A stretch of DNA of 64,000 nucleotides. Origin: Muricoccus harenae. Lineage in GTDB: Bacteria; Pseudomonadota; Alphaproteobacteria; Acetobacterales; Acetobacteraceae. Below, one piece after another: positions 1 through 64,000 of this stretch. Every line of letters begins with the position of its first letter. The stretch's first letter is position 1. The DNA lies in NCBI RefSeq assembly GCF_009848505.1, contig NZ_WWDL01000026.1, positions 1 to 64,000 of the forward strand, written 5' to 3'. The position numbers and the translations under genes were made by a program. The notes under the pieces were generated by a model, which searched no databases, had not been told where the DNA came from, and saw only the letters and a program-made list of their open reading frames with translations.

Positions 1-1765
<1,765 letters not shown>

Positions 1766-1769
<4 letters not shown>

Positions 1770-2863
1770 CGCCCCGCTTCCTTTCGGCGCTCCAGCCATT
1801 CAACCAGCGTCGCGGCCTGGGCATCCCAATCGCTCAGCCGGGCCCCGGCCACCCGGGCGCCGGCGGACAGCGCCGCCCGGCGGGCGGGGTCGAGCATCGC
1901 CGCCATCGCCTCGGCCAGGGCCGGCGCGGAAACCTCCCTCGCCAGCAGCCCTGTCACCCCATGCTCCAACTGGGCGGAGAGGCCGCCCACAGGCGTCGCC
2001 ACCACCGGCACGCCCAGCGCGAGGGCGATCGGCAGGACACCGGACTGGCTGGCCTCCCGATAGGGCAGCACCACCGCGCCGGCGGAGGCGACGAGGGACG
2101 GCATCTCCGCATCGGCCACCCAGCGTGGCTCGACCGTCACACCCGGCAGGGCGGCAAGCCCAGGGGCACAGGATTCCGGATCACCCTCCCCCACCACGCG
2201 CAGGGTGGCACCAGGATGGCGGGCGCGCAGGGCGGCAAAGGCGTCCCGCAGCAGGTCCAATCCCTTGTAGGCGCGTAGCCGTCCGAAGAAGAGAAAATCG
2301 GCCACAGGCGACGCCGGGGAGGAGCCGACAGCCGGAATATGGGCGCCCAGCGGCAGGCGCAGGATGGGCAGGCCGGGCCGGCGCGCGGCCACCGCCGCCG
2401 CCACGGGCTCCGAGAAGACGACGGCCCCGGCGGCAGCGTTCAGCTCCTGCCGCAGGCGCCAGTCCCAGGCGAAGGCGGGGTCGCCCGGATGCGGCAGGGC
2501 GTCATGAACCATGCTGACGAAGGGGATCCCGGCACGCGGCAAGGCGCCGGCCACCAGTGGTGTCCAGACATGGTTCATCACCGAAACCACGGCATCAGCG
2601 CGCATGCCTAGCGCCTGCTCCACCAGGCGCCGCCGGAGGACCGGCAGGCGCGCCAGGCCGATCACGGCACCGGCAGCGCCGCCGAAAGTCTCCACAACAT
2701 CCAGCGGTACGTCGAGCGCACGGGTCTCGGGCAGCAGCTCGTTGCGGTCGGACAGGGAGAGGCCGAGCGTCACGCCCGGCCGGCCCACCAGCCCGCGCGC
2801 GAGGCAGAGGGCGAATTGGGCCCCGCCGCCGCGCCGCCCCCAATACCAGAGCAGAATCCGCAT
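1766..2863 (-). CDS. Glycosyltransferase, GT4 family
   Basis: GT-B glycosyltransferase of 365 residues. The N-terminus MRILLWYWGRRGGG is a typical GT4 first strand and glycine-rich acceptor loop. The middle has FFGRLRAYKGLDLL, the usual start of the nucleotide-sugar domain, and the C-terminal part has YREASQSGVLPIALALGVP in the place of the E-x7-E donor-binding motif. ATG 2863 is chosen because it sits exactly at the first conserved strand; ORF extension to 2989 adds 42 low-complexity residues. First visible gene of the leftward polysaccharide operon, divergent from the aminopeptidase. Confidence 0.85.
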
Positions 2864-3030
2864 GCCGGGGCGCGTATCACCCGCCATCGCCGTAGGAAAG
2901 CAGGCTTGGTCGGCCTTGGCGGGGCCCCGGCGCTGCCGCATAGGCAGGCAGCGCACCGACGGCATGGCGTTCCGCTCCGTCCCGGCCATGCACCGGATGG
3001 CCCGCTATCGGCATCTTGAACAAGAAGCCC

Positions 3031-3068
3031 TTCCGAAATGACCGGCAATGACATACAACTTTAAGTTG
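3031..3068 (+). promoter_or_regulatory. Possible promoter with inverted repeat before M17 aminopeptidase
   Basis: TTCCGA (3031-3036), a 17-nt spacer and TACAAC (3054-3059) resemble a sigma-70 promoter. Overlapping the -10 region is a perfect inverted repeat CAACTT-T-AAGTTG (3056-3068), AT-rich against the surrounding DNA. It ends 5 nt before the ATG at 3074, where no Shine-Dalgarno is visible, so the transcript could be nearly leaderless. The repeat could be an operator. The intergenic space 2864-3073 otherwise shows nothing clear. Confidence 0.35.
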
Positions 3069-3073
3069 CAAAG

Positions 3074-4465
3074 ATGCCTGATCCTGAGCTGACCTGGGCC
3101 CTCGCAGGGACCTCCGCGGCGACCCGCCCTGTCCACGCCACGACGCGGGATGCGCTGCCGGCGCTGCTCGAACGGCTGGATCCCGATGCGGCAGGCTATC
3201 TTCGGGATAGCGGCTTCCAAGCCGAGGCGGGGCAGATTGCCCTTCTTCCGGGCGCAGGCGGCGTCTCGGCGGCCGTGCTGGGTCTCGGCCGGGGCGACGG
3301 GCCGCCCTGGCCCTATGGCGCCCTGCCCTTCGGCCTTCCCGAAGGCACGGACTGGCGCCTCGGCGAAGGGTGCGACCCCGCGGCAGCCCTGCTGGGCTGG
3401 ATGCTCGGCGCCTATCGCTTCACGCGCCACAAGGCCTCGCGCCGGCAACCCGCCCGGCTGGTCCCGCCGGATGGCTGCCCCGACACACAGGTACTGGCGG
3501 AGGCAATCCTCAGGGCACGGGACCTGATCAACCTCCCTGCTGCCGATCTGGGCCCTGCCGAACTGGCGGATGCCGCGCGCGGCGTCGCCGAGCGTTGCGG
3601 CGCTGCGTTCGAAGAGATCTCGGGCGATGCCCTGACCCAAGGCTTCCCCGCCGTCGCGGCCGTTGGCTGCGGCAGCCACCGCGCGCCTCGCGTGGCGGTG
3701 CTCCGCTGGGAAGGTGCGGCTGAGGGGCCACTGATCGCCCTGCTCGGCAAGGGCGTGTGCTTCGACACGGGCGGGCTGGACCTGAAGTCGCCCGACGGCA
3801 TGAAGCGCATGAAGAAGGACATGGGCGGCGCGGCCATCATCCTCGGGCTGGCGGAGGCGCTGATGCGCCTGCAGGCCCCGATCCGCCTGCTGGTCGCGAT
3901 CGGCGCGGTGGAGAATGCCGTCTCCCCCACTGCGATGCGCCCGCTGGACGTGCTGCGCACCCGCGCGGGGCTGACGGTCGAGGTGGGCAACACGGATGCC
4001 GAGGGGCGGCTGGTGCTGGCCGACCTCCTGGCCTTCGCGGGCGAGCAGCGGCCGAGGGTCATGATCGATGCGGCGACCCTCACGGGCGCCGCCCGCGTCG
4101 CACTCGGTCCTGATCTGCCAGCGCTGTTCACGAATAGCGAAACGGTTGCCTCGGCTCTTTCCGCCGCGGGCGAGGCGTGCCACGACCCGCTCTGGCGACT
4201 GCCGTTGCACGAAGGTTACGCTTCGTGGCTCGACAGTTCGGCTGCCGACATCAACAACATCGGCAGCCGACCGATGGCTGGATCCGTCGTGGCCGCGCTC
4301 TTTCTTCGCCATTTCGTTCCGGATGGCATCGAATGGGCGCATCTCGACGTTTACGCCTGGAACGATTCGGCGAGACCGGGACGTCCAGAAGGTGGCGAGG
4401 CGATGGGCCTGCGGGCCCTTTACGCCGGACTGATGGCGCTGTTGCCCGTTTGGGCCGGCCCTTGA
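3074..4465 (+). CDS. Leucyl aminopeptidase family (M17) metallopeptidase
   Basis: Cytosolic di-metal exopeptidase that removes N-terminal residues from peptides; 463 residues. The C-terminal catalytic domain has GKGVCFDTGGLDLKS from about residue 225, which supplies the metal-binding Lys and Asp and the catalytic Lys, followed by the KDMGGAA segment. NTDAEGRL at 306-313 supplies Asp and Glu ligands and the active-site Arg. The N-terminal ~170 residues are a variable regulatory/hexamerisation domain, shorter than in E. coli PepA, so PepA versus PepB-like specificity is open. The start is the first ATG after a probable promoter. No operon partner is evident: marR follows after 112 nt containing a hairpin. 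Confidence 0.92.
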   Translation: MPDPELTWALAGTSAATRPVHATTRDALPALLERLDPDAAGYLRDSGFQAEAGQIALLPGAGGVSAAVLGLGRGDGPPWPYGALPFGLPEGTDWRLGEGCDPAAALLGWMLGAYRFTRHKASRRQPARLVPPDGCPDTQVLAEAILRARDLINLPAADLGPAELADAARGVAERCGAAFEEISGDALTQGFPAVAAVGCGSHRAPRVAVLRWEGAAEGPLIALLGKGVCFDTGGLDLKSPDGMKRMKKDMGGAAIILGLAEALMRLQAPIRLLVAIGAVENAVSPTAMRPLDVLRTRAGLTVEVGNTDAEGRLVLADLLAFAGEQRPRVMIDAATLTGAARVALGPDLPALFTNSETVASALSAAGEACHDPLWRLPLHEGYASWLDSSAADINNIGSRPMAGSVVAALFLRHFVPDGIEWAHLDVYAWNDSARPGRPEGGEAMGLRALYAGLMALLPVWAGP

Positions 4466-4535
4466 GCGGGTGATCCGCAAAGCCGGCTTGGGCCGCTCCC
4501 CAACGGGAGGCCGGCTCAACGGTTGATTCTGATAC

Positions 4536-4555
4536 GGCGCCCCCTGTGGGGCGCC
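4536..4555. other. Perfect 8-bp stem-loop in marR leader
   Basis: GGCGCCCC and GGGGCGCC pair around the tetraloop CTGT, immediately upstream of the marR Shine-Dalgarno AGAAGGA (4561-4567). There is no T-run, so it is more likely a leader hairpin or an operator for dimeric MarR autoregulation than an intrinsic terminator of the aminopeptidase gene. Its role is inferred from position only. Confidence 0.35.
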
Positions 4556-4577
4556 CCAAGAGAAGGAATGTTTCCCG

Positions 4578-4988
4578 ATGCCCGTGCAAGGCACACCGGA
4601 CCAGTTCGTCGGCATTCTCCGGGACACGGTGGTGGCGCTGGTTCGCCGCGATGGCCCCGACCTCTCAGCACGGCAGCTCGGCGTGTTCCTGACGGTCTAT
4701 CTGGGCGAGGGCCCGCATACGGTGCGCGGCCTGGCCGCCTCGCTCAATGTGTCCAAGCCCGCCATCACCCGCGCGCTGGACCGCCTGGGCGAGCTGGACT
4801 TCGCCCGCCGCAAGACCGACCCGCAGGACCGCCGCTCCGTGCTCGTCCAGCGCACCGTGAAGGGCGCCGCCCTGTTGCGCGAGATGCGCAGCATCATGGG
4901 TGAGGCCGCCGCCGCCGCCGAGGACACGACCGAGACCGTGGTCACGCAGCCGGCCAACAGCCAGATGCAGACCAAGCGCGCGAGCTGA
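4578..4988 (+). CDS. MarR-family winged-helix transcriptional regulator
   Basis: DNA-binding repressor or activator of 136 residues, the normal length for MarR. It has a helix-turn-helix region VRGLAASLNVSKPAITRALDR at about residues 48-68, followed by the wing LDFARRKTDPQDRRSVLVQ with the DxRS motif (DRRS) typical of MarR proteins. The C-terminal tail is polar and low in complexity. The start ATG 4578 is served by AGAAGGA 10 nt upstream; the ATG at 4568 is in another frame. The ligand is unknown. No efflux pump or enzyme that would normally be its target is adjacent, and the next gene converges on it. Confidence 0.88.
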   Translation: MPVQGTPDQFVGILRDTVVALVRRDGPDLSARQLGVFLTVYLGEGPHTVRGLAASLNVSKPAITRALDRLGELDFARRKTDPQDRRSVLVQRTVKGAALLREMRSIMGEAAAAAEDTTETVVTQPANSQMQTKRAS

Positions 4989-5089
4989 TCGCGCGCAAGC
5001 CCGAGCGCGTGTGGATGGCAGGACCGCCCCGATAGGCCGGCGCCTGCCGCTCACATGCGATCACTCCAAATGCCCTGGCCAATGCTCTG

Positions 5090-5106
5090 GCTCTTTGTTG
5101 AAGAGC
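5090..5106. other. Stem-loop in convergent gap
   Basis: GCTCTT and AAGAGC pair around TGTTG in the 160-nt space between the convergent marR and the leftward unknown membrane protein. The stem is only 6 bp and neither strand has a T-run, so terminator function is doubtful. Nothing else is recognisable in 4989-5148. Confidence 0.2.
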
Positions 5107-5148
5107 GGATTCACACTTCCGAGCGATCCCGCCCCACAGAGTTCTGCT

Positions 5149-5565
5149 CTAGCCCTCCGACAGGGCACGCACGAAGGCGCGCCAATCCTGCCGCTTCGCC
5201 GCAGCCCGCTCCGTTCCGTCCGGCATCTTCGCATACAGGCTGAGCACGCCCTTCGCCCACATGGCATCGAAGGTCGCCTCGCTCGACAAGGCGAAGGCAG
5301 CGCTGCGGTCGAAGACTTCGTCCCTCACCTTGGGCAGCACCTTCAGGATCCACCAGGCTGCGCCCACGACCAGGACCGCCAGGCCAACCCAGGTGTGGAT
5401 GTAAAGGGTGGCGAGCATGCTGGCGCCGAGCAGGATCACCGGCACCGTGATGTTCTCCCAGGTGCGGTAGACGGGCGAGCCCGGCGCATTCATCTGCCGG
5501 ATGTTGATGCCCAGCTTCACCTGCTCCTGGTCCAGCAGTTCCTTCAGGCGTTCAAGTTCGTTCAC
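5149..5565 (-). CDS. Unknown two-helix membrane protein, yej operon
   Basis: 138 residues, not recognised. The N-terminus is charged and helical ([19 protein letters not shown]). Two hydrophobic segments at about residues 38-58 and 60-78 are separated by only a couple of polar residues, so they would form a helical hairpin, followed by a ~60-residue soluble C-terminal part. It is the last gene of the yejABEF-like operon, and its ATG overlaps the TGA of the ATPase gene (ATGA, 5562-5565), so it should be co-translated with the transporter. It could be an accessory or stabilising membrane subunit, or an unrelated passenger. Confidence 0.7.
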   Translation of the reverse strand: MNELERLKELLDQEQVKLGINIRQMNAPGSPVYRTWENITVPVILLGASMLATLYIHTWVGLAVLVVGAAWWILKVLPKVRDEVFDRSAAFALSSEATFDAMWAKGVLSLYAKMPDGTERAAAKRQDWRAFVRALSEG

Positions 5566-7169
5566 GTCTCGACCCCAGCTCCGGCGCGCAGCTCGAAGGC
5601 CGCTTCCATAAGGGCGCGGGTGTAGGCCGCCCGGGGCGCGGCGACCACCTGTTCCGTCTCGCCCTCCTCGACCAGCTTGCCGTCCTTCATCACGACGATG
5701 CGGTGGGCCAGCGCCCGCACCACGCGCAGGTCATGCGAGATGAAGATGTAGGAGAGGCCCCGCCTCGCCTGCAGGTCGCGCAGCAGCTCCACCACCTGCG
5801 CCTGCACCGAGACGTCAAGTGCGCTAGTCGGCTCGTCCAGCACCACAAGCTCCGGCTCGAGCACCAGGGCGCGCGCGATGGCGATGCGCTGGCGCTGTCC
5901 GCCGGAGAATTCATGTGGGTAGCGGATGATGCAGCCGGGATCGAGCCCGACCTCCCGCAGCGCTCCGGCGACCCGCGTATCCCGTTCTGCACGGGAGAGG
6001 GAGGGTTCATGCACCGCCAGCCCTTCGCCCACGATCTCGCCCACGCTCATGCGTGGCGAGAGGCTGCCATAGGGATCCTGGAAAACGATCTGCATGCGCC
6101 GGCGCAGGGGCCGCAGCCCGGCGCGGGACAGGCCCTGGATGGGCTCGCCATCCAGCAACACCTCGCCCTGGGAGTGCGCCAGCTGCAGCAGGGCAAGGCC
6201 GAGGGTGGTCTTGCCGCTGCCGCTTTCCCCGACCACCCCGAGCGTCTCGCCCCGCCGCAAGGTCAGGTCGACGCCATCCACCGCCTTCACATGGGACACG
6301 ACCCGGCGCAGCAAGCCGCGGCGGATAGGAAAATGCACCATCATGTCGCGGGCACGGAGGATCTCCGGCGCGTCCTTTGGCAGCGGCGCCGCGCGCCCAT
6401 GCGGCTGGGTGTCCAGCAACATGCGCGTGTAGGGATGGGCAGGCCGGGCGAAGACCTCGGACACCAGGCCCTGCTCCACCGCCGCCCCATCCTTCATCAC
6501 CACCACCCGGTCTGCATGGCGGCGGACGATGGCCAGGTCATGGGTGATGAGGAGCATGGCCATGCCAAGCTCCCGCTTCAGCTGCGCCAGCAGGTCCAGC
6601 ACCTGCGCCTGGATGGTGACGTCCAGCGCCGTGGTCGGCTCGTCGGCGATCAGCAGGCGCGGGTCATTGGCGAGGGCCACGGCGATCATTACCCGCTGCC
6701 GCTGCCCGCCAGAGAGCTGGTGCGGATAGGCGTCCAGACGCTCCGCCGCAGCACCCAGCCCGGCTCTATGCAGCAGTTCAATCACCCGCCGCCGCAGGGC
6801 CGCGCCACGCATTGGCCGGTGCAGGGTGATGGCCTCGGAGACCTGCCGCCCGATCGTGTGCAGCGGGTTGAGCGAGGTCATGGGCTCCTGGAACACCATC
6901 CCCGCCACGCCGCCCCGCAGGCGCTGCAATTCGTCGGAGGAGGCGTTCAGCACGTCCACCCCGTCCAGCGTCACCTGCCCCGTGGGGTTCGAGCCGCCGG
7001 GGCCCAGGAGGCGGAGGCAGGACAGCGCCGTGACGCTCTTGCCGCTGCCGCTCTCGCCCACGAGGGCAAGCGTCTCGCCCGGCTTCAGCGAGAAGGAGAC
7101 GCCCTGCACCACCGGGTGCCCCCGGAAGGCGACACACAGGTCGCGCACATCAAGCAGCGGTCCGCTCAT
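5562..7169 (-). CDS. yejF: Peptide ABC transporter, dual ATPase (YejF-like)
   Basis: 535-residue cytoplasmic ATPase with two complete nucleotide-binding domains in one chain, as in E. coli YejF. NBD1 has Walker A GESGSGKS near residue 37, signature LSGGQRQR and Walker [16 protein letters not shown]2 has GESGSGKT near 315, signature FSGGQRQR and Walker [13 protein letters not shown]. It powers import of oligopeptides through YejB and YejE. The start ATG overlaps the yejE stop as ATGA, and its own stop overlaps the next ATG. All key residues are intact in both halves. Confidence 0.93.
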
Positions 7170-8203
7170 CGCCCACCTCCCGGCTGCTTGCGCGGATCGA
7201 AGGCGTCACGCACCGCCTCGCCGATGAAGGCCAGCAGCGTCAGCATCCCGCCCAGCACGACAAAGGCGGTGATGCCAAGCCAGGGCGCCTGGAGATTGTT
7301 CTTCGCCTGAGAGACGAGCTCCCCGAGCGAGGGCGAGCCGGGCGGCAGGCCGAAGCCCAGGAAGTCCAGGCTCGCCAGCACGGTGACGGAGCCGGCCAGG
7401 ATGAAGGGCAGCATGGTCAGGGTTGCCACCATGGCGTTGGGCAGGATGTGGCGCGCCATCAGCCGCATGTCGGACACGCCCAGCGCCCGTGCGGCACGCA
7501 CATAGTCCAGGTTCCGGCCGCGCAGGAACTCCGCCCGCACCACGCCGGTCAGCGCCATCCAGGAGAACAGCAGCAGGAAGCCGAGAAGGGAGAAGAAGCT
7601 CGGCTCGATGACGCTGGCCAGGATGATGAGCAACAGGAGCTGCGGCATGCCCGACCAGATCTCGATCACCCGCTGGAAGATCAGGTCCACCCAGCCGCCG
7701 TAATAACCCTGCACCGCTCCGGCCGCGACGCCGATGACGGAGGAGATGATGGTCAGGGTAAAGCCGAACAGCACGGAAATGCGGAAGCCATGGATCACGC
7801 GGGCCAGCACGTCGCGCGCCTGGTCATCCGTGCCCAGCAGGTTCTTCATGGAAGGCGGCGAGGGCGCCGGGCGTCCAAGATCCCGCACGACGGTGCGGTG
7901 GCTGTAGCGGACCGGTGGCCAAATGGCCCAGCCGCGCTTCTCCACCTCCTCCACCAGCATTGGGTCGTGCCAATCGGCGGTGGTGGGGAAGCCGTCGCTC
8001 AATATGTCGCTCTCGGCGTATTCGATGACGACGGGGAAGAACCACTTGCCTTCCACCTGCGCCACGATCGGCCGGTCATTGGCGATTACCTCGGCAAAGA
8101 GGGTGACGAAAAACAGCAGGGCAAAGATCCACAGCGACCACCATCCCCGCCGATTGGCGTGGAAATTGGCAAAGCGGCGGCGGGTAAGTGGCGAGAGCGT
8201 CAA
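7166..8203 (-). CDS. yejE: Peptide ABC transporter permease (YejE-like), TTG start
   Basis: Inner-membrane permease of 345 residues, close to the E. coli YejE length. It has an N-terminal helix ([20 protein letters not shown]), a long periplasmic loop, then five helices carrying the BPD_transp_1 domain with the EAA loop around [19 protein letters not shown]. The open frame continues upstream to 8794, but that part is antisense-frame noise over yejB. The start is most likely TTG at 8203: it overlaps the yejB TGA as TTGA, and the protein then begins [14 protein letters not shown] like other YejE proteins. An ATG-only caller would misplace this start. Confidence 0.9.
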
Positions 8204-9309
8204 CGGCGTGCGCTGAAATCGATCCGCGGGTCTACCAGCGTGTAGCTGATATCGCCCACGATCTGCATGACGAGGCCAAGCAGCGTGAAGATGTAGAGGG
8301 TGGCGAACATCACCGGGTAGTCCCGCCGGATCGCCGCTTCGAAGCCGAGCAGCCCCAGCCCATCCAGGCTGAACACGATCTCCACCAGCAGCGCGCCGGT
8401 AAAGAGGATGCCGATGAAGGCGGCCGGAAATCCTGCGATGATCAGCAGCATCGCGTTGCGGAAGATGTGGCCATAAAGCACCCGTTTCTCCCCCGCTCCC
8501 TTGGCACGGGCGGTGAGCACGTATTGCTTGTTGATCTCGTCCATGAAGGCGTTCTTCGTCAGCATAGTCAGCCCGGCGAAGCCGCCGACGACCAGCGCGA
8601 TGGTGGGCAGCACCATGTGCCAGGCATAATCCGCCACGCGCTGCCACAGGGGCCAGTTCTCGCTGCCGCTGGTGGTCAGCCCGCGCAGCGGGAACCACTG
8701 CACGAAGGACCCGCCGGCGAAGAGCACCACCAGCAGGATGGCGAAGAGGAAGCCGGGAATTGCATAGCCCAGCAGCACCACGCCGGAGGTCCAAGCATCG
8801 AAGCGCGTCCCGTCCCGCACCGCCTTGCGGATGCCGAGTGGGATGGAGACGAGATAGATGATCAGCGTGGACCAGAGGCCGAGCGAGACGGAAACCGGCA
8901 TCTTCTCAAGGATCAGGTCCACCACCGGGCGATCCTGGAACAGGGACCGGCCGAAATCGAAGCGCAGATAGCTGGTGATCATCTCCCAGAAGCGCGTGGC
9001 CGCCGGCTTGTCGAAGCCGAAGGCCTTTTCGATCTCCGCCACCACCGCAGGATCCAGCCCGCGCGCGCCACGATAGGTGGAGCGCGGTCCCTCTCCGCTC
9101 GTCTGGTCCTGCGGACGGGGGGCACGGGTTTCGCCGCTGCCCTCGCCGGTCAGGCGGCCCAGGGTGGTGTTACCCTGCCCTCGCAGCTCCGCGATCATCT
9201 GCTCAACCGGCCCGCCTGGCGCGAATTGCGTGACGGCGAAGTTGATGAGGATGATGCCGAACAGCGTCGGCACCAGCAGCAGCAACCGGCGAAGGATATA
9301 GGAGCCCAA
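8200..9309 (-). CDS. yejB: Peptide ABC transporter permease (YejB-like)
   Basis: 369-residue inner-membrane permease. The N-terminus [19 protein letters not shown] is the classic first helix of DppB/YejB proteins, followed by a large periplasmic loop, specific to the Yej branch, that contains [13 protein letters not shown]. Later helices surround the EAA region near [18 protein letters not shown], and the C-terminus has the [16 protein letters not shown] motif. The start is TTG at 9309, 3 nt after the stop of the binding-protein gene; no ATG or GTG is better placed. It pairs with YejE to form the translocation pore. Confidence 0.92.
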
Positions 9310-9312
9310 GGC

Positions 9313-11175
9313 CTAGCCCGCGCTCCGGGCTGCCGCGAGGGCGCGTTCCTTCGCCGGGTCGACCCACCAGCTGTCCAGTCCCAAGGCGCGCTTCGGGTTG
9401 CGCTCCGGCCGGCCGAACTTGTCCCACCAGGCGAGGCGGAAGGTGCGGCTGTGCCATTGCGGGATGGTGTGGAAGCCCCAGAGCAGCACGCGGTCCAGCG
9501 CCCGGCAGCTGGCCGTCAGCTCCTGGATGTCCTGCGCGTTGACGATCATCTCGACGATCTCGTCCACGACCGGATCCTTGATCCCGATCGTATTGCGGCT
9601 GCCGTTCTCATCCGCCTTGGCGCTGGTCCAGTAGTCCCGCTGCTCGTTGCCGGGGGAGGAGGACTGGCCGAAGACATCGACGGTCATGTCATAGTCGAAG
9701 CCATCCATCCGCACCTGGTACTGCGGCGGGTCCACCGTCCGGACGCGCGCCTCGATTCCCAGGCGCCGCAGGGACTGGATATAGGGCAGCGCCACGCGCT
9801 CGAAGGTCGGGCCGTTCAGCAGGATCTCAAACTCGAAGCGCTGTCCCTGGGCGTTGGTCAGGCGGCGGTCCCTCACGGTCCAGCCAGCCTCGCGCAGCAG
9901 CTCCAGGGCACGGCGGGCCTGCTCGCGGTTGTTGCCGCTCCCATCGTTGACGGGAAGCTTGAATTCGCGGGTCAGCACCTCGGGCGGCAGCCGGTCCTTG
10001 AAGCGCTCCAGGATCTCCTTCTCGCGCCCCTCCGGCAGGCCACGCGCGGCGAAGTCGGAATTGGAGAAGTAGGAGCTCGTCCGCGCATAGGAATTGTAGA
10101 AGAGGTTGGCGTTCATCCACTCGAAGTCGAAGACCAGCCCCAGCGCCTCCCGCACACGCCGGTCCTGGAAGAGAGGCCGGCGCTCGTTCATGATGAAGCC
10201 CTGCAAGCCGGTCGGCAGCTCGTGCCGGATCTCGTCGCGCTTCACCCAGCCGCGGCGCACGGCAGGGAAGTCGTAAGCCGTCGCCCAGTCACGCGCCACA
10301 TTCTCGGTGCGAAACTCGATCTGCCCGGCCTTGAAGGCCTCGAGCGAGACGGTTGCGTCGCGGAAATATTCGTATCGCATGACGTCGAAGTTGTTCGTGC
10401 CCTTCATGGTGGGCAGGTCGCGGCCCCAGTAATCCTCCACCCGGCGATAGAGGATTGAGCGCCCGGCCTCGAAGCGCTCGATCCTATAGGGGCCGGAACC
10501 CAGCGGCGGGTCCAGCAGCGGCCGGGCGAAGTCGCGCCCTTCCCACCAATGCTTCGGCAGCACGGCCAGCTGACCGAGAATCAGCGAAAGCTCGCGATTC
10601 TGGTCGGTCGAGAAGCGGAAAGTGACGCGGCGCGGGCTCTCCGCCACCACCTCGGATACGTCGGCCCAATAAGCCCGATAGAAGGGGCGGCCATGCTGGC
10701 GGAGCGTGTTGAAGGTCCAGACCACGTCATCCGCGGTGATGGGGCGGCCATCATGCCAGCGGGCACCCTCGCGCAGCTCGAAGGTCACGCCGCGACCATC
10801 GGCCGGCAGTTCGACCATACCGGCGAGATGGCCGTATTCGGCACTGGCCTCGTCCGCGCTCTCCTTCAGCAGTGTGTCGTAGAGTAGCCCGCTGCCGACG
10901 GCTGGGGTTCCGCGCAGGATATAGGCGTTGAAGCTGTCGAAGCTGCCGAGCGCGTAGAGGGTGATCTCCCCACCCTTCGGCGCATTCGGATTGACCCAGG
11001 GAAAATGCGTGAAGTCCGCCGGCAGCGCCGGCTCCCCCAGAAGGGAGAGGGCATGCACCCGGCGTGGGGCTGGCGTTGTGCCCTGGGCTGGCCCCTGGGC
11101 CGCCACTTGGGCGAGCGTGGGCAGGGCGGGCAATCCGGCGGCAAGGCCGGTGGCGAGAAGGGTGCGGCGGCGCAT
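9313..11175 (-). CDS. yejA: Extracellular peptide-binding protein (YejA-like, SBP family 5)
   Basis: 620-residue periplasmic solute-binding protein of the DppA/OppA/YejA family that delivers peptides to YejBEF. MRRRTLLATGLAAGLPALPTL is a signal peptide with an Arg-rich n-region (Sec, possibly Tat). The mature protein has GGEITLYALGSFDSFNAYI and the family's WNTYREAL-type repeats of long substrate lobes. Start ATG 11175 gives the signal peptide; the open frame further upstream to 11283 has no such feature. First gene of the five-gene yej operon; 46 nt separate it from the stop of hisN, so hisN transcripts may read into it. Confidence 0.9.
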   Translation of the reverse strand: MRRRTLLATGLAAGLPALPTLAQVAAQGPAQGTTPAPRRVHALSLLGEPALPADFTHFPWVNPNAPKGGEITLYALGSFDSFNAYILRGTPAVGSGLLYDTLLKESADEASAEYGHLAGMVELPADGRGVTFELREGARWHDGRPITADDVVWTFNTLRQHGRPFYRAYWADVSEVVAESPRRVTFRFSTDQNRELSLILGQLAVLPKHWWEGRDFARPLLDPPLGSGPYRIERFEAGRSILYRRVEDYWGRDLPTMKGTNNFDVMRYEYFRDATVSLEAFKAGQIEFRTENVARDWATAYDFPAVRRGWVKRDEIRHELPTGLQGFIMNERRPLFQDRRVREALGLVFDFEWMNANLFYNSYARTSSYFSNSDFAARGLPEGREKEILERFKDRLPPEVLTREFKLPVNDGSGNNREQARRALELLREAGWTVRDRRLTNAQGQRFEFEILLNGPTFERVALPYIQSLRRLGIEARVRTVDPPQYQVRMDGFDYDMTVDVFGQSSSPGNEQRDYWTSAKADENGSRNTIGIKDPVVDEIVEMIVNAQDIQELTASCRALDRVLLWGFHTIPQWHSRTFRLAWWDKFGRPERNPKRALGLDSWWVDPAKERALAAARSAG

Positions 11176-11221
11176 GGGATGGAGAGTGGGGCCTAAAGCC
11201 CCATCCCTCAACAGCCCGCCA

Positions 11222-11995
11222 TCAAACGGAAAGCAACGAGGCACAGGCGGGCAGCAGCGCCGGGTCGCCCACGGCGAGCACATCGCCCGATGAATCGAGG
11301 GTCAGCGGGCGCCCGGCATGATCGGTCACGCGGCCGCCGGCGCCCTCCACCACGGGAACCAGCGCGCCCCAGTCCCAGGGCTTCATCGCGGCTTCCACCA
11401 CGATATCGACCAGCCCGAGGGCCACGAGGCCATAGGTGTAGCAATCCCCGCCCCAAGTGGTCCGGCGCGAGGCACGGCGCAGGGCCTGGAAGCCGGCATC
11501 CTGCCCAGGCGGGAACATATCGGGGCTGGTGCAGGACAGTTCGGCCTGGCCGACATCCGGGCAGGGCCGGCAGCCCACGGTACCGCCGAAGGGGCCGCGG
11601 AAGCTGGTGCGGCGGCCTTCGGCGCCGATCCAGCGCTCCCCGGTCGCCGGCTGGTCAATGATGCCCAGGACCGGGCGGCCCTTGTGCAGCAGCCCGATCA
11701 GCGTGCCGAAGATCGGCCGGCCGGTGACGAAGGCGCGGGTGCCGTCGATCGGGTCCAGCACCCAGACCCATTCGGCATCGGCGCGGTCGGAGCCGTATTC
11801 CTCCCCGATCACGCCATGGTCGGGATGGTGCCGGGCGATATGGTCGCGGATGGCGCGCTCGGCGGAGCGGTCAGCCTCGGTGACGGGGCTGGCATCACCC
11901 TTCGCCTCGACCATCAGGGCCGAACGGAAGAGAGGACGAATCGCCGCCCCAGCCAGATCCGCCGCCGCCTCGGCCGAGGCGACGAGCTTGTCCAT
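11222..11995 (-). CDS. hisN: Histidinol-phosphatase, inositol monophosphatase family (HisN)
   Basis: Mg2+-dependent phosphatase, 257 residues, of the inositol-monophosphatase superfamily. HisN members replace HisB in histidine synthesis in many alphaproteobacteria. Metal-site motifs are GEEYG near residue 64, DPIDGT near 82, and the C-terminal KPWDWGALVPVVEGAGG, where the Trp-Asp is the family's third metal site. The central WGGDCYTYGLVALG is typical of HisN rather than of true IMPases or CysQ, though activity on inositol phosphates cannot be excluded. Its ATG overlaps the stop of the cytochrome c gene (TGATG), which suggests coupled translation. Confidence 0.88.
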   Translation of the reverse strand: MDKLVASAEAAADLAGAAIRPLFRSALMVEAKGDASPVTEADRSAERAIRDHIARHHPDHGVIGEEYGSDRADAEWVWVLDPIDGTRAFVTGRPIFGTLIGLLHKGRPVLGIIDQPATGERWIGAEGRRTSFRGPFGGTVGCRPCPDVGQAELSCTSPDMFPPGQDAGFQALRRASRRTTWGGDCYTYGLVALGLVDIVVEAAMKPWDWGALVPVVEGAGGRVTDHAGRPLTLDSSGDVLAVGDPALLPACASLLSV

Positions 11996-12525
11996 CAGGG
12001 AAGTGGCTGCGGGGTTGCCGACAGGCTGCGCAGATAGGCGATCACATCCGCTCGCTGCTGCGTCTGGTTCAAGCCTGCAAACGCCATGCGGGTGCCGGGG
12101 ATGGCAGCGGCGGGGCGGTTGAGGAAGGCGTTCAGCGACTCATAGTCCCAGGTTTTGTCGTGCAACGCCTTCATGGCCGGGGAGTAGTTGAAGTCCTCCC
12201 GATGCGCATGCGGACCGCCGACGACGCCATAGAGATTCGGCCCGACCGCGTTGCGCCCGCCTTCGGTGAAGGTGTGGCAGGCCGCGCATGCGCGGCTCGC
12301 GATGGTCCGGCCGTTCTCCACATTGGCATTCGCCAGGAGCGGCCCGATCGGGTCCAGCGCCGCGGGCGCGGCCGGAGCGGCTGCAGCCACCACTTCGCCC
12401 GTCTCGATCGCGGGCTTCTCCAGACGATGCGGATGCACCACCAGCCCGCCGACCAGGCCGGCCACCATGAAGCTGATGCCAGCGGTCAGTACCGCTGCGA
12501 ACGCCTTGTTAGCTTCCAGGCTCAT
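11995..12525 (-). CDS. cycM: Membrane-anchored class I cytochrome c (CycM-like)
   Basis: 176-residue cytochrome c held in the inner membrane by an uncleaved N-terminal helix (AFAAVLTAGISFMVAGLVGGL, about residues 9-29). An Ala/Pro linker leads to the haem domain with CAACH near 75 and a Met ligand in GTRMAFAGL. Such CycM/c552-type proteins carry electrons to cytochrome c oxidases in alphaproteobacteria. ATG 12525 begins MSLEANK, the standard start of this family; the frame extends to 12681 without signal. It is divergent from kdsB, an arrangement common in this class. It may feed the oxidase encoded at 30971-34446, but that is inference. Confidence 0.9.
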   Translation of the reverse strand: MSLEANKAFAAVLTAGISFMVAGLVGGLVVHPHRLEKPAIETGEVVAAAAPAAPAALDPIGPLLANANVENGRTIASRACAACHTFTEGGRNAVGPNLYGVVGGPHAHREDFNYSPAMKALHDKTWDYESLNAFLNRPAAAIPGTRMAFAGLNQTQQRADVIAYLRSLSATPQPLP

Positions 12526-12693
12526 ACGCCCTGCCCAGTCCCGTGTTGTGCCGCATCCAAACGCCCGGCGGGCCGCGTGTTTGCGCGGCCCCGCCGTCGC
12601 GGCTAGAAGCCGGCGGACCATAATGTTCCCGGGCTTCCACGACAACCCGTGGTAGCCCGCCCCCGCAGCGGGTGCCGCCAAGAAGGGACAACC

Positions 12694-13452
12694 TTGAACC
12701 CGATCGTCCTGATTCCCGCCCGCATGGCTTCAACCCGCCTGCCAGGCAAGCCCATGGCGGACATCCACGGCCGGCCGATGATTGTCCATGTGCTGGAAGC
12801 CGCCCGCGCCGCCGGGATTGGTCCGGTCGCCGTGGCCTGCGACGCACCGGAGATCGAAGCCGCCGTGACCGCTGCCGGCGGAACCGCCGTGATGGTGGCC
12901 GAGGACCTGCCCTCCGGCACCGACCGGATCGAGCGCGCCCTGGCCATGTTGGATCCGGGCGGCATCCATGACACCGTGGTGAACCTGCAGGGCGACCTGC
13001 CGGCCATCCCCGCCGAGCTGCTCCGCGCGGTGCTCACCCCGCTGGCGGATCCGTCGGTCGACATCGCCTCGCTCGTCGCCCCGGTGGTGAGCACGGAGGA
13101 GGCTGCAGCACCGAGCGTGGTGAAATGCGCCTGCGCCTTTCCGCCCGGCGTGCAGGTTGCCCCGGCCCTCTACTTCTCCCGCCACCCCATCCCCTCAGGC
13201 GAGGGGCCGCTCTGGCACCATATCGGCCTTTACGCCTATCGTCGCGCGGCGCTGGCGCGCTTCGTGTCCCTTCCCGCCAGCCCGCTGGAGATCCGCGAGA
13301 AGCTGGAACAGCTGCGCGCGCTCGAGGCCGGGATGCGGATCGCGGTCGCCCGAGTGGACCATGCTCCCTTCGGCGTGGACACCCCCGCCGACCTTGCCCG
13401 CGCCCGTGCAGTGCTGCACCCCGGCATCGCCGCGCAAAGAGAGACCCCGTGA
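12694..13452 (+). CDS. kdsB: 3-deoxy-manno-octulosonate cytidylyltransferase (CMP-KDO synthetase)
   Basis: Activates KDO with CTP for lipopolysaccharide inner-core synthesis in the cytoplasm; 252 residues. The N-terminal nucleotide-binding motif is PARMASTRLPGKPMADI, followed by VACDAPEI, the LPSGTDRIERAL motif, NLQGDLPAI and the C-terminal HIGLYAYRRAAL and PLEIREKLEQLRALE. All are diagnostic of KdsB. The start is TTG at 12694 because it gives MNPIVLIPAR directly and is preceded by AAGAAGGGA with about 6 nt spacing; the frame extends upstream without a better start. Its TGA overlaps the GTG of pheA. Confidence 0.94.
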   Translation: MNPIVLIPARMASTRLPGKPMADIHGRPMIVHVLEAARAAGIGPVAVACDAPEIEAAVTAAGGTAVMVAEDLPSGTDRIERALAMLDPGGIHDTVVNLQGDLPAIPAELLRAVLTPLADPSVDIASLVAPVVSTEEAAAPSVVKCACAFPPGVQVAPALYFSRHPIPSGEGPLWHHIGLYAYRRAALARFVSLPASPLEIREKLEQLRALEAGMRIAVARVDHAPFGVDTPADLARARAVLHPGIAAQRETP

Positions 13453-14303
13453 CCCAGACCATCGCGTTCCAGGGCGTACCCGGCGCCTATTCCGACCTCG
13501 CCTGCCGCGCTGCTTATCCTGGCTGGACCACCCTTCCCTGCCCGTCCTTCGAAGCGGCGATGGCTGCGGTGCGGGAAGGCAGGGCCGATCTGGCGATGCT
13601 GCCCTGCGAGAACTCGCTGGCCGGCCGCGTGCCCGACATCCACCGGATGCTGCCGGATTCTGGCCTTCATGTGGTGGGGGAGCATTTCGAGCGCGTGGAA
13701 CACTGCGTCCTCGCGCCCCCGGGCGCGACGCTGGAGACGATCCGCCGCGCCCATTCACACCCGGTCGCGCTCGGCCAGGTGCTGAACCTGCTGCGCGACA
13801 TGCGCTGGCAGGCGGTGATCGAAGCCGACACCGCCGGCGCCGCGCAGCTCATCGCCCAGCGCGGGGGCGTGGAGGACGCGGCCATCGCCTCATCCCTTGC
13901 CGGAGAAATCTACGGTCTGCAGGTGCTCCGCAGGAACGTGGAGGACGAGGCGCACAACACCACCCGCTTCTACGTGATGGCGAATGAGCCGGCCCTGCCG
14001 CCGGTCACGGCCCCCGACAGCGTCACCACCTTCGTCTTCCGCGTCCGCTCCGTCCCGGCCGCGCTCTACAAGGCCCTCGGTGGCTTCGCGACCAATGGCG
14101 TGAACATGACGAAGCTCGAATCCTACATGCTGGATGGCCGCTTCACGGCGGTGCAGTTCCTCTGCGACGTGGATGGCCATCCTGACCAGCCGCCGGTCCG
14201 CCGGGCGCTGGAGGAACTGCGCTTCTTCTCACGGGAGCTGCATGTGCTCGGCTGCTACCCCGCCCACCCGTACCGGCAGGAGCAGGCCGAGGCGGCGGAG
14301 TGA
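13449..14303 (+). CDS. pheA: Prephenate dehydratase with ACT domain, GTG start
   Basis: Converts prephenate to phenylpyruvate in phenylalanine synthesis; 284 residues, monofunctional with no chorismate mutase domain. The catalytic domain starts IAFQGVPGAYSDLA, includes LPCENSLAGRV, and ends with NTTRFYVMA, where TRF is the substrate motif. The ACT domain (about 195-275) should bind Phe; its second motif is KLESYML where enteric enzymes have ESRP, a variant I recall as usual in alphaproteobacteria. The start is GTG 13449, overlapping the kdsB stop as GTGA; the longer frame from 13125 is a shadow of kdsB. Confidence 0.94.
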   Translation: MTQTIAFQGVPGAYSDLACRAAYPGWTTLPCPSFEAAMAAVREGRADLAMLPCENSLAGRVPDIHRMLPDSGLHVVGEHFERVEHCVLAPPGATLETIRRAHSHPVALGQVLNLLRDMRWQAVIEADTAGAAQLIAQRGGVEDAAIASSLAGEIYGLQVLRRNVEDEAHNTTRFYVMANEPALPPVTAPDSVTTFVFRVRSVPAALYKALGGFATNGVNMTKLESYMLDGRFTAVQFLCDVDGHPDQPPVRRALEELRFFSRELHVLGCYPAHPYRQEQAEAAE

Positions 14304-14394
14304 TTGCGGCGCCGCGATCCAGCCTTCCGCCGCGCCCGCCCATGACGTAATGAAGCTTCAATCAAGTCCGCTTGAGGGAAAGGAAACGTCCCGC

Positions 14395-15498
14395 ATGACT
14401 TCCCGCGTGAACCGCCGCGCGTTGCTCACGGCCGCGCCCGCTGCCGCCGTTCCGATTGCCCTTGCTGCCCCGGCCATTGCCCAGACCAACCCCGAGGTGC
14501 GCTGGCGCCTCACCTCCTCCTTCCCCCGCAACACGGACATCCTTTGGGGCACGGCCGAGGCCGTCGCGAGGCGCGTCGGTGAGCTGACTGAGGGCAAGTT
14601 CCGCATCCAGGCCTTCCCGGGCGGCGAGATCGCGCCCCCGCTGTCGGCCCTGGACGCCGTGCAGTCGGGCAGCGTCGAATGCGCCCACACCGCCTCCTAC
14701 TACTACATCGGCAAGGACCCGACGCTGGCCTTCTTCACGGCCGTGCCCTTCGGCCTGAACGCCCGACAGAACACTGCCTGGCTTCGCTTCGGCGGCGGGC
14801 AGGAGCTGATGAATGAGATGATGCGCGAGTACAACGCGATCGCCTTCCCCTGCGGCGATACGGGCGCGCAGATGGGCGGCTGGTTCCGTCGCGAGATCCG
14901 CACCGTGGACGACGTGAAGGGGCTGAAGTTCCGCATCACCGGCCTCGCCGGCCAGGTCTTCGCCAAGATGGGCGCCACCCCCTCAGTGACGCCGGCCGCC
15001 GACATCTACTCCTCGCTGGAGCGCGGCACGATCGACGCCGCCGAATTCGTCGGCCCGCATGACGATGAGAAGCTCGGCTTCGCCCGTGTCGCGCCGAACT
15101 ACTACGCCCCGGGCTTCTGGGAGCCGGGCGCGCGGCTGCACTTCATTGCCAACCAGCGTGCCTATGATGCCCTGCCGCCCCAGTACAAGGCCGCGATCGC
15201 CGCCGCGACCGCCGAGGCGGATATCGAGATGCTGGCGAAGTACGACATTGCGAATCCGCAGGCGCTGCGCCGGCTCGTTGCCTCCGGCGCCCAGCTCCGC
15301 TTCTGGTCCCGCCCGATTCTCGAGGCCGCCTGGCGCGCGACCAACGAGGTGATGGATGAGTTCGCCAGCAAGAACGAGCGCTTCAAGAAAGTAATGGAGA
15401 GCCAGCGCCGCTATCGTGACGAGGTTTACACCTGGCACCGCGTGAGCGAGAATTCATTCGACAACTTCGCCTTCACCGCCTCGCAGACGGTGCGCTGA
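14395..15498 (+). CDS. TRAP transporter substrate-binding protein, TakP-like
   Basis: Periplasmic DctP-family binding protein of 367 residues with signal peptide MTSRVNRRALLTAAPAAAVP ending near AIAQ; the paired Arg hints at Tat export. It carries FRITGLAGQVFAKMGATPS, SLERGTIDAAEFVGPHDDEKLGF and YYAPGFWEPG, the pattern of TakP-type proteins known to bind 2-oxo acids; the ligand here is inferred. Start ATG 14395 follows GGGAAAGGAA; the frame extends back to 14134 only over pheA. The DctQ and DctM membrane subunits are not encoded nearby, so the partner permease must be elsewhere. Confidence 0.9.
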   Translation: MTSRVNRRALLTAAPAAAVPIALAAPAIAQTNPEVRWRLTSSFPRNTDILWGTAEAVARRVGELTEGKFRIQAFPGGEIAPPLSALDAVQSGSVECAHTASYYYIGKDPTLAFFTAVPFGLNARQNTAWLRFGGGQELMNEMMREYNAIAFPCGDTGAQMGGWFRREIRTVDDVKGLKFRITGLAGQVFAKMGATPSVTPAADIYSSLERGTIDAAEFVGPHDDEKLGFARVAPNYYAPGFWEPGARLHFIANQRAYDALPPQYKAAIAAATAEADIEMLAKYDIANPQALRRLVASGAQLRFWSRPILEAAWRATNEVMDEFASKNERFKKVMESQRRYRDEVYTWHRVSENSFDNFAFTASQTVR

Positions 15499-15517
15499 AC
15501 CGTTTCAGGGCGTAAAG

Positions 15518-15551
15518 GAAGGGGGCGGGACCGGGGGGTTCCGCTCCCTTC
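15518..15551 (+). terminator. Possible terminator after TRAP binding protein
   Basis: GAAGGGGGCGG pairs with CCGCTCCCTTC (one G-T pair) around a 12-nt loop, 20 nt after the stop codon. The tail is only TCGATTCT, so termination may be inefficient or factor-assisted. It separates the binding protein from uppP. Confidence 0.4.
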
Positions 15552-15571
15552 TCGATTCTGCGACGGATCTC

Positions 15572-16378
15572 ATGGACATTCTCGGTTTGCTGTCCGCCCT
15601 GCTGATGGGCGTGGTGGAGGGGCTGACCGAATTTCTGCCCATCTCCTCAACCGGGCACCTTATTCTCCTGGGCGAACTGATCGGCTTCAGGGGACCGCCG
15701 GGGAAGGTCTTCGAGATCGCCATCCAGCTCGGCGCCATCCTGGCCGTGGTGGTGACCTATTGGGGCGACCTATGGCGGATTGCTCTCGGTATGTGGCGGC
15801 CGCAGACGGTGGAGCGATACACCGCCACCAACATTCTCCTGGCCTTCCTGCCAGCCCTGGTCATCGGGGCCTTGTTGCACGGGCCAATAACCACCCTGCT
15901 GTTCAACCCCTGGGTAGTGGCCGTTGCCCTGGTGCTCGGCGGCGTCGCGATCATCCTGATCGAGCGGAAGCGGCCTGCCCCGAGCATCCAGTCTGTGCCC
16001 GAAATCGGGCCCTTCGCAGCCTTCCTGATCGGCTTCGGCCAGGTGCTGGCCATGATCCCCGGCACCAGCCGGTCGGGCGCTACCATCATCGCGGCCCTTC
16101 TGCTGGGCGTCGAACGCCGCGCGGCCGCCGAATTCTCTTTCCTCCTCGCCATCCCCACCATGCTGGCGGCGACCGTCTACAGCCTCTGGAAGGCGCGAGC
16201 CGACCTGGATCTCTCCGGGCTGGGACAGATCGCGATCGGCTTCGTGGCCGCCTTCGTGGTCGCGCTGGTCGTTGTGCGGGTGGTGCTAGCCTCCATCTCA
16301 AAAATCGGGTTCTCGCCCTTTGGATGGTACAGGATTGCCCTTGGCGGGATCATTCTCGTCTGGCTGGCATTGCGCTAG
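15572..16378 (+). CDS. uppP: Undecaprenyl-diphosphatase (bacitracin resistance, BacA family)
   Basis: Integral membrane phosphatase that recycles undecaprenyl pyrophosphate to the carrier lipid for peptidoglycan and polysaccharide synthesis; 268 residues, normal for the family. The two active-site motifs are intact: EGLTEFLPISSTGHL at about residues 17-31, with the catalytic Glu and the SSTGH stretch, and PGTSRSGAT near 164-172 with the catalytic Arg. About eight hydrophobic helices follow the UppP topology. The first ATG is chosen, directly upstream of the first helix MDILGLLSALLMG. It likely has its own transcript after the hairpin at 15518. Confidence 0.95.
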   Translation: MDILGLLSALLMGVVEGLTEFLPISSTGHLILLGELIGFRGPPGKVFEIAIQLGAILAVVVTYWGDLWRIALGMWRPQTVERYTATNILLAFLPALVIGALLHGPITTLLFNPWVVAVALVLGGVAIILIERKRPAPSIQSVPEIGPFAAFLIGFGQVLAMIPGTSRSGATIIAALLLGVERRAAAEFSFLLAIPTMLAATVYSLWKARADLDLSGLGQIAIGFVAAFVVALVVVRVVLASISKIGFSPFGWYRIALGGIILVWLALR

Positions 16379-16455
16379 CATCGTTGCTAGGGTGAGCGCG
16401 GCGAGGCTTCCGTAGGGCGGGCCAATACGGGCGCCGCGGAAGAGGAGAGGGCTGA

Positions 16456-17019
16456 ATGCTGGGTTCGCGGATGCGCCTGGGGCTGTTGGGCGCGGGTCTG
16501 GCTGGATTGCTGGTCCTGCCAGCTGCGGCGCAGGGCTGGCCCGGAGAATCTGGCCCCACCGGCGACCAGCTGGGCCTGACGATTCGTCAGTTTGAGCGGC
16601 TTCGGCCCCCGCCCATCGAAACCGGCATGGGTGAGCGCGCGGTGCCGGACCTCACTGCTTTCGATCTTCCGATTGGTTCGGTCGAAGTCGGGCTGCCCAT
16701 GATCGGTGCGCCACCCCCGATGGTGAACCGCACGCCGCCGCGCCGCGCCGCGCGGCGTGACGCCCGGCGCCGCAGCCAGGGCAACGTGACCGCTGTCCGC
16801 AGTTCCGAAGGGCAAGGCTACGCCGAGACGCGTACCCAGGAGGAAAGCCGGATCGATCGGCTGGAGCGTGAGCTGGCGGCGCGCGGACGGCAGATCGCGC
16901 AGCTGCAGCAGCAGGTCGACCAGGAAAGGCAGCGAGCCTCGGAGCCGCGCAGCGCCGCGGCCCGTTCCGCCGGCAGCCTGTTCAGCATCAACCCGGCGGC
17001 CACGGTGACGCCGCGCTGA
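16456..17019 (+). CDS. Secreted protein with C-terminal coiled coil, unknown
   Basis: 187 residues with no recognised family. An N-terminal signal peptide (RLGLLGAGLAGLLVLPAAAQ, cleavage near residue 26) is followed by a Pro-rich, low-complexity middle. Residues about 130-160 form a short heptad-like coiled coil (RIDRLERELAARGRQIAQLQ) and the tail is disordered. The start ATG 16456 follows a strong AGAGGAGAGGG; ATG 16471 is an alternative. It sits behind uppP and converges on the CoA-transferase genes. It may be an envelope structural or scaffolding protein, but nothing in the sequence fixes a role. Confidence 0.7.
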   Translation: MLGSRMRLGLLGAGLAGLLVLPAAAQGWPGESGPTGDQLGLTIRQFERLRPPPIETGMGERAVPDLTAFDLPIGSVEVGLPMIGAPPPMVNRTPPRRAARRDARRRSQGNVTAVRSSEGQGYAETRTQEESRIDRLERELAARGRQIAQLQQQVDQERQRASEPRSAAARSAGSLFSINPAATVTPR

Positions 17020-17052
17020 AACCCGGGCCAGCGCCAGGAAGCACCCTTTTGC

Positions 17053-17076
17053 GGGGCGCCGCGATGGCGACGCCCC
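17053..17076. terminator. Hairpin between convergent genes
   Basis: GGGGCG and CGCCCC flank an inner CGC/GCG pair, giving a nine-pair stem with one mismatch in the 67-nt gap between the coiled-coil protein (+) and scoB (-). Neither side has a good T-run, so it may be a weak bidirectional terminator. Confidence 0.3.
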
Positions 17077-17086
17077 TTCGGCCGGT

Positions 17087-17734
17087 TCAGGCGGCCTGCA
17101 GCGCCACCTCGTAATCGGCCTCGGTCTTGGCCCGCATCTCTTCCTCGGTAACGCCCGGGGCCAGTTCGATCAGCCGCATCCGACCTGCGACCTTGTCGAT
17201 CTCCATCACGCCGAGATCGGTCACTACCAGATCGACCACGCCCTGCCCGGTCAGCGGCAGGTTGCAGGACTTCAGCAGCTTCGGCTTGCCGCCTGCAGTG
17301 TGCTCCATCAGCACGACCACACGCTTTACCCCGGCCACCAGGTCCATGGCGCCGCCCATGCCCTTCACCATCTTGCCTGGGATCATCCAGTTGGCGAGAT
17401 CGCCGTTCTGGGCCACCTGCAGGGCGCCGAGGATGGACAGGTCGATATGCCCGCCGCGGATCATGGCGAAGCTGTCGGCCGAGGAGAAATAGCTCGTCGT
17501 CGGCAACTCGGAGACGGTCTGCTTGCCGGCATTGATCAGGTCCGCATCCTCCTCCCCCTCATAGGGGAAGGGACCGATGCCGAGCATCCCGTTCTCGCTC
17601 TGCAGCTGGACGGAGACTCCCTCCGGGATGTGGTTGGCGACCAGGGTCGGGATGCCGATCCCCAGGTTCACATAGAATCCATCCTCCAGCTCGCGGGCGG
17701 CGCGGGCGGCCATTTCGTCGCGGGTCCAGGCCAT
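17087..17734 (-). CDS. scoB: 3-oxoacid CoA-transferase, subunit B
   Basis: Small subunit of a heterodimeric class I CoA-transferase, 215 residues, the family length. Substrate is probably succinyl-CoA plus acetoacetate (ketone body use), though related beta-ketoadipate enzymes look similar. It carries the catalytic glutamate motif SENGMLG near residue 54, [12 protein letters not shown] near the N-terminus, and [20 protein letters not shown] and GVMEIDK in the C-terminal half. ATG 17734 follows subunit A by 19 nt on the same strand, so the pair forms an operon. Confidence 0.93.
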
Positions 17735-17753
17735 GGGGCGCGTTCCTCTCGGC

Positions 17754-18509
17754 TCAGCGGGCAGGAAGGGGGTCGGTGCCGGCGGCGGCCGGGGTGGCAG
17801 GCTCGGCGCGCTTGCGGGTCGTGCGCTGCTCGATCCGCTTGTCCGTGCCCGGCGGCACGACGATCATGCGCTTGGTGAAGATGCCGGGGGTGTGGATCTG
17901 GTCCGGGTCCAACTCGCCCTGGCCGACCATCTCCTCCACTTCCACCACGGTGACACGGGCGGCGGTGGCCATCACCGGATTGAAGTTCCGTGCCGTCTTG
18001 CGGAAGACGAGGTTGCCCTCCGGATCGGCCTTCCAGGCATGGATGATGGCGAGATCCGCCACGATCCCGCGCTCCATCACATAGGTGGCGCCGTCGAACT
18101 CCTGGGTCGGCTTGCCCTCGGCCACGGCGGTGCCCACGCCGGTGCGGGTGAAGAAGGCCGGGATGCCGGCGCCGCCGGCACGTATGCGCTCGGCCAGGGT
18201 GCCCTGGGGGTTAAACTCGATCTCCAGCTCCCCGGCCAGGTACTGGCGGGCGAACTCGGCGTTCTCGCCCACATAGGAGGCGATCATCTTTCGAATCTGG
18301 CGGGTCTTGAGCAGCAGGCCCAGCCCGGCATCGTCCACGCCGGCATTGTTCGAGACGAAGGTGAGATCCTTCACGCCGCTGTCGCGGATCGCCTCGATCA
18401 GCAGGGTCGGGATGCCGCAGAGGCCGAAGCCACCAGAGTGAATGAGCATCCCGTCGCGCAGCAGCCCGTCAAGCGCCGCCTTCGCATCCGGGTAGAGTTT
18501 CCTGCTCAT
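17754..18509 (-). CDS. scoA: 3-oxoacid CoA-transferase, subunit A
   Basis: Large subunit partner of ScoB; 251 residues. The N-terminal segment [20 protein letters not shown] is the CoA-binding glycine-rich motif of class I CoA-transferases, followed by [17 protein letters not shown] and, later, [18 protein letters not shown] and [18 protein letters not shown], all characteristic. ATG 18509 (MSRKLYPDA) is chosen; the frame continues upstream to 18632 but that part has no similarity and reaches towards the tRNA promoter. Divergent from tRNA-Ala. Confidence 0.92.
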
Positions 18510-18596
18510 TCGGCGACGTCCTCCAGCCTCTCTGTGGCGGAAGGCTAGCCCTCCCTCGCCATGGTCGGAAGGGGCAAGAAAGCGCCAAAGGGGGGA

Positions 18597-18625
18597 TTGC
18601 CTGCCCCGATGGCTGGGGCTATATC
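18597..18625 (+). promoter_or_regulatory. Sigma-70-type promoter of tRNA-Ala
   Basis: TTGCCT (18597-18602), a spacer of exactly 17 nt and TATATC (18620-18625) place the predicted transcription start about 8-10 nt before the mature tRNA 5' end at 18641. This is the clearest promoter in the window. Confidence 0.6.
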
Positions 18626-18640
18626 GCCGCACCCGAGTGG

Positions 18641-18716
<76 letters not shown>

Positions 18717-18728
18717 GTTTGACGGGAT

Positions 18729-18767
18729 GAGCGGGGCGCCTGGGAACGGGCGCCCCGCTCTCTTTTT
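18729..18767 (+). terminator. Rho-independent terminator of tRNA-Ala
   Basis: A perfect 12-bp stem (GAGCGGGGCGCC with GGCGCCCCGCTC) encloses an 8-nt loop and is followed by TCTTTTT. It begins 12 nt after the tRNA. Textbook intrinsic terminator. Confidence 0.87.
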
Positions 18768-18784
18768 GGTCCCTCGCCAAGTGA

Positions 18785-19150
18785 TCAGCCGACGCCGACG
18801 ATCCTCCAGGCGTATTCCCGCCCGTCCGGCTCGGCGATCGTCACATTTTCCCCTGGTCGGCAGGGAACGTTGCTGCGGATCAGGGCCTGGATCGGTGCAT
18901 CCACTGGGCTGTCGTCCCGGCGGAAGAAGCGCAACGCCCAGCCTGTATCGGGATCGAAGAGCACGTCTCCATCCATCAGCCCCTGGCCCGGCCAGAAGCG
19001 CCGGGCGAGCCAGCTGGCCTTATCCGCCTGCCAGGCTCCGGGATCCGGAAAACCCTGCGGGTCGAGCGTCATCTGGAACTCGTAGCGATATTCGGGACTG
19101 CCCTCGGGGAGGCCCGTTCCGCCGCTCGGCGAAAGAACGACGAGCGGCAT
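18785..19150 (-). CDS. Small soluble protein, unknown
   Basis: 121 residues, no signal peptide, membrane segment or recognised motif. It is rich in Trp and aromatic residues and has a compact mixed composition (YRYEFQMTLDPQGFPDPGAW, LFDPDTGWALRFFRRDDSP, EYAWRIVGVG), consistent with a small beta-rich fold. ATG 19150 is the only plausible start. It is encoded 38 nt downstream of kup on the same strand and ends 17 nt before the tRNA terminator. Coding status is supported by the lack of competing frames and by codon bias like its neighbours; function is unknown. Confidence 0.6.
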   Translation of the reverse strand: MPLVVLSPSGGTGLPEGSPEYRYEFQMTLDPQGFPDPGAWQADKASWLARRFWPGQGLMDGDVLFDPDTGWALRFFRRDDSPVDAPIQALIRSNVPCRPGENVTIAEPDGREYAWRIVGVG

Positions 19151-19188
19151 GGTGGCAACCTCCAGGAACAGAAGCAGGCCGCAGCCCG

Positions 19189-21069
19189 CTAGATGGCGAC
19201 ACGAACCCCAAGCTCGACCACACGGTCACTGGGGATACGGAAAAACTCAGTCGCCGGAACCGAGTTGCGCGACATGATGCCGAAGAGCCACTGCTGCCAT
19301 TTGGCCATCTTGGGCACGCTGGAGGCCACCACCGTCTCCCGGCCCAGGAAATAGGACGCCTGCATGGGCTCATAGTCCACACCCAGCTCCCGCAATCCCT
19401 CGAGTTCCCGGGGAATGTTCGGGCTCTCCTGGAAGCCGTAGCAGAGCGAAACGCGGTGGATGCCTGGTGCCAGCTCCTCCACGTTCCGGCGATCGGTGAC
19501 CTGCGGCACGTCCTGCACGCTCACAGTGACGAACAGCACGCGCTCATGCAGCACCTTGTTGTGCTTCAGGTTGTGCAGCAGCGCGTTGGGCACGTAATCG
19601 GCCTGGCTCGTCATGAACACCGCAATCCCCGGGACGCGGGTGGTGCGTGACTGGGGCAGCCGGGCCAGGAAGGACTTCAGCGGCAGGCTGTCCTGCCGGA
19701 AGCGGGCGAAGAGCAGGTCACGCCCGCGGCGCCAGGTCACCATCAGGGTGAAGAGCCCCCCGCCGAACACCAGCGGCACCCAGCCGCCATCCGGGATCTT
19801 CAGCACGTTGGAGATGAAGAAGGCGAGATCGAGCAGCAGGAGCGGCATGAACACTGCGATGACCAGCAACAGCGGCCAGCTAAAGGTCCGCCGAAAGACC
19901 AGCCCCGCCAGGACGGAGGTGGCGACGAAAGTACCAGTGACCGCGAGGCCATAGGCCGCCGCCAAGCTATCCGAATCGCGGAAGGCGATGACGAGGACGA
20001 GCACCCCGAGCAAAAGGGCAAAATTCACCTGGGGCATGTAAATCTGCCCCTCCTCCGTCTCGCTGGTGTGCTGCACGACGAGGCGCGGCATGAAGCCCAT
20101 CTGCACGCATTGCCGCGCGATCGAATAGGCGCCCGAGATCATCGCTTGGCTCGCGATGATGGTGGCCGCCGTCGCCAGGATCACCAGCGGCAGGCGCAGC
20201 CACTCCGGCGCCAGCAGGTAGAAAGGGTTCTCGAGCGCCGCGCGGTCCGACAGCATCAGCGCGCCCTGGCCCAGATAGTTCAGTGCCAAGGAGGGCAGCA
20301 CGAAGGCTATCCAGGCCAATTGGATCGGCCGCCGCCCGAAATGCCCCATATCCGCGTAGAGCGCCTCCGCCCCCGTCACCGCCAGCACCACGGAGCCGAG
20401 CGCGATGAAGGCCGCCAAGTGATAGGCGAAGGCGAATTGCACCGCATAATGCGGCGAGAGGGCGACGAGCACGCCCGGCTCACGCACCACCTCGATCAGC
20501 CCCAATAGCCCAATGACGCCGAACCAGACGACGGTGATCGGCCCGAAGACGGCGCCCATGCTGCCCGTGCCCCGGTATTGGAACAGGAACAGCGCGAGCA
20601 GCACGGCCACGGAGAGAGGAACGACAGCGCCTTCAAAGGCTGGGGAGATGATCTTCAGCCCCTCGATCGCAGACAGCACCGAGATAGCGGGGGTGATGAC
20701 GCCGTCACCGAAGAACAGGGCTGCACCCGCGATCCCCACCATGGCGATGGTGTAGCGGCCGCGCTCCGTCCGGGCGGCACGCTGGGCGAGGGCCATCAGG
20801 GCGAGGATGCCGCCCTCGCCCTTATTGTCTGCTCGCGTCACCAGCCAGACGTATTTCACCGTCACGACGATGATGAGCGACCAAAGGATAAGGCTGAGAA
20901 TCCCGAGGATCTCCCAGCGCTCCAAGCCATCGGAGGAGAAGTGCAGCAGGGCCGCCCGCATGGAGTAGAGCGGGCTGGTGCCGATGTCGCCATAGACGAT
21001 GCCGAGCACGCCCAGCAGAACGGCCGCGTTGACCGGCTGCCGATCGCCATTCTTGGCCTGGGGTGTCAC
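19189..21069 (-). CDS. kup: Low-affinity potassium transporter, KUP family
   Basis: K+/H+ symporter of the inner membrane, 626 residues from the start chosen (E. coli Kup has 622). [12 protein letters not shown] near residue 25 is the hallmark KUP motif. [18 protein letters not shown] and about twelve hydrophobic helices follow, then a C-terminal cytosolic domain of ~170 residues containing [21 protein letters not shown]. The frame is open to TTG 21129, but GTG 21069 gives the family-typical N-terminal length; neither has a strong Shine-Dalgarno, so the start is uncertain by 20 residues. The following small gene may share its transcript. Confidence 0.93.
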
Positions 21070-21204
21070 GTCCGTCGCCCACGATGGTTGGTGGGCGGCG
21101 GCATAGGTCCACCGGCCCGGACGCTGCAACCCCCGTCCATGCCCCTCGGTTGCAAGTCCGACATGCGTTTGTGGCCGGAACGAGCCGCTGATTAACCCTG
21201 CGGC

Positions 21205-21999
21205 TCAGTGCCCGCGCAGGATCTGCGAGAGGAAGGCCTTGAAGCGATCGGTGGAGGGGTTGTTGAAGACCTGCTCCGGCACGCCCTGCTCCACCACCTC
21301 GCCGCGGTCCATGAACACCACCCGGTCGGCCACCTGGCGGGCGAAGCCCATCTCATGGGTCACGCAGATCATGGTCATGCCGTCTTCAGCGAGGCTGACC
21401 ATGGTGTCCAGCACCTCCTTGATCATCTCGGGATCGAGGGCGGAGGTCGGCTCGTCGAAGAGCATGATCTTCGGCTGCATGCACAGCGCGCGGGCAATCG
21501 CCACGCGCTGCTGCTGCCCGCCGGAAAGCTGTCCGGGGTACTTCCCCGCCTGCTCCGGGATCTTCACCCGGTTCAGGTAGTGCATCGCCAGCTCCTCGGC
21601 CTGCTTCTTCGGCGTGCGGCGGACCCAGATCGGGGCGAGGGTGCAGTTCTCGAGAATGGTCAGGTGCGGGAAGAGATTGAAGGACTGGAATACCATCCCA
21701 ACCTCGCGCCGGATCGCGTCCAGCGCCCGCACGTCGTCGGTCAGCTCGGTGCCGTCCACGACGATCCGGCCTTCCTGGTGCTGCTCCAGGCGATTGATGC
21801 AGCGAATCATGGTGGACTTGCCGGACCCGGAGGGGCCGCAGACCACGACGCGCTCCCCGGTCGCCACCTGCAGCGAGATGTCACGCAGCACGTGCATCGC
21901 GCCGTACCATTTGTTGACCTTGTCCAGCAGGATGGCCGGGGGCGCATCCGTCCGGATGGAGGATGCGACGGAGGGGCCTTCGGCGAGGGCGGCACTCAT
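21205..21999 (-). CDS. aapP: General L-amino acid ABC transporter ATPase
   Basis: ATPase of the AapJQMP polar amino-acid importer; 264 residues. Walker A is GPSGSGKST near residue 54, the Q-loop is in [14 protein letters not shown], the signature is LSGGQQQR, Walker B is [14 protein letters not shown] and the H-loop His is in [11 protein letters not shown] 21999 is chosen over the longer frame because it begins the conserved region and sits 23 nt after aapM. The stop codon is embedded in a 7-bp stem (21182-21206) without a T-run, a weak end-of-operon signal. Confidence 0.94.
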
Positions 22000-22022
22000 G
22001 GCGTGATCCTTTCGTCCGGGAT

Positions 22023-23165
22023 TCAGCGTGCCCGGTGGCGGTTCAGATCCGCCTCCAGGTTCTGACTGTAGCGGGACATGGCGAAGCAATAGACGAAGTA
22101 GATGCAGGAAACGGCGATGTAGACCTCGATGCCGAAGCCCTGCCAGGCCGGTTCCACAATCGCCGTCTTGCCAGCGGTCAGCAGGTCGAAGATGCCGATG
22201 ATCAGCACCAGCGACGTGTCCTTGAAGAAGCCGATGAAGGTGTTCACCAGCGGCGGAATCACCAACCGCAGTGCCTGCGGCAGTATGATGAAGCCGGTCT
22301 TCTGCCAGTAGGAGAGGCCGAGCGCTTCGGCTGCCTCATACTGTCCCTTCGGAAGGGCCTGCAGGCCACCGCGCACCACCTCGGCGAGATAGGCGCCGGC
22401 GAAGAGAATCACGGCCACCTGGGCGCGCAGCAGCTTGTCAATATTCACCCCTTCCGGAAGGAAGAGCGGGAACATCACGCTGGCCATGAAGAGCAGGGAG
22501 ATCAGCGGCACGCCGCGGATCAGCTCCACATAGGCGATGCAGAGGATGCGGATCGCCGGCATGGATGAGCGCCGGCCGAGGGCGACGAGAATGGCCAGCG
22601 GAAAGGCGAAGGCAAGGCCGAAGGTGGCGAGGATGAGCGTAATCGGCAGCCCACCCCAGCGCTCCTGCGGCACGTAGGAAAGGCCGAAGACGCCGCCCCA
22701 CATCAGCACGCCGATCAGCACCAGCGTCAGGGCCCAGACGATCGCCAGCTCCCAGCGCCAGAAGCGCCGCATGGCGGAGACGACGTAGAGCGCGGTGAAC
22801 AGCACGCAGACCAGCGCCGGGCGCCAGTGCTCCTCATAGGGATAGGTGCCGAAGAGGATGAAGCGGTGCTTTTCCGTGATCACTGCCCAGCAGGCGCCAG
22901 GATTGGCGGAATTCTTCAGCGCGCGGCAGGCCTGGGTCTGGTTGTTCTCGACGGACCAGATCGCATTGATGAAGGCCCAGTCCACGAAGCCCATGGCCCA
23001 GCGCACGAGGAAATAGGCCACCACCAGCGTCACCGCCGTGTTCAGCCAGGAGGAGAAGAGATTGGCCCGCAGCCAGGCGACCGGCCCCGTGGTGAGGGCG
23101 GGCGGATGGCGCGGCACCGCCTCCGGCACGCCGGCGGCGGAGGTGTTGAGAGGAATGTCGCTCAT
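22023..23165 (-). CDS. aapM: General L-amino acid ABC transporter permease M
   Basis: Inner-membrane subunit, 380 residues, longer than HisM-type permeases because AapM/AapQ have extra N-terminal helices and a periplasmic insert ([20 protein letters not shown] with two Cys). The C-terminal HisM domain has the EAA loop around [19 protein letters not shown] and ends with [19 protein letters not shown], typical of amino-acid permeases. It partners AapQ in a heterodimeric channel; the spacing of 14 nt to aapQ and 23 nt to aapP supports one operon. Confidence 0.94.
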
Positions 23166-23179
23166 CTGCGTTGCTCCCC

Positions 23180-24382
23180 TCAGCGCTCAACCAGCGCGAT
23201 GCGGTTGTTGTACCAGTTCATGAAGAGGCTGATGGACAGAGAGATGGTCAGGTAGACCAGCATGATGATGGCAATGCCCTCGATCGCCTGGCCGGTCTGG
23301 TTAAGGGTCGTGTTCGCGATGCTGACGATGTCCTGGTAGCCGATGGCGACAGCCAGGGACGAGTTCTTCGTCAGGTTCAGATACTGGCTGGTCATGGGCG
23401 GCACGATCACACGCAGCGCCTGGGGCAGAACGATCTGCCGCAGCACCACGCCGGGCCGCAGCCCAAGGGCCTGCGCCGCCTCCCACTGCCCATGCGGCAC
23501 GGCCAGGATGCCGGCGCGCACGATCTCGGCGATGAAGCCGGCAGTGTAGGTAACCAACCCGATCAGCAGCGCGAAGTATTCCGGGCTGACCGTCATGCCG
23601 CCCTGGAAGTTGAAGCCGCGCAGCGCCGGCCAGGTGACGCCGGTGGGGGCACCCCCCGCAATCCAGGCTAGCACCGGCAGGCCGATCAGGAAGCCAATGG
23701 CGGCAGGCCAGACCCGGCGCGGCTGCCCGTCAGCGAACTGCTTGCGCCGCATCGCCTTGGCATAGAGCCAGGTGAAGAAGCAACCCGCCACGAAGGCGAG
23801 CAGCGCCCAGCTATGCCCGGCTTCCCAATCGAGAAACGGCAGCTTCAGCCCACGGTTGGAGAGGAACACCCCGGCCACCGGGTTCAACGCCTGCCGCGGC
23901 GCCGGAAGCCCCTGCAGGATGGTGTACCAGAACAGCAGCTGCAGCAGCAGCGGGATGTCGCGGATCACCTCGACATAGACAGCCGCGATCTTCGCCAGCA
24001 GCCAGTTCTTCGAAAGCCGCGCGATGCCGATCAGCGTACCGAAGATCGTGGCCAGCACGATGCCGATGACCGCGACCTTCAACGTGTTCAGCACGCCGAC
24101 CGTCAGCGCGCGCAGATAGGTGCTGGCCGGCGTGTACTCGATCAGTGACTCGCCGATCGGCAGCCCCGCCTCACGCTGCAGGAAGCCGAAGCCCGTCGCG
24201 ATCCGGCGGACTTCCAGATTGTGCTGCGTGTTGCGCACCAGCCACCAGACGACGGCAACCACGGCTCCGACGATCAGCAACTGCCATATGACGGCGCGCA
24301 CCCGCTCATCCGCCCAGGACAGGCGGAGCCTTTTCTTCGGGGGGGTGCGGAGGTGCCGCGGGTCGGTGGCAGTCTGCGACAT
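23180..24382 (-). CDS. aapQ: General L-amino acid ABC transporter permease Q
   Basis: 400-residue permease paired with AapM. It has N-terminal helix LLIVGAVVAVVWWLVRN, the segment TFGTLIGIARLSKNWLLAKI, an extra region with GGMTVSPEYFALLIGLVTYT, and the EAA loop at QWEAAQALGLRPGVVLRQIV, then MTSQYLNLTKNSSLAVAIGY, a diagnostic C-terminal motif. ATG 24382 lies downstream of a strong inter-cistronic hairpin that separates it from aapJ. Confidence 0.94.
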   Translation of the reverse strand: MSQTATDPRHLRTPPKKRLRLSWADERVRAVIWQLLIVGAVVAVVWWLVRNTQHNLEVRRIATGFGFLQREAGLPIGESLIEYTPASTYLRALTVGVLNTLKVAVIGIVLATIFGTLIGIARLSKNWLLAKIAAVYVEVIRDIPLLLQLLFWYTILQGLPAPRQALNPVAGVFLSNRGLKLPFLDWEAGHSWALLAFVAGCFFTWLYAKAMRRKQFADGQPRRVWPAAIGFLIGLPVLAWIAGGAPTGVTWPALRGFNFQGGMTVSPEYFALLIGLVTYTAGFIAEIVRAGILAVPHGQWEAAQALGLRPGVVLRQIVLPQALRVIVPPMTSQYLNLTKNSSLAVAIGYQDIVSIANTTLNQTGQAIEGIAIIMLVYLTISLSISLFMNWYNNRIALVER

Positions 24383-24420
24383 CCGGTGAGGCCTCGATTC
24401 TTGCTCTTCAGTCGTCAGGT

Positions 24421-24447
24421 CGAGGGGGCCTGCAGGAGGCCCCCTCG
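24421..24447 (-). promoter_or_regulatory. Strong stem-loop between aapJ and aapQ
   Basis: A perfect 11-bp inverted repeat (CGAGGGGGCCT / AGGCCCCCTCG) with a 5-nt loop sits 9 nt after the aapJ stop. No T-run follows, so it is unlikely to be a full terminator. Stem-loops in this position after binding-protein genes are known to protect the upstream mRNA and give an excess of binding protein over permease; that role here is inferred. Confidence 0.5.
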
Positions 24448-24455
24448 GTCAGGGA

Positions 24456-25520
24456 TCAGCGGAAGGGCATCGCGTATTGCAGGCCGCCCGGCGTGGTCCA
24501 GAGCGCGTTCGGGCCGCGCTGGATGCCGATCGGCTGCAGATGGCGGGCGAAGATTTCGCCGTAATTGCCCGTCGCCTTGATGACGTTCACGGCCCAGTTG
24601 GGCGACACGCCGAGCATCTGCCCGAGTTCGCCGTTCTTGCCCAGCATGCGCTGAACGTCGGGCCGGGGGTCGTTGCCCGCCTTCTCCGCGACATTCGCCT
24701 GGGTGATGCCCATCTCCTCGGCGCCCACAAGCGCGAAGTGCACCCAGCGGATGAGGTCGGCGTAACGCTGGTCGCCATGACGCACCAGCGGGCCAAGCGG
24801 CTCCTTCGAGATCACGTCCGGCAGGATCGTGTGCTCGGCCGGGTTGGGCTGGCTGGAGCGCGTCGAAGCCAGGCCCGACACGTCGGTGGTATAGGCGTCG
24901 CAGCGGCCGGAGGCATAGGCGCCGACAACCTCTTCCACGCGCTCGATCACCACGGGGGTGAAGCGCACGTTGTTGGCGCGGGCCCAGTCGGTCAGATTCT
25001 GCTCGGTGGTGGTGCCGGGCTGGACGCAGATCGTCGCGCCCTGCAGCTCCTTCGCGGTCTTCACGCCGGTCGAGGTCTTCACCATGAAGCCCTGGCCGTC
25101 ATAGAAGTTCACGCCGACGAAATCGAGACCCAGGCTCGTATCTCGCGACAGCGTCCAGGTCGTGTTGCGGGCGAGAAGATCGACCTCGCCGGACTGCAAC
25201 GCGGTGAAGCGGCTTTGCGCCGTGGTGGGCACGTAGCGCACCTTGCTCGGGTCGCCGAAGATGGCGGCCGCCACGGCGCGGCAATATTCCACGTCGAAGC
25301 CGCGCCACACGCCCTGGCTGTCCGGCTGGGCAAAACCCGCGAGACCCGTGTTCACGCCGCAAACAAGCGTTCCGCGCGCCTTGATCGCATCCAGGATCGA
25401 GGAGCCGGCCGCCGGAGCCTGTGCGGCCGCGGGACCCGCGCCGAGCGAGGTCACGGCAACAGCTCCGAGAACACCACCTAGGAAGCCAAGCATCCTGCGC
25501 CGCATGGGCTGCATCGTCAT
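24456..25520 (-). CDS. aapJ: General L-amino acid ABC transporter binding protein
   Basis: Periplasmic binding protein, 354 residues, first gene of aapJQMP. The signal peptide runs to about AAAQAPA near residue 35. The mature protein starts SSILDAIKARGTLVCGVNTG and contains QPDSQGVWRGFDVEYCRAVA, FTALQSGEVDLLARNTTWTL and ATICVQPGTTTEQNLTDWAR, which are AapJ/BztA signatures. I chose ATG 25520 because GGGAGAG lies 3 nt upstream; the ATG at 25541 lacks such a site. It binds a broad range of polar amino acids in characterised homologues. Confidence 0.94.
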   Translation of the reverse strand: MTMQPMRRRMLGFLGGVLGAVAVTSLGAGPAAAQAPAAGSSILDAIKARGTLVCGVNTGLAGFAQPDSQGVWRGFDVEYCRAVAAAIFGDPSKVRYVPTTAQSRFTALQSGEVDLLARNTTWTLSRDTSLGLDFVGVNFYDGQGFMVKTSTGVKTAKELQGATICVQPGTTTEQNLTDWARANNVRFTPVVIERVEEVVGAYASGRCDAYTTDVSGLASTRSSQPNPAEHTILPDVISKEPLGPLVRHGDQRYADLIRWVHFALVGAEEMGITQANVAEKAGNDPRPDVQRMLGKNGELGQMLGVSPNWAVNVIKATGNYGEIFARHLQPIGIQRGPNALWTTPGGLQYAMPFR

Positions 25521-25880
25521 CAATCTCTCCCTGAGTCTCAATTTGGAAACCCGTCCTCATGCTGCGCCAGGGTTGTGCCTGGATCAATGCGGTATTGCGT
25601 AGACCGCAATGCACGCCCTTACCCGGCCCGCAGGCTGATCGCAAATCCCCACCGGTGGGGCTGCTTCCCCATGATTTCGGATGCTACAAAAACAGCGTCG
25701 GGCATCTCGGCGCATGGCTAGGCAAGCTTCGTGCCGCAGGGCTCGTATTCAGTCGCCCACGATTCGCCCCATGGACGCACGGAGACATCCTGGCCTTCAC
25801 TGCATGCCACTGGGGTGGATCCCCAGCAGCCTGAGGCAGCACCCGGGCAGGAAGTCAGGCCCGCGAACCGCCCCGGACGG
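25521..25880. promoter_or_regulatory. 360-nt intergenic region upstream of aapJ
   Basis: No credible gene. It should hold the aapJ promoter on the minus strand and the 3' end of the phosphotransfer-like gene. Visible structure: ATTGCG-N5-CGCAAT (25594-25610), about 75-90 nt before the aapJ start, overlapping a second imperfect repeat of the same half-site (CAAT-N5-ATTG from 25586); a perfect 14-bp palindrome CCCCACCGGTGGGG (25647-25660); and a 6-bp stem CTGGGG/CCCCAG (25810-25826) without T-run. The first could be an operator. I could not find a convincing sigma-54 or sigma-70 promoter. Confidence 0.4.
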
Positions 25881-26441
25881 TCAGCCGGGCGGAAGGGTGA
25901 TCGCCACCCCCTCCCCCTCCGGCTCCATGGCCGCGCCCAGGGATTCGAACGCATGCCGCGCGTCGTCCGGGAGTGCCCAGGGTATCACCAAGCGGGCGCC
26001 ATCCAGCCTCAGGGGCGGGCGAGGCCCCGGCGGCAATCCGGCGGCTCCCGAGGCGCTCAGGATCAGCGCCCCTTCCAGGGCTGGCGACCGGCGCTCGATC
26101 ACGGCGCTGCCCAGCGTCCGCACCTCCACCGGCCCAGCCGCGGCGAGCGACAGCAGCGGCAGCAATTCCTGCAACAGCCGCGCCGCCGGCGCGGGACGCA
26201 CGCCCTCCTCGCGTCCCAGGGCCAGGAAGCCGCGGGCCAGATGGTCATAATCCATCGCCGCCTCCCGGGCACGGGCGACCTGCTTCGTCACCCGCTCGCC
26301 CTCCGGCAGCCGCGGCAGGGCGGCGTCCAGATTAGCGGTCAGGACCATGGAGAGATTGTTCACGGCGTGACGCACCGGGCGCAGGAGCAGGGCCATGGCC
26401 TGCTCGGCCGCCCGACCATGGGGTGGCTTCCCCTCCGACAT
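25881..26441 (-). CDS. Histidine-phosphotransfer-like protein with degenerate ATPase domain
   Basis: 186 residues, cytoplasmic. Residues about 18-75 form two helices with an H-box-like sequence LRPVRHAVNNLSMVLTANLD (candidate phospho-His at H25), resembling the dimerisation domain of FixL-type kinases (HDFNNLL). The second half has the size of a histidine-kinase ATPase domain but shows none of the N, G1 or G2 boxes. This architecture recalls the ChpT phosphotransferase of alphaproteobacteria, without clear identity. ATG 26441 is chosen since it starts 37 nt after the PBP stop; the longer frame overlaps the PBP gene. Probably cotranscribed with the PBP. Confidence 0.6.
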   Translation of the reverse strand: MSEGKPPHGRAAEQAMALLLRPVRHAVNNLSMVLTANLDAALPRLPEGERVTKQVARAREAAMDYDHLARGFLALGREEGVRPAPAARLLQELLPLLSLAAAGPVEVRTLGSAVIERRSPALEGALILSASGAAGLPPGPRPPLRLDGARLVIPWALPDDARHAFESLGAAMEPEGEGVAITLPPG

Positions 26442-26478
26442 CAGGCGGCACCTCCGGGCAATTGCGGCAAGCTCGTCC

Positions 26479-28383
26479 TCATCGGGGAAGCCCCTCCAGG
26501 ATATCGTGGAACAGGCGGGCAGGCAGCGTGCCGCCGCGCACGTCGTCCATGGGCGTCGCGTCGTCATTGCCCAGCCACACGCCTATAACGGTGCCGCCGG
26601 CGAAACCGACGAACCAGGCATCGCGGGAATCCTGCGTCGTGCCCGTCTTGCCGGCGGCGCCCCGGCCAGGAACCGCCGCGGCGCGGCCGGAGCCGCGTGA
26701 AACCACCGCCTCCATCATGCGGCGGATCGCCAGGGCATCGTCAGGCTGCACCGCCCGGACGGGGGCGGCGTTGCCGGCGGGCAGGGCGCGCCCCTCGGCC
26801 CGGACGGCGCCGATCCCATGCGGCGTCACCCGCATTCCGCCATTGGCGAAGGTGGCATAGGCCGCGGCCAGTTCCAGCAGGCTCGCCTCCCCGGTGCCGA
26901 GGGCGATGGTCGCATCCTTCGGGAAAGGCCCGGCCAGCCCCAGCCGGCGCGCAACCGCCGCCGCCTCCCGCGCTCCGCCGGCTCGCGCCAGCACGCGCAC
27001 GGCGGCGGTGTTCACGCTATGGGCGAAGGCCTCGTCCAACGGCAGGTCGCCCCGCGCGCGCCAGTTGCCGTTGCCCGGCGACCAGCGCCCGAGGGTAATC
27101 GGCGCGTCGGACACCGTCGATTCCGGATGAAGCCCATGCTCCAGCGCCGCGAGATAAACGAAGGGCTTGAAGACCGATCCAGGCTGCCGCCGCGCCGAAA
27201 CGGCCCGATTGAAGGCGCTGCGCCGGTAGTCCCGCCCACCCGCCATGGCCCAAACCGCGCCCGTCGCGACATCCATCACCACCACGGCGCCCTGCCCTAC
27301 ATCGGCCGCCGCGCCGGGCCCGGCGAGCAGCGCCTCCAGCTTCGCCTCCACCAGCGCCTGCACCCGCAGGTCCAGCGTGGTCCGCAGCGTCAGGTCGGCG
27401 GAGCCCGGGAAGCGGGCGGCGAGGTCCTCGTTCACCCAGTCGGCGAACCAGCCGGAATCGCGGGAAGGGCGCGGGGGGAAGGCGATCCGCTCGGCCTCGG
27501 CAGCAGCCTGTGCCTCCGTCAGCGCACCGGTCGCGGCCATGGCGCGCAGCACCTCCGCCCCGCGCTCCGCCGCTGCCACGGGATTGGCGCGCGGGTTGTA
27601 GCGGGAGGGGGCGCGCGGCAGCCCCGCCAGCACCGCCGACTGCCAGATCGCCAGCCGCCGCGCCGGCACACCGAAATAAAGCCGCGCCGCCGCATCCACC
27701 CCATAGGCCCCGGCGCCGAGATAGACACGGTTGAGGTAGATCTCGAGCAGCTGGTCCTTGGTGAAGCGGCTCTCCAGCCAGAGCGCCAGCATCGCCTCCT
27801 GCACCTTGCGGCGATAGGAGCGCTCGGGCGTCAGGAACAGGTTCTTGGCCAACTGCTGCGTCAGGGTCGATCCGCCCTGGGCCACGCGGCCCATGGTCAG
27901 GTTCACCCAGGCGGCACGCAGCAGCCCGATCGGATCTAGGCCGAAATGGTCGCGGAAGCGTCGGTCCTCGATCACCAGCACGGCGGTGGGCAGGTGAATC
28001 GGCACGTCCCGCAGCCGCACCGTCTCGCCATACAGGTCGCCGCTGGTGGAAAGCAGGCGACCATCCGCCGCCTCGAGGGTCACGGAGGGGCGGCGCGTCG
28101 TCTCCAGCGCCGCCTCCGGCCGCGGCAGGTCCCAGGCGAAGAGAAGCAGCAGAAGCCCAAGGGCCAGCCCGCCCCAAACCGTTCCGATCAGCGACCAGGC
28201 GGCGATCCGGCGCGCCAGGCGCCGCCGCGCCTTCACGGCGGGCCCTGCGGCCGGCGGGGAGGCGGGCGGCTGGGTACGCGGGGCGACGCCGGGCCTCGCG
28301 CGCGGCCGCGCCGGGCGCGGAGGCGTCGCGCTGCGCGTCGTCACTGCGGTTGGGGCCCTGGACATGGAGGCTACGCTTAACAT
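26479..28383 (-). CDS. Bifunctional penicillin-binding protein, class A (PBP1-like)
   Basis: Peptidoglycan glycosyltransferase/transpeptidase anchored by one helix (SLIGTVWGGLALGLLLLLFAW); about 634 residues. An Ala/Pro/Arg-rich cytoplasmic N-terminus precedes it. The GT51 domain has EDRRFRDHFGLDP with the catalytic Glu and GGSTLTQQLAKNLFL. The transpeptidase has SVFK (SxxK, in RQPGSVFKPF), SVN (SxN) and KTGTT (KTG). All catalytic boxes are present. It is shorter than E. coli PBP1a and lacks the OB insert, closer to small PBP1A/2D types. The start is ATG 28383 or ATG 28365; weak GAGG favours the former. Divergent from the M20 gene. Confidence 0.9.
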   Translation of the reverse strand: MLSVASMSRAPTAVTTRSATPPRPARPRARPGVAPRTQPPASPPAAGPAVKARRRLARRIAAWSLIGTVWGGLALGLLLLLFAWDLPRPEAALETTRRPSVTLEAADGRLLSTSGDLYGETVRLRDVPIHLPTAVLVIEDRRFRDHFGLDPIGLLRAAWVNLTMGRVAQGGSTLTQQLAKNLFLTPERSYRRKVQEAMLALWLESRFTKDQLLEIYLNRVYLGAGAYGVDAAARLYFGVPARRLAIWQSAVLAGLPRAPSRYNPRANPVAAAERGAEVLRAMAATGALTEAQAAAEAERIAFPPRPSRDSGWFADWVNEDLAARFPGSADLTLRTTLDLRVQALVEAKLEALLAGPGAAADVGQGAVVVMDVATGAVWAMAGGRDYRRSAFNRAVSARRQPGSVFKPFVYLAALEHGLHPESTVSDAPITLGRWSPGNGNWRARGDLPLDEAFAHSVNTAAVRVLARAGGAREAAAVARRLGLAGPFPKDATIALGTGEASLLELAAAYATFANGGMRVTPHGIGAVRAEGRALPAGNAAPVRAVQPDDALAIRRMMEAVVSRGSGRAAAVPGRGAAGKTGTTQDSRDAWFVGFAGGTVIGVWLGNDDATPMDDVRGGTLPARLFHDILEGLPR

Positions 28384-28499
28384 GGCTCGGCCAACCTCGC
28401 ATCTGCGGCCGGTGGCGGGATTCACGACGCCGCCGATCCCTCCTAGGCTCCGCGCACGGCCCGCCTTGATCCGCGTGCCGAGAGGAGCGATGCGCCGCG

Positions 28500-30098
28500 A
28501 TGACCGATCCGAATGCCATTCGACAATCTGCGCTGGACTGGATCGCGCGGAACGAACCCCGCCTCTCCGCCTTCAATGAGCGCATCTGGGAGTATGCCGA
28601 GCCGGCCTGGCGCGAATACCGCTCCCTCCAAGCCTATGCCGAGATCTTGCGGGAAGAGGGCTTCACGGTGGAGGAGGGCTCGGGCGGCATGCCCACGGCC
28701 TTCGCCGCGCGCTGGGGCAAGGGCGGGCCTGTCCTGGCAGGCTTCTCGGAATATGACGCGGTGCCCGGCAACTCGCAGCAGGTCGTGCCGTACCAGGCGC
28801 CGCGCGCGGGGCTGCATCCTTATGCTGCCGGGCACACGGACCCGCATTCGGTGCTCGGCACCGCCTCCCTCACCGCCTTCCTCGCCACCAAGGCTGCCTT
28901 CGAGCAGCACGGCGTCAGCGCCACGCTGAAGCTGTTCGGCGAGCCGGCGGAAAAGGTCTGCGGCTCCAAGCCCATCCACGCCGCCAAGGGCTATTTCGAT
29001 GGGCTCGATGCCGCTGTGGTGTGGCACCCCTGGCCGAGCAACACCGTCACCGGCGACATCCATTTCGGCGCCTATTGGAGCGCCGTGATTACCTTCGAGG
29101 CGGACAACCCGGAGAACTGGGTCGATCCCTCCCTCATGCCCACCCAGGCAGCCCATGCCGTGGCCCGCGCACCGGGCACGCTGGACGCCATGTGCCTGAT
29201 GTACACGACGACCAAGTACACGAAGGAGGCAATGTTCCCGCATAGCGGGTCCTGGACGCTGAACGAATTCGTCCTCGGCGATGCCGGCGCGACCTCGGAC
29301 AACCTGCCCCCGCGCTTCAGCCAGATTCAGTATTCCTGGCGCTCCTCCTCTCTCGCGATCCAGGAGCAGATCTGGCGCGTTCTGGCGAACAACGCGAAGT
29401 CCGCCGCCATGGCGACGGGCTGCCGCGCCTTCGTGCGCTGGGTGACCAAAACACGCGTAGGCCTGCCCAATTCCGCACTGACGGAACTGACCTGGCAGAA
29501 CCTCAAGGCGGTGGGCGCGCCGAGCTACAGCGAGGAGGCGCTCGCCTTCGGGCGGGAGATCCAGAAGAACCTGGGGCTGGAGCCGATGGAGAACCCCTTC
29601 ATCGCGAGCGTGACGAAGCTCACCACCCCGGCGGAGAACGACGAGGGGCTGCGCCGTACCCTGGCCGGCTGGCAGACGCATCTCAGCGCTGACGACTATG
29701 TGGAATATTCCTGGCACTGCCCGACGGTCCGGCTGCTGGCCGCCCGCCCACGGCTGCGCCCCCCCTCCCCCGGCTATGCCTATCCGAACTGGGCCTACAA
29801 CGCCCTCGGCGGCCTGCCCGCGGTGGTCGATCCGGGGATGTTCGTCGCGGGCAAGACTATGGCGCTGACGCTGGTGGACCTCGCCACGAAGGCCGGTGCG
29901 CTGGATACCGTGCAGGCCGAGTTCCGCGAGCGCACGGGCGGCGGCGTCGGCGGCACGGAATGGGTCGGCCCGCTTCTGCCTGCGGATTTCGATCCGCCGG
30001 TCGACCTGCGCTGGCCGGAATACGTCTCCACCCCGCGCGGCGAGGAGTGGTGCTTCCCCACCCCGCACAACGGCACGGGCGCCGGCGAGCCGATCTGA
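28500..30098 (+). CDS. M20-family amidohydrolase (AbgB-like)
   Basis: 532 residues, cytoplasmic, related to AbgB (p-aminobenzoyl-glutamate hydrolase subunit B) and other M20D amidohydrolases. Supporting segments are FSEYDAVPGNSQ, GHTDPHSVLGTASLTAF, FGEPAEKVCGSKP, AAVVWHPWPSNTVTGDIHFG and a lid-like middle domain. The usual PAEE pair (catalytic Glu then metal-ligand Glu) reads PAEK here, so the metal site may be altered. The substrate is unknown: an amide, possibly an N-acyl amino acid. The start ATG 28500 has AGAGGAG 12 nt upstream; the ATG at 28490 is out of frame. No AbgA partner is adjacent. Confidence 0.8.
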   Translation: MTDPNAIRQSALDWIARNEPRLSAFNERIWEYAEPAWREYRSLQAYAEILREEGFTVEEGSGGMPTAFAARWGKGGPVLAGFSEYDAVPGNSQQVVPYQAPRAGLHPYAAGHTDPHSVLGTASLTAFLATKAAFEQHGVSATLKLFGEPAEKVCGSKPIHAAKGYFDGLDAAVVWHPWPSNTVTGDIHFGAYWSAVITFEADNPENWVDPSLMPTQAAHAVARAPGTLDAMCLMYTTTKYTKEAMFPHSGSWTLNEFVLGDAGATSDNLPPRFSQIQYSWRSSSLAIQEQIWRVLANNAKSAAMATGCRAFVRWVTKTRVGLPNSALTELTWQNLKAVGAPSYSEEALAFGREIQKNLGLEPMENPFIASVTKLTTPAENDEGLRRTLAGWQTHLSADDYVEYSWHCPTVRLLAARPRLRPPSPGYAYPNWAYNALGGLPAVVDPGMFVAGKTMALTLVDLATKAGALDTVQAEFRERTGGGVGGTEWVGPLLPADFDPPVDLRWPEYVSTPRGEEWCFPTPHNGTGAGEPI

Positions 30099-30157
30099 CG
30101 CAACCCGCCCGGCGAACCTGCGTTCGCGGGGCGAGTGCAGCGCCAGGGAGGCCGCCG

Positions 30158-30607
30158 ATCCGCACCTTCCTGGCCCTTGCCGCCCTGCTCCTCGCCGCCT
30201 GCGACAGCGAGCCGCCCGCGCAGTTGCGTGTCACCGGCGGCGATGCCGAACGCGGGCGGGTGGTGGCGCTGAACCATGGCTGCGGCGCCTGTCACGTCAT
30301 CCCCGGTGTCCGCGGCGCGGTTTCCTGGGCTGGGCCGCCGCTCAGCGAATGGGCGAGGCGCGGCTATCTGGCCGGGCATCTGCCGAACTCGCCTGAGAAC
30401 CTTGTCGCCTGGCTGCGCGATCCGCAGGCCATCGCACCCGGCAGCGCCATGCCGAATCTCGGCCTGACCGAGGCCGAGGCCCGGGACACCGCGGCCTATC
30501 TCTTCACCCTAGGCGCCGAGCGGCTGCCCCCGGTGCCGGCCGGGCAGCCGATGGGGCCGAAGGAGGCCGGCCCCCGGGAGGAGCCGCGTATCCGCCCCCG
30601 CGCCTGA
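30158..30607 (+). CDS. Lipoprotein-type monohaem cytochrome c, possible ATC start
   Basis: About 149 residues: signal with lipobox ALAALLLAAC (acylated Cys near residue 15), then a class I c-type domain with CGACH near residue 43 and Met ligand in GSAMPNLGLT. No in-frame ATG, GTG or TTG exists at the signal peptide. The codon in the right place is ATC at 30158, with AGGGAGG 6 nt upstream; the open frame further back is antisense-like sequence inside the amidohydrolase gene. So either ATC is the start or there is a sequence error. The gene ends 4 nt from the stop of the convergent oxidase operon, and the product probably donates electrons to that oxidase. Confidence 0.72.
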   Translation: MRTFLALAALLLAACDSEPPAQLRVTGGDAERGRVVALNHGCGACHVIPGVRGAVSWAGPPLSEWARRGYLAGHLPNSPENLVAWLRDPQAIAPGSAMPNLGLTEAEARDTAAYLFTLGAERLPPVPAGQPMGPKEAGPREEPRIRPRA

Positions 30608-30611
30608 TCCG

Positions 30612-30974
30612 CTACCAGCAGGCCGGCAGCACCAGGGCCGGCGCCGCCTCGAACAGCACCGCGAAGGCCGCGAAGACGCAGGCCGCCGCCCCGAACCAGC
30701 GGGTGAAGTCCGGCTCCGCCTGCCCGCCTTCCGTCACCGTCCCTCCTGGCCGCGCGAGGCGGAACAGGAGGAACAGCACCGCCAGGGCGAGAATCGTCAG
30801 GACCACGACGAGGGTGGCAACCCAGGGGAGGCCGAACAGCGTCGCATCCTGCATCCCGCGCTCGCAGGCAAAGCCGTGGACGGCATAGATCCCGCCGAAA
30901 TGCGCGCCCCAGACCGCCAGCCCGGCCGCAGGCCAGAGCACCGCCCGTGCGGCAGAGGCGGCCATTTCCGTCAC
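30612..30974 (-). CDS. Small three-helix membrane protein, last gene of oxidase superoperon
   Basis: 120 residues from GTG 30974, which overlaps the ctaD TGA as GTGA; ATG 30965 is an alternative. Three hydrophobic helices: about 10-30 (VLWPAAGLAVWGAHFGGIYA), 47-70 (LPWVATLVVVLTILALAVLF) and 92-115. A WGAHF...Y...C pattern lies in the first helix and loop, and three Cys are present. It is not a recognised subunit, but strict coupling to ctaD suggests an oxidase subunit IV-like or assembly factor. I recall similar small WxAHF proteins near other alphaproteobacterial oxidase genes, without a firm name. Confidence 0.72.
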   Translation of the reverse strand: MTEMAASAARAVLWPAAGLAVWGAHFGGIYAVHGFACERGMQDATLFGLPWVATLVVVLTILALAVLFLLFRLARPGGTVTEGGQAEPDFTRWFGAAACVFAAFAVLFEAAPALVLPACW

Positions 30975-33481
30975 AGCAGCCGCGGGAAGCCGTGCAGCAG
31001 CACGATTCCCACCGCCCCCTGGCCGGCCACGTAGAGCCAGAACAGCATCGTGTTGTCGAAGGTCAGCCGCCGCGTGCCGTCGACCATCCCCGCCCAGGAC
31101 CGTGCCTGGGTGTAGAGCGCCATGATGACCGCGACCGCGACGATCGCGCCGTGCCAGGCCAGCAGCGTGTAGGAAATGGCGGCATGGGTATGCTGCCCCG
31201 GCCGCTGCCCCGAGCCGAGAAGCGCGGAGAGATCTGCGCCATACCCCGCCAGCAGAAGCAGCAGCGCCACGGGCATGGCCCAGGCAGGCAGCGCATCGCC
31301 CCGCCGCAAGGCACGGCCCGCAAGCAGCATCGTCCCGGCAGCCAGCGCGTAGAGCAGCAGCGCCAGGCCACCCCGCTCCAGCAGCGGCAAGCCCATTCCG
31401 GCCGGGGGCCACATTCCGTCGCCATTCACCAGCCACAGGAAGAGATAGCTGCCGATGAGGCAGGCGTAGCAGGAGCCCATCACCAGCATCAGCCCCACCA
31501 TCACCCACCAGGAGGTCGAGATGGGGCCCGTCACATAGGTGGGCAGCACGATACCGCCGCCGATATCGCCGCGCCCTTCGCCGATTGGACCGAAATCCGT
31601 GGCGGTCCAGAGCCAGTAGAGGAAGGCACCCAGGGCCAGCACCGCGAATGCAATGGCCGGCACCACCAGCTCCACTGTCAGCACCAGGAAGAAGCCCGCC
31701 GTGCCGATGGCGGCGACAATATGCGACCAGCTCGGCCCCGGCAGCACGGCGACATATTGGGGGATGCCCTCGGCGGGGCTGACCACGAGCCCCTCGCGCA
31801 GCCCGGTGATGGTGCGGGGCAGGTAATGTCCACCCGCTTCCACCTCCGCCGCCAGGCCAGGCTTCCGCCAGAGCGGGTAGCGGCTATCCACCGCGGCCAG
31901 GCTGCGTGGCCCGTAATTCTCGTTCGGCAGCCATTCCAGCGTGCCGGCATCCCAGAGATTGCCGCTACCGCCGCTCATCCGGAAATTGCGCGCAATGTCG
32001 ATGAAGAGCAGCACGCCGCCCGCCAGCACCACCAATGCCCCGATGGTGGAAAGCGCGTTCCAGACCTCCAGCCCCATCCCGGCGGGATAGGTGTAGATGC
32101 GCCGCGGCATTCCCATGAATCCCGAGATGTGCATCGGGAAGAAGGTGAGGTTCACGCCGAGGAAGAGCAGCCAGAACACCCATTTTCCAAGCCGCTCCGA
32201 CAGCGGCGTGCCGATGGCGGGCGCCCAGTAGTAGAGCGCCGCGAGCACCGGGAAGACCATGCCGCCGATCAGCACGTAATGCAGATGCGCAACGATGAAG
32301 TAGGTGTCATGCGCCTGCCAGTCGAAGGGCGTGACAGAAACCATCACCCCCGTCAGCCCACCCAGGGTGAAGATGAAGATGAAGCCGAGGACGAAGAGCG
32401 TCGGCGTCGCGATGCGCACCTTCTTCCCCGAGGCGAAGGTCGCGATCCAGGCGAAGACCTGAATCCCCGACGGAACGGAAACCGCAAACCCTGCCGATGC
32501 GAAGAAGGACAGGCTCAGCCCCGGAATTCCCGTGGTGTACATGTGGTGCACCCAGAGGCCGAAGGACAGAAAGGCCGTCCCCACCAGCGCCAGCACCACC
32601 AGCGAATGCCCGATCAGCCGCGCGCGTGCCATGGCCGGCACGATCATGGAGACCATGCCCGCCGCCGGCAGGAAGATGATGTAGACCTCCGGATGCCCGA
32701 AGAACCAGAACAGGTGCTGCCAGAGCAACGGATCGCCGCCGCGCTCCGGGATGAAGAAGGGCCAGTCGAAGGCGCGCTCCAGCTCCAGCAGCGTGGAGGC
32801 GATGATGACGGCGGGGAAGGCAAAGATCACCATCCCCGCAAAGACCAGCATCGCCCAGGCGAAGACCGGCATCCGCCCCAGCGTCATGCCCGGGGCGCGG
32901 CAACGCAGGATGCCCGTCATCAACTCGATCGCGCCGGCGATTGCGCTGATCTCGATGAAGCCGATGCCCAGCAGATACATGTCCGTGTTGACGCCCGGCG
33001 AGGCTGCCTTGCCCGTCAGGGGCGGATACATGAACCAGCCACCGTCCGGGGCCGCGCCGAAGAACAGCGATGCGAAGAAGGCCGATCCACCGATCAGGTA
33101 GATCCAGTAGGCATAGGCGCCAAGGCGCGGCGTCGGCATCTCCCGCGCGCCCAGCATGGCCGGCAGCAGCGTGATCCCCACCGCCTCCACCACCGGCACG
33201 GCGAAGAGGAACATCATCACCACGCCATGGGTGGTGAAGACCTGGTTGTAGGTGTCCGCGCTCAGGATGTTCATCCCGGGCACGGCAAGCTGCAGGCGGA
33301 TCAGCACGCCCAGCAGCCCGGCCAGGAACAGGAACATCAGTGCCGTGGCCAGGAAAAGCGGGCCAATCAGGTTGTTGTTGATCTCGGTGATGACCGAAAT
33401 GCCGCGCGGGAAGGCCCAGGCATGCTCAAGCCGCCCCAACTCCTCCGGCGGGCGCGGCAGCGGATTCGGCAGATCGCTCAA
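30971..33481 (-). CDS. ctaD: Cytochrome c oxidase subunit I fused to subunit III
   Basis: 836 residues; residues ~1-560 are the haem-copper subunit I and ~600-836 are a subunit III-like helical domain. Active-site residues are present: H263-P-E-V-Y267 (CuB His cross-linked to Tyr), H312-H313 (CuB), H399 and H401 (haem a3 and a) in VAHLHYV. HPEVY fits an A1-like core. However, the K-channel Lys position reads Gln (VPSGIQVFAW, Q341), the D-channel Asp reads Glu (AREMPTPRL, E114) and the nearby Asn reads Gly (G121). ATG overlaps the ctaC stop (ATGA). Terminal electron acceptor enzyme reducing O2; no separate ctaE is needed. Confidence 0.93.
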   Translation of the reverse strand: MSDLPNPLPRPPEELGRLEHAWAFPRGISVITEINNNLIGPLFLATALMFLFLAGLLGVLIRLQLAVPGMNILSADTYNQVFTTHGVVMMFLFAVPVVEAVGITLLPAMLGAREMPTPRLGAYAYWIYLIGGSAFFASLFFGAAPDGGWFMYPPLTGKAASPGVNTDMYLLGIGFIEISAIAGAIELMTGILRCRAPGMTLGRMPVFAWAMLVFAGMVIFAFPAVIIASTLLELERAFDWPFFIPERGGDPLLWQHLFWFFGHPEVYIIFLPAAGMVSMIVPAMARARLIGHSLVVLALVGTAFLSFGLWVHHMYTTGIPGLSLSFFASAGFAVSVPSGIQVFAWIATFASGKKVRIATPTLFVLGFIFIFTLGGLTGVMVSVTPFDWQAHDTYFIVAHLHYVLIGGMVFPVLAALYYWAPAIGTPLSERLGKWVFWLLFLGVNLTFFPMHISGFMGMPRRIYTYPAGMGLEVWNALSTIGALVVLAGGVLLFIDIARNFRMSGGSGNLWDAGTLEWLPNENYGPRSLAAVDSRYPLWRKPGLAAEVEAGGHYLPRTITGLREGLVVSPAEGIPQYVAVLPGPSWSHIVAAIGTAGFFLVLTVELVVPAIAFAVLALGAFLYWLWTATDFGPIGEGRGDIGGGIVLPTYVTGPISTSWWVMVGLMLVMGSCYACLIGSYLFLWLVNGDGMWPPAGMGLPLLERGGLALLLYALAAGTMLLAGRALRRGDALPAWAMPVALLLLLAGYGADLSALLGSGQRPGQHTHAAISYTLLAWHGAIVAVAVIMALYTQARSWAGMVDGTRRLTFDNTMLFWLYVAGQGAVGIVLLHGFPRLL

Positions 33482-34446
33482 CGCAGCGATTCCAGCCAGG
33501 AAGCGAGAGCGAGGAGATCGGAGCCCTCGAGGGCACGGGCATAGGCGGGCATGGCGTTCCCGGGCTTGATGTCCTGCGGCGCCGCGATCCAGCCCGCCAG
33601 ATTGCCGCGGGTATTCGGGAGTGCCCCGCCCGCGAGGGTGGGGCGCGAGCCGACGCGCGACAGATCGGGCGCGATCCGCGCCGCCCAGGGCGTGCCGCGC
33701 ACCGCGTGGCAGGCACCGCAGCCGGCCTCGCCGAAAACCTGCATGCCGCGACGGTGCTCATCCGTCTGCGGCTCGGGGACAGGGGCGCGCTGGCGGGTGA
33801 TCCAGGCTTCGAACTCGGCGGGTTCCTGCACCACCACGTCGAAGGCCATCAGCGTGTGCTGCTGGCCGCAGAACTCGGTGCACTGGCCGCGCAGCACGCC
33901 GGCACGGTCGGCGCGCAGGCGCTGGCGGTTCACGCGGCCGGGGATCATGTCCAGCTTGCCGTGCAGGTTTGGCACCCAGACCGAATGGATCACATCGGCC
34001 GAGGTGAGATGCAGTTCCACCTCCCGCCCGACCGGCAGATGCAGCGCATTGGCGGTGACGGCACCCTCCCCCAGGTCGGGGTAGCGCACCTCCCACCAAT
34101 ACTGCCGTCCGATGATCTCCACGCGGAGCGGCGCCTCGGACATGGGTTGCGTCAAAGCGCGTGACACGCCGAGGGAATAGGCCAGCAGCGCGGTCAGCAC
34201 GGTCACCGGAAAGACGATCCCCATGCCGACGAGGAAGCGCCGCGATCCCATGCTCCGTCGCAGCGATCCCGGCGCCAGGATGGCAAGGGCCAGGAAGCCC
34301 ATGGTGAGCACGAAGATCGCCGCACCGCCCCAGAACAGCACATGGGTCAGATCCGCGATCCGCTCCGCCTGGATGCCCCAGGGATCGAGCGGCGTCTGCG
34401 CCCCCGAACAGCCGGCGAGAGCAAGAAGCGGAAGAAATCGCCTCAC
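33478..34446 (-). CDS. ctaC: Cytochrome c oxidase subunit II with C-terminal cytochrome c domain
   Basis: 322 residues from GTG 34446 (GTGA overlap with ctaG). Lipoprotein signal MRRFLPLLALAGC, two transmembrane helices (HVLFWGGAAIFVLTMGFLAL and MGIVFPVTVLTALLAYSLG), then a cupredoxin domain with the CuA ligands in VIHSVWVP and GQCTEFCGQQHTLM. The C-terminal ~95 residues add a haem c domain with CGACH and Met in GNAMPAYAR, making it a caa3-type subunit II. The fused haem can accept electrons directly from the Act complex. The frame running on to 35193 is a shadow of ctaG. Confidence 0.94.
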   Translation of the reverse strand: MRRFLPLLALAGCSGAQTPLDPWGIQAERIADLTHVLFWGGAAIFVLTMGFLALAILAPGSLRRSMGSRRFLVGMGIVFPVTVLTALLAYSLGVSRALTQPMSEAPLRVEIIGRQYWWEVRYPDLGEGAVTANALHLPVGREVELHLTSADVIHSVWVPNLHGKLDMIPGRVNRQRLRADRAGVLRGQCTEFCGQQHTLMAFDVVVQEPAEFEAWITRQRAPVPEPQTDEHRRGMQVFGEAGCGACHAVRGTPWAARIAPDLSRVGSRPTLAGGALPNTRGNLAGWIAAPQDIKPGNAMPAYARALEGSDLLALASWLESLR

Positions 34447-35165
34447 GCCGCGCGATGATCCGGCGCGGAACGCAGGGCGCGGGAGAGCGCCCAGAGGGCA
34501 AGTCCCGCGAAGACCACCCCGCCCGGCACCCACATCAGCAGCCCGCCAAGCTGCTGGTCCTCCAGCGGCGTCAGCCCCCAGGGCAGGGTCGTCGCCGCAT
34601 GCGGCGCGAAGAGCGGGCGTGGCGCGAAGGTCAAGAAGGCGCCGAGCGCGCCCATTTGCGCCGCCGTGGCCAGGCCCGAGAGCAGCGCCGCATCGGCCCG
34701 CGTCGCGCGCTGCACGCCATGCCAGAACCAGGCAGCCGTGCCGAGCAGCGAGGCATGCATCGCCCACCAAGCGGCATCGGAGACAAAGGTGAGCGCATAG
34801 GGCGCAGGCAGGTGCCAGAGCCACAGCACCACGGCGAAGATGATGGCCGAGAGGGCCAGTTCCCCCGGCGCCGCAATGTGGGCGCGGAAGCCCACCGCCA
34901 ACAGCGGCGCCGCCAGCAGCATCACCAGCAGATGCTGCCCCACCCGTACGGAGAAGAGCGCGACCGCCAGGCTGCAGAGCGGCGTGAGCAGCGCCGCGGC
35001 CAGCACCGTCCAGCCTGCAAGGAAGAGACGGCGCTCGCTGGCCAATGCCCAGCCGAGGCCCAGCCCGGCCAGCAGCACGCCGATGAGCAGCGGATCGAGC
35101 GTCCAGGCGAGCTCGCCTGGCCGGGGCGGCAGGCCGCAGAAGGGCACCACATCCGTCCTGATCAC
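34443..35165 (-). CDS. ctaG: Cytochrome oxidase assembly protein, Caa3_CtaG family
   Basis: 240 residues with about seven hydrophobic helices and no soluble domain. It matches the Caa3_CtaG family (as in Bacillus CtaG), not the soluble Cox11 that alphaproteobacteria also call CtaG. Features include VLWLWHLPAPYALTFVSDAA, AAWFWHGVQ, GLTPLEDQQLGGLLMWVPGG: conserved His and Trp residues thought to bind copper. GTG 35165 has AGGAGG about 10 nt upstream. It is 34 nt downstream of actF and overlaps ctaC. Likely helps insert CuA or CuB. Confidence 0.88.
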   Translation of the reverse strand: MIRTDVVPFCGLPPRPGELAWTLDPLLIGVLLAGLGLGWALASERRLFLAGWTVLAAALLTPLCSLAVALFSVRVGQHLLVMLLAAPLLAVGFRAHIAAPGELALSAIIFAVVLWLWHLPAPYALTFVSDAAWWAMHASLLGTAAWFWHGVQRATRADAALLSGLATAAQMGALGAFLTFAPRPLFAPHAATTLPWGLTPLEDQQLGGLLMWVPGGVVFAGLALWALSRALRSAPDHRAA

Positions 35166-35199
35166 GCGCTCCGCCCTCCTCTCGCTGATACATGGACGA

Positions 35200-36120
35200 T
35201 CATACAGGATGCGCGCCGCCGCGCTTCGCCGCGCGCCAGCCCAGCAGGAGGAGAAAGCCCAAGAAACCGATCACAATAGCGTCCACAATCGGGCTCGGTG
35301 CCCCCTGAGCGGCCCCAGGTGCGATTGGCGCATCCGGCCGCACCATCCACAGCAACAGCGCCGAGTGCTGCGCCAACAGCAACCCGCAGACCACGCGCAT
35401 CCGCCATGGCCGCCATTGCGGCACGACGGCGAGGACGATCGCACCGAGCAGGGCGGGAACGACCAGAATCGCCTTCAGCCAGAGCCATGGCCCTTCTTGC
35501 CGGCGCAGGTACCAGGCGGCCTCGGGCGGCAGGTCGGCCGCCCAGACCGTAATGAACTGCACGAACCAGAGCCAAAGCGTGAAGATGGCCAGAGTCAGCA
35601 GGGCACGCTCCACCCCGGTGCGGGCCTCCGGATCTTGCGGGCGTCCCTGGGCCAGCACGGCCAGAGACAGGAAGGCCGCGGCGCCCCCTGTCAGCAGGGC
35701 GATGCCATGCAGGCTTCCCACCCAACCGGGATCACGGGAAAGGGCCCAGTCCTCGAATCCGATCGCAGCCGAGATCACCATCAGCAGCAGCGCCAACCCC
35801 GCCTTCCGCCGGCTGGCGGTGCGGATCAGCATCCGGCCGAGCACCGCCCAAAGCACCAGGATCACGGCACTCACCGCCTCGATGAGAAGCGCCCTCCCCT
35901 GCCCCGCCCAGGGATAGAGGCGCCCAGCCAGGAGCAGCAACGGCAGGGCCAGCAGGACCAAGGCGGGCATGGCCCGGCCTGCGGCAGAGAAGGCGGGCCG
36001 CAAGGGCTCCACCCAGAGCTCCCGCAGCAGGATGCCCGAGGACAGCACGGCCAGCGCCCCCGCACCCAAACTGGCCGTAAGAAGAAAGGCGAGCAGCCAG
36101 GCCTCGGCGAAGGCGGTCAT
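35200..36120 (-). CDS. actF: Alternative complex III, membrane subunit ActF
   Basis: 306 residues, about ten hydrophobic helices, half of the NrfD/PsrC-like membrane core of alternative complex III. ATG 36120 (ATGA overlap with actE) begins MTAFAEAWLLAFLLTASLGAG; the frame running on to 36525 is antisense noise. Helical landmarks: WVGSLHGIALLTGGAAAFLS, ERALLTLAIFTLWLWFVQFI, LPPEAAWYLRRQEGPWLWLK. The last two resemble ActF proteins, where W-x-FVQFI and the RR loop recur. In ACIII structures ActF sits opposite ActC and may take part in proton movement, but lacks quinol-site residues. Confidence 0.87.
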   Translation of the reverse strand: MTAFAEAWLLAFLLTASLGAGALAVLSSGILLRELWVEPLRPAFSAAGRAMPALVLLALPLLLLAGRLYPWAGQGRALLIEAVSAVILVLWAVLGRMLIRTASRRKAGLALLLMVISAAIGFEDWALSRDPGWVGSLHGIALLTGGAAAFLSLAVLAQGRPQDPEARTGVERALLTLAIFTLWLWFVQFITVWAADLPPEAAWYLRRQEGPWLWLKAILVVPALLGAIVLAVVPQWRPWRMRVVCGLLLAQHSALLLWMVRPDAPIAPGAAQGAPSPIVDAIVIGFLGFLLLLGWRAAKRGGAHPV

Positions 36121-36530
36121 GGCGCGCCACGCATGAGCGCCTCCACATGCCGTGCCACGGCCCAGCGCTGGCGGGGATCGAGCCGGTCCGACAGCGGATG
36201 GGCGCCGAGGCGGTTCTCCGCGATTGCCGCCATGCTGCGCGCGGGATCGGCCGGCAGCGGCGCGATCGGCGGATGCCCGCGCGAAACGACCACCCCGTCT
36301 CCCAATCCGCGCGCCCCGTGACAGGGCGTGCAGTAGATACCGTAGCGCTCCGCCCCTTCGGCCAGCAGGGCGGCATCCACCGGCGGGCCCGGCGGCGCTA
36401 GGACCCGGGCCTGCGCCGCCGCGCCGCGCGGCACCGAGCCTTCGGGCGGCGGTGCCGGCGGCGGGGGCTTGGGGCTCTCCGGCCAGCCGTCGCATCCGGC
36501 CAGTAGGAGAAGGAGGACCAAGCATTTCAC
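36117..36530 (-). CDS. actE: Alternative complex III, monohaem cytochrome c ActE
   Basis: 137 residues from GTG 36530, overlapping the actD TGA as GTGA. Lipoprotein signal MKCLVLLLLLAGC with acylated Cys at 13, a Pro-rich linker, then a haem c domain with CTPCH near residue 67 and a C-terminal helix RWAVARHVEALMRG. The Met ligand may be in ARSMAAIAENR. ActE passes electrons from the ActA haems to an acceptor, here probably the cytochrome domain of CtaC. The frame upstream of 36530 is a shadow of actD. Confidence 0.88.
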   Translation of the reverse strand: MKCLVLLLLLAGCDGWPESPKPPPPAPPPEGSVPRGAAAQARVLAPPGPPVDAALLAEGAERYGIYCTPCHGARGLGDGVVVSRGHPPIAPLPADPARSMAAIAENRLGAHPLSDRLDPRQRWAVARHVEALMRGAP

Positions 36531-37066
36531 TCGCTCCTTACCTCCGAGACGCGCAGCGGCGCGAGGCCGCGTAGGAAATGGGCCGCCCCATCCTCGTCGT
36601 AGAGCGGATCCTCGGCGGAGAGGAACAGGAAGAACCGGTCTTCGCTTGCGCGGTGAAAGCCGCGCGCGAAGAAGGCCGGGTGGTGCAGCCGCGGCAAGCC
36701 GTTCAGCGCCAGCATCCCGATCAGCGCCGCGGCACAGGCCCAGAGGATGGCGACGAGATAGGTGGTGGGCAGGAAGACCGGCCAGGCATTCGGTGGCCGC
36801 CCCCCGACATTCACGGGATAGAGGTGAACGGAGACATACCACGCCGCCCCCGCCGAGATCGCCGCCCCAGCCGCCGCTGCCGCCATGGCAATGTATCCCA
36901 CCGGCGCCGCGCTGACGCCCAGCGCCTCCGCCGCCTCTGGCACCGGATAGGGCGAATAGGCCTCGAGGCGGGTCCAGCCAGCGGCACGGGCCGTGCGCAC
37001 GGCCGCCGTCATGGTCTCGGCTTCATCGAATTCGGCCATCAGGCCGAAAGGAGGCGGATGGCTCAA
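36527..37066 (-). CDS. actD: Alternative complex III subunit ActD (DUF3341), TTG start
   Basis: 179 residues from TTG 37066, which overlaps the actC stop as TTGA and yields MSHPPPFGLMAEFDEAET, the usual beginning of ActD with its ferredoxin-like domain. LEAYSPYPVPEAAEALG follows, then two helices (VGYIAMAAAAAGAAISAGAAW and TYLVAILWACAAALIGMLAL) and PAFFARGFHRASEDRFFLFL. DUF3341/ActD is a structural subunit in known ACIII complexes. ORF callers using ATG would start 44 codons too early or nine codons late. Confidence 0.9.
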   Translation of the reverse strand: MSHPPPFGLMAEFDEAETMTAAVRTARAAGWTRLEAYSPYPVPEAAEALGVSAAPVGYIAMAAAAAGAAISAGAAWYVSVHLYPVNVGGRPPNAWPVFLPTTYLVAILWACAAALIGMLALNGLPRLHHPAFFARGFHRASEDRFFLFLSAEDPLYDEDGAAHFLRGLAPLRVSEVRSE

Positions 37067-38385
37067 CGCTCCTCCTCCTCCGCCTCGGTCTCGCTTTCCT
37101 CGTGCCGTGTCTCGAACATGGATACAGCGGGGATCATGCGGCCGAACAGCAGCAGCACCATGGCGAAGAGCGCGACCGTGCCGCCCAGCAGTCCCCATTC
37201 CGCAGGGCTCGGCGTGTAGCCGCGCGACATGGTGGGCAGGTGGTCCCGCAGCAGCCCGTCGACCACGATGGACCAGCGATCAAGCCACACACCCGCCGCC
37301 GCCAGGATCCCGACCGGCACGACCACGGCGGCACGGGACCGTAAGCCCGCGAACCACAGAACCTGCGGCAGCAGGGCACCCAGCAGCACCGCGCCCCAAT
37401 AGGCCGGCGCACCTGCCCCGAGCACGCGCGCGGAAAGCGCCGCTCGGGTGGTCTCGTCCTCCTCCAGGAAGCCGACCAGCAGCTCATGCGCATAGGCCAG
37501 CCCCGCCGCCAGCCCCGCGCAGGCCAGCAGCCGCGCGAGCAGGTCCATGTCCGCATCATCCACGAAGCGCTCCAGCGAGAGCGCCATCCGCAGCACCGCC
37601 GCGAGGGCCAGCACCACGCCGAGGCCCGAGGGCAGGCCCGTGACCACCACATGCAGCGGCAGCCGCGCCTGGTGCCAGGCGGGCACGAGGGTGGTGGCGA
37701 ATTCCAGCGCCACCACCGTCTGCGCCCAGAGCAGCAGCGGCAGCACCATGGCCGCGACGAGGCGATAGGCCGCCTGGTGCCGGTGCCAATGCGTGACCGA
37801 GCCGCGCCAGCCGAGCGCGAACAGGCCATAGGCCCGCGCCGCACGGATGCGCCCGCGCGCTGCCGCGCGATCCCGCATGGTCGCGAGATCCGGAATCAGC
37901 CCGATGAACCAGAAGAGGGAGGTGACGATGACATGTGACATGATTCCCCAGAAATCCCAGACCAGCGGGCTGCCGAATTGCGGCCAGAGGCCCGCGCGAT
38001 GGGGATAGGCGAGGGTCCAGTGGAACAGCCACGGCCGCCCCAGATGCAGGATCGGGTAGAGGGCGGCCGCGAGGATGGCGGCCAGGGCCGCCGCCTCGGC
38101 GAAGCGGTTCACGGCGGTGCGCAGCCCGTGGCGCCGCAGTACCAGGATGGCAGCGAAGAGGCTGGCGGCATTGGCGATGCCGATCCACCAGGCATAGGCG
38201 ATCAGGTCGAAGCCCCAGACATGGGGAATGTTGTTCCCCCAGACCCCGATGCCCGCCACCAGCACGGCGGAGACGGAAATCCCCAGCAGCAGTATCCCCG
38301 CCGCGCAAAGCAGGACCGCGATCCGGAAGCCCCAGGCTCCCGGTCGCAACGCGGCCTCGGCGACGGGCGCGGTGATGTCACTCAC
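37063..38385 (-). CDS. actC: Alternative complex III quinol-binding subunit ActC (NrfD family)
   Basis: 440-residue polytopic protein with about ten helices of the NrfD/PsrC family. The N-terminal VWGNNIPHVWGFDLIAYAWW is the ActC version of the quinol-site region, and NRFAEAAALAAILAAALYPI and GRPWLFHWTLAYPHRAGLWP follow; the His and Asp residues here are those implicated in quinol oxidation in ACIII structures. A Glu-rich C-terminal tail is cytoplasmic. ATG overlaps the actB stop (ATGA). This is the entry point for electrons from quinol. Confidence 0.93.
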   Translation of the reverse strand: MSDITAPVAEAALRPGAWGFRIAVLLCAAGILLLGISVSAVLVAGIGVWGNNIPHVWGFDLIAYAWWIGIANAASLFAAILVLRRHGLRTAVNRFAEAAALAAILAAALYPILHLGRPWLFHWTLAYPHRAGLWPQFGSPLVWDFWGIMSHVIVTSLFWFIGLIPDLATMRDRAAARGRIRAARAYGLFALGWRGSVTHWHRHQAAYRLVAAMVLPLLLWAQTVVALEFATTLVPAWHQARLPLHVVVTGLPSGLGVVLALAAVLRMALSLERFVDDADMDLLARLLACAGLAAGLAYAHELLVGFLEEDETTRAALSARVLGAGAPAYWGAVLLGALLPQVLWFAGLRSRAAVVVPVGILAAAGVWLDRWSIVVDGLLRDHLPTMSRGYTPSPAEWGLLGGTVALFAMVLLLFGRMIPAVSMFETRHEESETEAEEEER

Positions 38386-41195
38386 GGCGCGTCCTCCGTA
38401 TCCGTCGCGACACGCGCGAGATAGGTGGTGCGGGGCCGCGTGCCGAGCTGCCCGAGCATGGCGTAATGCCGCCCGCCCTGCCGCGCACGGGAGACGTCGC
38501 TTTCAGGGTCGTTGATGTCGCCGAAGGTGATGGCGCGCGTCGGGCAGGCGCGCTGGCATGCCGTCTCCACCTCCCCGTCCTGCAACGCGCGCCCCTCCGT
38601 GGAGGCGGCGCTGCGGGCGGTCGTGATGCGATGGACGCAATAGGTGCATTTCTCCATCACTCCGCGCGGGCGGAGCGAGACATCCGGGTTGCGCGCCGGC
38701 GTGTCGAGGAAGCGGCGATGGTCCGACCAGTTGAAGCGCCGCACCTTGTAGGGGCAGTTGTTGGAGCATGTGCGCGTGCCGATGCAGCGCGGATACACCA
38801 TCACGTTCAGCCCCTCATGGTCGTGCAGCGTGGCGTTCACGGGGCACACGGGCTCGCAGGGCGCCTGCTCGCAATGCATGCAGGGCACGGGCTGGAAGCT
38901 GGCGGCGGGATTCTCCTCCGGCCCGTGGTGGTAGCGGTCCACGCGCAGCCAGTGCATCTCGCGCCCCTGGCTGACGGCAAGCGGCCCGACCACGGGCACG
39001 TTGTTCTCCGCCTGGCAGGCCAGGGCACAGGCGTTGCAGCCGATGCAGGCATCCAGGTCGATCGCCATGCCCCAGGCATGGCCGGGATAGGGCCAATCCT
39101 TGTACAGCGAAGCGTCGCGCTCCGGCTGCGGCAGGGCCTCGCCCGGGGCGACGGTGCGGATGGCCTCGCTGGAATCGATGCGGTGGTGGGAGTCGGTCGT
39201 GACGAGCGGTGCCTTGCGACCCGTGGGACGCAGCGACAGGCCCGGCGCAACCCAGGCGCCATCCGCCGGCCGGAGCGCATAGGCGTCGAAGCCCCGCCCC
39301 TCCCCCACCGGCCCGCCCGCCCGCCGACCGCCGCCGAGCGGCAGGGTGACGCAGCCCGGCGCGTGGCCCGGCATAGGCCAGAAGGGGGCGAGGAGGCTGC
39401 GCCCGCCGAGGCTCAGCTCCACCTCATCCCCAGGCGATAGGCCGAACTCCGCGGCGGTGGCCGGGGCCATCAGGGCCGCATTGCCCCAGGTGATCTTGGT
39501 TAGCGGGCGCGGCATCTCCTGCAGCCAGGCCTCATGCGCCTCCGCGCCGCCGCGCGTGCCGGAATCGGGCGCGAAAACCGCTGCCAGTCCAGACGGCAGG
39601 AGTGGCGACGGGCGGTCCCAGTTCGCACCCAGGGGAAGCTCCAATGGGGTGGGCGGATCGCCCGCAATTCCTTCCTCCAGCGCACCAGCCCAGCGCGCGT
39701 CGAAACCTTCCTCGCCCCAGGCCGCGCGCCAGCTGGCCTCCACCGCCGCCCGGGCGGTGACGGAAGCGCCGAGCAGCACCGAGAGAAGCTCCACCTCCCC
39801 CCAGGCCTCCTCCACGAGCGGCACGGTGGCGGGCTGGCGAATGGCCGGGGTGCCATCGAAGGCGCGGGAATCGCCCCAGGCTTCCAGGGGATGCGGCAAA
39901 GGGACATGCCAGCTGCAGAGGCGGGCCGTCTCGTCCTGCCGGAAGCCGAGATGCAGTGCGAAGGGCAGCTTGCGGAGGGCAGCCTCGAAGCCGAGGGCGG
40001 CGGGGGCATCATAGGCCGGGTTGGCGCCGAAGATGAGACAATGCGTCACCTCCCCCGCCGCCATCTCGGCTGCCAGGGTGGCGAGGGAAGCCCCCATCGG
40101 CTCCGGCCGCGCCAGCGGGTGGGGCAGCAGGCGCAAGGCGCTGCTGCCGAGCCGCCGGTTCATCGCATGGGCGAGCGCATGGAGGGCCGCACTGCCATGG
40201 CCCGCGATGACCAATGCCTCCGGCCCCGCCGCGGCCAGGGCGGAGGCGACTTCCGCCGCTGCCGGATGCTGGCCGCCGGCTGCTAATCCCTCAACACCCA
40301 GCGCCGCGGCGACCGCGCGGGCGAAGGGCTCGGCCTCGGCGGGGTGGAGCGGAATGCGGTGATCGGCACGCGCGCCGGAGAGGCTAAGCGCGGCCTCCGC
40401 GACGATGAGCCTCGGTGCGCGCCCGGCCCTGCGCGCACCGATCCAGTCCCGCGCGTGGCGCAGGTGCCCCGGCATCGTGCCCAGCGGGTCCGCGCCGAGG
40501 CAGAGCACGGTCCGGGCGCGCCCCATCTCCGGCACCGCGGTGGCGGGTCGGCCGAAGGCACGCATTGCGCCTTCCAGCGCCGCATCATCGGCCAGCGGAT
40601 CGTGCTGGTGCCAGCGGGCTTCCGGGAAGGCGGCGAGCACCTGCCCCATTACCCGGCCCAGGGTGGGGGAGGAAACCGGGCCGGTGAGGATACGCAGCCC
40701 GCGCCCGCCGCGCGGCGCCAGCTCGGCCCGCATGTTGGCGAGGGCGTCCTGCAGCATCGCCGTTGGTACCGGGCGGCCGTCCCGCCGGATGCGGCGGGAC
40801 CGGTGCGGGTCGTGCAGCGAGAGCACGGCCGCCTCCGCGAAAATATCGGTGGCGCCGAGGCTGGCGGGATGGCGCGGATTGCCCTCCAGCTTCACCGCAT
40901 GGCCGTTGCGGGTGCGGACCACCACGCCGCGCGACAGCCCATCCATCTCCAGCACCGTGGCGTATTCGGCCGAAGCGGCCGCCGCATCGGCGGCGCGCGC
41001 GGGGGCGTGCAGCGGATGGCCGTGCTCCGGCACGTCGTCGCAGCCGGCCAGGCTCGCCAGGGCGAGGGACGCCCCCATCAACCGCAGCGCGTCGCGCCGC
41101 TCCAGCGCAGCCTGGGGGGCGGAGGCTAGGGCGGCGGGCTGCGGCGGCTCGGCCGCCGGATCGGGGCCGCGCCGGGGTCCGGTACGGTCGCTCAT
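38382..41195 (-). CDS. actB: Alternative complex III iron-sulfur subunit ActB
   Basis: 937 residues. The N-terminus has Tat-like RRDALRLMGASLALASLAGC, also a lipobox, so export in folded form with lipid anchoring is likely. Residues ~45-640 are a molybdopterin-oxidoreductase-like fold that in ActB carries no molybdenum cofactor. The C-terminal third is a NrfC/PsrB-like ferredoxin part with Cys clusters CIGCNACALAC, CMHCEQAPCEPVC, CIGTRTCSNNC and CTYC...CQRAC, enough for four Fe-S clusters. They wire electrons towards the ActA haems. ATG overlaps the actA stop (ATGA). Confidence 0.94.
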   Translation of the reverse strand: MSDRTGPRRGPDPAAEPPQPAALASAPQAALERRDALRLMGASLALASLAGCDDVPEHGHPLHAPARAADAAAASAEYATVLEMDGLSRGVVVRTRNGHAVKLEGNPRHPASLGATDIFAEAAVLSLHDPHRSRRIRRDGRPVPTAMLQDALANMRAELAPRGGRGLRILTGPVSSPTLGRVMGQVLAAFPEARWHQHDPLADDAALEGAMRAFGRPATAVPEMGRARTVLCLGADPLGTMPGHLRHARDWIGARRAGRAPRLIVAEAALSLSGARADHRIPLHPAEAEPFARAVAAALGVEGLAAGGQHPAAAEVASALAAAGPEALVIAGHGSAALHALAHAMNRRLGSSALRLLPHPLARPEPMGASLATLAAEMAAGEVTHCLIFGANPAYDAPAALGFEAALRKLPFALHLGFRQDETARLCSWHVPLPHPLEAWGDSRAFDGTPAIRQPATVPLVEEAWGEVELLSVLLGASVTARAAVEASWRAAWGEEGFDARWAGALEEGIAGDPPTPLELPLGANWDRPSPLLPSGLAAVFAPDSGTRGGAEAHEAWLQEMPRPLTKITWGNAALMAPATAAEFGLSPGDEVELSLGGRSLLAPFWPMPGHAPGCVTLPLGGGRRAGGPVGEGRGFDAYALRPADGAWVAPGLSLRPTGRKAPLVTTDSHHRIDSSEAIRTVAPGEALPQPERDASLYKDWPYPGHAWGMAIDLDACIGCNACALACQAENNVPVVGPLAVSQGREMHWLRVDRYHHGPEENPAASFQPVPCMHCEQAPCEPVCPVNATLHDHEGLNVMVYPRCIGTRTCSNNCPYKVRRFNWSDHRRFLDTPARNPDVSLRPRGVMEKCTYCVHRITTARSAASTEGRALQDGEVETACQRACPTRAITFGDINDPESDVSRARQGGRHYAMLGQLGTRPRTTYLARVATDTEDAP

Positions 41196-41827
41196 CGGTG
41201 GCAGGTCGAACAGCGGGTCAATGGCGAGACCTCCACGCCGTAATGCTCGTAGCGCAGGGATTGCAGGCCATGGGGCCGGACGGCCGGCGCCGCCGCGGGC
41301 TGCGTGCCGGCTGCCGGGTTCCGGTGGCAGTCGAGGCAGAAGCCCATGGAGAGCGTTTCGGCCCGTGCCGTGCGCGGCATCTCCTGAACCTTGCCGTGGC
41401 AGCTCTCGCAGGTGACCCCCGCCTGGCTATGGGCGGCGTGGTCGAAGCGCGCATGGTCCGGCAGCCGGCTGACCGAGGACCATTCCACCGCCGCCCTGCG
41501 CGCGATCGCCGCCCGCAGGGGGGCGAACTGCGCCGTGACGTTCCAGACACGCTCATGGCAGCCGAGGCAGGTCTCGGCACTCGGCATCCCTGCATCCGTC
41601 CTGCGCTCGACCCCCGCATGGCAGAAGCGGCAATCGAGCCCGAGGTCGCCGGCATGGACCGCATGGCTGAAGGGAATGGGCTGCGCCGCCGGGCGCCCGA
41701 TGGCCCAGGCATTGCCCGATCGCACATAGGCAAAGACCGCCGCCCCGATCAGCAGGACCAGGGCGGCACCGACGATCAGCGCCAGCCGCAACCGGGCGTC
41801 AGCCTGGGTGGTGAAGATCTGCGCCAT
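41192..41827 (-). CDS. actA: Alternative complex III pentahaem cytochrome c ActA
   Basis: 211 residues with an N-terminal membrane anchor (LALIVGAALVLLIGAAVFAYV) and five CxxCH motifs: CRFCH, CLGCH, CESCH, CLDCH and CSTCH, the defining count for ActA. IPFSHAVHAGDLGLDC and DHARFDHAAH supply distal His ligands. I prefer ATG 41827 over the adjacent ATG 41830, because GGGAG lies 4-5 nt upstream of the former and almost abuts the latter; the frame runs to 41857. First gene of the respiratory superoperon; its promoter should lie in 41828-41905, where I see only a 12-bp palindrome GGGCCGCGGCCC (41886-41897). Confidence 0.93.
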   Translation of the reverse strand: MAQIFTTQADARLRLALIVGAALVLLIGAAVFAYVRSGNAWAIGRPAAQPIPFSHAVHAGDLGLDCRFCHAGVERRTDAGMPSAETCLGCHERVWNVTAQFAPLRAAIARRAAVEWSSVSRLPDHARFDHAAHSQAGVTCESCHGKVQEMPRTARAETLSMGFCLDCHRNPAAGTQPAAAPAVRPHGLQSLRYEHYGVEVSPLTRCSTCHR

Positions 41828-41905
41828 CATGCTCCCTGGGCCGGACCGAAGGGCCAACGCCAGGAAGCACAGATGGTTGGACGCGGGGCCGCGGCCCTGT
41901 GCAGA

Positions 41906-43519
41906 TCAGGCGAGCGTCGTCAGGTCCTGGAACCAGTGCTGCGCCTGGGTGTAGTTTCGGACGTTCCGGCCCAGCACATGCGGGTTGGTGTCATGCACCA
42001 CGAAGACCAGCAGCGCCTGGTCCACCACCCGCTCATGCACGCGTGCCATCAGCCGGTCCTGCTCCGCTACGTCGAAGGACTGCACCGCCTGGTCGATCAG
42101 CTTGTCGGTCTCGGCGTCCCTGGCGTGGGACCAGTTCACGCCCACCGGCGCGACCTGGTTAGAATGAAAGAAGCGCACAAGGGCGTAAAGCGGATCGGAA
42201 GTGACATAGGCTACGTTATTGGCCGTGATGCCGCGCATGGATTCATGCGCCGCGCCGTTGCGCCAGGCGGTGTAGAGCACTTCCAGCTCCACCGGCTGGA
42301 ACTCCACCTCGATGCCAATCTCCTTCCAGGCCTGCTGGATGAACTCATTCATCGGCATGGACAGCATCTGGCCCGAGCCGCCGGTGGCGATCAGAAACCT
42401 CGTCTTCATCGGGTTGCGCGGGGAGAAGCCGGCCGCCTGCACCAGCTTGCGCGCCTCGTCCGGGTCGTAGCGCACCTTGAAGGAGGGATTGCCGAACCAG
42501 GGGGAGGCCGGGTCCACCACGCCGGTCGCCGGCTTCGCCAGACCGCCGAGAAGGGCGACGATATCATCCCGGTTGATGGCGAGGTTCGCCGCCTGCCGCA
42601 GCCGCAGGTCGCGCCAGGGCGAGCCTTCCAGCATGGACAGGTGGTAGTTCCACACATGCGGGGTGACGTTCTCCACCACCCGGTTCCCGGCCGCCTTGAG
42701 CTGCGGCACCATGTCCAGCGCCGGCGTTTCGATCAGGTCCACCTGCCCGCTCAGCAGCGCATTGCTGCGCGTCACGGCATCGGGGGCGCAGACCAGTACC
42801 ACGCGGTCCACCTTCGGCATCCGGTCCGGGTTCCAATAAGCCGTGTTCTTCACCAACTCCGCCCGTTCGCGCGGAACCAGCCGCGCCAGCCTGAAGGGTC
42901 CGGTGCCCGAAGGCTCGGAGGCGAAGCGGTCCCAGGAGCGGCCGAGCTTCTCGTATTGCGCCGGCGAGGAGACAAGGAACCACAGCAGCTGATAGGGGAA
43001 GAGGCTGTCCACCGCCTTGGTGGTCAGCTCCACCGTCATTGCATCCAGCTTCTTCCAAGAGGCGAGCGAAGGCAGGCGCGGCCGGACCTGCGCCGCCTGG
43101 CGCTGGTCGAAATGCGGCGCCTGATTGTTCATCACCTTCTCGAAGTTCCAGATCACCGCGTCGGCGTCCAAGGCCGAGCCGTCATGGAACTTCACGCCCT
43201 CGCGCAGCTTCAGGGTCCAGCGCTTGCGGTCAGCTGGATCGGCCTCCCAGGAGGTGGCGAGGCCTGGCACCAGCTTTCCAGGCCGGTCCGCCACATCCAT
43301 CTCCCAGGCGACCAGCGGATCGTAGATGGTGTAGCCGGTGAACTGGTAGGCACCCGCCCCGCGGTCCGGCTGGCCCGCGGTGAGCGGGATGTCCGCCATC
43401 GAGATGCCGTAGCGCAGCACGCGCTCGGCGGTTTGGGCCTGGGCTTCGGAAATGATGAGGCCGGACGGCAGGGTGGCGAGGCCGGTGGCGCCCAGCAGGG
43501 CGCGGCGCGACAGGTTCAT
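41906..43519 (-). CDS. Peptide/solute-binding protein, SBP family 5 (paralogue 1)
   Basis: 537-residue periplasmic binding protein of the DppA/OppA family. Tat-like signal MNLSRRALLGATGLATLPSG ends near AQAQ. Family signatures: LREGVKFHDGSALDADAVIW, FASEPSGTGPFRL, NLAINRDDIVALL. ATG 43519 has GGAGC 6 nt upstream and creates the signal peptide. It lies behind the dppFDBC genes, past a probable terminator, and clearly resembles the binding protein at 47680, including the start of the mature part (R-x-G-x2-x-ADIP-x2-x-GQPD). Ligand unknown. Confidence 0.9.
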   Translation of the reverse strand: MNLSRRALLGATGLATLPSGLIISEAQAQTAERVLRYGISMADIPLTAGQPDRGAGAYQFTGYTIYDPLVAWEMDVADRPGKLVPGLATSWEADPADRKRWTLKLREGVKFHDGSALDADAVIWNFEKVMNNQAPHFDQRQAAQVRPRLPSLASWKKLDAMTVELTTKAVDSLFPYQLLWFLVSSPAQYEKLGRSWDRFASEPSGTGPFRLARLVPRERAELVKNTAYWNPDRMPKVDRVVLVCAPDAVTRSNALLSGQVDLIETPALDMVPQLKAAGNRVVENVTPHVWNYHLSMLEGSPWRDLRLRQAANLAINRDDIVALLGGLAKPATGVVDPASPWFGNPSFKVRYDPDEARKLVQAAGFSPRNPMKTRFLIATGGSGQMLSMPMNEFIQQAWKEIGIEVEFQPVELEVLYTAWRNGAAHESMRGITANNVAYVTSDPLYALVRFFHSNQVAPVGVNWSHARDAETDKLIDQAVQSFDVAEQDRLMARVHERVVDQALLVFVVHDTNPHVLGRNVRNYTQAQHWFQDLTTLA

Positions 43520-43611
43520 GGATTGCTCCGGGTTGTCCCGAAGCCCGTTGCAATGGTTATGCCGCAAAAAAGAACCGGGCGCCCCAGTCTCCCTGGCGCA
43601 CCCGCAAACCG

Positions 43612-43649
43612 ATAAAAATTGAAGGGGGTCCGGGGGATACCTCCCCCGG
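43612..43649 (-). terminator. Probable terminator after dppC
   Basis: On the minus strand, CCGGGGGA and TCCCCCGG form a perfect 8-bp stem with a 4-nt loop 7 nt after the dppC stop. About 10 nt further comes ATTTTTAT (43613-43619 on the plus strand as its complement). The spacer is longer than ideal, so efficiency is uncertain. It would separate the transporter operon from the following binding-protein gene. Confidence 0.45.
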
Positions 43650-43655
43650 CCTTTG

Positions 43656-44561
43656 CTACCCCCTCACATCCATCGCTGTCCGCAGCCCATCGCTGACCAT
43701 GTTGAAGCACATGCTCGTCACGAAGATGCAAACGCCCGGCAGCATGGCGATGAGGGGCTGGGTGTAGATTGCCGTCCGCAGCGTGTTCAGCATCAGCCCC
43801 CATTCCGGCTCCGGCGGCTTGGTGCCGAGGCCGAGGAAGGAAAGGCCCGAGGCCAGGATCATCGAGACGCTGATGAGGCTGGTTGCATAGACAAAGATCG
43901 GCCCCAGCACATTGGGCAGCACATGCACCCGCACGATGGTCATCGCCCCCGCGCCACTCGCCCGGGCTGATTCCACATAGTCCAGATTGCGGACAGAGGT
44001 GGTGGTGCTTTCCGCCACGCGGATGATCTGCGGGATGAACACCAGGGTCAGCGACAGCATGGCATTGGAGATGCCAGGCCCCAACGCGCCGGAGATGGCC
44101 ACTGCCAGCAGCACGGAAGGGAAGGCGTAGAAGACGTCCGTCGTCCGCATGATGGCCATGTTGACCCAGCCACCCGCGAAGCCCGCGATCAGCCCCAGCG
44201 TGCCGCCGATGACGAAGGCGATGAGCACCGGCGTGATGCCGAGGAACCAGGATAGCCGTCCGCCATGAAGAAGCCGGGTGAGCATGTCCCGCCCCAGCTC
44301 ATCCGTGCCCAGCGGATAGCGCCAGTCCTGGAAGCCGATCGGCCGCAGCCGGCGAATCATGCTCGTCTGGTAGGGATCATGCGGGGAAAGCCAGGGCGCG
44401 AAGATGATGGCCAGGGCCATCAGCAGCAGCACGAAGCCAAAGAAGAGCGTGACCGGGTCGCGCGAGAGGCGCCGGGCCACGCCTTGCCAGTAGCCCCGGT
44501 TAGGCGCCGGCACAGGCTGCGGCACGGCGATGACGGGTGTTGTCGCGGTGGTGGTGCTCAT
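43656..44561 (-). CDS. dppC: Peptide ABC transporter permease (DppC-like)
   Basis: 301 residues. A cytoplasmic N-terminus is followed by helix VTLFFGFVLLLMALAIIFAP, the DppC-specific periplasmic loop HDPYQTSMIRRLRPIG with PLGTDELGRDMLTRLLHGGR, and the C-terminal BPD_transp_1 domain with EAA loop YVESARASGAGAMTIVRVHV. ATG 44561 overlaps the dppB stop (ATGA); the frame running on to 45077 is noise. Forms the pore with DppB. Confidence 0.92.
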   Translation of the reverse strand: MSTTTATTPVIAVPQPVPAPNRGYWQGVARRLSRDPVTLFFGFVLLLMALAIIFAPWLSPHDPYQTSMIRRLRPIGFQDWRYPLGTDELGRDMLTRLLHGGRLSWFLGITPVLIAFVIGGTLGLIAGFAGGWVNMAIMRTTDVFYAFPSVLLAVAISGALGPGISNAMLSLTLVFIPQIIRVAESTTTSVRNLDYVESARASGAGAMTIVRVHVLPNVLGPIFVYATSLISVSMILASGLSFLGLGTKPPEPEWGLMLNTLRTAIYTQPLIAMLPGVCIFVTSMCFNMVSDGLRTAMDVRG

Positions 44562-45511
44562 GCGCGGCGGATCCGGGGGTCGAGCGCGGTCTGGATGAGG
44601 TCCACCGCGAGGTTGAGCGCCACGAAGAAGATGGCCAGCACCAGGATCGTGCCCTGCAGCACCGGCAGGTCTCGCTGGAAGATGGCGCTGTTCAGCAGGA
44701 AGCCGGTGCCCGGCCAGGAGAACACCGTCTCCACCAGGATGGAGCCGCCCATCAGGTAGCCAAGCTGGAGACCCATCACCGCCAGCACGGAGGGCGCCGC
44801 ATTCTTCACCACATGCAGCGCGATCCCGCCCCGCCGCAGCCCCTTGCCGCGCAGGGTGGTCACGAAGTCCTGGTTCAGCAGCTCCATCACCACGCCACGC
44901 ACGGTGCGGGTGATGATGCCCATGGGGATGACCGAAAGGGTCACGGCCGGCAGGACAAGGTACTTGATGTGCTCCCAGTCCCAGGCCCAGGAGCCGGAGC
45001 CGCCAGGCCCCGCGCCCATGGCGGGCAGCCAGTTCAGCGTTACGCTGAACAGCACCACCATCACCATGCCCAGCCAATAGTGCGGAATGGAGACGCCCGC
45101 CGCCGCGAAGCCCACCGCCAGCTTGTCCAGCCAGCTGCCGCGGAACACTGCGGCAATGGTGCCCAGGATCGAGCCCATCACGAAGCCGATCCCGGCCGCG
45201 GCCAGCGCCAGCATCAGCGTGTTCCCGATGGCCGAGACCAGATCCGCCGTGACCGGCCGCCCGGTGGCGAGCGAGCGCCCGAGATCGCCCTGCACCACGC
45301 GGGAGAGCCAGATCCCGAACTGCACCGGTAGCGGCTTGTCCAGCCCATAGTCACGGCGGACCTGTTCCACCACCTCCTGCGGGGCGTCGGCGGGCACGAT
45401 GGCGTTGATCGGATCGCCCGGGGCGATCTGCACGAGCATGAAGCAGACCAGCCCCACGGCCAGGGCAATGGGAATGGCGTAGAGGATGCGGCGGATCAGG
45501 TAGAGGAGCAT
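44558..45511 (-). CDS. dppB: Peptide ABC transporter permease (DppB-like)
   Basis: 317 residues starting MLLYLIRRILYAIPIALAVG, the standard DppB first helix, followed by MLVQIAPGDPINAIVPADAP and a loop with RDYGLDKPLPVQFGIWLSRV. The C-terminal domain has the EAA loop FVTTLRGKGLRRGGIALHVV and ETVFSWPGTGFLLNSAIFQR. Encoded 12 nt after dppD in the operon dppF-D-B-C, an order where both ATPases precede the permeases. Confidence 0.93.
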   Translation of the reverse strand: MLLYLIRRILYAIPIALAVGLVCFMLVQIAPGDPINAIVPADAPQEVVEQVRRDYGLDKPLPVQFGIWLSRVVQGDLGRSLATGRPVTADLVSAIGNTLMLALAAAGIGFVMGSILGTIAAVFRGSWLDKLAVGFAAAGVSIPHYWLGMVMVVLFSVTLNWLPAMGAGPGGSGSWAWDWEHIKYLVLPAVTLSVIPMGIITRTVRGVVMELLNQDFVTTLRGKGLRRGGIALHVVKNAAPSVLAVMGLQLGYLMGGSILVETVFSWPGTGFLLNSAIFQRDLPVLQGTILVLAIFFVALNLAVDLIQTALDPRIRRA

Positions 45512-45523
45512 GGTTCCTCCGGC

Positions 45524-46498
45524 TCAGGCGGCCTGGGGCACGCGCACGCAGCGCGCGGCATGGCCAGGGACGGGGCTGCGGAAGTCCGGCACCTTGGGCA
45601 GGCAGGCCTCCTCCACATAGGGACAGCGGGGGGCGAAGGCGCAGCCCTGCGGCACACGCTCGAGATTCGGCGGTGCGCCGGGGATGGTGGTTAGGCGTTC
45701 TCCCCGCATCCCGGCATGTACCGTGGCGCCGAGCAGGCCCTGGGCATAGGGATGCAGCGGGCCGCGCATGAGGTCGCGCACCGGCCCTTCCTCGATGAAC
45801 TTGCCCGCATACATCACGGCCACCCGGTCCGCGATCTCGCCCGCCACGCCGAGGTCATGCGTCACGAAGATCACGCCCATGCCCATTTCCTGCTGCAACC
45901 GGCGCAGCAGCAGCAAGATCTGGATCTGCACCGTGGCGTCCAGCGCCGTGGTCGGCTCATCCGCCAGCAGCAGTTTCGGGCGGCAGGACAGGGCGATGGC
46001 GATCATCGCGCGCTGCCGCAGCCCGCCCGAAAGCTCATGCGGATAAGCCGCAAGGCGGCGCTTGGCCGAGGGAATCTGCACCAGTTCCAGCAGCTCCAGC
46101 GCCCTCTTGTCGGCCTCGGCGCGGCTCAGCCCCTCATGGCGCATCACCGTCTCGGCGATTTGGCGGCCGATGGTGAAGACCGGGTCCAGTGCCGTCATCG
46201 GCTCCTGAAAGATCATGGAGACGGTGCTGCCGCGGATATCGGCCATCCGCCGCTCGGAGGCCGTGATGATGTCGTGCCCGCCGACGCGCACCGTGCCCGA
46301 AAGCTTCGTGCGCCGCGGCGGGTTCAAGGCCATCAGGGCGCGCAGCGTCACCGACTTGCCCGAGCCGCTCTCGCCCAGGATGCAAAGGGATTCCCGCTCC
46401 GCCAGGTCGAAGGACACACCGTTGACGGCATTCACAGTGGCGTCGCGGGTGACGAAGCGGACGTTCAGATCCCGTACATGAACAAGGGATTCACTCAT
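45524..46498 (-). CDS. dppD: Peptide ABC transporter ATPase (DppD-like)
   Basis: 324 residues. Walker A is [13 protein letters not shown] near residue 38, signature LSGGLRQRAMIA (note GGLRQR, common in DppD), Walker [13 protein letters not shown]. The C-terminal oligopeptide-transporter extension has CAFAPRCPYVEEAC, which holds an Fe-S cluster in some homologues. Its ATG overlaps the dppF stop (46495-46498). Confidence 0.93.
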   Translation of the reverse strand: MSESLVHVRDLNVRFVTRDATVNAVNGVSFDLAERESLCILGESGSGKSVTLRALMALNPPRRTKLSGTVRVGGHDIITASERRMADIRGSTVSMIFQEPMTALDPVFTIGRQIAETVMRHEGLSRAEADKRALELLELVQIPSAKRRLAAYPHELSGGLRQRAMIAIALSCRPKLLLADEPTTALDATVQIQILLLLRRLQQEMGMGVIFVTHDLGVAGEIADRVAVMYAGKFIEEGPVRDLMRGPLHPYAQGLLGATVHAGMRGERLTTIPGAPPNLERVPQGCAFAPRCPYVEEACLPKVPDFRSPVPGHAARCVRVPQAA

Positions 46499-47547
46499 GC
46501 GGCCACCTTCGGGGCATGGCTGTGCCCGCTGTTCGGAACGACCATCAGGCAGGCCGCCTGCTGCCCCGCCGGCGCCGGATGCAGCGGCGGCACGGTGGTG
46601 GAGCAGACGGGCTCGGCAAAGGCGCAGCGCGTGTGGAAGCGGCAGCCCGAGGGGGGATTGATGGGATTGGGCGGATCGCCGGTCAGCGGCGGCTCGGTGC
46701 GGCGGAGGTCCGGGTCCATGGAAGGGCGGCTGGCCAGCAGGGCCGCGGTGTAGGGATGCACGGCCGCGGCATAGATCGTCTCCACCGGCCCGATCTCCGC
46801 AACCTTGCCGAGATACATCACCAGCAGCCGGTCCGACATGTACTGCACCACGTTGAGGTCATGGCTGATGAAGACATAGGTGAGGCCGAACTGCCCCTTC
46901 AGGTCCTGCAGCAGGTTGAGCACCTGCGCCTCCACCGACTTGTCGAGGGCGGAGACCGGCTCGTCGAGGATCACAAGCCTTGGGCGCAGGGCCAGGGCAC
47001 GGGCGATGTTGATGCGCTGCCGCTGCCCACCCGAAAGCTCATGCGGGTAGCGTCGCGCGAACTGGTCCGGGTTCAGCCCCACTGCCGCCAGCAGGTCCCT
47101 TGCCCGGCCACGCGCATCGCCGCGTCCCAGCCCATGCACCTGCGGCGCGAAGGCGATGGACTCCTCGATGGTCAGGCGCGGGTTCAGGGAGGCGTAGCTG
47201 TCCTGGAACACCATCTGCACCTGGCGGCGGTATTCCTTCAGCGGCAGCTCGCGCCCGCCCACCACCTGCCCGTCGAACACCACCTCGCCGGCGGTCGGTG
47301 CCATCAGCGCCATGATCAGGCGCGAGGTGGTGGACTTGCCGCAGCCGGATTCGCCCACGATTCCGAGCGTCTCGCCCTTGCGCACGTCGAAGTCGATGTT
47401 GTCCACCGCCTGCACCACACCCGCGCCCCGGCCCAGGAATCCGGATTTGAGCGGGAAATGCTTCGTCAGCCCGCGCACGGTCAGCAGCGGCTGGGCGGGG
47501 CCGCCGATATCCGGCAGCGGCGGCAAGGTGTCGGATGGAGCCGTCAT
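46495..47547 (-). CDS. dppF: Peptide ABC transporter ATPase (DppF-like)
   Basis: 350 residues. Walker A is GESGCGKSTTSRL near residue 63, signature [12 protein letters not shown], Walker B LVILDEPVSALD. The N-terminal insert HFPLKSGFLGRGAGVVQAVD and the C-terminal Cys-rich motif CRFHTRCAFAEPVC are typical of DppF. First gene of the leftward transporter operon, divergent from the second binding-protein gene with 132 nt between the starts, which should carry both promoters. Confidence 0.93.
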   Translation of the reverse strand: MTAPSDTLPPLPDIGGPAQPLLTVRGLTKHFPLKSGFLGRGAGVVQAVDNIDFDVRKGETLGIVGESGCGKSTTSRLIMALMAPTAGEVVFDGQVVGGRELPLKEYRRQVQMVFQDSYASLNPRLTIEESIAFAPQVHGLGRGDARGRARDLLAAVGLNPDQFARRYPHELSGGQRQRINIARALALRPRLVILDEPVSALDKSVEAQVLNLLQDLKGQFGLTYVFISHDLNVVQYMSDRLLVMYLGKVAEIGPVETIYAAAVHPYTAALLASRPSMDPDLRRTEPPLTGDPPNPINPPSGCRFHTRCAFAEPVCSTTVPPLHPAPAGQQAACLMVVPNSGHSHAPKVAA

Positions 47548-47636
47548 GTCTTTCCCATCGGGCCGGGCAGGAAGGCACAGCCGTTACGGAGCTTGCAATC
47601 CCCAGGCCAGAGCCGCTAGCCGTTATGGCATCGAAC

Positions 47637-47664
47637 TTGCCTGAACCTGGACGCATCGTTATCC
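47637..47664 (+). promoter_or_regulatory. Possible promoter of binding protein at 47680
   Basis: TTGCCT (47637-47642), a 16-nt spacer and TTATCC (47659-47664) lie just upstream of the Shine-Dalgarno GGAGAGGG and the ATG. The -10 is poor and the leader would be short, so this is tentative. Confidence 0.3.
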
Positions 47665-47679
47665 ACGGAGAGGGCACGA

Positions 47680-49341
47680 ATGAGGAAGATCACGCGGCGG
47701 AGCTGGCTGATGGCCGGCGCCCTGCTCGCCGGCCTGGGCGGCTTCGGCGTCGGCCCGGCCAGTGCCCAGGAGAAGGTGCTGCGGATCGGCATGACCGCCG
47801 CCGACATCCCCCGCACCTCCGGCCAGCCCGACCAGGGCTTCGAGGGGAACCGCTTCACCGGCATCCCGATGTATGACGCGTTGGTGAACTGGGACCTCTC
47901 CAGCGCCGACAAGCCCTCCGTCATCATCCCCGGCCTGGCTACCGAATGGCGGGTGGACGAGAGCGACAAGACCAAGTGGCGCTTCACCCTGCGCCAGGGC
48001 GTGAAGTTCCATGACGGCAGTCCCTTCAATGCCGCCGCCGTCGTTTGGAACGTCCAGAAGGTGCTGGACCAGTCCGCGCCGCATTACGACGCCGCCCAGG
48101 TCGGCCTGACCGTCAGCCGCATGCCAACGCTGAAGTCCGCCCGCGCCATCTCCGACCATGAGGTCGAGCTGACGACGAGCGAGCCAGACAGCTTCCTGCC
48201 GATCAACCTCACAAACCTCTTCATCGCCTCCCCCACGCATTGGGCGGCGAAGCTGGCCGCCGTGCCGGCCAGCGTGACGGATGCCCGCCAGCGCTCCAAC
48301 CAGGCCTGGGCCGCCTTCGCCGGCGATCCCTCCGGCACCGGGCCCTTCCGCGGCACCCGCCTGGTTCCGCGCGAGCGCTTCGAGATGGTGGCCAACCGCG
48401 ACTACTGGGATTCGGCCCGTCGCCCGAAGGTGGACCGCGTGGTCCTGCTGCCCATTCCCGAGGCGAACACCCGCACCGCCGCCCTGCTGGGCTACCAGGT
48501 CGACTGGATCGAGGCGCCGGCGCCGGATGCGGTGCAGCAGATCACGTCGCGCGGCTTCAAGATGTACCAGAACGCCCAGCCGCATGTCTGGCCCTGGCAG
48601 TTCTCCTTCGCGGAAGGTTCGCCCTGGCTGGACCGCCGCGTCCGCCATGCCGCCAATCTCTGCGTGGACCGTTCGGAGCTGAAGACCCTCCTTTCGGGCC
48701 TGATGGAGGTTCCGCAGGGCACGGTCGGTCCCGGCCACCCCTGGTGGGGCAATCCGTCCTTCAAGATCCGCTATGATCTCGCCGAGGCGCAGCGGCTGAT
48801 GCGGGAGGCCGGACATTCCGCGCAGAACCCGCTGCGGGTGAAGATCCTCACCTCCGCCTCGGGCTCCGGCCAGATGCAGCCGCTGACCATGAACGAGTTC
48901 ATGCAGGAGGCCCTCCGCGCCTGCTACTTCGACGTGCAGCTCGAGGTTGGCGAGTGGAACGCCATCTTCAACAATTGGCGCGAGGGGGCGCGTAGCCCGG
49001 GTGCCCGCGGGGCGAATGCCACCAATATCAGCTTCGCCGCCATGGATCCCTTCTTCGCCATGGTCCGCTTCGTGGCCACCGCCGCGCAGCCGCCGGTCTC
49101 GAACAACTGGGGCTATTTCTCCAACCCCGAGTTCGACCAGCTCATCGCCACCGCCCGCACCACCTTCGACGGGCCGGGGCGTGACGCCGCCCTGGCAAAG
49201 CTGCATGCCCGCATCGTGGAGGAAGCCCCCTTTCTTTGGATCGCGCATGACGTCGGCCCCCGCGCCATCTCCCCACGCGTGAGCGGCGTTGTGCAGCCAC
49301 GCAGCTGGTTCATCGACATCGCAACCATGTCGATGAACTGA
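47680..49341 (+). CDS. Peptide/solute-binding protein, SBP family 5 (paralogue 2)
   Basis: 553 residues. Signal peptide MRKITRRSWLMAGALLAGLG (Tat-like RRSWLM) ends at PASAQ. Family signatures: LRQGVKFHDGSPFNAAAVVW, GDPSGTGPFRGTRLVPRERF, NLCVDRSELKTLL. It shares segment after segment with the protein at 41906 (GSGQM, NEF, MDPFFAMVRF versus SDPLYALVRF), so the two are paralogues that probably serve the same DppBCDF channel with different ligands. Good Shine-Dalgarno GAGAGG; followed by a clear terminator. Confidence 0.92.
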   Translation: MRKITRRSWLMAGALLAGLGGFGVGPASAQEKVLRIGMTAADIPRTSGQPDQGFEGNRFTGIPMYDALVNWDLSSADKPSVIIPGLATEWRVDESDKTKWRFTLRQGVKFHDGSPFNAAAVVWNVQKVLDQSAPHYDAAQVGLTVSRMPTLKSARAISDHEVELTTSEPDSFLPINLTNLFIASPTHWAAKLAAVPASVTDARQRSNQAWAAFAGDPSGTGPFRGTRLVPRERFEMVANRDYWDSARRPKVDRVVLLPIPEANTRTAALLGYQVDWIEAPAPDAVQQITSRGFKMYQNAQPHVWPWQFSFAEGSPWLDRRVRHAANLCVDRSELKTLLSGLMEVPQGTVGPGHPWWGNPSFKIRYDLAEAQRLMREAGHSAQNPLRVKILTSASGSGQMQPLTMNEFMQEALRACYFDVQLEVGEWNAIFNNWREGARSPGARGANATNISFAAMDPFFAMVRFVATAAQPPVSNNWGYFSNPEFDQLIATARTTFDGPGRDAALAKLHARIVEEAPFLWIAHDVGPRAISPRVSGVVQPRSWFIDIATMSMN

Positions 49342-49364
49342 TCCCGACACCCTCCCAGGTTCGG

Positions 49365-49401
49365 ACGGGCCGTTTCCTTGCCGGGACGGCCCGTTCCTTT
49401 T
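49365..49401 (+). terminator. Rho-independent terminator after binding protein
   Basis: ACGGGCCG and CGGCCCGT form an 8-bp stem (extendable by flanking G-T and G-C pairs) with a 14-nt loop, followed by TCCTTTT. It lies 24 nt after the stop codon and before glgC. Confidence 0.6.
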
Positions 49402-49530
49402 GGCCGAGCTGCACCGGCTCGCCTCCATCGATCTGCGGGACTCGCGCGTCCGTGTCCACCAGCCCCCCGTTTCGACATAGCTGAAAGCTGCCATACTCAG
49501 CGCGCTCGCTCGGGAGGACCCATAAGAAAC

Positions 49531-50799
49531 ATGACGACAAGGCCGGTTCCTTCGGTGCCCCTGGCGCGCTCCGCCATGGCCTATGTCCTTGCCGGAGGAC
49601 GCGGCTCCCGCCTGTTGGAACTGACCGACCGCCGAGCCAAACCCGCCGTCTTCTTCGGTGCCAAGTCCCGCATCATCGACTTCGCCCTCTCGAATGCCAT
49701 CAACTCGGGCATCCGCCGCATCGGGGTAGCGACGCAGTACAAGGCGCACAGCCTCATCCGCCACATGCAGCGCGGCTGGAACTTCCTGCGCCCCGAGCGG
49801 AACGAGAGCTTCGACATCCTCCCCGCAAGCCAGCGTGTGTCGGAGACGGAGTGGTATTCCGGCACGGCCGACGCCGTGTTCCAGAACATCGACATCATAG
49901 ACAGCTATGGTCCCCGCTACATGGTCATCCTGGCCGGGGACCATGTCTACAAGATGGACTATGAGGTGATGCTGCAGCGCCACGTCTCCTCGGGCGCCGA
50001 GGTGACGGTGGCCTGCATCGAGGTGCCGCGGCTGGAGGCCAGCGCCTTCGGCGTCATGCATGTCGACGAATCCGACCGCATCATCTCCTTCCTGGAGAAG
50101 CCGGCCGATCCGCCCCCTATTCCCGGACGCCCGGACGTGGCCCTCGCCTCCATGGGCATCTATGTCTTCGAGACGCGGCTCCTGATGGAGGAGTTGCGCC
50201 GGGACGCTGCCAATCCCGAGTCCAGCCGTGACTTCGGCAAGGACATCATCCCCGCCCTGGTCGCGCGCGGTACCGCCGTCGCGCACCGGTTCGAGGAATC
50301 CTGTGTTCGCTCCGGCCACGAGGCCGAATCTTATTGGCGCGACGTGGGCACGCTGGACGCCTATTGGCAGGCGAATATCGACCTGACGGATGTGGTCCCC
50401 TCGCTCGACATCTATGACCGCGACTGGCCGATCTGGACCTATGGCGAGGTGACGCCGCCCGCCAAGTTCGTGTTGGACGATGAGGGGCGCCGCGGCATGG
50501 CGGTGGATTCTCTCGTCGCCGGCGGCTGCATCGTCTCCGGTTCCCATGTCCGGCGCTCGCTGCTCTTCTCCAATGCCCGCGTTCATTCCTACGGCCAGGT
50601 GGAGGGCTGCGTGCTGCTGCCCGGCGTGGAGGTCGGGCGCCATGCACGGCTGCGGAAGGTGGTGGTGGACAGCGGCGTCATCCTGCCCGAGGGACTGGTG
50701 GTGGGCGAGGACCCCAAGGAGGACGCGCGGCGCTTCCGCCGCTCGGCTGGCGGCGTCTGCCTCATCACCCAGCCCATGATCGACGCCCTGACGAAATGA
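49531..50799 (+). CDS. glgC: Glucose-1-phosphate adenylyltransferase
   Basis: Makes ADP-glucose from glucose-1-phosphate and ATP, the committed step of bacterial glycogen synthesis; 422 residues. N-terminal nucleotide-binding [20 protein letters not shown], then [42 protein letters not shown] and [15 protein letters not shown]; the C-terminal left-handed beta-helix ([20 protein letters not shown]-like repeats) carries allosteric sites. ATG 49531 (MTTRPVPS) follows GGGAGGA with long spacing. The stop overlaps the glgA start (ATGA). Confidence 0.95.
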
Positions 50800-52247
50800 A
50801 CGCGCTGCGCGTCCTTTCGGTCGCCTCCGAATGCTTTCCGCTGGTTAAGACTGGCGGGCTGGCGGATGTGGTGGGGGCCCTGCCGGCGGCACTCGCGGCC
50901 GAATCGGTGGCGGTCCGGACTTTGGTGCCCGGCTATCCAGGAGTGATCGCCAAGGTCGGCAAGGCCGATCCCCTTCACGCATTCGACGATCTTTTCGGCG
51001 GTCCTGCGCGGATTCTGGCTGCCCATGCGGCAGGGCTGGACCTGCTGGTCCTCGATGCCCCGCATCTCTACGCCCGCGCGGGCGGCCCCTATTCGGACCC
51101 GCAGGGCCGGGACTGGGCCGACAACCCGCAGCGCTTTGCCGCCCTCTGCTGGGCCGCCGCCGAGATCGGGCGCGGCGCCTTGCCCGGCTGGCGGCCGGAT
51201 GTGGTGCATGCGCATGACTGGCAGGCGGGCCTCGTTCCCGCCTATCTCCATTATGGCGGCAGGCCACGGCCCGGCACCGTCTTCACCGTCCACAACCTGG
51301 CCTTCCAGGGCCAGTGCGACGCTTCCCTACTCGCCGCCCTGCGCCTGCCGCCGGAGGCCTGGGGGCTGGACGGGGTGGAATATTACGGCGCGATCGGAAC
51401 GCTGAAGGCGGGATTGCGCCTGTCGGATCGCATCACCACCGTCTCCCCCACCTATGCGCGGGAGATCGCGACGCCGGCGGAGGGGATGGGGCTGGATGGG
51501 CTCCTTCGTGCCCGGGCCGGCGTGCTGCACGGGATCCTGAACGGGATCGACGAAGTCGCCTGGAACCCCGCCGCGGATCCCCACCTTGCCGCATCCTTCG
51601 ATGCGGAGCATCCGGAGGGGCGGGAAGCTAACCGCTCCGCCCTGCGCGCCCGAATGGGACTTGAGGACGCTCCCGAGGCGCTGGTGATCGGCGTGGTCAC
51701 CCGCCTCACCGGCCAGAAAGGCATGGATCTGCTGCTGGAGGCCCTGCCGGTCCTGCTCGGCCATGGCATGCGCCTCGCGCTGCTGGGCGCCGGCGAGCCG
51801 GGGCTCGAAGCCGGCTTCCTGGCCGCCGCCGCAGCCCATCCCGGCCGGATCGGGGTGCAGATCGGCTATGACGAAGCCCTCGCGCATCTGATCCAGGGCG
51901 GTTGCGATGCCCTTCTCGTTCCCTCGCGCTTCGAGCCTTGCGGCCTCACCCAACTCTGTGCCCTGCGCTATGGCGCCCTTCCCGTGGTCGCGCGGGTGGG
52001 CGGGCTGGCCGATACGGTGATCGATGCGAATGAGGCAGCGCTTGCCATGAAAGTGGCCACCGGTCTGCAATTCGCCCCCACCACGGCGCCGGTCCTGGAA
52101 TCCGCACTGGCCCGGCTGGCCGCCTTGTGGCAGGACCGCGCCACTTGGGCCGCGACCCAGGCAAATGCCTTGCATGCCCCCGTCGGCTGGGCGCGGTCCG
52201 CCGCCCGCTATGCGGCAGTCTACCGGGAGCTCAGTGGGGCAGGCTAA
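50796..52247 (+). CDS. glgA: Glycogen synthase (ADP-glucose), GT5
   Basis: Extends alpha-1,4-glucan using ADP-glucose; 483 residues. The N-terminal domain has [17 protein letters not shown] with the ADP-glucose-binding KTGGL motif, and [15 protein letters not shown]. The C-terminal domain has [20 protein letters not shown] and the donor site [23 protein letters not shown], with the conserved Glu and Cys. All catalytic regions are present. Translationally coupled to glgC. Confidence 0.95.
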
Positions 52248-52340
52248 TTCGCGTCCTGCGCGCACTATCCCCGGCAGACTCGCGTTTCACGTTTACAAGC
52301 GATCTTTCCCAGGAGATGGAAAAGCTCGTACAGGACGGCA

Positions 52341-54821
<2,481 letters not shown>

Positions 54822-54857
54822 ACCGGTTCAGCGTTGGCGGACGCGGTGCGCGGAAAC

Positions 54858-55103
54858 CTAATGGTGCAGCCGCTTTATCATTTCCTGCGCAGCGGCCTCC
54901 ACCTCCTCCACCAGGATGGTCCGGATGGCCGCGCCATCCAGCCGGCCGGCAGGGCCGCTCCGCTCGAACAGTTCGACGAGTTGTCGCACCTCCTCCGCTG
55001 CGGAGCGGAGATAGGTGATCGGATCATCGCTCTTTCGCAGGCCTTCCTCGAGAACGGTGCGGATGGCGGCGGCCATTGTCCTCCGCAACGTCTCCTCGCA
55101 CAT
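54858..55103 (-). CDS. Small helical protein, unknown
   Basis: 81 residues, probably all-helical, acidic in the middle (TVLEEGLRKSDDPITYLRSA, EEVRQLVELFERSG, TILVEEVEAAAQEMIKRLH). No signal peptide or membrane segment. ATG 55103 or the downstream ATG at 55076. Convergent with glgP and divergent from the cellulose operon. It resembles short cytoplasmic helical hypotheticals and could be a regulator of neighbouring operons, but nothing supports that beyond position. The 291-nt region 55104-55394 between it and the next gene is visibly richer in AT than its surroundings, and should contain both divergent promoters. Confidence 0.5.
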   Translation of the reverse strand: MCEETLRRTMAAAIRTVLEEGLRKSDDPITYLRSAAEEVRQLVELFERSGPAGRLDGAAIRTILVEEVEAAAQEMIKRLHH

Positions 55104-55394
55104 CTGCCCATCCTGTCCGTAGCACCAATCTTTCGAACGTATACCATGCGTGATCGCTGGCCGGAACGTTACACATCATCCGGATTACATCTTCTGTTGT
55201 GCAGTCCGCACTTCTCCGCATCACAACCCGATCATGCACGATAATTTCTAGGCTTCAGAGGACGAATGCGCGTTGCCGCAAGGCACCGCACCCGCTGATG
55301 GACGGTCCAGGGCGCGTCTGCTCGCATGGGTAGCAGGAACAATGTCCTCTTCCCGGTTTACGGACCAATGCCTATGCTGTCCTAAGTCATCAAG

Positions 55395-56054
55395 ATGAGG
55401 GTTTCAGCCCGCGTGGACGAGCCGATCGATCGCCTTCTGCGCGCCTGTGGGCTGCGGAGCTTTTCTTACCTTCGCTATCCCCCCGTGCAGATCGAGATGT
55501 GGGCGCCGGAGCCCGCAGCCGAAGCGCCGGCCGCTCCGCAGGACGAAGTCAGGTTGACCGAGGAATCATCGCCGCCGCTCGCAGCCGCAACGCCTACGGC
55601 AGCATCAGCCGCGGTCACACCGCTCGCGCGCGGCGCGCAGCGCGTCAGCCTCACCCGGCTGCACCGTCCGCCGCGTCCCCGCCCGGAACCCCCAGCCGCC
55701 CCGCCGGCCGCCTTCGCGCATGAACCGTCGGCGCGCCCGCAGGTCGTGCGACGCCTGCCCCGCCCCGCTCCGGCCTCCCTCCAGGTGCCCGCTCCCTTGC
55801 CATCGGCGCCCCTGCCCGAGCCGCCGCTGAGGCGACATGCCGCGCTGGCCCCGGCTCGTTCCGCTGCCCCGCCGCCGCCGGCTGCGCGGCGCTTCGCCCT
55901 GCTTGATGAGATTTCGGCCGAGGCCGCACCGCCGCGCGCCGCGCCGCGGGCCCGCGAGCCCGTTTCCCCGCCTCCCCCTCCTGCGCCCGAGGCCCCGCCT
56001 GCCCCGCCACGCCTGCGGGTGCGGCGGCGCGTCCAGCCTGGGGGCAGCACGTAA
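55395..56054 (+). CDS. Pro/Ala-rich protein at head of cellulose operon
   Basis: 219 residues. A ~40-residue ordered N-terminus (EPIDRLLRACGLRSFSYLRY) is followed by a long Pro/Ala/Arg-rich disordered tract containing RRFALLDEIS near residue 165. FALLDE-type motifs occur in the BcsO/BcsP accessory proteins of cellulose operons; I see only that short resemblance. Its TAA overlaps the bcsQ ATG by one nucleotide (TAATG), so coupling is likely. It may tether or localise the BcsQ ATPase or the synthase. Low-complexity composition makes homology calls unsafe. Confidence 0.6.
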   Translation: MRVSARVDEPIDRLLRACGLRSFSYLRYPPVQIEMWAPEPAAEAPAAPQDEVRLTEESSPPLAAATPTAASAAVTPLARGAQRVSLTRLHRPPRPRPEPPAAPPAAFAHEPSARPQVVRRLPRPAPASLQVPAPLPSAPLPEPPLRRHAALAPARSAAPPPPAARRFALLDEISAEAAPPRAAPRAREPVSPPPPPAPEAPPAPPRLRVRRRVQPGGST

Positions 56055-56875
56055 TGCCGCTCCTCGCCTTCGTCTCGCCCAAGGGCGGTGTCGGGAAAAC
56101 CACGCTCGCCGCCAATGTGGCCGCCCTGCTGGCCGCGCGCGGCCATGACGTGCTCGGCCTGGACCTGGATCCCCAGAACGCCCTCCGCCTGCATCTCGGC
56201 CTGCCGGTGCGGGACGAGGAGGGCTTCGTCACGAGCCTGGGCAGCGGCATCGCCTGGCGCGCCGCTTTGCGGCAAACGCCCTATGGCGTCTCCCTCCTGC
56301 CCCATGGCGGAGCGGAGCCGCGTCAGGCGCTGGAGCTGACCCGCTTGCTGATGGACCGGCCAGAGATCCTGGCCGATCCGGTCCGCGAGATGCTGGCCGA
56401 CCCGCTCCGCATCCTGGTGGTGGACAGCCCTCCCGGCCCCTCTCCCGCCCTCTTGGCCCTCATGCCGATGCTGGACCTGCCGGTGGTGGTGCTGCTGGCC
56501 GATGGCGGCAGCGCCTCCCTCATCCCGCAGATCGCCGATGACCGCTTCCTCGGGCGCGGCACGCTCGCGACCCGGGCAGCGGATCGCGCGGTGCTGGTGC
56601 TGAACCAGATCGAGCTGGACACGCCCCTCTCCACAGCCGTGCTCGACTGCGCGCAGGCGATGCTGGGCAGCCGCCTCCTCGGCGTCGTCGCTCGGGATCC
56701 GGCGGTGGCGGAGGCGCTGGCCGACCGCCGCCTGCCGGTGGAGGCCGCAGGCGGACGGGCCGCCGAGGACCTCTCCCTGATCGCCGAAACGCTTCTCGGC
56801 CGCCTTTCCCTGCCGCCACCCGCCGCACCGGACAGCGGCCGTTCCGCACTCACCAACTGGGGACTCCGCAGATGA
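56054..56875 (+). CDS. bcsQ: Cellulose operon ParA/MinD-like ATPase BcsQ
   Basis: 273-residue cytoplasmic P-loop ATPase of the ParA/MinD class. Deviant Walker A SPKGGVGKTTLAANVAALL at residues 8-26, DLDPQNALRLHLGLP as the A' region, and VVDSPPGPSPALLALMPMLD as switch II/Walker B. This is the BcsQ (YhjQ) pattern; BcsQ helps localise cellulose synthase at the pole and is required for cellulose production in enteric bacteria. Its stop overlaps the bcsAB ATG as ATGA. Confidence 0.9.
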   Translation: MPLLAFVSPKGGVGKTTLAANVAALLAARGHDVLGLDLDPQNALRLHLGLPVRDEEGFVTSLGSGIAWRAALRQTPYGVSLLPHGGAEPRQALELTRLLMDRPEILADPVREMLADPLRILVVDSPPGPSPALLALMPMLDLPVVVLLADGGSASLIPQIADDRFLGRGTLATRAADRAVLVLNQIELDTPLSTAVLDCAQAMLGSRLLGVVARDPAVAEALADRRLPVEAAGGRAAEDLSLIAETLLGRLSLPPPAAPDSGRSALTNWGLRR

Positions 56876-59800
56876 CGGCCATGCGGATGACTGCCGCCAC
56901 AGACCGCCTTCCCGCCATGGGACGCGCCCTGCGGATCGCCAGCATCCTGCTAGGCGCGCTTGCCTATATCTTCGTTATCACCGTGCCCTTGAACGGGGAG
57001 CAGCAGGCGGTGCTGACTCTGCTCGGCATCGCGGCCTTCCTGCTGATCAGACGCTCGAAGTCACGCCGCGCGACGGTGCTGCTGGTGGTGCTCTCCTTCG
57101 CCATCACCTCGCGCTATCTCTGGTGGCGCGTGACGGAGACGCTGGAATTCGGCGGCTTCTTGCAGGGCTTCCTCTCGCTCGGCCTGTTCGCCGCCGAATG
57201 CTACGCGGGCTCGCTGCTCTTCCTTTCCTATGTCCAGCTGACCTATCCGCTGAACCGCAAGCCCGCCGCCCTGCCCGCCAATCCGGACGATTGGCCGAGC
57301 GTGGATGTCTATGTTCCCTCCTACAACGAGAGCCTGGAGATCGTGCGGCCGACGGTACTGGCCTGCATGAACATCGACTGGCCGCGGGACAAGCTGAACG
57401 TCTACGTGCTGGACGACGGCCGCCGCCCGGATTTCCGCCAGTTCTGCGAAGAGGTGGGCTGCGGCTACATCATCCGTCCCGACAACAAGGGCGCCAAGGC
57501 CGGCAACATCAATCACGCCCTCAAGCACACGGATGGCGACTACGTCGCCATCTTCGACTGCGACCACGCTCCCACCCGCGCCTTCCTGCAGATGACCGCC
57601 GGCTGGCTGGTGCGGGACCAGCGCCTGTCGATGGTGCAGACGCCGCACTACTTCTACTCGCCCGATCCCTTCGAGCGAAACCTCGCCCGCAGCCGCCCCG
57701 TGCCGAATGAGGGCCTGCTCTTCTACGGCGCCATCCAGCCAGGGAACGACCTGTGGAACGCCGCCTTCTTCTGCGGCTCCTGCGCCCTGATCCGACGCAC
57801 TGCACTCATGGAAGTCGGCGGCGTGCCGCATGAGACGGTGACGGAGGACTGCCACTGCTCGCTGCGCATGCAGCAGAAGGGCTGGCACACCGCCTATATC
57901 CGCCTGCCGCTGGCGGCCGGCCTCGCGACCGAGCGCCTGTCCATCCATATCGGCCAGCGAATGCGCTGGGCGCGCGGCATGATCCAGATCATGCGGCAGG
58001 AGAACACGCCCTTTGCCCCTGGCCTGACCTGGGCACAGCGGCTCTGCTACTTCACCGCCGGCTTCTCCTTCCTCTTCGCGCTCCCCCGCATCGTCTTCCT
58101 CACCTCGCCGCTCGCCTTCCTCTTCCTGGGCCAGAACATCATCGCGGCCTCGCCGCTGGCGATCGTTGCCTATGCGGGCAGCCACATGTTCCACGCCTTC
58201 GGCACGGCATCCCGCCTGAACGGCAAGAACCGCCACTCCTTCTGGTCCGAGATCTACGAAGCCTGCATGGCCGCGCCGTTGATCCTGGTGACGATCGCGA
58301 CGCTCTGGGATCCACGCAAGGGCAAGTTCAACGTCACTGACAAGGGCGGGCGGCTGGAGGAGGGCTATCTCGACGTTCGCGCCGTGCTGCCAACGCTGAT
58401 CCTGCTCGGCGCGCTGGTCGTGGGCGTCAGCATCGGACTCTACGGCACGCTGACAAGCGAGACGGGATCGCTGGAGTTCCAGGCCTATCTGCTCAACACG
58501 CTCTGGGCCACGCTCTGCCTCGTCCCGGTCTCCGCCGCCGTGGCCGTGGGGCTGGAGCGCGAGCAGATGCGCGGCCGCGCGCGGGTGGAGGTGAACCTTC
58601 CCGCCGAGATCATCCTCTCGGACGGGCGGCGCGTGCCGGCCCGTTCCTCCGACATCTCCATGTCCGGCGCCCGCCTCCTGCTCGACCGCCCGCTCGGCAT
58701 CGCCGATGGCGAACGCTGCAGCGTCTGCTTCAACCTCGGCGGCGAGTTCGTCGAGGTCCACGCCACCCTCCTGCACTGGGAGGAAGGCGAGGCCTTCCTG
58801 CGCTTCCACATCGAGAACGTGGTCGATGAGGCGGCGATGGTCCGCGTCTTCTTCGGCCGCCCCGATGCCTGGGTGCATTGGGATAACTGGCCACAGGACC
58901 GTCCGCTGCGTGCGCTGAAGGACGTGGTGATGGCCACCAAGGACGCCGTGTTCCGGAAGTACCGCTTCAAGATGACAAAGGCGCCCAGCCGCGTGAGCAA
59001 ACCCGTTCCCGTCGAGCAGATCCGCAAGTCTGACGTGGTGCGGCCGAAGGCCCAAGCCGCCCGCGCGAAAGAGACCACCGCGGCCGCGATTGCCCTGCTG
59101 GCGCTGCTGCTGCCCGGCGCGGCCGAGGCGCAGAGCCGTCCGCAGGGCCAGGCGCCGCTGCCCGTCGCGCGGCCTGCCGTTCCGCCGCCGCCCGCCGGCG
59201 CGCCTGCCGCCGCACCCTCCGCCGAGGTGCCGGTTCTGTCCGCTCCAGCCGCATCCGCCCCCGCCGCGCCCTTGCCGGCCGCCGCCCCCGTCGCCTCGCC
59301 GCCGGGCAGCACGCGGGAGGCGCGGCTGACCTTCCGCGACCTCGGCCTGACCGGCCCGATGCAGTTCCGCGGCACCTCCGACCTGCAGGGCGTGCTCTTC
59401 GGCCTCTCGCGGGACGAGGTAGTGACCTCCGCGCGGCTGACGGTGCAGGGCGGCTCCTCCGCCGCCCTCATCCCATCCCTCAGCCAGATCGCCGTGACGC
59501 TGAACGAGCAGTTCGTCGGCAATATCGGGCTCGACCCCGCGCGCCAGGCCTTCGGCCCGCTATCCTTCGACATCGACCCGCTGAACTTCTCGGAGGTGAA
59601 CCGGCTGAACTTCCGCTTCGCCGGCCGCTACGCGACGGAGTGCAACGACCCGCTCTCCGGTCTGCTCTACGCCAACATCTCCGACCTCTCGACGCTGCAA
59701 CTGACCATCGAACGCCTGCCGCCGCAGCGCGACCTCGCCCGGCTGCCGGAGCCGCTCTTCGATCGGCGCGTGCTGCGCCGCAGCCTGAACCTGCCGGTGA

Positions 59801-61452
59801 TCATCCCCGCCGATGCCGGGGCCCAGGGCCTCCGCGCGGCGGCCATCGCCACCTCCTGGTTCGCCGTGCAGGCCGATTACCGCGGCGCCAGCTTCCCGGT
59901 GGACCGTGCCGTGCCGGCGCTCGGCAATGCGCTGGTGATCGCCGCCGGGCCGGATTCCGTGCCGGGCCTCACCCTGCCGCGCTTCGAGGGCCCGACCCTC
60001 GTCATGGTCGCCAACCCGACCGATCCCTATGGCACGCTGCTCATCCTCGGCGGCCGTTCGGAGCAGGAGGTGGCGCAGGCGGCGCTGGCCCTGGCCGCCG
60101 GGCGTGGCGGCATCGGCGGTGAGCTGGCTCGCGTCTCCGCCCCCAACCTCGCCCCACGGCAGCCCTATGATGCCCCGCGCTGGCTGGCGCCGGACCGGCC
60201 GGTGCAGATCGGCTCCCTCGTCGATCGCTCGGAGTTGCAGGCCTATGGCTACACGCCCGGCACGATCCGCGTGCCCATGCGCACCGCGCCCGACCTGTTC
60301 ACCTGGTCCGATCGCGGCATCCCGGCGGATCTCCGCTTCCGCGGGCCCAACGGGCAGGCGGTGGATGTCGCGGCCTCCCGCCTCGACGTGCTCGTCTCCG
60401 AGAATTTCCTGAAGTCGTTCCCGCTCGGTACCGGGGAGCGTATCTGGCCGCTGGACCTGCTCTCCGGCTGGCTCCTGCCGGATTCTGCGGTGCGCACAGG
60501 CCGCGCCATGGTGCCGACCTACCTCCTCTTCGGGCGGGAGGAGCTGCAGATGCGCTTCGACATGCGCCCGCTGAACCGGGGCGAATGCACCGCCGTGCCC
60601 GGCGATATTCGCGCCTCCGTCGATCCGGACAGCACGATCGATCTCTCCCGCGCCTGGCGTTACGCGCGGCTGCCCAGCCTTGGCTTCTTCGCCTCGGCCG
60701 GCTTCCCCTTCACCCGCATGGCCGATCTCTCCGGCACGGCGGTGGTGCTGCCGGAGCGGCCGAACACGGTCGAGACCTCCGCGTTCCTCGACCTGGTGGG
60801 AACCCTCGCCGCCCATGTCGGCCACCCGTCCACGGGCCTGTCGGTCGTCTTCCCGTCCGCGCTCCAGACGGTAGCGGGCCAGGACCTGCTGATGATGGGG
60901 ACTCTGGGCCGCCAGCCGGCCGCCGCCACCCTGCTGCGCGACAGTCCCGTGCAGGTGCAGAACGACCGCCTGACCATCGCCGCACCCGATGCGCTGGCCG
61001 ATATCCGCGCCCTCTTCCTTGACCAACCGGGCTCCGACGAGCTGACCCGCGCCTCAACCGCCCTTTCCAGCATGGGCGAAGGCGTCTCGGTGCTGGTGGC
61101 GACCGAAAGCCCGCTGGCCGCCGGCAAGTCTGTCGTGGCGCTGCTGGGCGCGACCCCGTCGGCCCTGTCGGGCGTCGTCGGCACATTGCGCGATCCCGAG
61201 GCCGCGCCGCGCGTGCAGGGTGACCTCGTGCTGATCAATGGCGGCCGGGCCACCGGCTATCGCACCGGCGCCACCTATGCCGTAGGCAATCCGCCTTGGT
61301 GGGTGCTGCCCTATATCTGGCTCGGCACCAGCCCCTGGCGGGTGGCGGGCATGATGATCGCGGGTGCGCTGCTGCTCAGCCTGCCTTTCTACTGGCTTCT
61401 GCGCCGCCGCGCCGCCATGCGGCTACGCGCCCGCTCACCGAAGGGACATTAA
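56872..61452 (+). CDS. bcsAB: Cellulose synthase, catalytic BcsA fused to BcsB
   Basis: 1526 residues in one chain, as in Komagataeibacter AcsAB. BcsA half: transmembrane helices, then the GT2 domain with DDG near 181, DCD near 228, FFCGSCALIRR, TED near 322 and QRMRW near 361. A PilZ domain follows (about 560-660) with REQMR and DISMSG, the c-di-GMP-binding pair. A hydrophobic stretch AIALLALLLPGAAEAQ near 740 takes the second half across the membrane. BcsB half: carbohydrate-binding and ferredoxin-like repeats to ~1480, ending in an anchor helix. It polymerises UDP-glucose and exports the glucan. Starts ATGA with bcsQ. Confidence 0.95.
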   Translation: MTAMRMTAATDRLPAMGRALRIASILLGALAYIFVITVPLNGEQQAVLTLLGIAAFLLIRRSKSRRATVLLVVLSFAITSRYLWWRVTETLEFGGFLQGFLSLGLFAAECYAGSLLFLSYVQLTYPLNRKPAALPANPDDWPSVDVYVPSYNESLEIVRPTVLACMNIDWPRDKLNVYVLDDGRRPDFRQFCEEVGCGYIIRPDNKGAKAGNINHALKHTDGDYVAIFDCDHAPTRAFLQMTAGWLVRDQRLSMVQTPHYFYSPDPFERNLARSRPVPNEGLLFYGAIQPGNDLWNAAFFCGSCALIRRTALMEVGGVPHETVTEDCHCSLRMQQKGWHTAYIRLPLAAGLATERLSIHIGQRMRWARGMIQIMRQENTPFAPGLTWAQRLCYFTAGFSFLFALPRIVFLTSPLAFLFLGQNIIAASPLAIVAYAGSHMFHAFGTASRLNGKNRHSFWSEIYEACMAAPLILVTIATLWDPRKGKFNVTDKGGRLEEGYLDVRAVLPTLILLGALVVGVSIGLYGTLTSETGSLEFQAYLLNTLWATLCLVPVSAAVAVGLEREQMRGRARVEVNLPAEIILSDGRRVPARSSDISMSGARLLLDRPLGIADGERCSVCFNLGGEFVEVHATLLHWEEGEAFLRFHIENVVDEAAMVRVFFGRPDAWVHWDNWPQDRPLRALKDVVMATKDAVFRKYRFKMTKAPSRVSKPVPVEQIRKSDVVRPKAQAARAKETTAAAIALLALLLPGAAEAQSRPQGQAPLPVARPAVPPPPAGAPAAAPSAEVPVLSAPAASAPAAPLPAAAPVASPPGSTREARLTFRDLGLTGPMQFRGTSDLQGVLFGLSRDEVVTSARLTVQGGSSAALIPSLSQIAVTLNEQFVGNIGLDPARQAFGPLSFDIDPLNFSEVNRLNFRFAGRYATECNDPLSGLLYANISDLSTLQLTIERLPPQRDLARLPEPLFDRRVLRRSLNLPVIIPADAGAQGLRAAAIATSWFAVQADYRGASFPVDRAVPALGNALVIAAGPDSVPGLTLPRFEGPTLVMVANPTDPYGTLLILGGRSEQEVAQAALALAAGRGGIGGELARVSAPNLAPRQPYDAPRWLAPDRPVQIGSLVDRSELQAYGYTPGTIRVPMRTAPDLFTWSDRGIPADLRFRGPNGQAVDVAASRLDVLVSENFLKSFPLGTGERIWPLDLLSGWLLPDSAVRTGRAMVPTYLLFGREELQMRFDMRPLNRGECTAVPGDIRASVDPDSTIDLSRAWRYARLPSLGFFASAGFPFTRMADLSGTAVVLPERPNTVETSAFLDLVGTLAAHVGHPSTGLSVVFPSALQTVAGQDLLMMGTLGRQPAAATLLRDSPVQVQNDRLTIAAPDALADIRALFLDQPGSDELTRASTALSSMGEGVSVLVATESPLAAGKSVVALLGATPSALSGVVGTLRDPEAAPRVQGDLVLINGGRATGYRTGATYAVGNPPWWVLPYIWLGTSPWRVAGMMIAGALLLSLPFYWLLRRRAAMRLRARSPKGH

Positions 61453-61456
61453 GGCC

Positions 61457-64000
61457 ATGCGGGGGATGCGCCGGGTGTCAGGACGAGGGACAAAGGGGCG
61501 GAGTGCGCTGGGCATCGCGCTGGCGCTCGCGGCTTGGCCGGGGATGGCCCCCGGCATCGCCTCCGCCCAGGTCGCGAATGTGGCTGGCGCCCCCAGCGCG
61601 GTGGACGTGCTGGTGCGCCAGGCGGATCGCTGGCTATCCCAGGATCGGGTGGAACTGGCGGCGCCGGCGGTGGAGCGCGCCCTGGCGGCGGCACCCAACG
61701 ACCCCGCGGTCCTGTCCGTCGCCGCCCGGCTTGAGACCGCGCGCGGCAACCGGGATGCGGCCAATGCCTTTCTTGCCCGCCTTCGCGCCGCCGGCGGATC
61801 GGCCGAGCAGCAATCCCGTGCCGAGAACACCGTGCGCGGCGCCCAGATCGACCGCGACGCCATCGAGGATGCCCGCCGCCTGGCGCGGGAGGGCCGGACC
61901 GACGCCGCCGCCCAGCGCTACCAGCAGATCTTTGGCGCCCAGGGTCCGACCGAGGCCTACGCGCTGGAATATTACCAGACCCTCGCCGGGACCGACCGAG
62001 GCCGCGCCGAAGGCCAGCGCGGCCTCGGCGCGCTTGCCAGCCGCCCCGGTGCCACGGACCGCGCCCGCCTCGCCAATGCCCAGGCGCTGACCTATTCGGC
62101 CGCGACGCGCGCAGAGGGTATCCGCCGCCTGGCCGAGCTGGTGGACCGCCCCGATGTGGCGCAGGAGGCGCGGCAATCCTGGCGCGCCGCCCTCGGCTTC
62201 GCCGGGAACGACCCCGCCGCCGCGCCACAGGTCGAAGCCTATCTCCAGCGCTTCCCCGACGACGCTGAGCAGCGCCGCCGGCTCGAGGCGCTGCGCGCCG
62301 CACCAGCCGCGGCACCGGCCGACCCGAGCGCCGCCGCCCGCCAGGCCGCCTTCGCCCGGCTGGATTCCGGCAGCCCCGCCGAGGCCGCGCGGCAATTCGA
62401 GGCACTCCTCGCCGCCAATCCCAACGACGCGGATGCGCTGGGTGGCCTCGGCATCGTCCGCCTGCGCCAGGGCAACCAGCCCGAGGCCCGGCGGCTGCTG
62501 GAACGCGCCGTTGCCGCCGATCCCGCCCGTGCCCAGCAATGGCAGCGGGCGCTGGACGCCGCCTCCTATTCCACGGATCTCGCCGAAGCGCAGGCCCGCC
62601 TCCGCCGCAACGACCTTGAGGGCGCCGACCAGGCCGCCCGCCGTGCCGCGATGCGCGAGGTGGACGACCGCTCCGATGCCGAAGTGGTGCTGGGCGAATT
62701 GGCGTTGCGCCGCAACGATCCCGCAGGCGCCGAGGCCCGCTTTCGCGCAGCCCTCAGCCGCCGCCCCGGCTTTCAGGCCGCACAGCAGGGGCTGAACGCG
62801 GCCCTGCGCGCCCAGGGCCGCCCCACCGAATTCGCCATCGCCCGCCCTGCCGCGCCTGCACCCGCCAGCACCGCCAATGCCCAGGCCGCCTCCTACCGCG
62901 CCGAGGCCGCCCGCGTGGCCGACCCGGCCGCCGCCGCCGCCATCCTGCGCAATGCGGTCGCCGCCGCGCCCGACGACCCCTGGACGCGGCTGGACCTCGC
63001 CCGCGCGCTCCGCCGACAGGGCCGCGGTGCCGAGGCCCGCGCTGTGGTGGAGGATCTGGCCGCCCGCAGCACCAGCCCCGACGCCGCCTATGCTGCCGCC
63101 CTGCTGGCCGAGGAGGACAACCGCATCGCCGATGCCGATGCCCTCCTCTCCCGCATTGCGCCGAACCGGCGCAGCCCGGACATGTCGCGCCTCGCCACCC
63201 GCATCCGCGCCCAGCGGGAAGTGCAGTCGGCCGCCGCCCTCCTGCCCTTCAGCCCGATCGAGGGCCGCTCGCGGCTCCTCACCCTCGCGGCCCGGCCGGA
63301 CCCCACGGGCGGCACCGCCGTCGCCGTGATCCGTGCCTTCGGGGAGGCCAATGACCGCGCCGGCGCCGCCGAGGCCGCGCGCGTCGCCATTGCCAACCGC
63401 AGCGCCAGCAGCCCCGCCGCCCGGATCGCCATCGCCGGCGCCCTGCTCGGCGCGGGGCTGGAGGCCGAGGCCACCGCCCTGGCCGCCGAGACCGAGACAG
63501 CCGCCGCCACGCCCGAGCAGCGCCGCGACCTGGCCACGATCCGCGCCGGCGCCGCCGTCCGCGCCTCGGACCGGCTGAACGAGACCGGCGACCAGGCGGA
63601 TGCCTTCGAGCGGCTGCGCCCGGTGCTGGCCGAGGATCCGAACAACCAGGACGCCCGGCTCGCCCTGTCCCGCCTCTATCTCGGCGCCCGCCGGCCGGAG
63701 GAGGCGCTGCGCGTGGCCGAGGCCGTGCTGGTCCGCGACCCGCGCAATCTCGACGCCCGCCGCAGCGCCATCGAGGCGGCGCTCGCCACTGGCGACCGGC
63801 AGCGGGCGGAAGGCCTCCTGGCCGCGGCGCAATCCGCCAACCCACGCGATTCCCGAGTGGCGCTGCTGGAGGCCCGGGTGGCCCGCGCCGCCGGCGACGA
63901 GTCCCGCGCCCGCCGCGCCTTAGAGGCCGCGGCCTCCCTGCGCAGCGCCGAGCTCGGCAGCTCCGCCCGCGCCACCGCCACGGCCCCTGGCGCCGTGCCG
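61457..64000 (+). CDS. bcsC: Cellulose synthase outer-membrane/TPR subunit BcsC, truncated by window
   Basis: The first 848 residues are visible; the C-terminal beta-barrel lies beyond the right edge. A signal peptide runs to about residue 38 (AWPGMAPGIASAQ). The rest is a long superhelix of TPR-like repeats, very rich in Ala and Arg (for example LEALLAANPNDADALGGLG, LALSRLYLGARRPEEALRVA). BcsC forms the periplasmic scaffold and exit pore for cellulose. ATG 61457 starts 4 nt after the bcsAB stop, with AAGG as a weak ribosome site. High repeat GC content explains the long antisense open frame over it. Confidence 0.92.
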   Translation, partial: MRGMRRVSGRGTKGRSALGIALALAAWPGMAPGIASAQVANVAGAPSAVDVLVRQADRWLSQDRVELAAPAVERALAAAPNDPAVLSVAARLETARGNRDAANAFLARLRAAGGSAEQQSRAENTVRGAQIDRDAIEDARRLAREGRTDAAAQRYQQIFGAQGPTEAYALEYYQTLAGTDRGRAEGQRGLGALASRPGATDRARLANAQALTYSAATRAEGIRRLAELVDRPDVAQEARQSWRAALGFAGNDPAAAPQVEAYLQRFPDDAEQRRRLEALRAAPAAAPADPSAAARQAAFARLDSGSPAEAARQFEALLAANPNDADALGGLGIVRLRQGNQPEARRLLERAVAADPARAQQWQRALDAASYSTDLAEAQARLRRNDLEGADQAARRAAMREVDDRSDAEVVLGELALRRNDPAGAEARFRAALSRRPGFQAAQQGLNAALRAQGRPTEFAIARPAAPAPASTANAQAASYRAEAARVADPAAAAAILRNAVAAAPDDPWTRLDLARALRRQGRGAEARAVVEDLAARSTSPDAAYAAALLAEEDNRIADADALLSRIAPNRRSPDMSRLATRIRAQREVQSAAALLPFSPIEGRSRLLTLAARPDPTGGTAVAVIRAFGEANDRAGAAEAARVAIANRSASSPAARIAIAGALLGAGLEAEATALAAETETAAATPEQRRDLATIRAGAAVRASDRLNETGDQADAFERLRPVLAEDPNNQDARLALSRLYLGARRPEEALRVAEAVLVRDPRNLDARRSAIEAALATGDRQRAEGLLAAAQSANPRDSRVALLEARVARAAGDESRARRALEAAASLRSAELGSSARATATAPGAVP

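Follow-up and report, generated by a model that had tools for sequence, protein, structure and literature searches.

An alternative complex III operon joined to a haem-copper oxidase without the K-channel lysine in Muricoccus harenae

We analysed a 64,000-nucleotide stretch of the Muricoccus harenae genome (contig NZ_WWDL01000026.1, positions 1 to 64,000; hereafter the window). Ten open reading frames on its minus strand follow the order actA-B-C-D-E-F-ctaG-ctaC-ctaD-orf10. The first, actA (41192-41827), encodes a pentahaem cytochrome c that matches 6f0k_A (E 3e-38); a further ATG lies at 41830. It is followed by actB (38382-41195), encoding a fused molybdopterin-like and Fe-S subunit (8k9e_B, E 5e-206), actC (37063-38385), encoding the NrfD-like, quinol-site subunit, actD (36527-37066; PF11821), actE (36117-36530), encoding a monohaem cytochrome c with an N-terminus that looks lipoprotein-like by eye, and actF (35200-36120), encoding the second membrane subunit. 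Counted by eye, ActA has five CxxCH motifs and ActE has one. Solved chains of alternative complex III (ACIII) gave strong matches for ActA, ActB, ActC and ActD and a weak one for ActF (E 2e-5). The ACIII gene set actA-F, with a pentahaem ActA, a fused Fe-S ActB and a monohaem ActE, is complete, ActF being its weakly matched member.

A gap of 34 nt (35166-35199, minus strand) marks the border between the act and cta genes. The protein encoded by ctaG (34443-35165) is a copper assembly protein of the Pfam family Caa3_CtaG and is distinct from Cox11. Subunit II, encoded by ctaC (33478-34446), carries a CuA motif and a C-terminal haem c (CGACH, its one CxxCH motif; Pfam COX2 plus cytochrome c). 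The ctaD gene (30971-33481; Pfam COX1) encodes a fused subunit I+III of an A-family haem-copper oxidase without the K-channel Lys and the D-channel Asn residues. Pfam COX3 was found in none of 20 homologues; the profile of the C-terminal region nevertheless aligns with COX3 proteins from act operons of the usual kind (hhalign probability 93, E 3e-7). The features of a type a COX operon are thus all present: a COX1-3 fusion (its COX3 part by profile only), Caa3_CtaG and a haem-c COX2. The last gene, orf10 (30612-30974), encodes a small membrane-type protein that is kept 3' of ctaD in the cassette and is perhaps, at a guess, subunit IV. A Pfam search returned no match for either actF or orf10. 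Convergent to the cassette on the plus strand is cytcP (30158-30607, start codon not fixed), encoding a cytochrome c, lipoprotein-like by eye, that is 46% identical to the CtaC haem-c tail along the part that matches and is kept adjoining the cta cassette in relatives.

The ORF coordinates bear out the ten-gene order given in the initial annotation, as well as its count of 4-nt overlaps at eight of the nine junctions (in order ATGA, GTGA, TTGA, GTGA, ATGA, the 34-nt gap, GTGA, TTGA and GTGA). Several of these overlaps rest on the choice of a GTG or TTG start, with alternative starts downstream in actD (+23) and ctaD (+38). A genome of the same genus (L031) again has eight of nine, with a gap of 31 nt. 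Elsewhere in the window, a 4-nt overlap start is available in 5 of 14 closely spaced gene pairs of shared direction (one-sided Fisher p 0.017), a comparison made with a crude gene picker (34 genes, 75% of the window) that recovered only two of the nine operon junctions. The overlap frequency is above the local rate and is not exotic: on Nitrobacter hamburgensis plasmid 1, the act-cox operon has 4-nt overlaps at 9 of its 11 annotated junctions. In the cta cassettes of five rearranged relatives such a start is still available at 10 of 15 junctions. We therefore rejected the overlaps as proof of act-cta coupling; the strict coupling across both halves that had been read from them is not supported on these grounds, since the lone gap is the border at which the modules of relatives separate. 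Given the overlaps and the breaks at this border, fixed stoichiometry can at most be inferred within each module. Promoter and terminator scans 5' of actA gave no match, and around actF-ctaG there was a single terminator-like match, within actF.

The usual partner of act genes is an A2 oxidase. Lys354, Asn199 and Asn113 are present in all 35 act-adjoining COX1 sequences read (L179, misread in frame, is not among the 35, and L109 has no readable Lys354), and all 10 plasmid act loci read have Asn113, Asn199, Ala278 and Lys354. All nine loci of the window group have instead a fused I+III oxidase with Gln354 and Glu199 that lacks the D-channel asparagines. In the window CtaD the A2 fingerprint (YSHP.VY with Lys354) gives way to FGHPEVY and Gln. 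The Glu278 and Tyr280 of type A1 are present, and the positions of Asp124, Asn113, Asn131, Asn199, Ser134 and Lys354 are held by Glu, Ile, Gly, Glu, Ala and Gln (type A1 D- and K-channel residues from PMC3084760). Helix IV of the window-group oxidases has two conserved glutamates, Glu190 (counted back from Asn199) and Glu199, placed in the channel by alignment, and these could form a working channel. In model enzymes, mutations of channel-end residues cost activity, according to the available text of PMC8239185. The oxidase family of ctaD is widespread and also occurs on plasmids; A-family oxidases can thus be widespread without the K-channel lysine. At least in archaea, family A is known to include K-channel variants (PMC8239418, available portion), and we do not claim that Gln in place of its Lys is unreported. 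A search of literature listings covering papers outside subscription found neither a pairing of ACIII with a K-less oxidase nor an ACIII without Glu122 in ActD. The initial annotation had passed over both this partner oxidase and the proton-route changes in the two halves.

In the ACIII half, Glu122 of ActD, Ser245 of ActC and Tyr284 of ActF (Rhodothermus marinus numbering) are 98-100% conserved according to the consulted parts of PMC5928083. They belong to a proposed cross-talk mechanism rather than to a formal definition of ACIII; the window has Leu, Trp and Trp. Glu122 is Leu or Ile in all eight loci of the window ACIII clade; a second clade aside, the remaining 36 loci all keep it (two weak matches left out). 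ActC also has His247 replaced by Gln and Asp253 by Glu. The quinol-site residues His139 and Asp169 are kept in 8/8 loci of the clade, with Glu for the third acid, Asp253. The outer half-channel of ActC is intact in the same eight (Asp197, Arg196, Asp191, Arg119, Arg114 and Glu122, also Arg395), and inner positions that are replaced often remain polar (T100S, Y176H, H247Q), so re-routing of protons is as possible as loss. The ActC counts leave out L041 (same genome as L161) and L201 and L203 (weak ActD matches, no act operon). Similar ACIII changes occur in the second clade (nine loci), with an ordinary A2 oxidase in the seven read, and as single cases in plasmid loci of Cupriavidus and Martelella; the two halves may therefore have changed independently. 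Genomes G059 and G088 each encode a canonical ACIII (L168 and L163, with Glu, Tyr and Ser) and a variant one (L034 and L160), and offer a built-in control with both kinds on one quinone pool. That ubiquinone use alone brought about the ACIII changes is doubtful, since these genomes carry both kinds in one cell.

The co-directional cluster of an ACIII with a haem-c-tailed oxidase in an alphaproteobacterium is supported, and in some relatives it is kept. The act/cta border is rearranged in others: act and cta are convergent in G021, and cta lies between actA and actB in G035 and G088. Cassettes without adjoining act genes occur in G063 and G036, on Azospirillum brasilense p4 (a related cassette, with Gln354 and Glu190/199 as in the window) and, within flanks of up to 10 kb and some shorter, in 76 of 80 relatives (one weak ActB-like match, in L142).

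A tree of ActB and ActC from 50 of 58 stretches (short ActB or ActC sequences were dropped, that of G035 among them) places the eight window-type ACIIIs of sufficient length in one clade (UFBoot 100). Their oxidases fall in three places in the COX1 tree, where the node joining all act-linked tips has a support of 46. AU tests reject a single oxidase clade (2.8e-11) and the placement with the window group of the oxidases of G021 (3.9e-25) and Microvirga (0.0012). The incongruent trees show the ACIII and the oxidase to be exchangeable modules, re-paired at least once and probably more than once; G021 apart, the COX1 scatter could also stem from a single ancient pairing with many later losses of act. 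The loci taken in were 34 of 36 ActD matches, all four later new ones, 14 of 31 new genomes and 10 of 19 plasmid records. All nine window-type loci came from oxidase searches (five also from the ActD family search), and therefore window-type ACIIIs with another partner are possible outside this sample.

The search for a conventional bc1 complex elsewhere in the genome, proposed as a check, found cytochrome b and c1, and the genome also encodes three other haem-copper oxidases. Reliance on ACIII alone is thus rejected, and act-cta represents a parallel chain. No match to menA or mqnA was found in the genome and ubiA is present; ubiquinol is therefore the likely electron donor to the ACIII.

The explanation we favour, with reasonable though far from full confidence, is that a Rhodothermus-type ACIII had its A2 partner replaced by a cassette of another oxidase family (ctaG-ctaC-ctaD-orf10 with cytcP), giving a complete quinol:oxygen route parallel to bc1-aa3 with a re-tuned proton yield. 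By analogy with solved homologues, ActC would oxidise quinol (ubiquinol, judging from the genome) and electrons would pass from the ActB Fe-S site through the five ActA haems and ActE to the CtaC haem c, then via CuA and haem a to the O2-reducing centre of CtaD. Within the window ACIII clade the oxidase would have undergone at least one further exchange (G021), and all partners in the loci seen belong to that one family. In both halves, proton movement is predicted to depart from the textbook residues, and the proton yield of this branch is probably lower. We also infer direct contact between the two complexes. A bolder version, which we put forward tentatively, is a ubiquinol:O2 super-assembly in which neither half has canonical proton routes, the ACIII clade, which lacks the Glu122-Ser245-Tyr284 relay, repeatedly recruits K-less oxidases of one mobile family, and pumping beyond scalar protons is altered or absent, beside bc1-aa3.

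It is doubtful that the two modules merely happen to be useful neighbours, with a mobile cta cassette that draws its electrons chiefly from bc1 via soluble cytochrome c and an ACIII that also reduces other acceptors. The act-less cassettes, the bc1 complex and the separate cytochrome c beside the cassette would all suit such an arrangement. Against it, the partner is K-less in all nine window-type loci (oxidase-found as they are) despite varied gene orders, and all five that an ActD-only search also recovered agree. We consider it unlikely that this is simply an ACIII-caa3 operon of the usual kind (COX operon type a-I), with residue changes due to neutral drift and normal pumping by both complexes. 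The same six act genes, the haem-c subunit II and the frequency of act-oxidase linkage (in the loci read here and in the accessible text of PMC4013037 and PMC6431628) fit it; the oxidase, however, is not A2 (no YS motif), and SCO and separate cox3 and cox4 are missing from the cluster. Drift looks improbable because the substitutions are conserved across a large oxidase family, Gln354, Glu190 and Glu199 together being kept in 60 of 80 relatives (genome_contigs). The unusual channel residues might also bring to mind a nitric oxide reductase or another enzyme that does not use O2. This is most improbable, as the enzyme keeps its CuB histidines, the tyrosine of HPEVY and the CuA motif, and NO reductase identity was rejected on the Tyr and the CuB and CuA ligands.

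In the window ACIII clade, residues with a proposed role in coupling proton transfer to quinol oxidation have been replaced naturally. This bears on the question of proton pumping by ACIII and of the residues involved, since ACIII pumping lacks experimental confirmation and the R. marinus coupling model is a hypothesis, as described in the consulted part of PMC13059093. With the oxidase family swapped and proton-steering residues changed, such loci offer a natural test of proton pumping in quinol-to-oxygen machines.

Operons of act genes with an oxidase have already been published as COX operon type a-I (PMC4013037 and PMC6431628, in the portions available). Like those of N. hamburgensis plasmid 1 and A. 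brasilense p1, the window cluster has actA-F followed by an A-family oxidase with a haem-c subunit II, and 4-nt overlaps are frequent. Unlike them, it lacks SCO, an extra ORF after actF and separate cox3 and cox4, and it has Caa3_CtaG, a fused I+III, orf10 and a COX1 in which Lys354 and the YS motif are absent. The COX1-3 or COX1-4 fusions, Caa3_CtaG and haem-c subunit II are shared by COX operon types a and a-II (Degli Esposti); in the available descriptions these stand without an ACIII, unlike the window. Gln at position 354 also occurs in oxidases assigned by length and similarity as a-II-like, those of Bradyrhizobium (L124 and L125) and of the M. harenae genome itself (C43). The initial annotation had drawn its analogy with the Flavobacterium johnsoniae ACIII-aa3 supercomplex (6btm), which is likewise an ACIII with an A-family oxidase. 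The F. johnsoniae ActA, however, has a sixth haem domain, described as taking the place of the oxidase's haem-c tail (PMC8552683 and PMC5928083, as far as available), and the closer analogue is the R. marinus ACIII-caa3 (6f0k; PMC5928083, available text), with a five-haem ActA, a monohaem ActE and a haem-c tail on subunit II. From R. marinus the window differs in ActD (Glu122 to Leu), ActC (Ser245 to Trp, His247 to Gln, Asp253 to Glu) and ActF (Tyr284 to Trp), in its presumed use of ubiquinone and in the additional presence of bc1.

Compared with the residues that define A1-type oxidases (PMC3084760), the fused subunit I+III heme-copper oxidase (CtaD) encoded in the actABCDEF-ctaG-ctaC-ctaD-orf10 operon (30612..41827, minus strand) retains Glu278, Tyr280 and Ser291. 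The D-channel is changed at five positions (Asp124 to Glu, Asn113 to Ile, Asn131 to Gly, Asn199 to Glu and Ser134 to Ala), and Thr351 is replaced by Ser and the K-channel Lys354 by Gln. An extra glutamate lies nine residues ahead of position 199, and is 190 by that count. Gln354 occurs in 70 of 80 relatives (one unreadable), and the combination of Gln354, Glu190 and Glu199 in 60 of the 80. The usual partner of act genes is an A2 oxidase, as all 35 act-neighbouring COX1 sequences read have the YSHP motif, Lys354, Asn113 and Asn199. Asn113, Asn199, Ala278 and Lys354 were found in every plasmid act locus read (10 from 19 matching records). CtaD relatives (E < 1e-100) are encoded on 329 of 72,556 plasmid records, with Sinorhizobium (75) and Rhizobium (53) contributing the most; the one plasmid of these checked for residues, Azospirillum brasilense p4, encodes Gln354, Glu190 and Glu199, with no act genes nearby. 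A further group of A-family oxidases lacking the usual channel ends is found in records from Burkholderiales, Rhodanobacter, Sphingomonas and gammaproteobacteria (loci L141, L143-L147 and L149). In these distant COX1 sequences the D-channel Asn/Asp residues are the ordinary ones, but Glu278 is replaced by Trp and Lys354 by Ala.

Phylogenetic analysis of ActB and ActC (50 loci) places the eight usable alternative complex IIIs (ACIIIs) linked to oxidases without Lys354 (K-less) in one clade (support 100). The wider 17-locus clade that contains it also has support 100, and its nine remaining members are partnered with A2 oxidases. In the COX1 tree, the oxidases of the window-type ACIIIs occupy three places within the K-less family. 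Forcing all act-linked oxidases into one clade is rejected by the AU test (2.8e-11), as is grouping the window group's oxidases with that of G021, a genome of the same family (3.9e-25), or with those of Microvirga (0.0012). The ACIII tree resolves a seven-locus clade that includes G021 and excludes locus L096 (support 100), and the COX1 tree pairs G021 with L096 (support 100). Given this conflict, the oxidase itself was exchanged at least there, beyond any change of gene order. Only this one re-pairing is firm; the remaining scatter could come from additional exchanges or from act loss. Oxidase searches matched all nine window-type loci, and the five that the family's ActD search also recovered (G000, G003, G021, G059 and G088) agree.

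The ten ORFs, their order and the eight 4-nt overlaps described in the initial annotation were all confirmed on the window sequence, with gene identities taken from Pfam, NCBIfam and solved ACIII and oxidase chains. Such overlaps mark 8 of 9 operon junctions versus 5 of 14 elsewhere in the window, as called by a crude ORF picker (Fisher p 0.017). They are above the window's own rate, yet frequent in act-cox operons; on Nitrobacter hamburgensis plasmid 1 they account for 9 of 11 junctions, counted from annotation. Directly upstream of actA, on the same strand, a peptide-type ABC transporter operon (41906-47547, minus strand) stops 75-78 nt short of the gene, an arrangement kept in the same-genus relative L031. 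A scan of this interval found no promoter-like match, and it is possible that transcription reads through into act.

CtaD proteins at least 64% identical were found in 7 of 150 family genomes (own genome included), and act adjoins them in five (the window, G003, G059, G035 and G088). G003 and G059 share the gene order of the window. The cta cassette sits between actA and actB in G035, where the contig ends within actB, and in G088; it has no act beside it in G063 and G036; and in G021, with a CtaD 45-47% identical, act and cta are convergent. Because these arrangements vary, the 34-nt gap between actF and ctaG (35166..35199) is a seam between two modules. Within the stretch covered, act is linked in 4 of 80 named relatives: Roseomonas acroporae (the same as G059), Roseomonas genomospecies 6 and two Microvirga. 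A cytochrome c gene convergent with the cassette (cytcP, 30158-30607, plus strand) is kept beside it in loci L031, L032, L033, L041, L072 and L107 and near L096, with varying place and strand.

For the Rhodothermus marinus ACIII, residues of the quinol site, half-channels and a set for cross-talk (Glu122D-Ser245C-Tyr284F) have been proposed (PMC5928083). All eight window-clade loci have Leu or Ile for Glu122D, Gln for His247C and Glu for Asp253C; Tyr284F is Trp in seven (Tyr in L096), and Ser245C varies, with Ser in two of eight. His139, Asp169, Arg395 and the outer half-channel of ActC are retained. Glu122D, Ser245C and His247C are all retained in 36 other loci. A second ACIII clade of nine loci (L151, L153, L154, L169, L170, L172, L173, L178 and L200; support 100), A2-linked in the seven read, has Ser for Glu122D, Ser, Ala or Thr at Ser245C, Gln for His247C, Met for Asp253C and, in 8 of 9, His for Arg395. 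Two of the ten plasmid loci also depart from the set: in Cupriavidus, Glu122D is replaced by Ser and Ser245C by Ala, and in Martelella positions 245 and 247 are Ile and Thr. Thus, natural ACIIIs do not all keep the cross-talk set, and among the window-type ACIIIs its loss characterizes the clade.

The host genome (5.3 Mb, 126 contigs, 98.7% complete) encodes four heme-copper oxidase subunits I, including the window CtaD, and the search beyond the window for a conventional bc1 complex recovered cytochromes b and c1. One of its oxidases is a second K-less, a-II-like enzyme (contig C43, 101361-102695), in which Asp124 is replaced by Asn and Lys354 by Gln. Neither menA nor mqnA was matched in the genome, where at this completeness absence is not proof, and both models matched control genomes; ubiA is present. 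Thus, the quinol donor is likely ubiquinol. Based on solved homologues and the heme-c tail of subunit II (CtaC), electrons would pass from quinol to ActB, ActA and ActE, then to the CtaC heme c, CuA, heme a and finally heme a3/CuB. All 49 subunit II sequences read next to act genes carry such a tail, with one CxxCH apiece. The residue changes suggest an altered proton route, and the system is probably a parallel ubiquinol oxidase branch with a re-tuned, probably lower, proton yield. The main alternative to a lower yield is that protons are re-routed through the new glutamates.

COX operons linked to act are already described from alphaproteobacteria, along with the concept of a compact chain from quinol to oxygen (PMC4013037, PMC6431628), and supercomplexes are described from R. 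marinus and Flavobacterium johnsoniae (PMC5928083, PMC8552683, PMC8361435). The operon is therefore a variant, in which the oxidase of a known ACIII has been exchanged for one of another family and coupling residues are altered.
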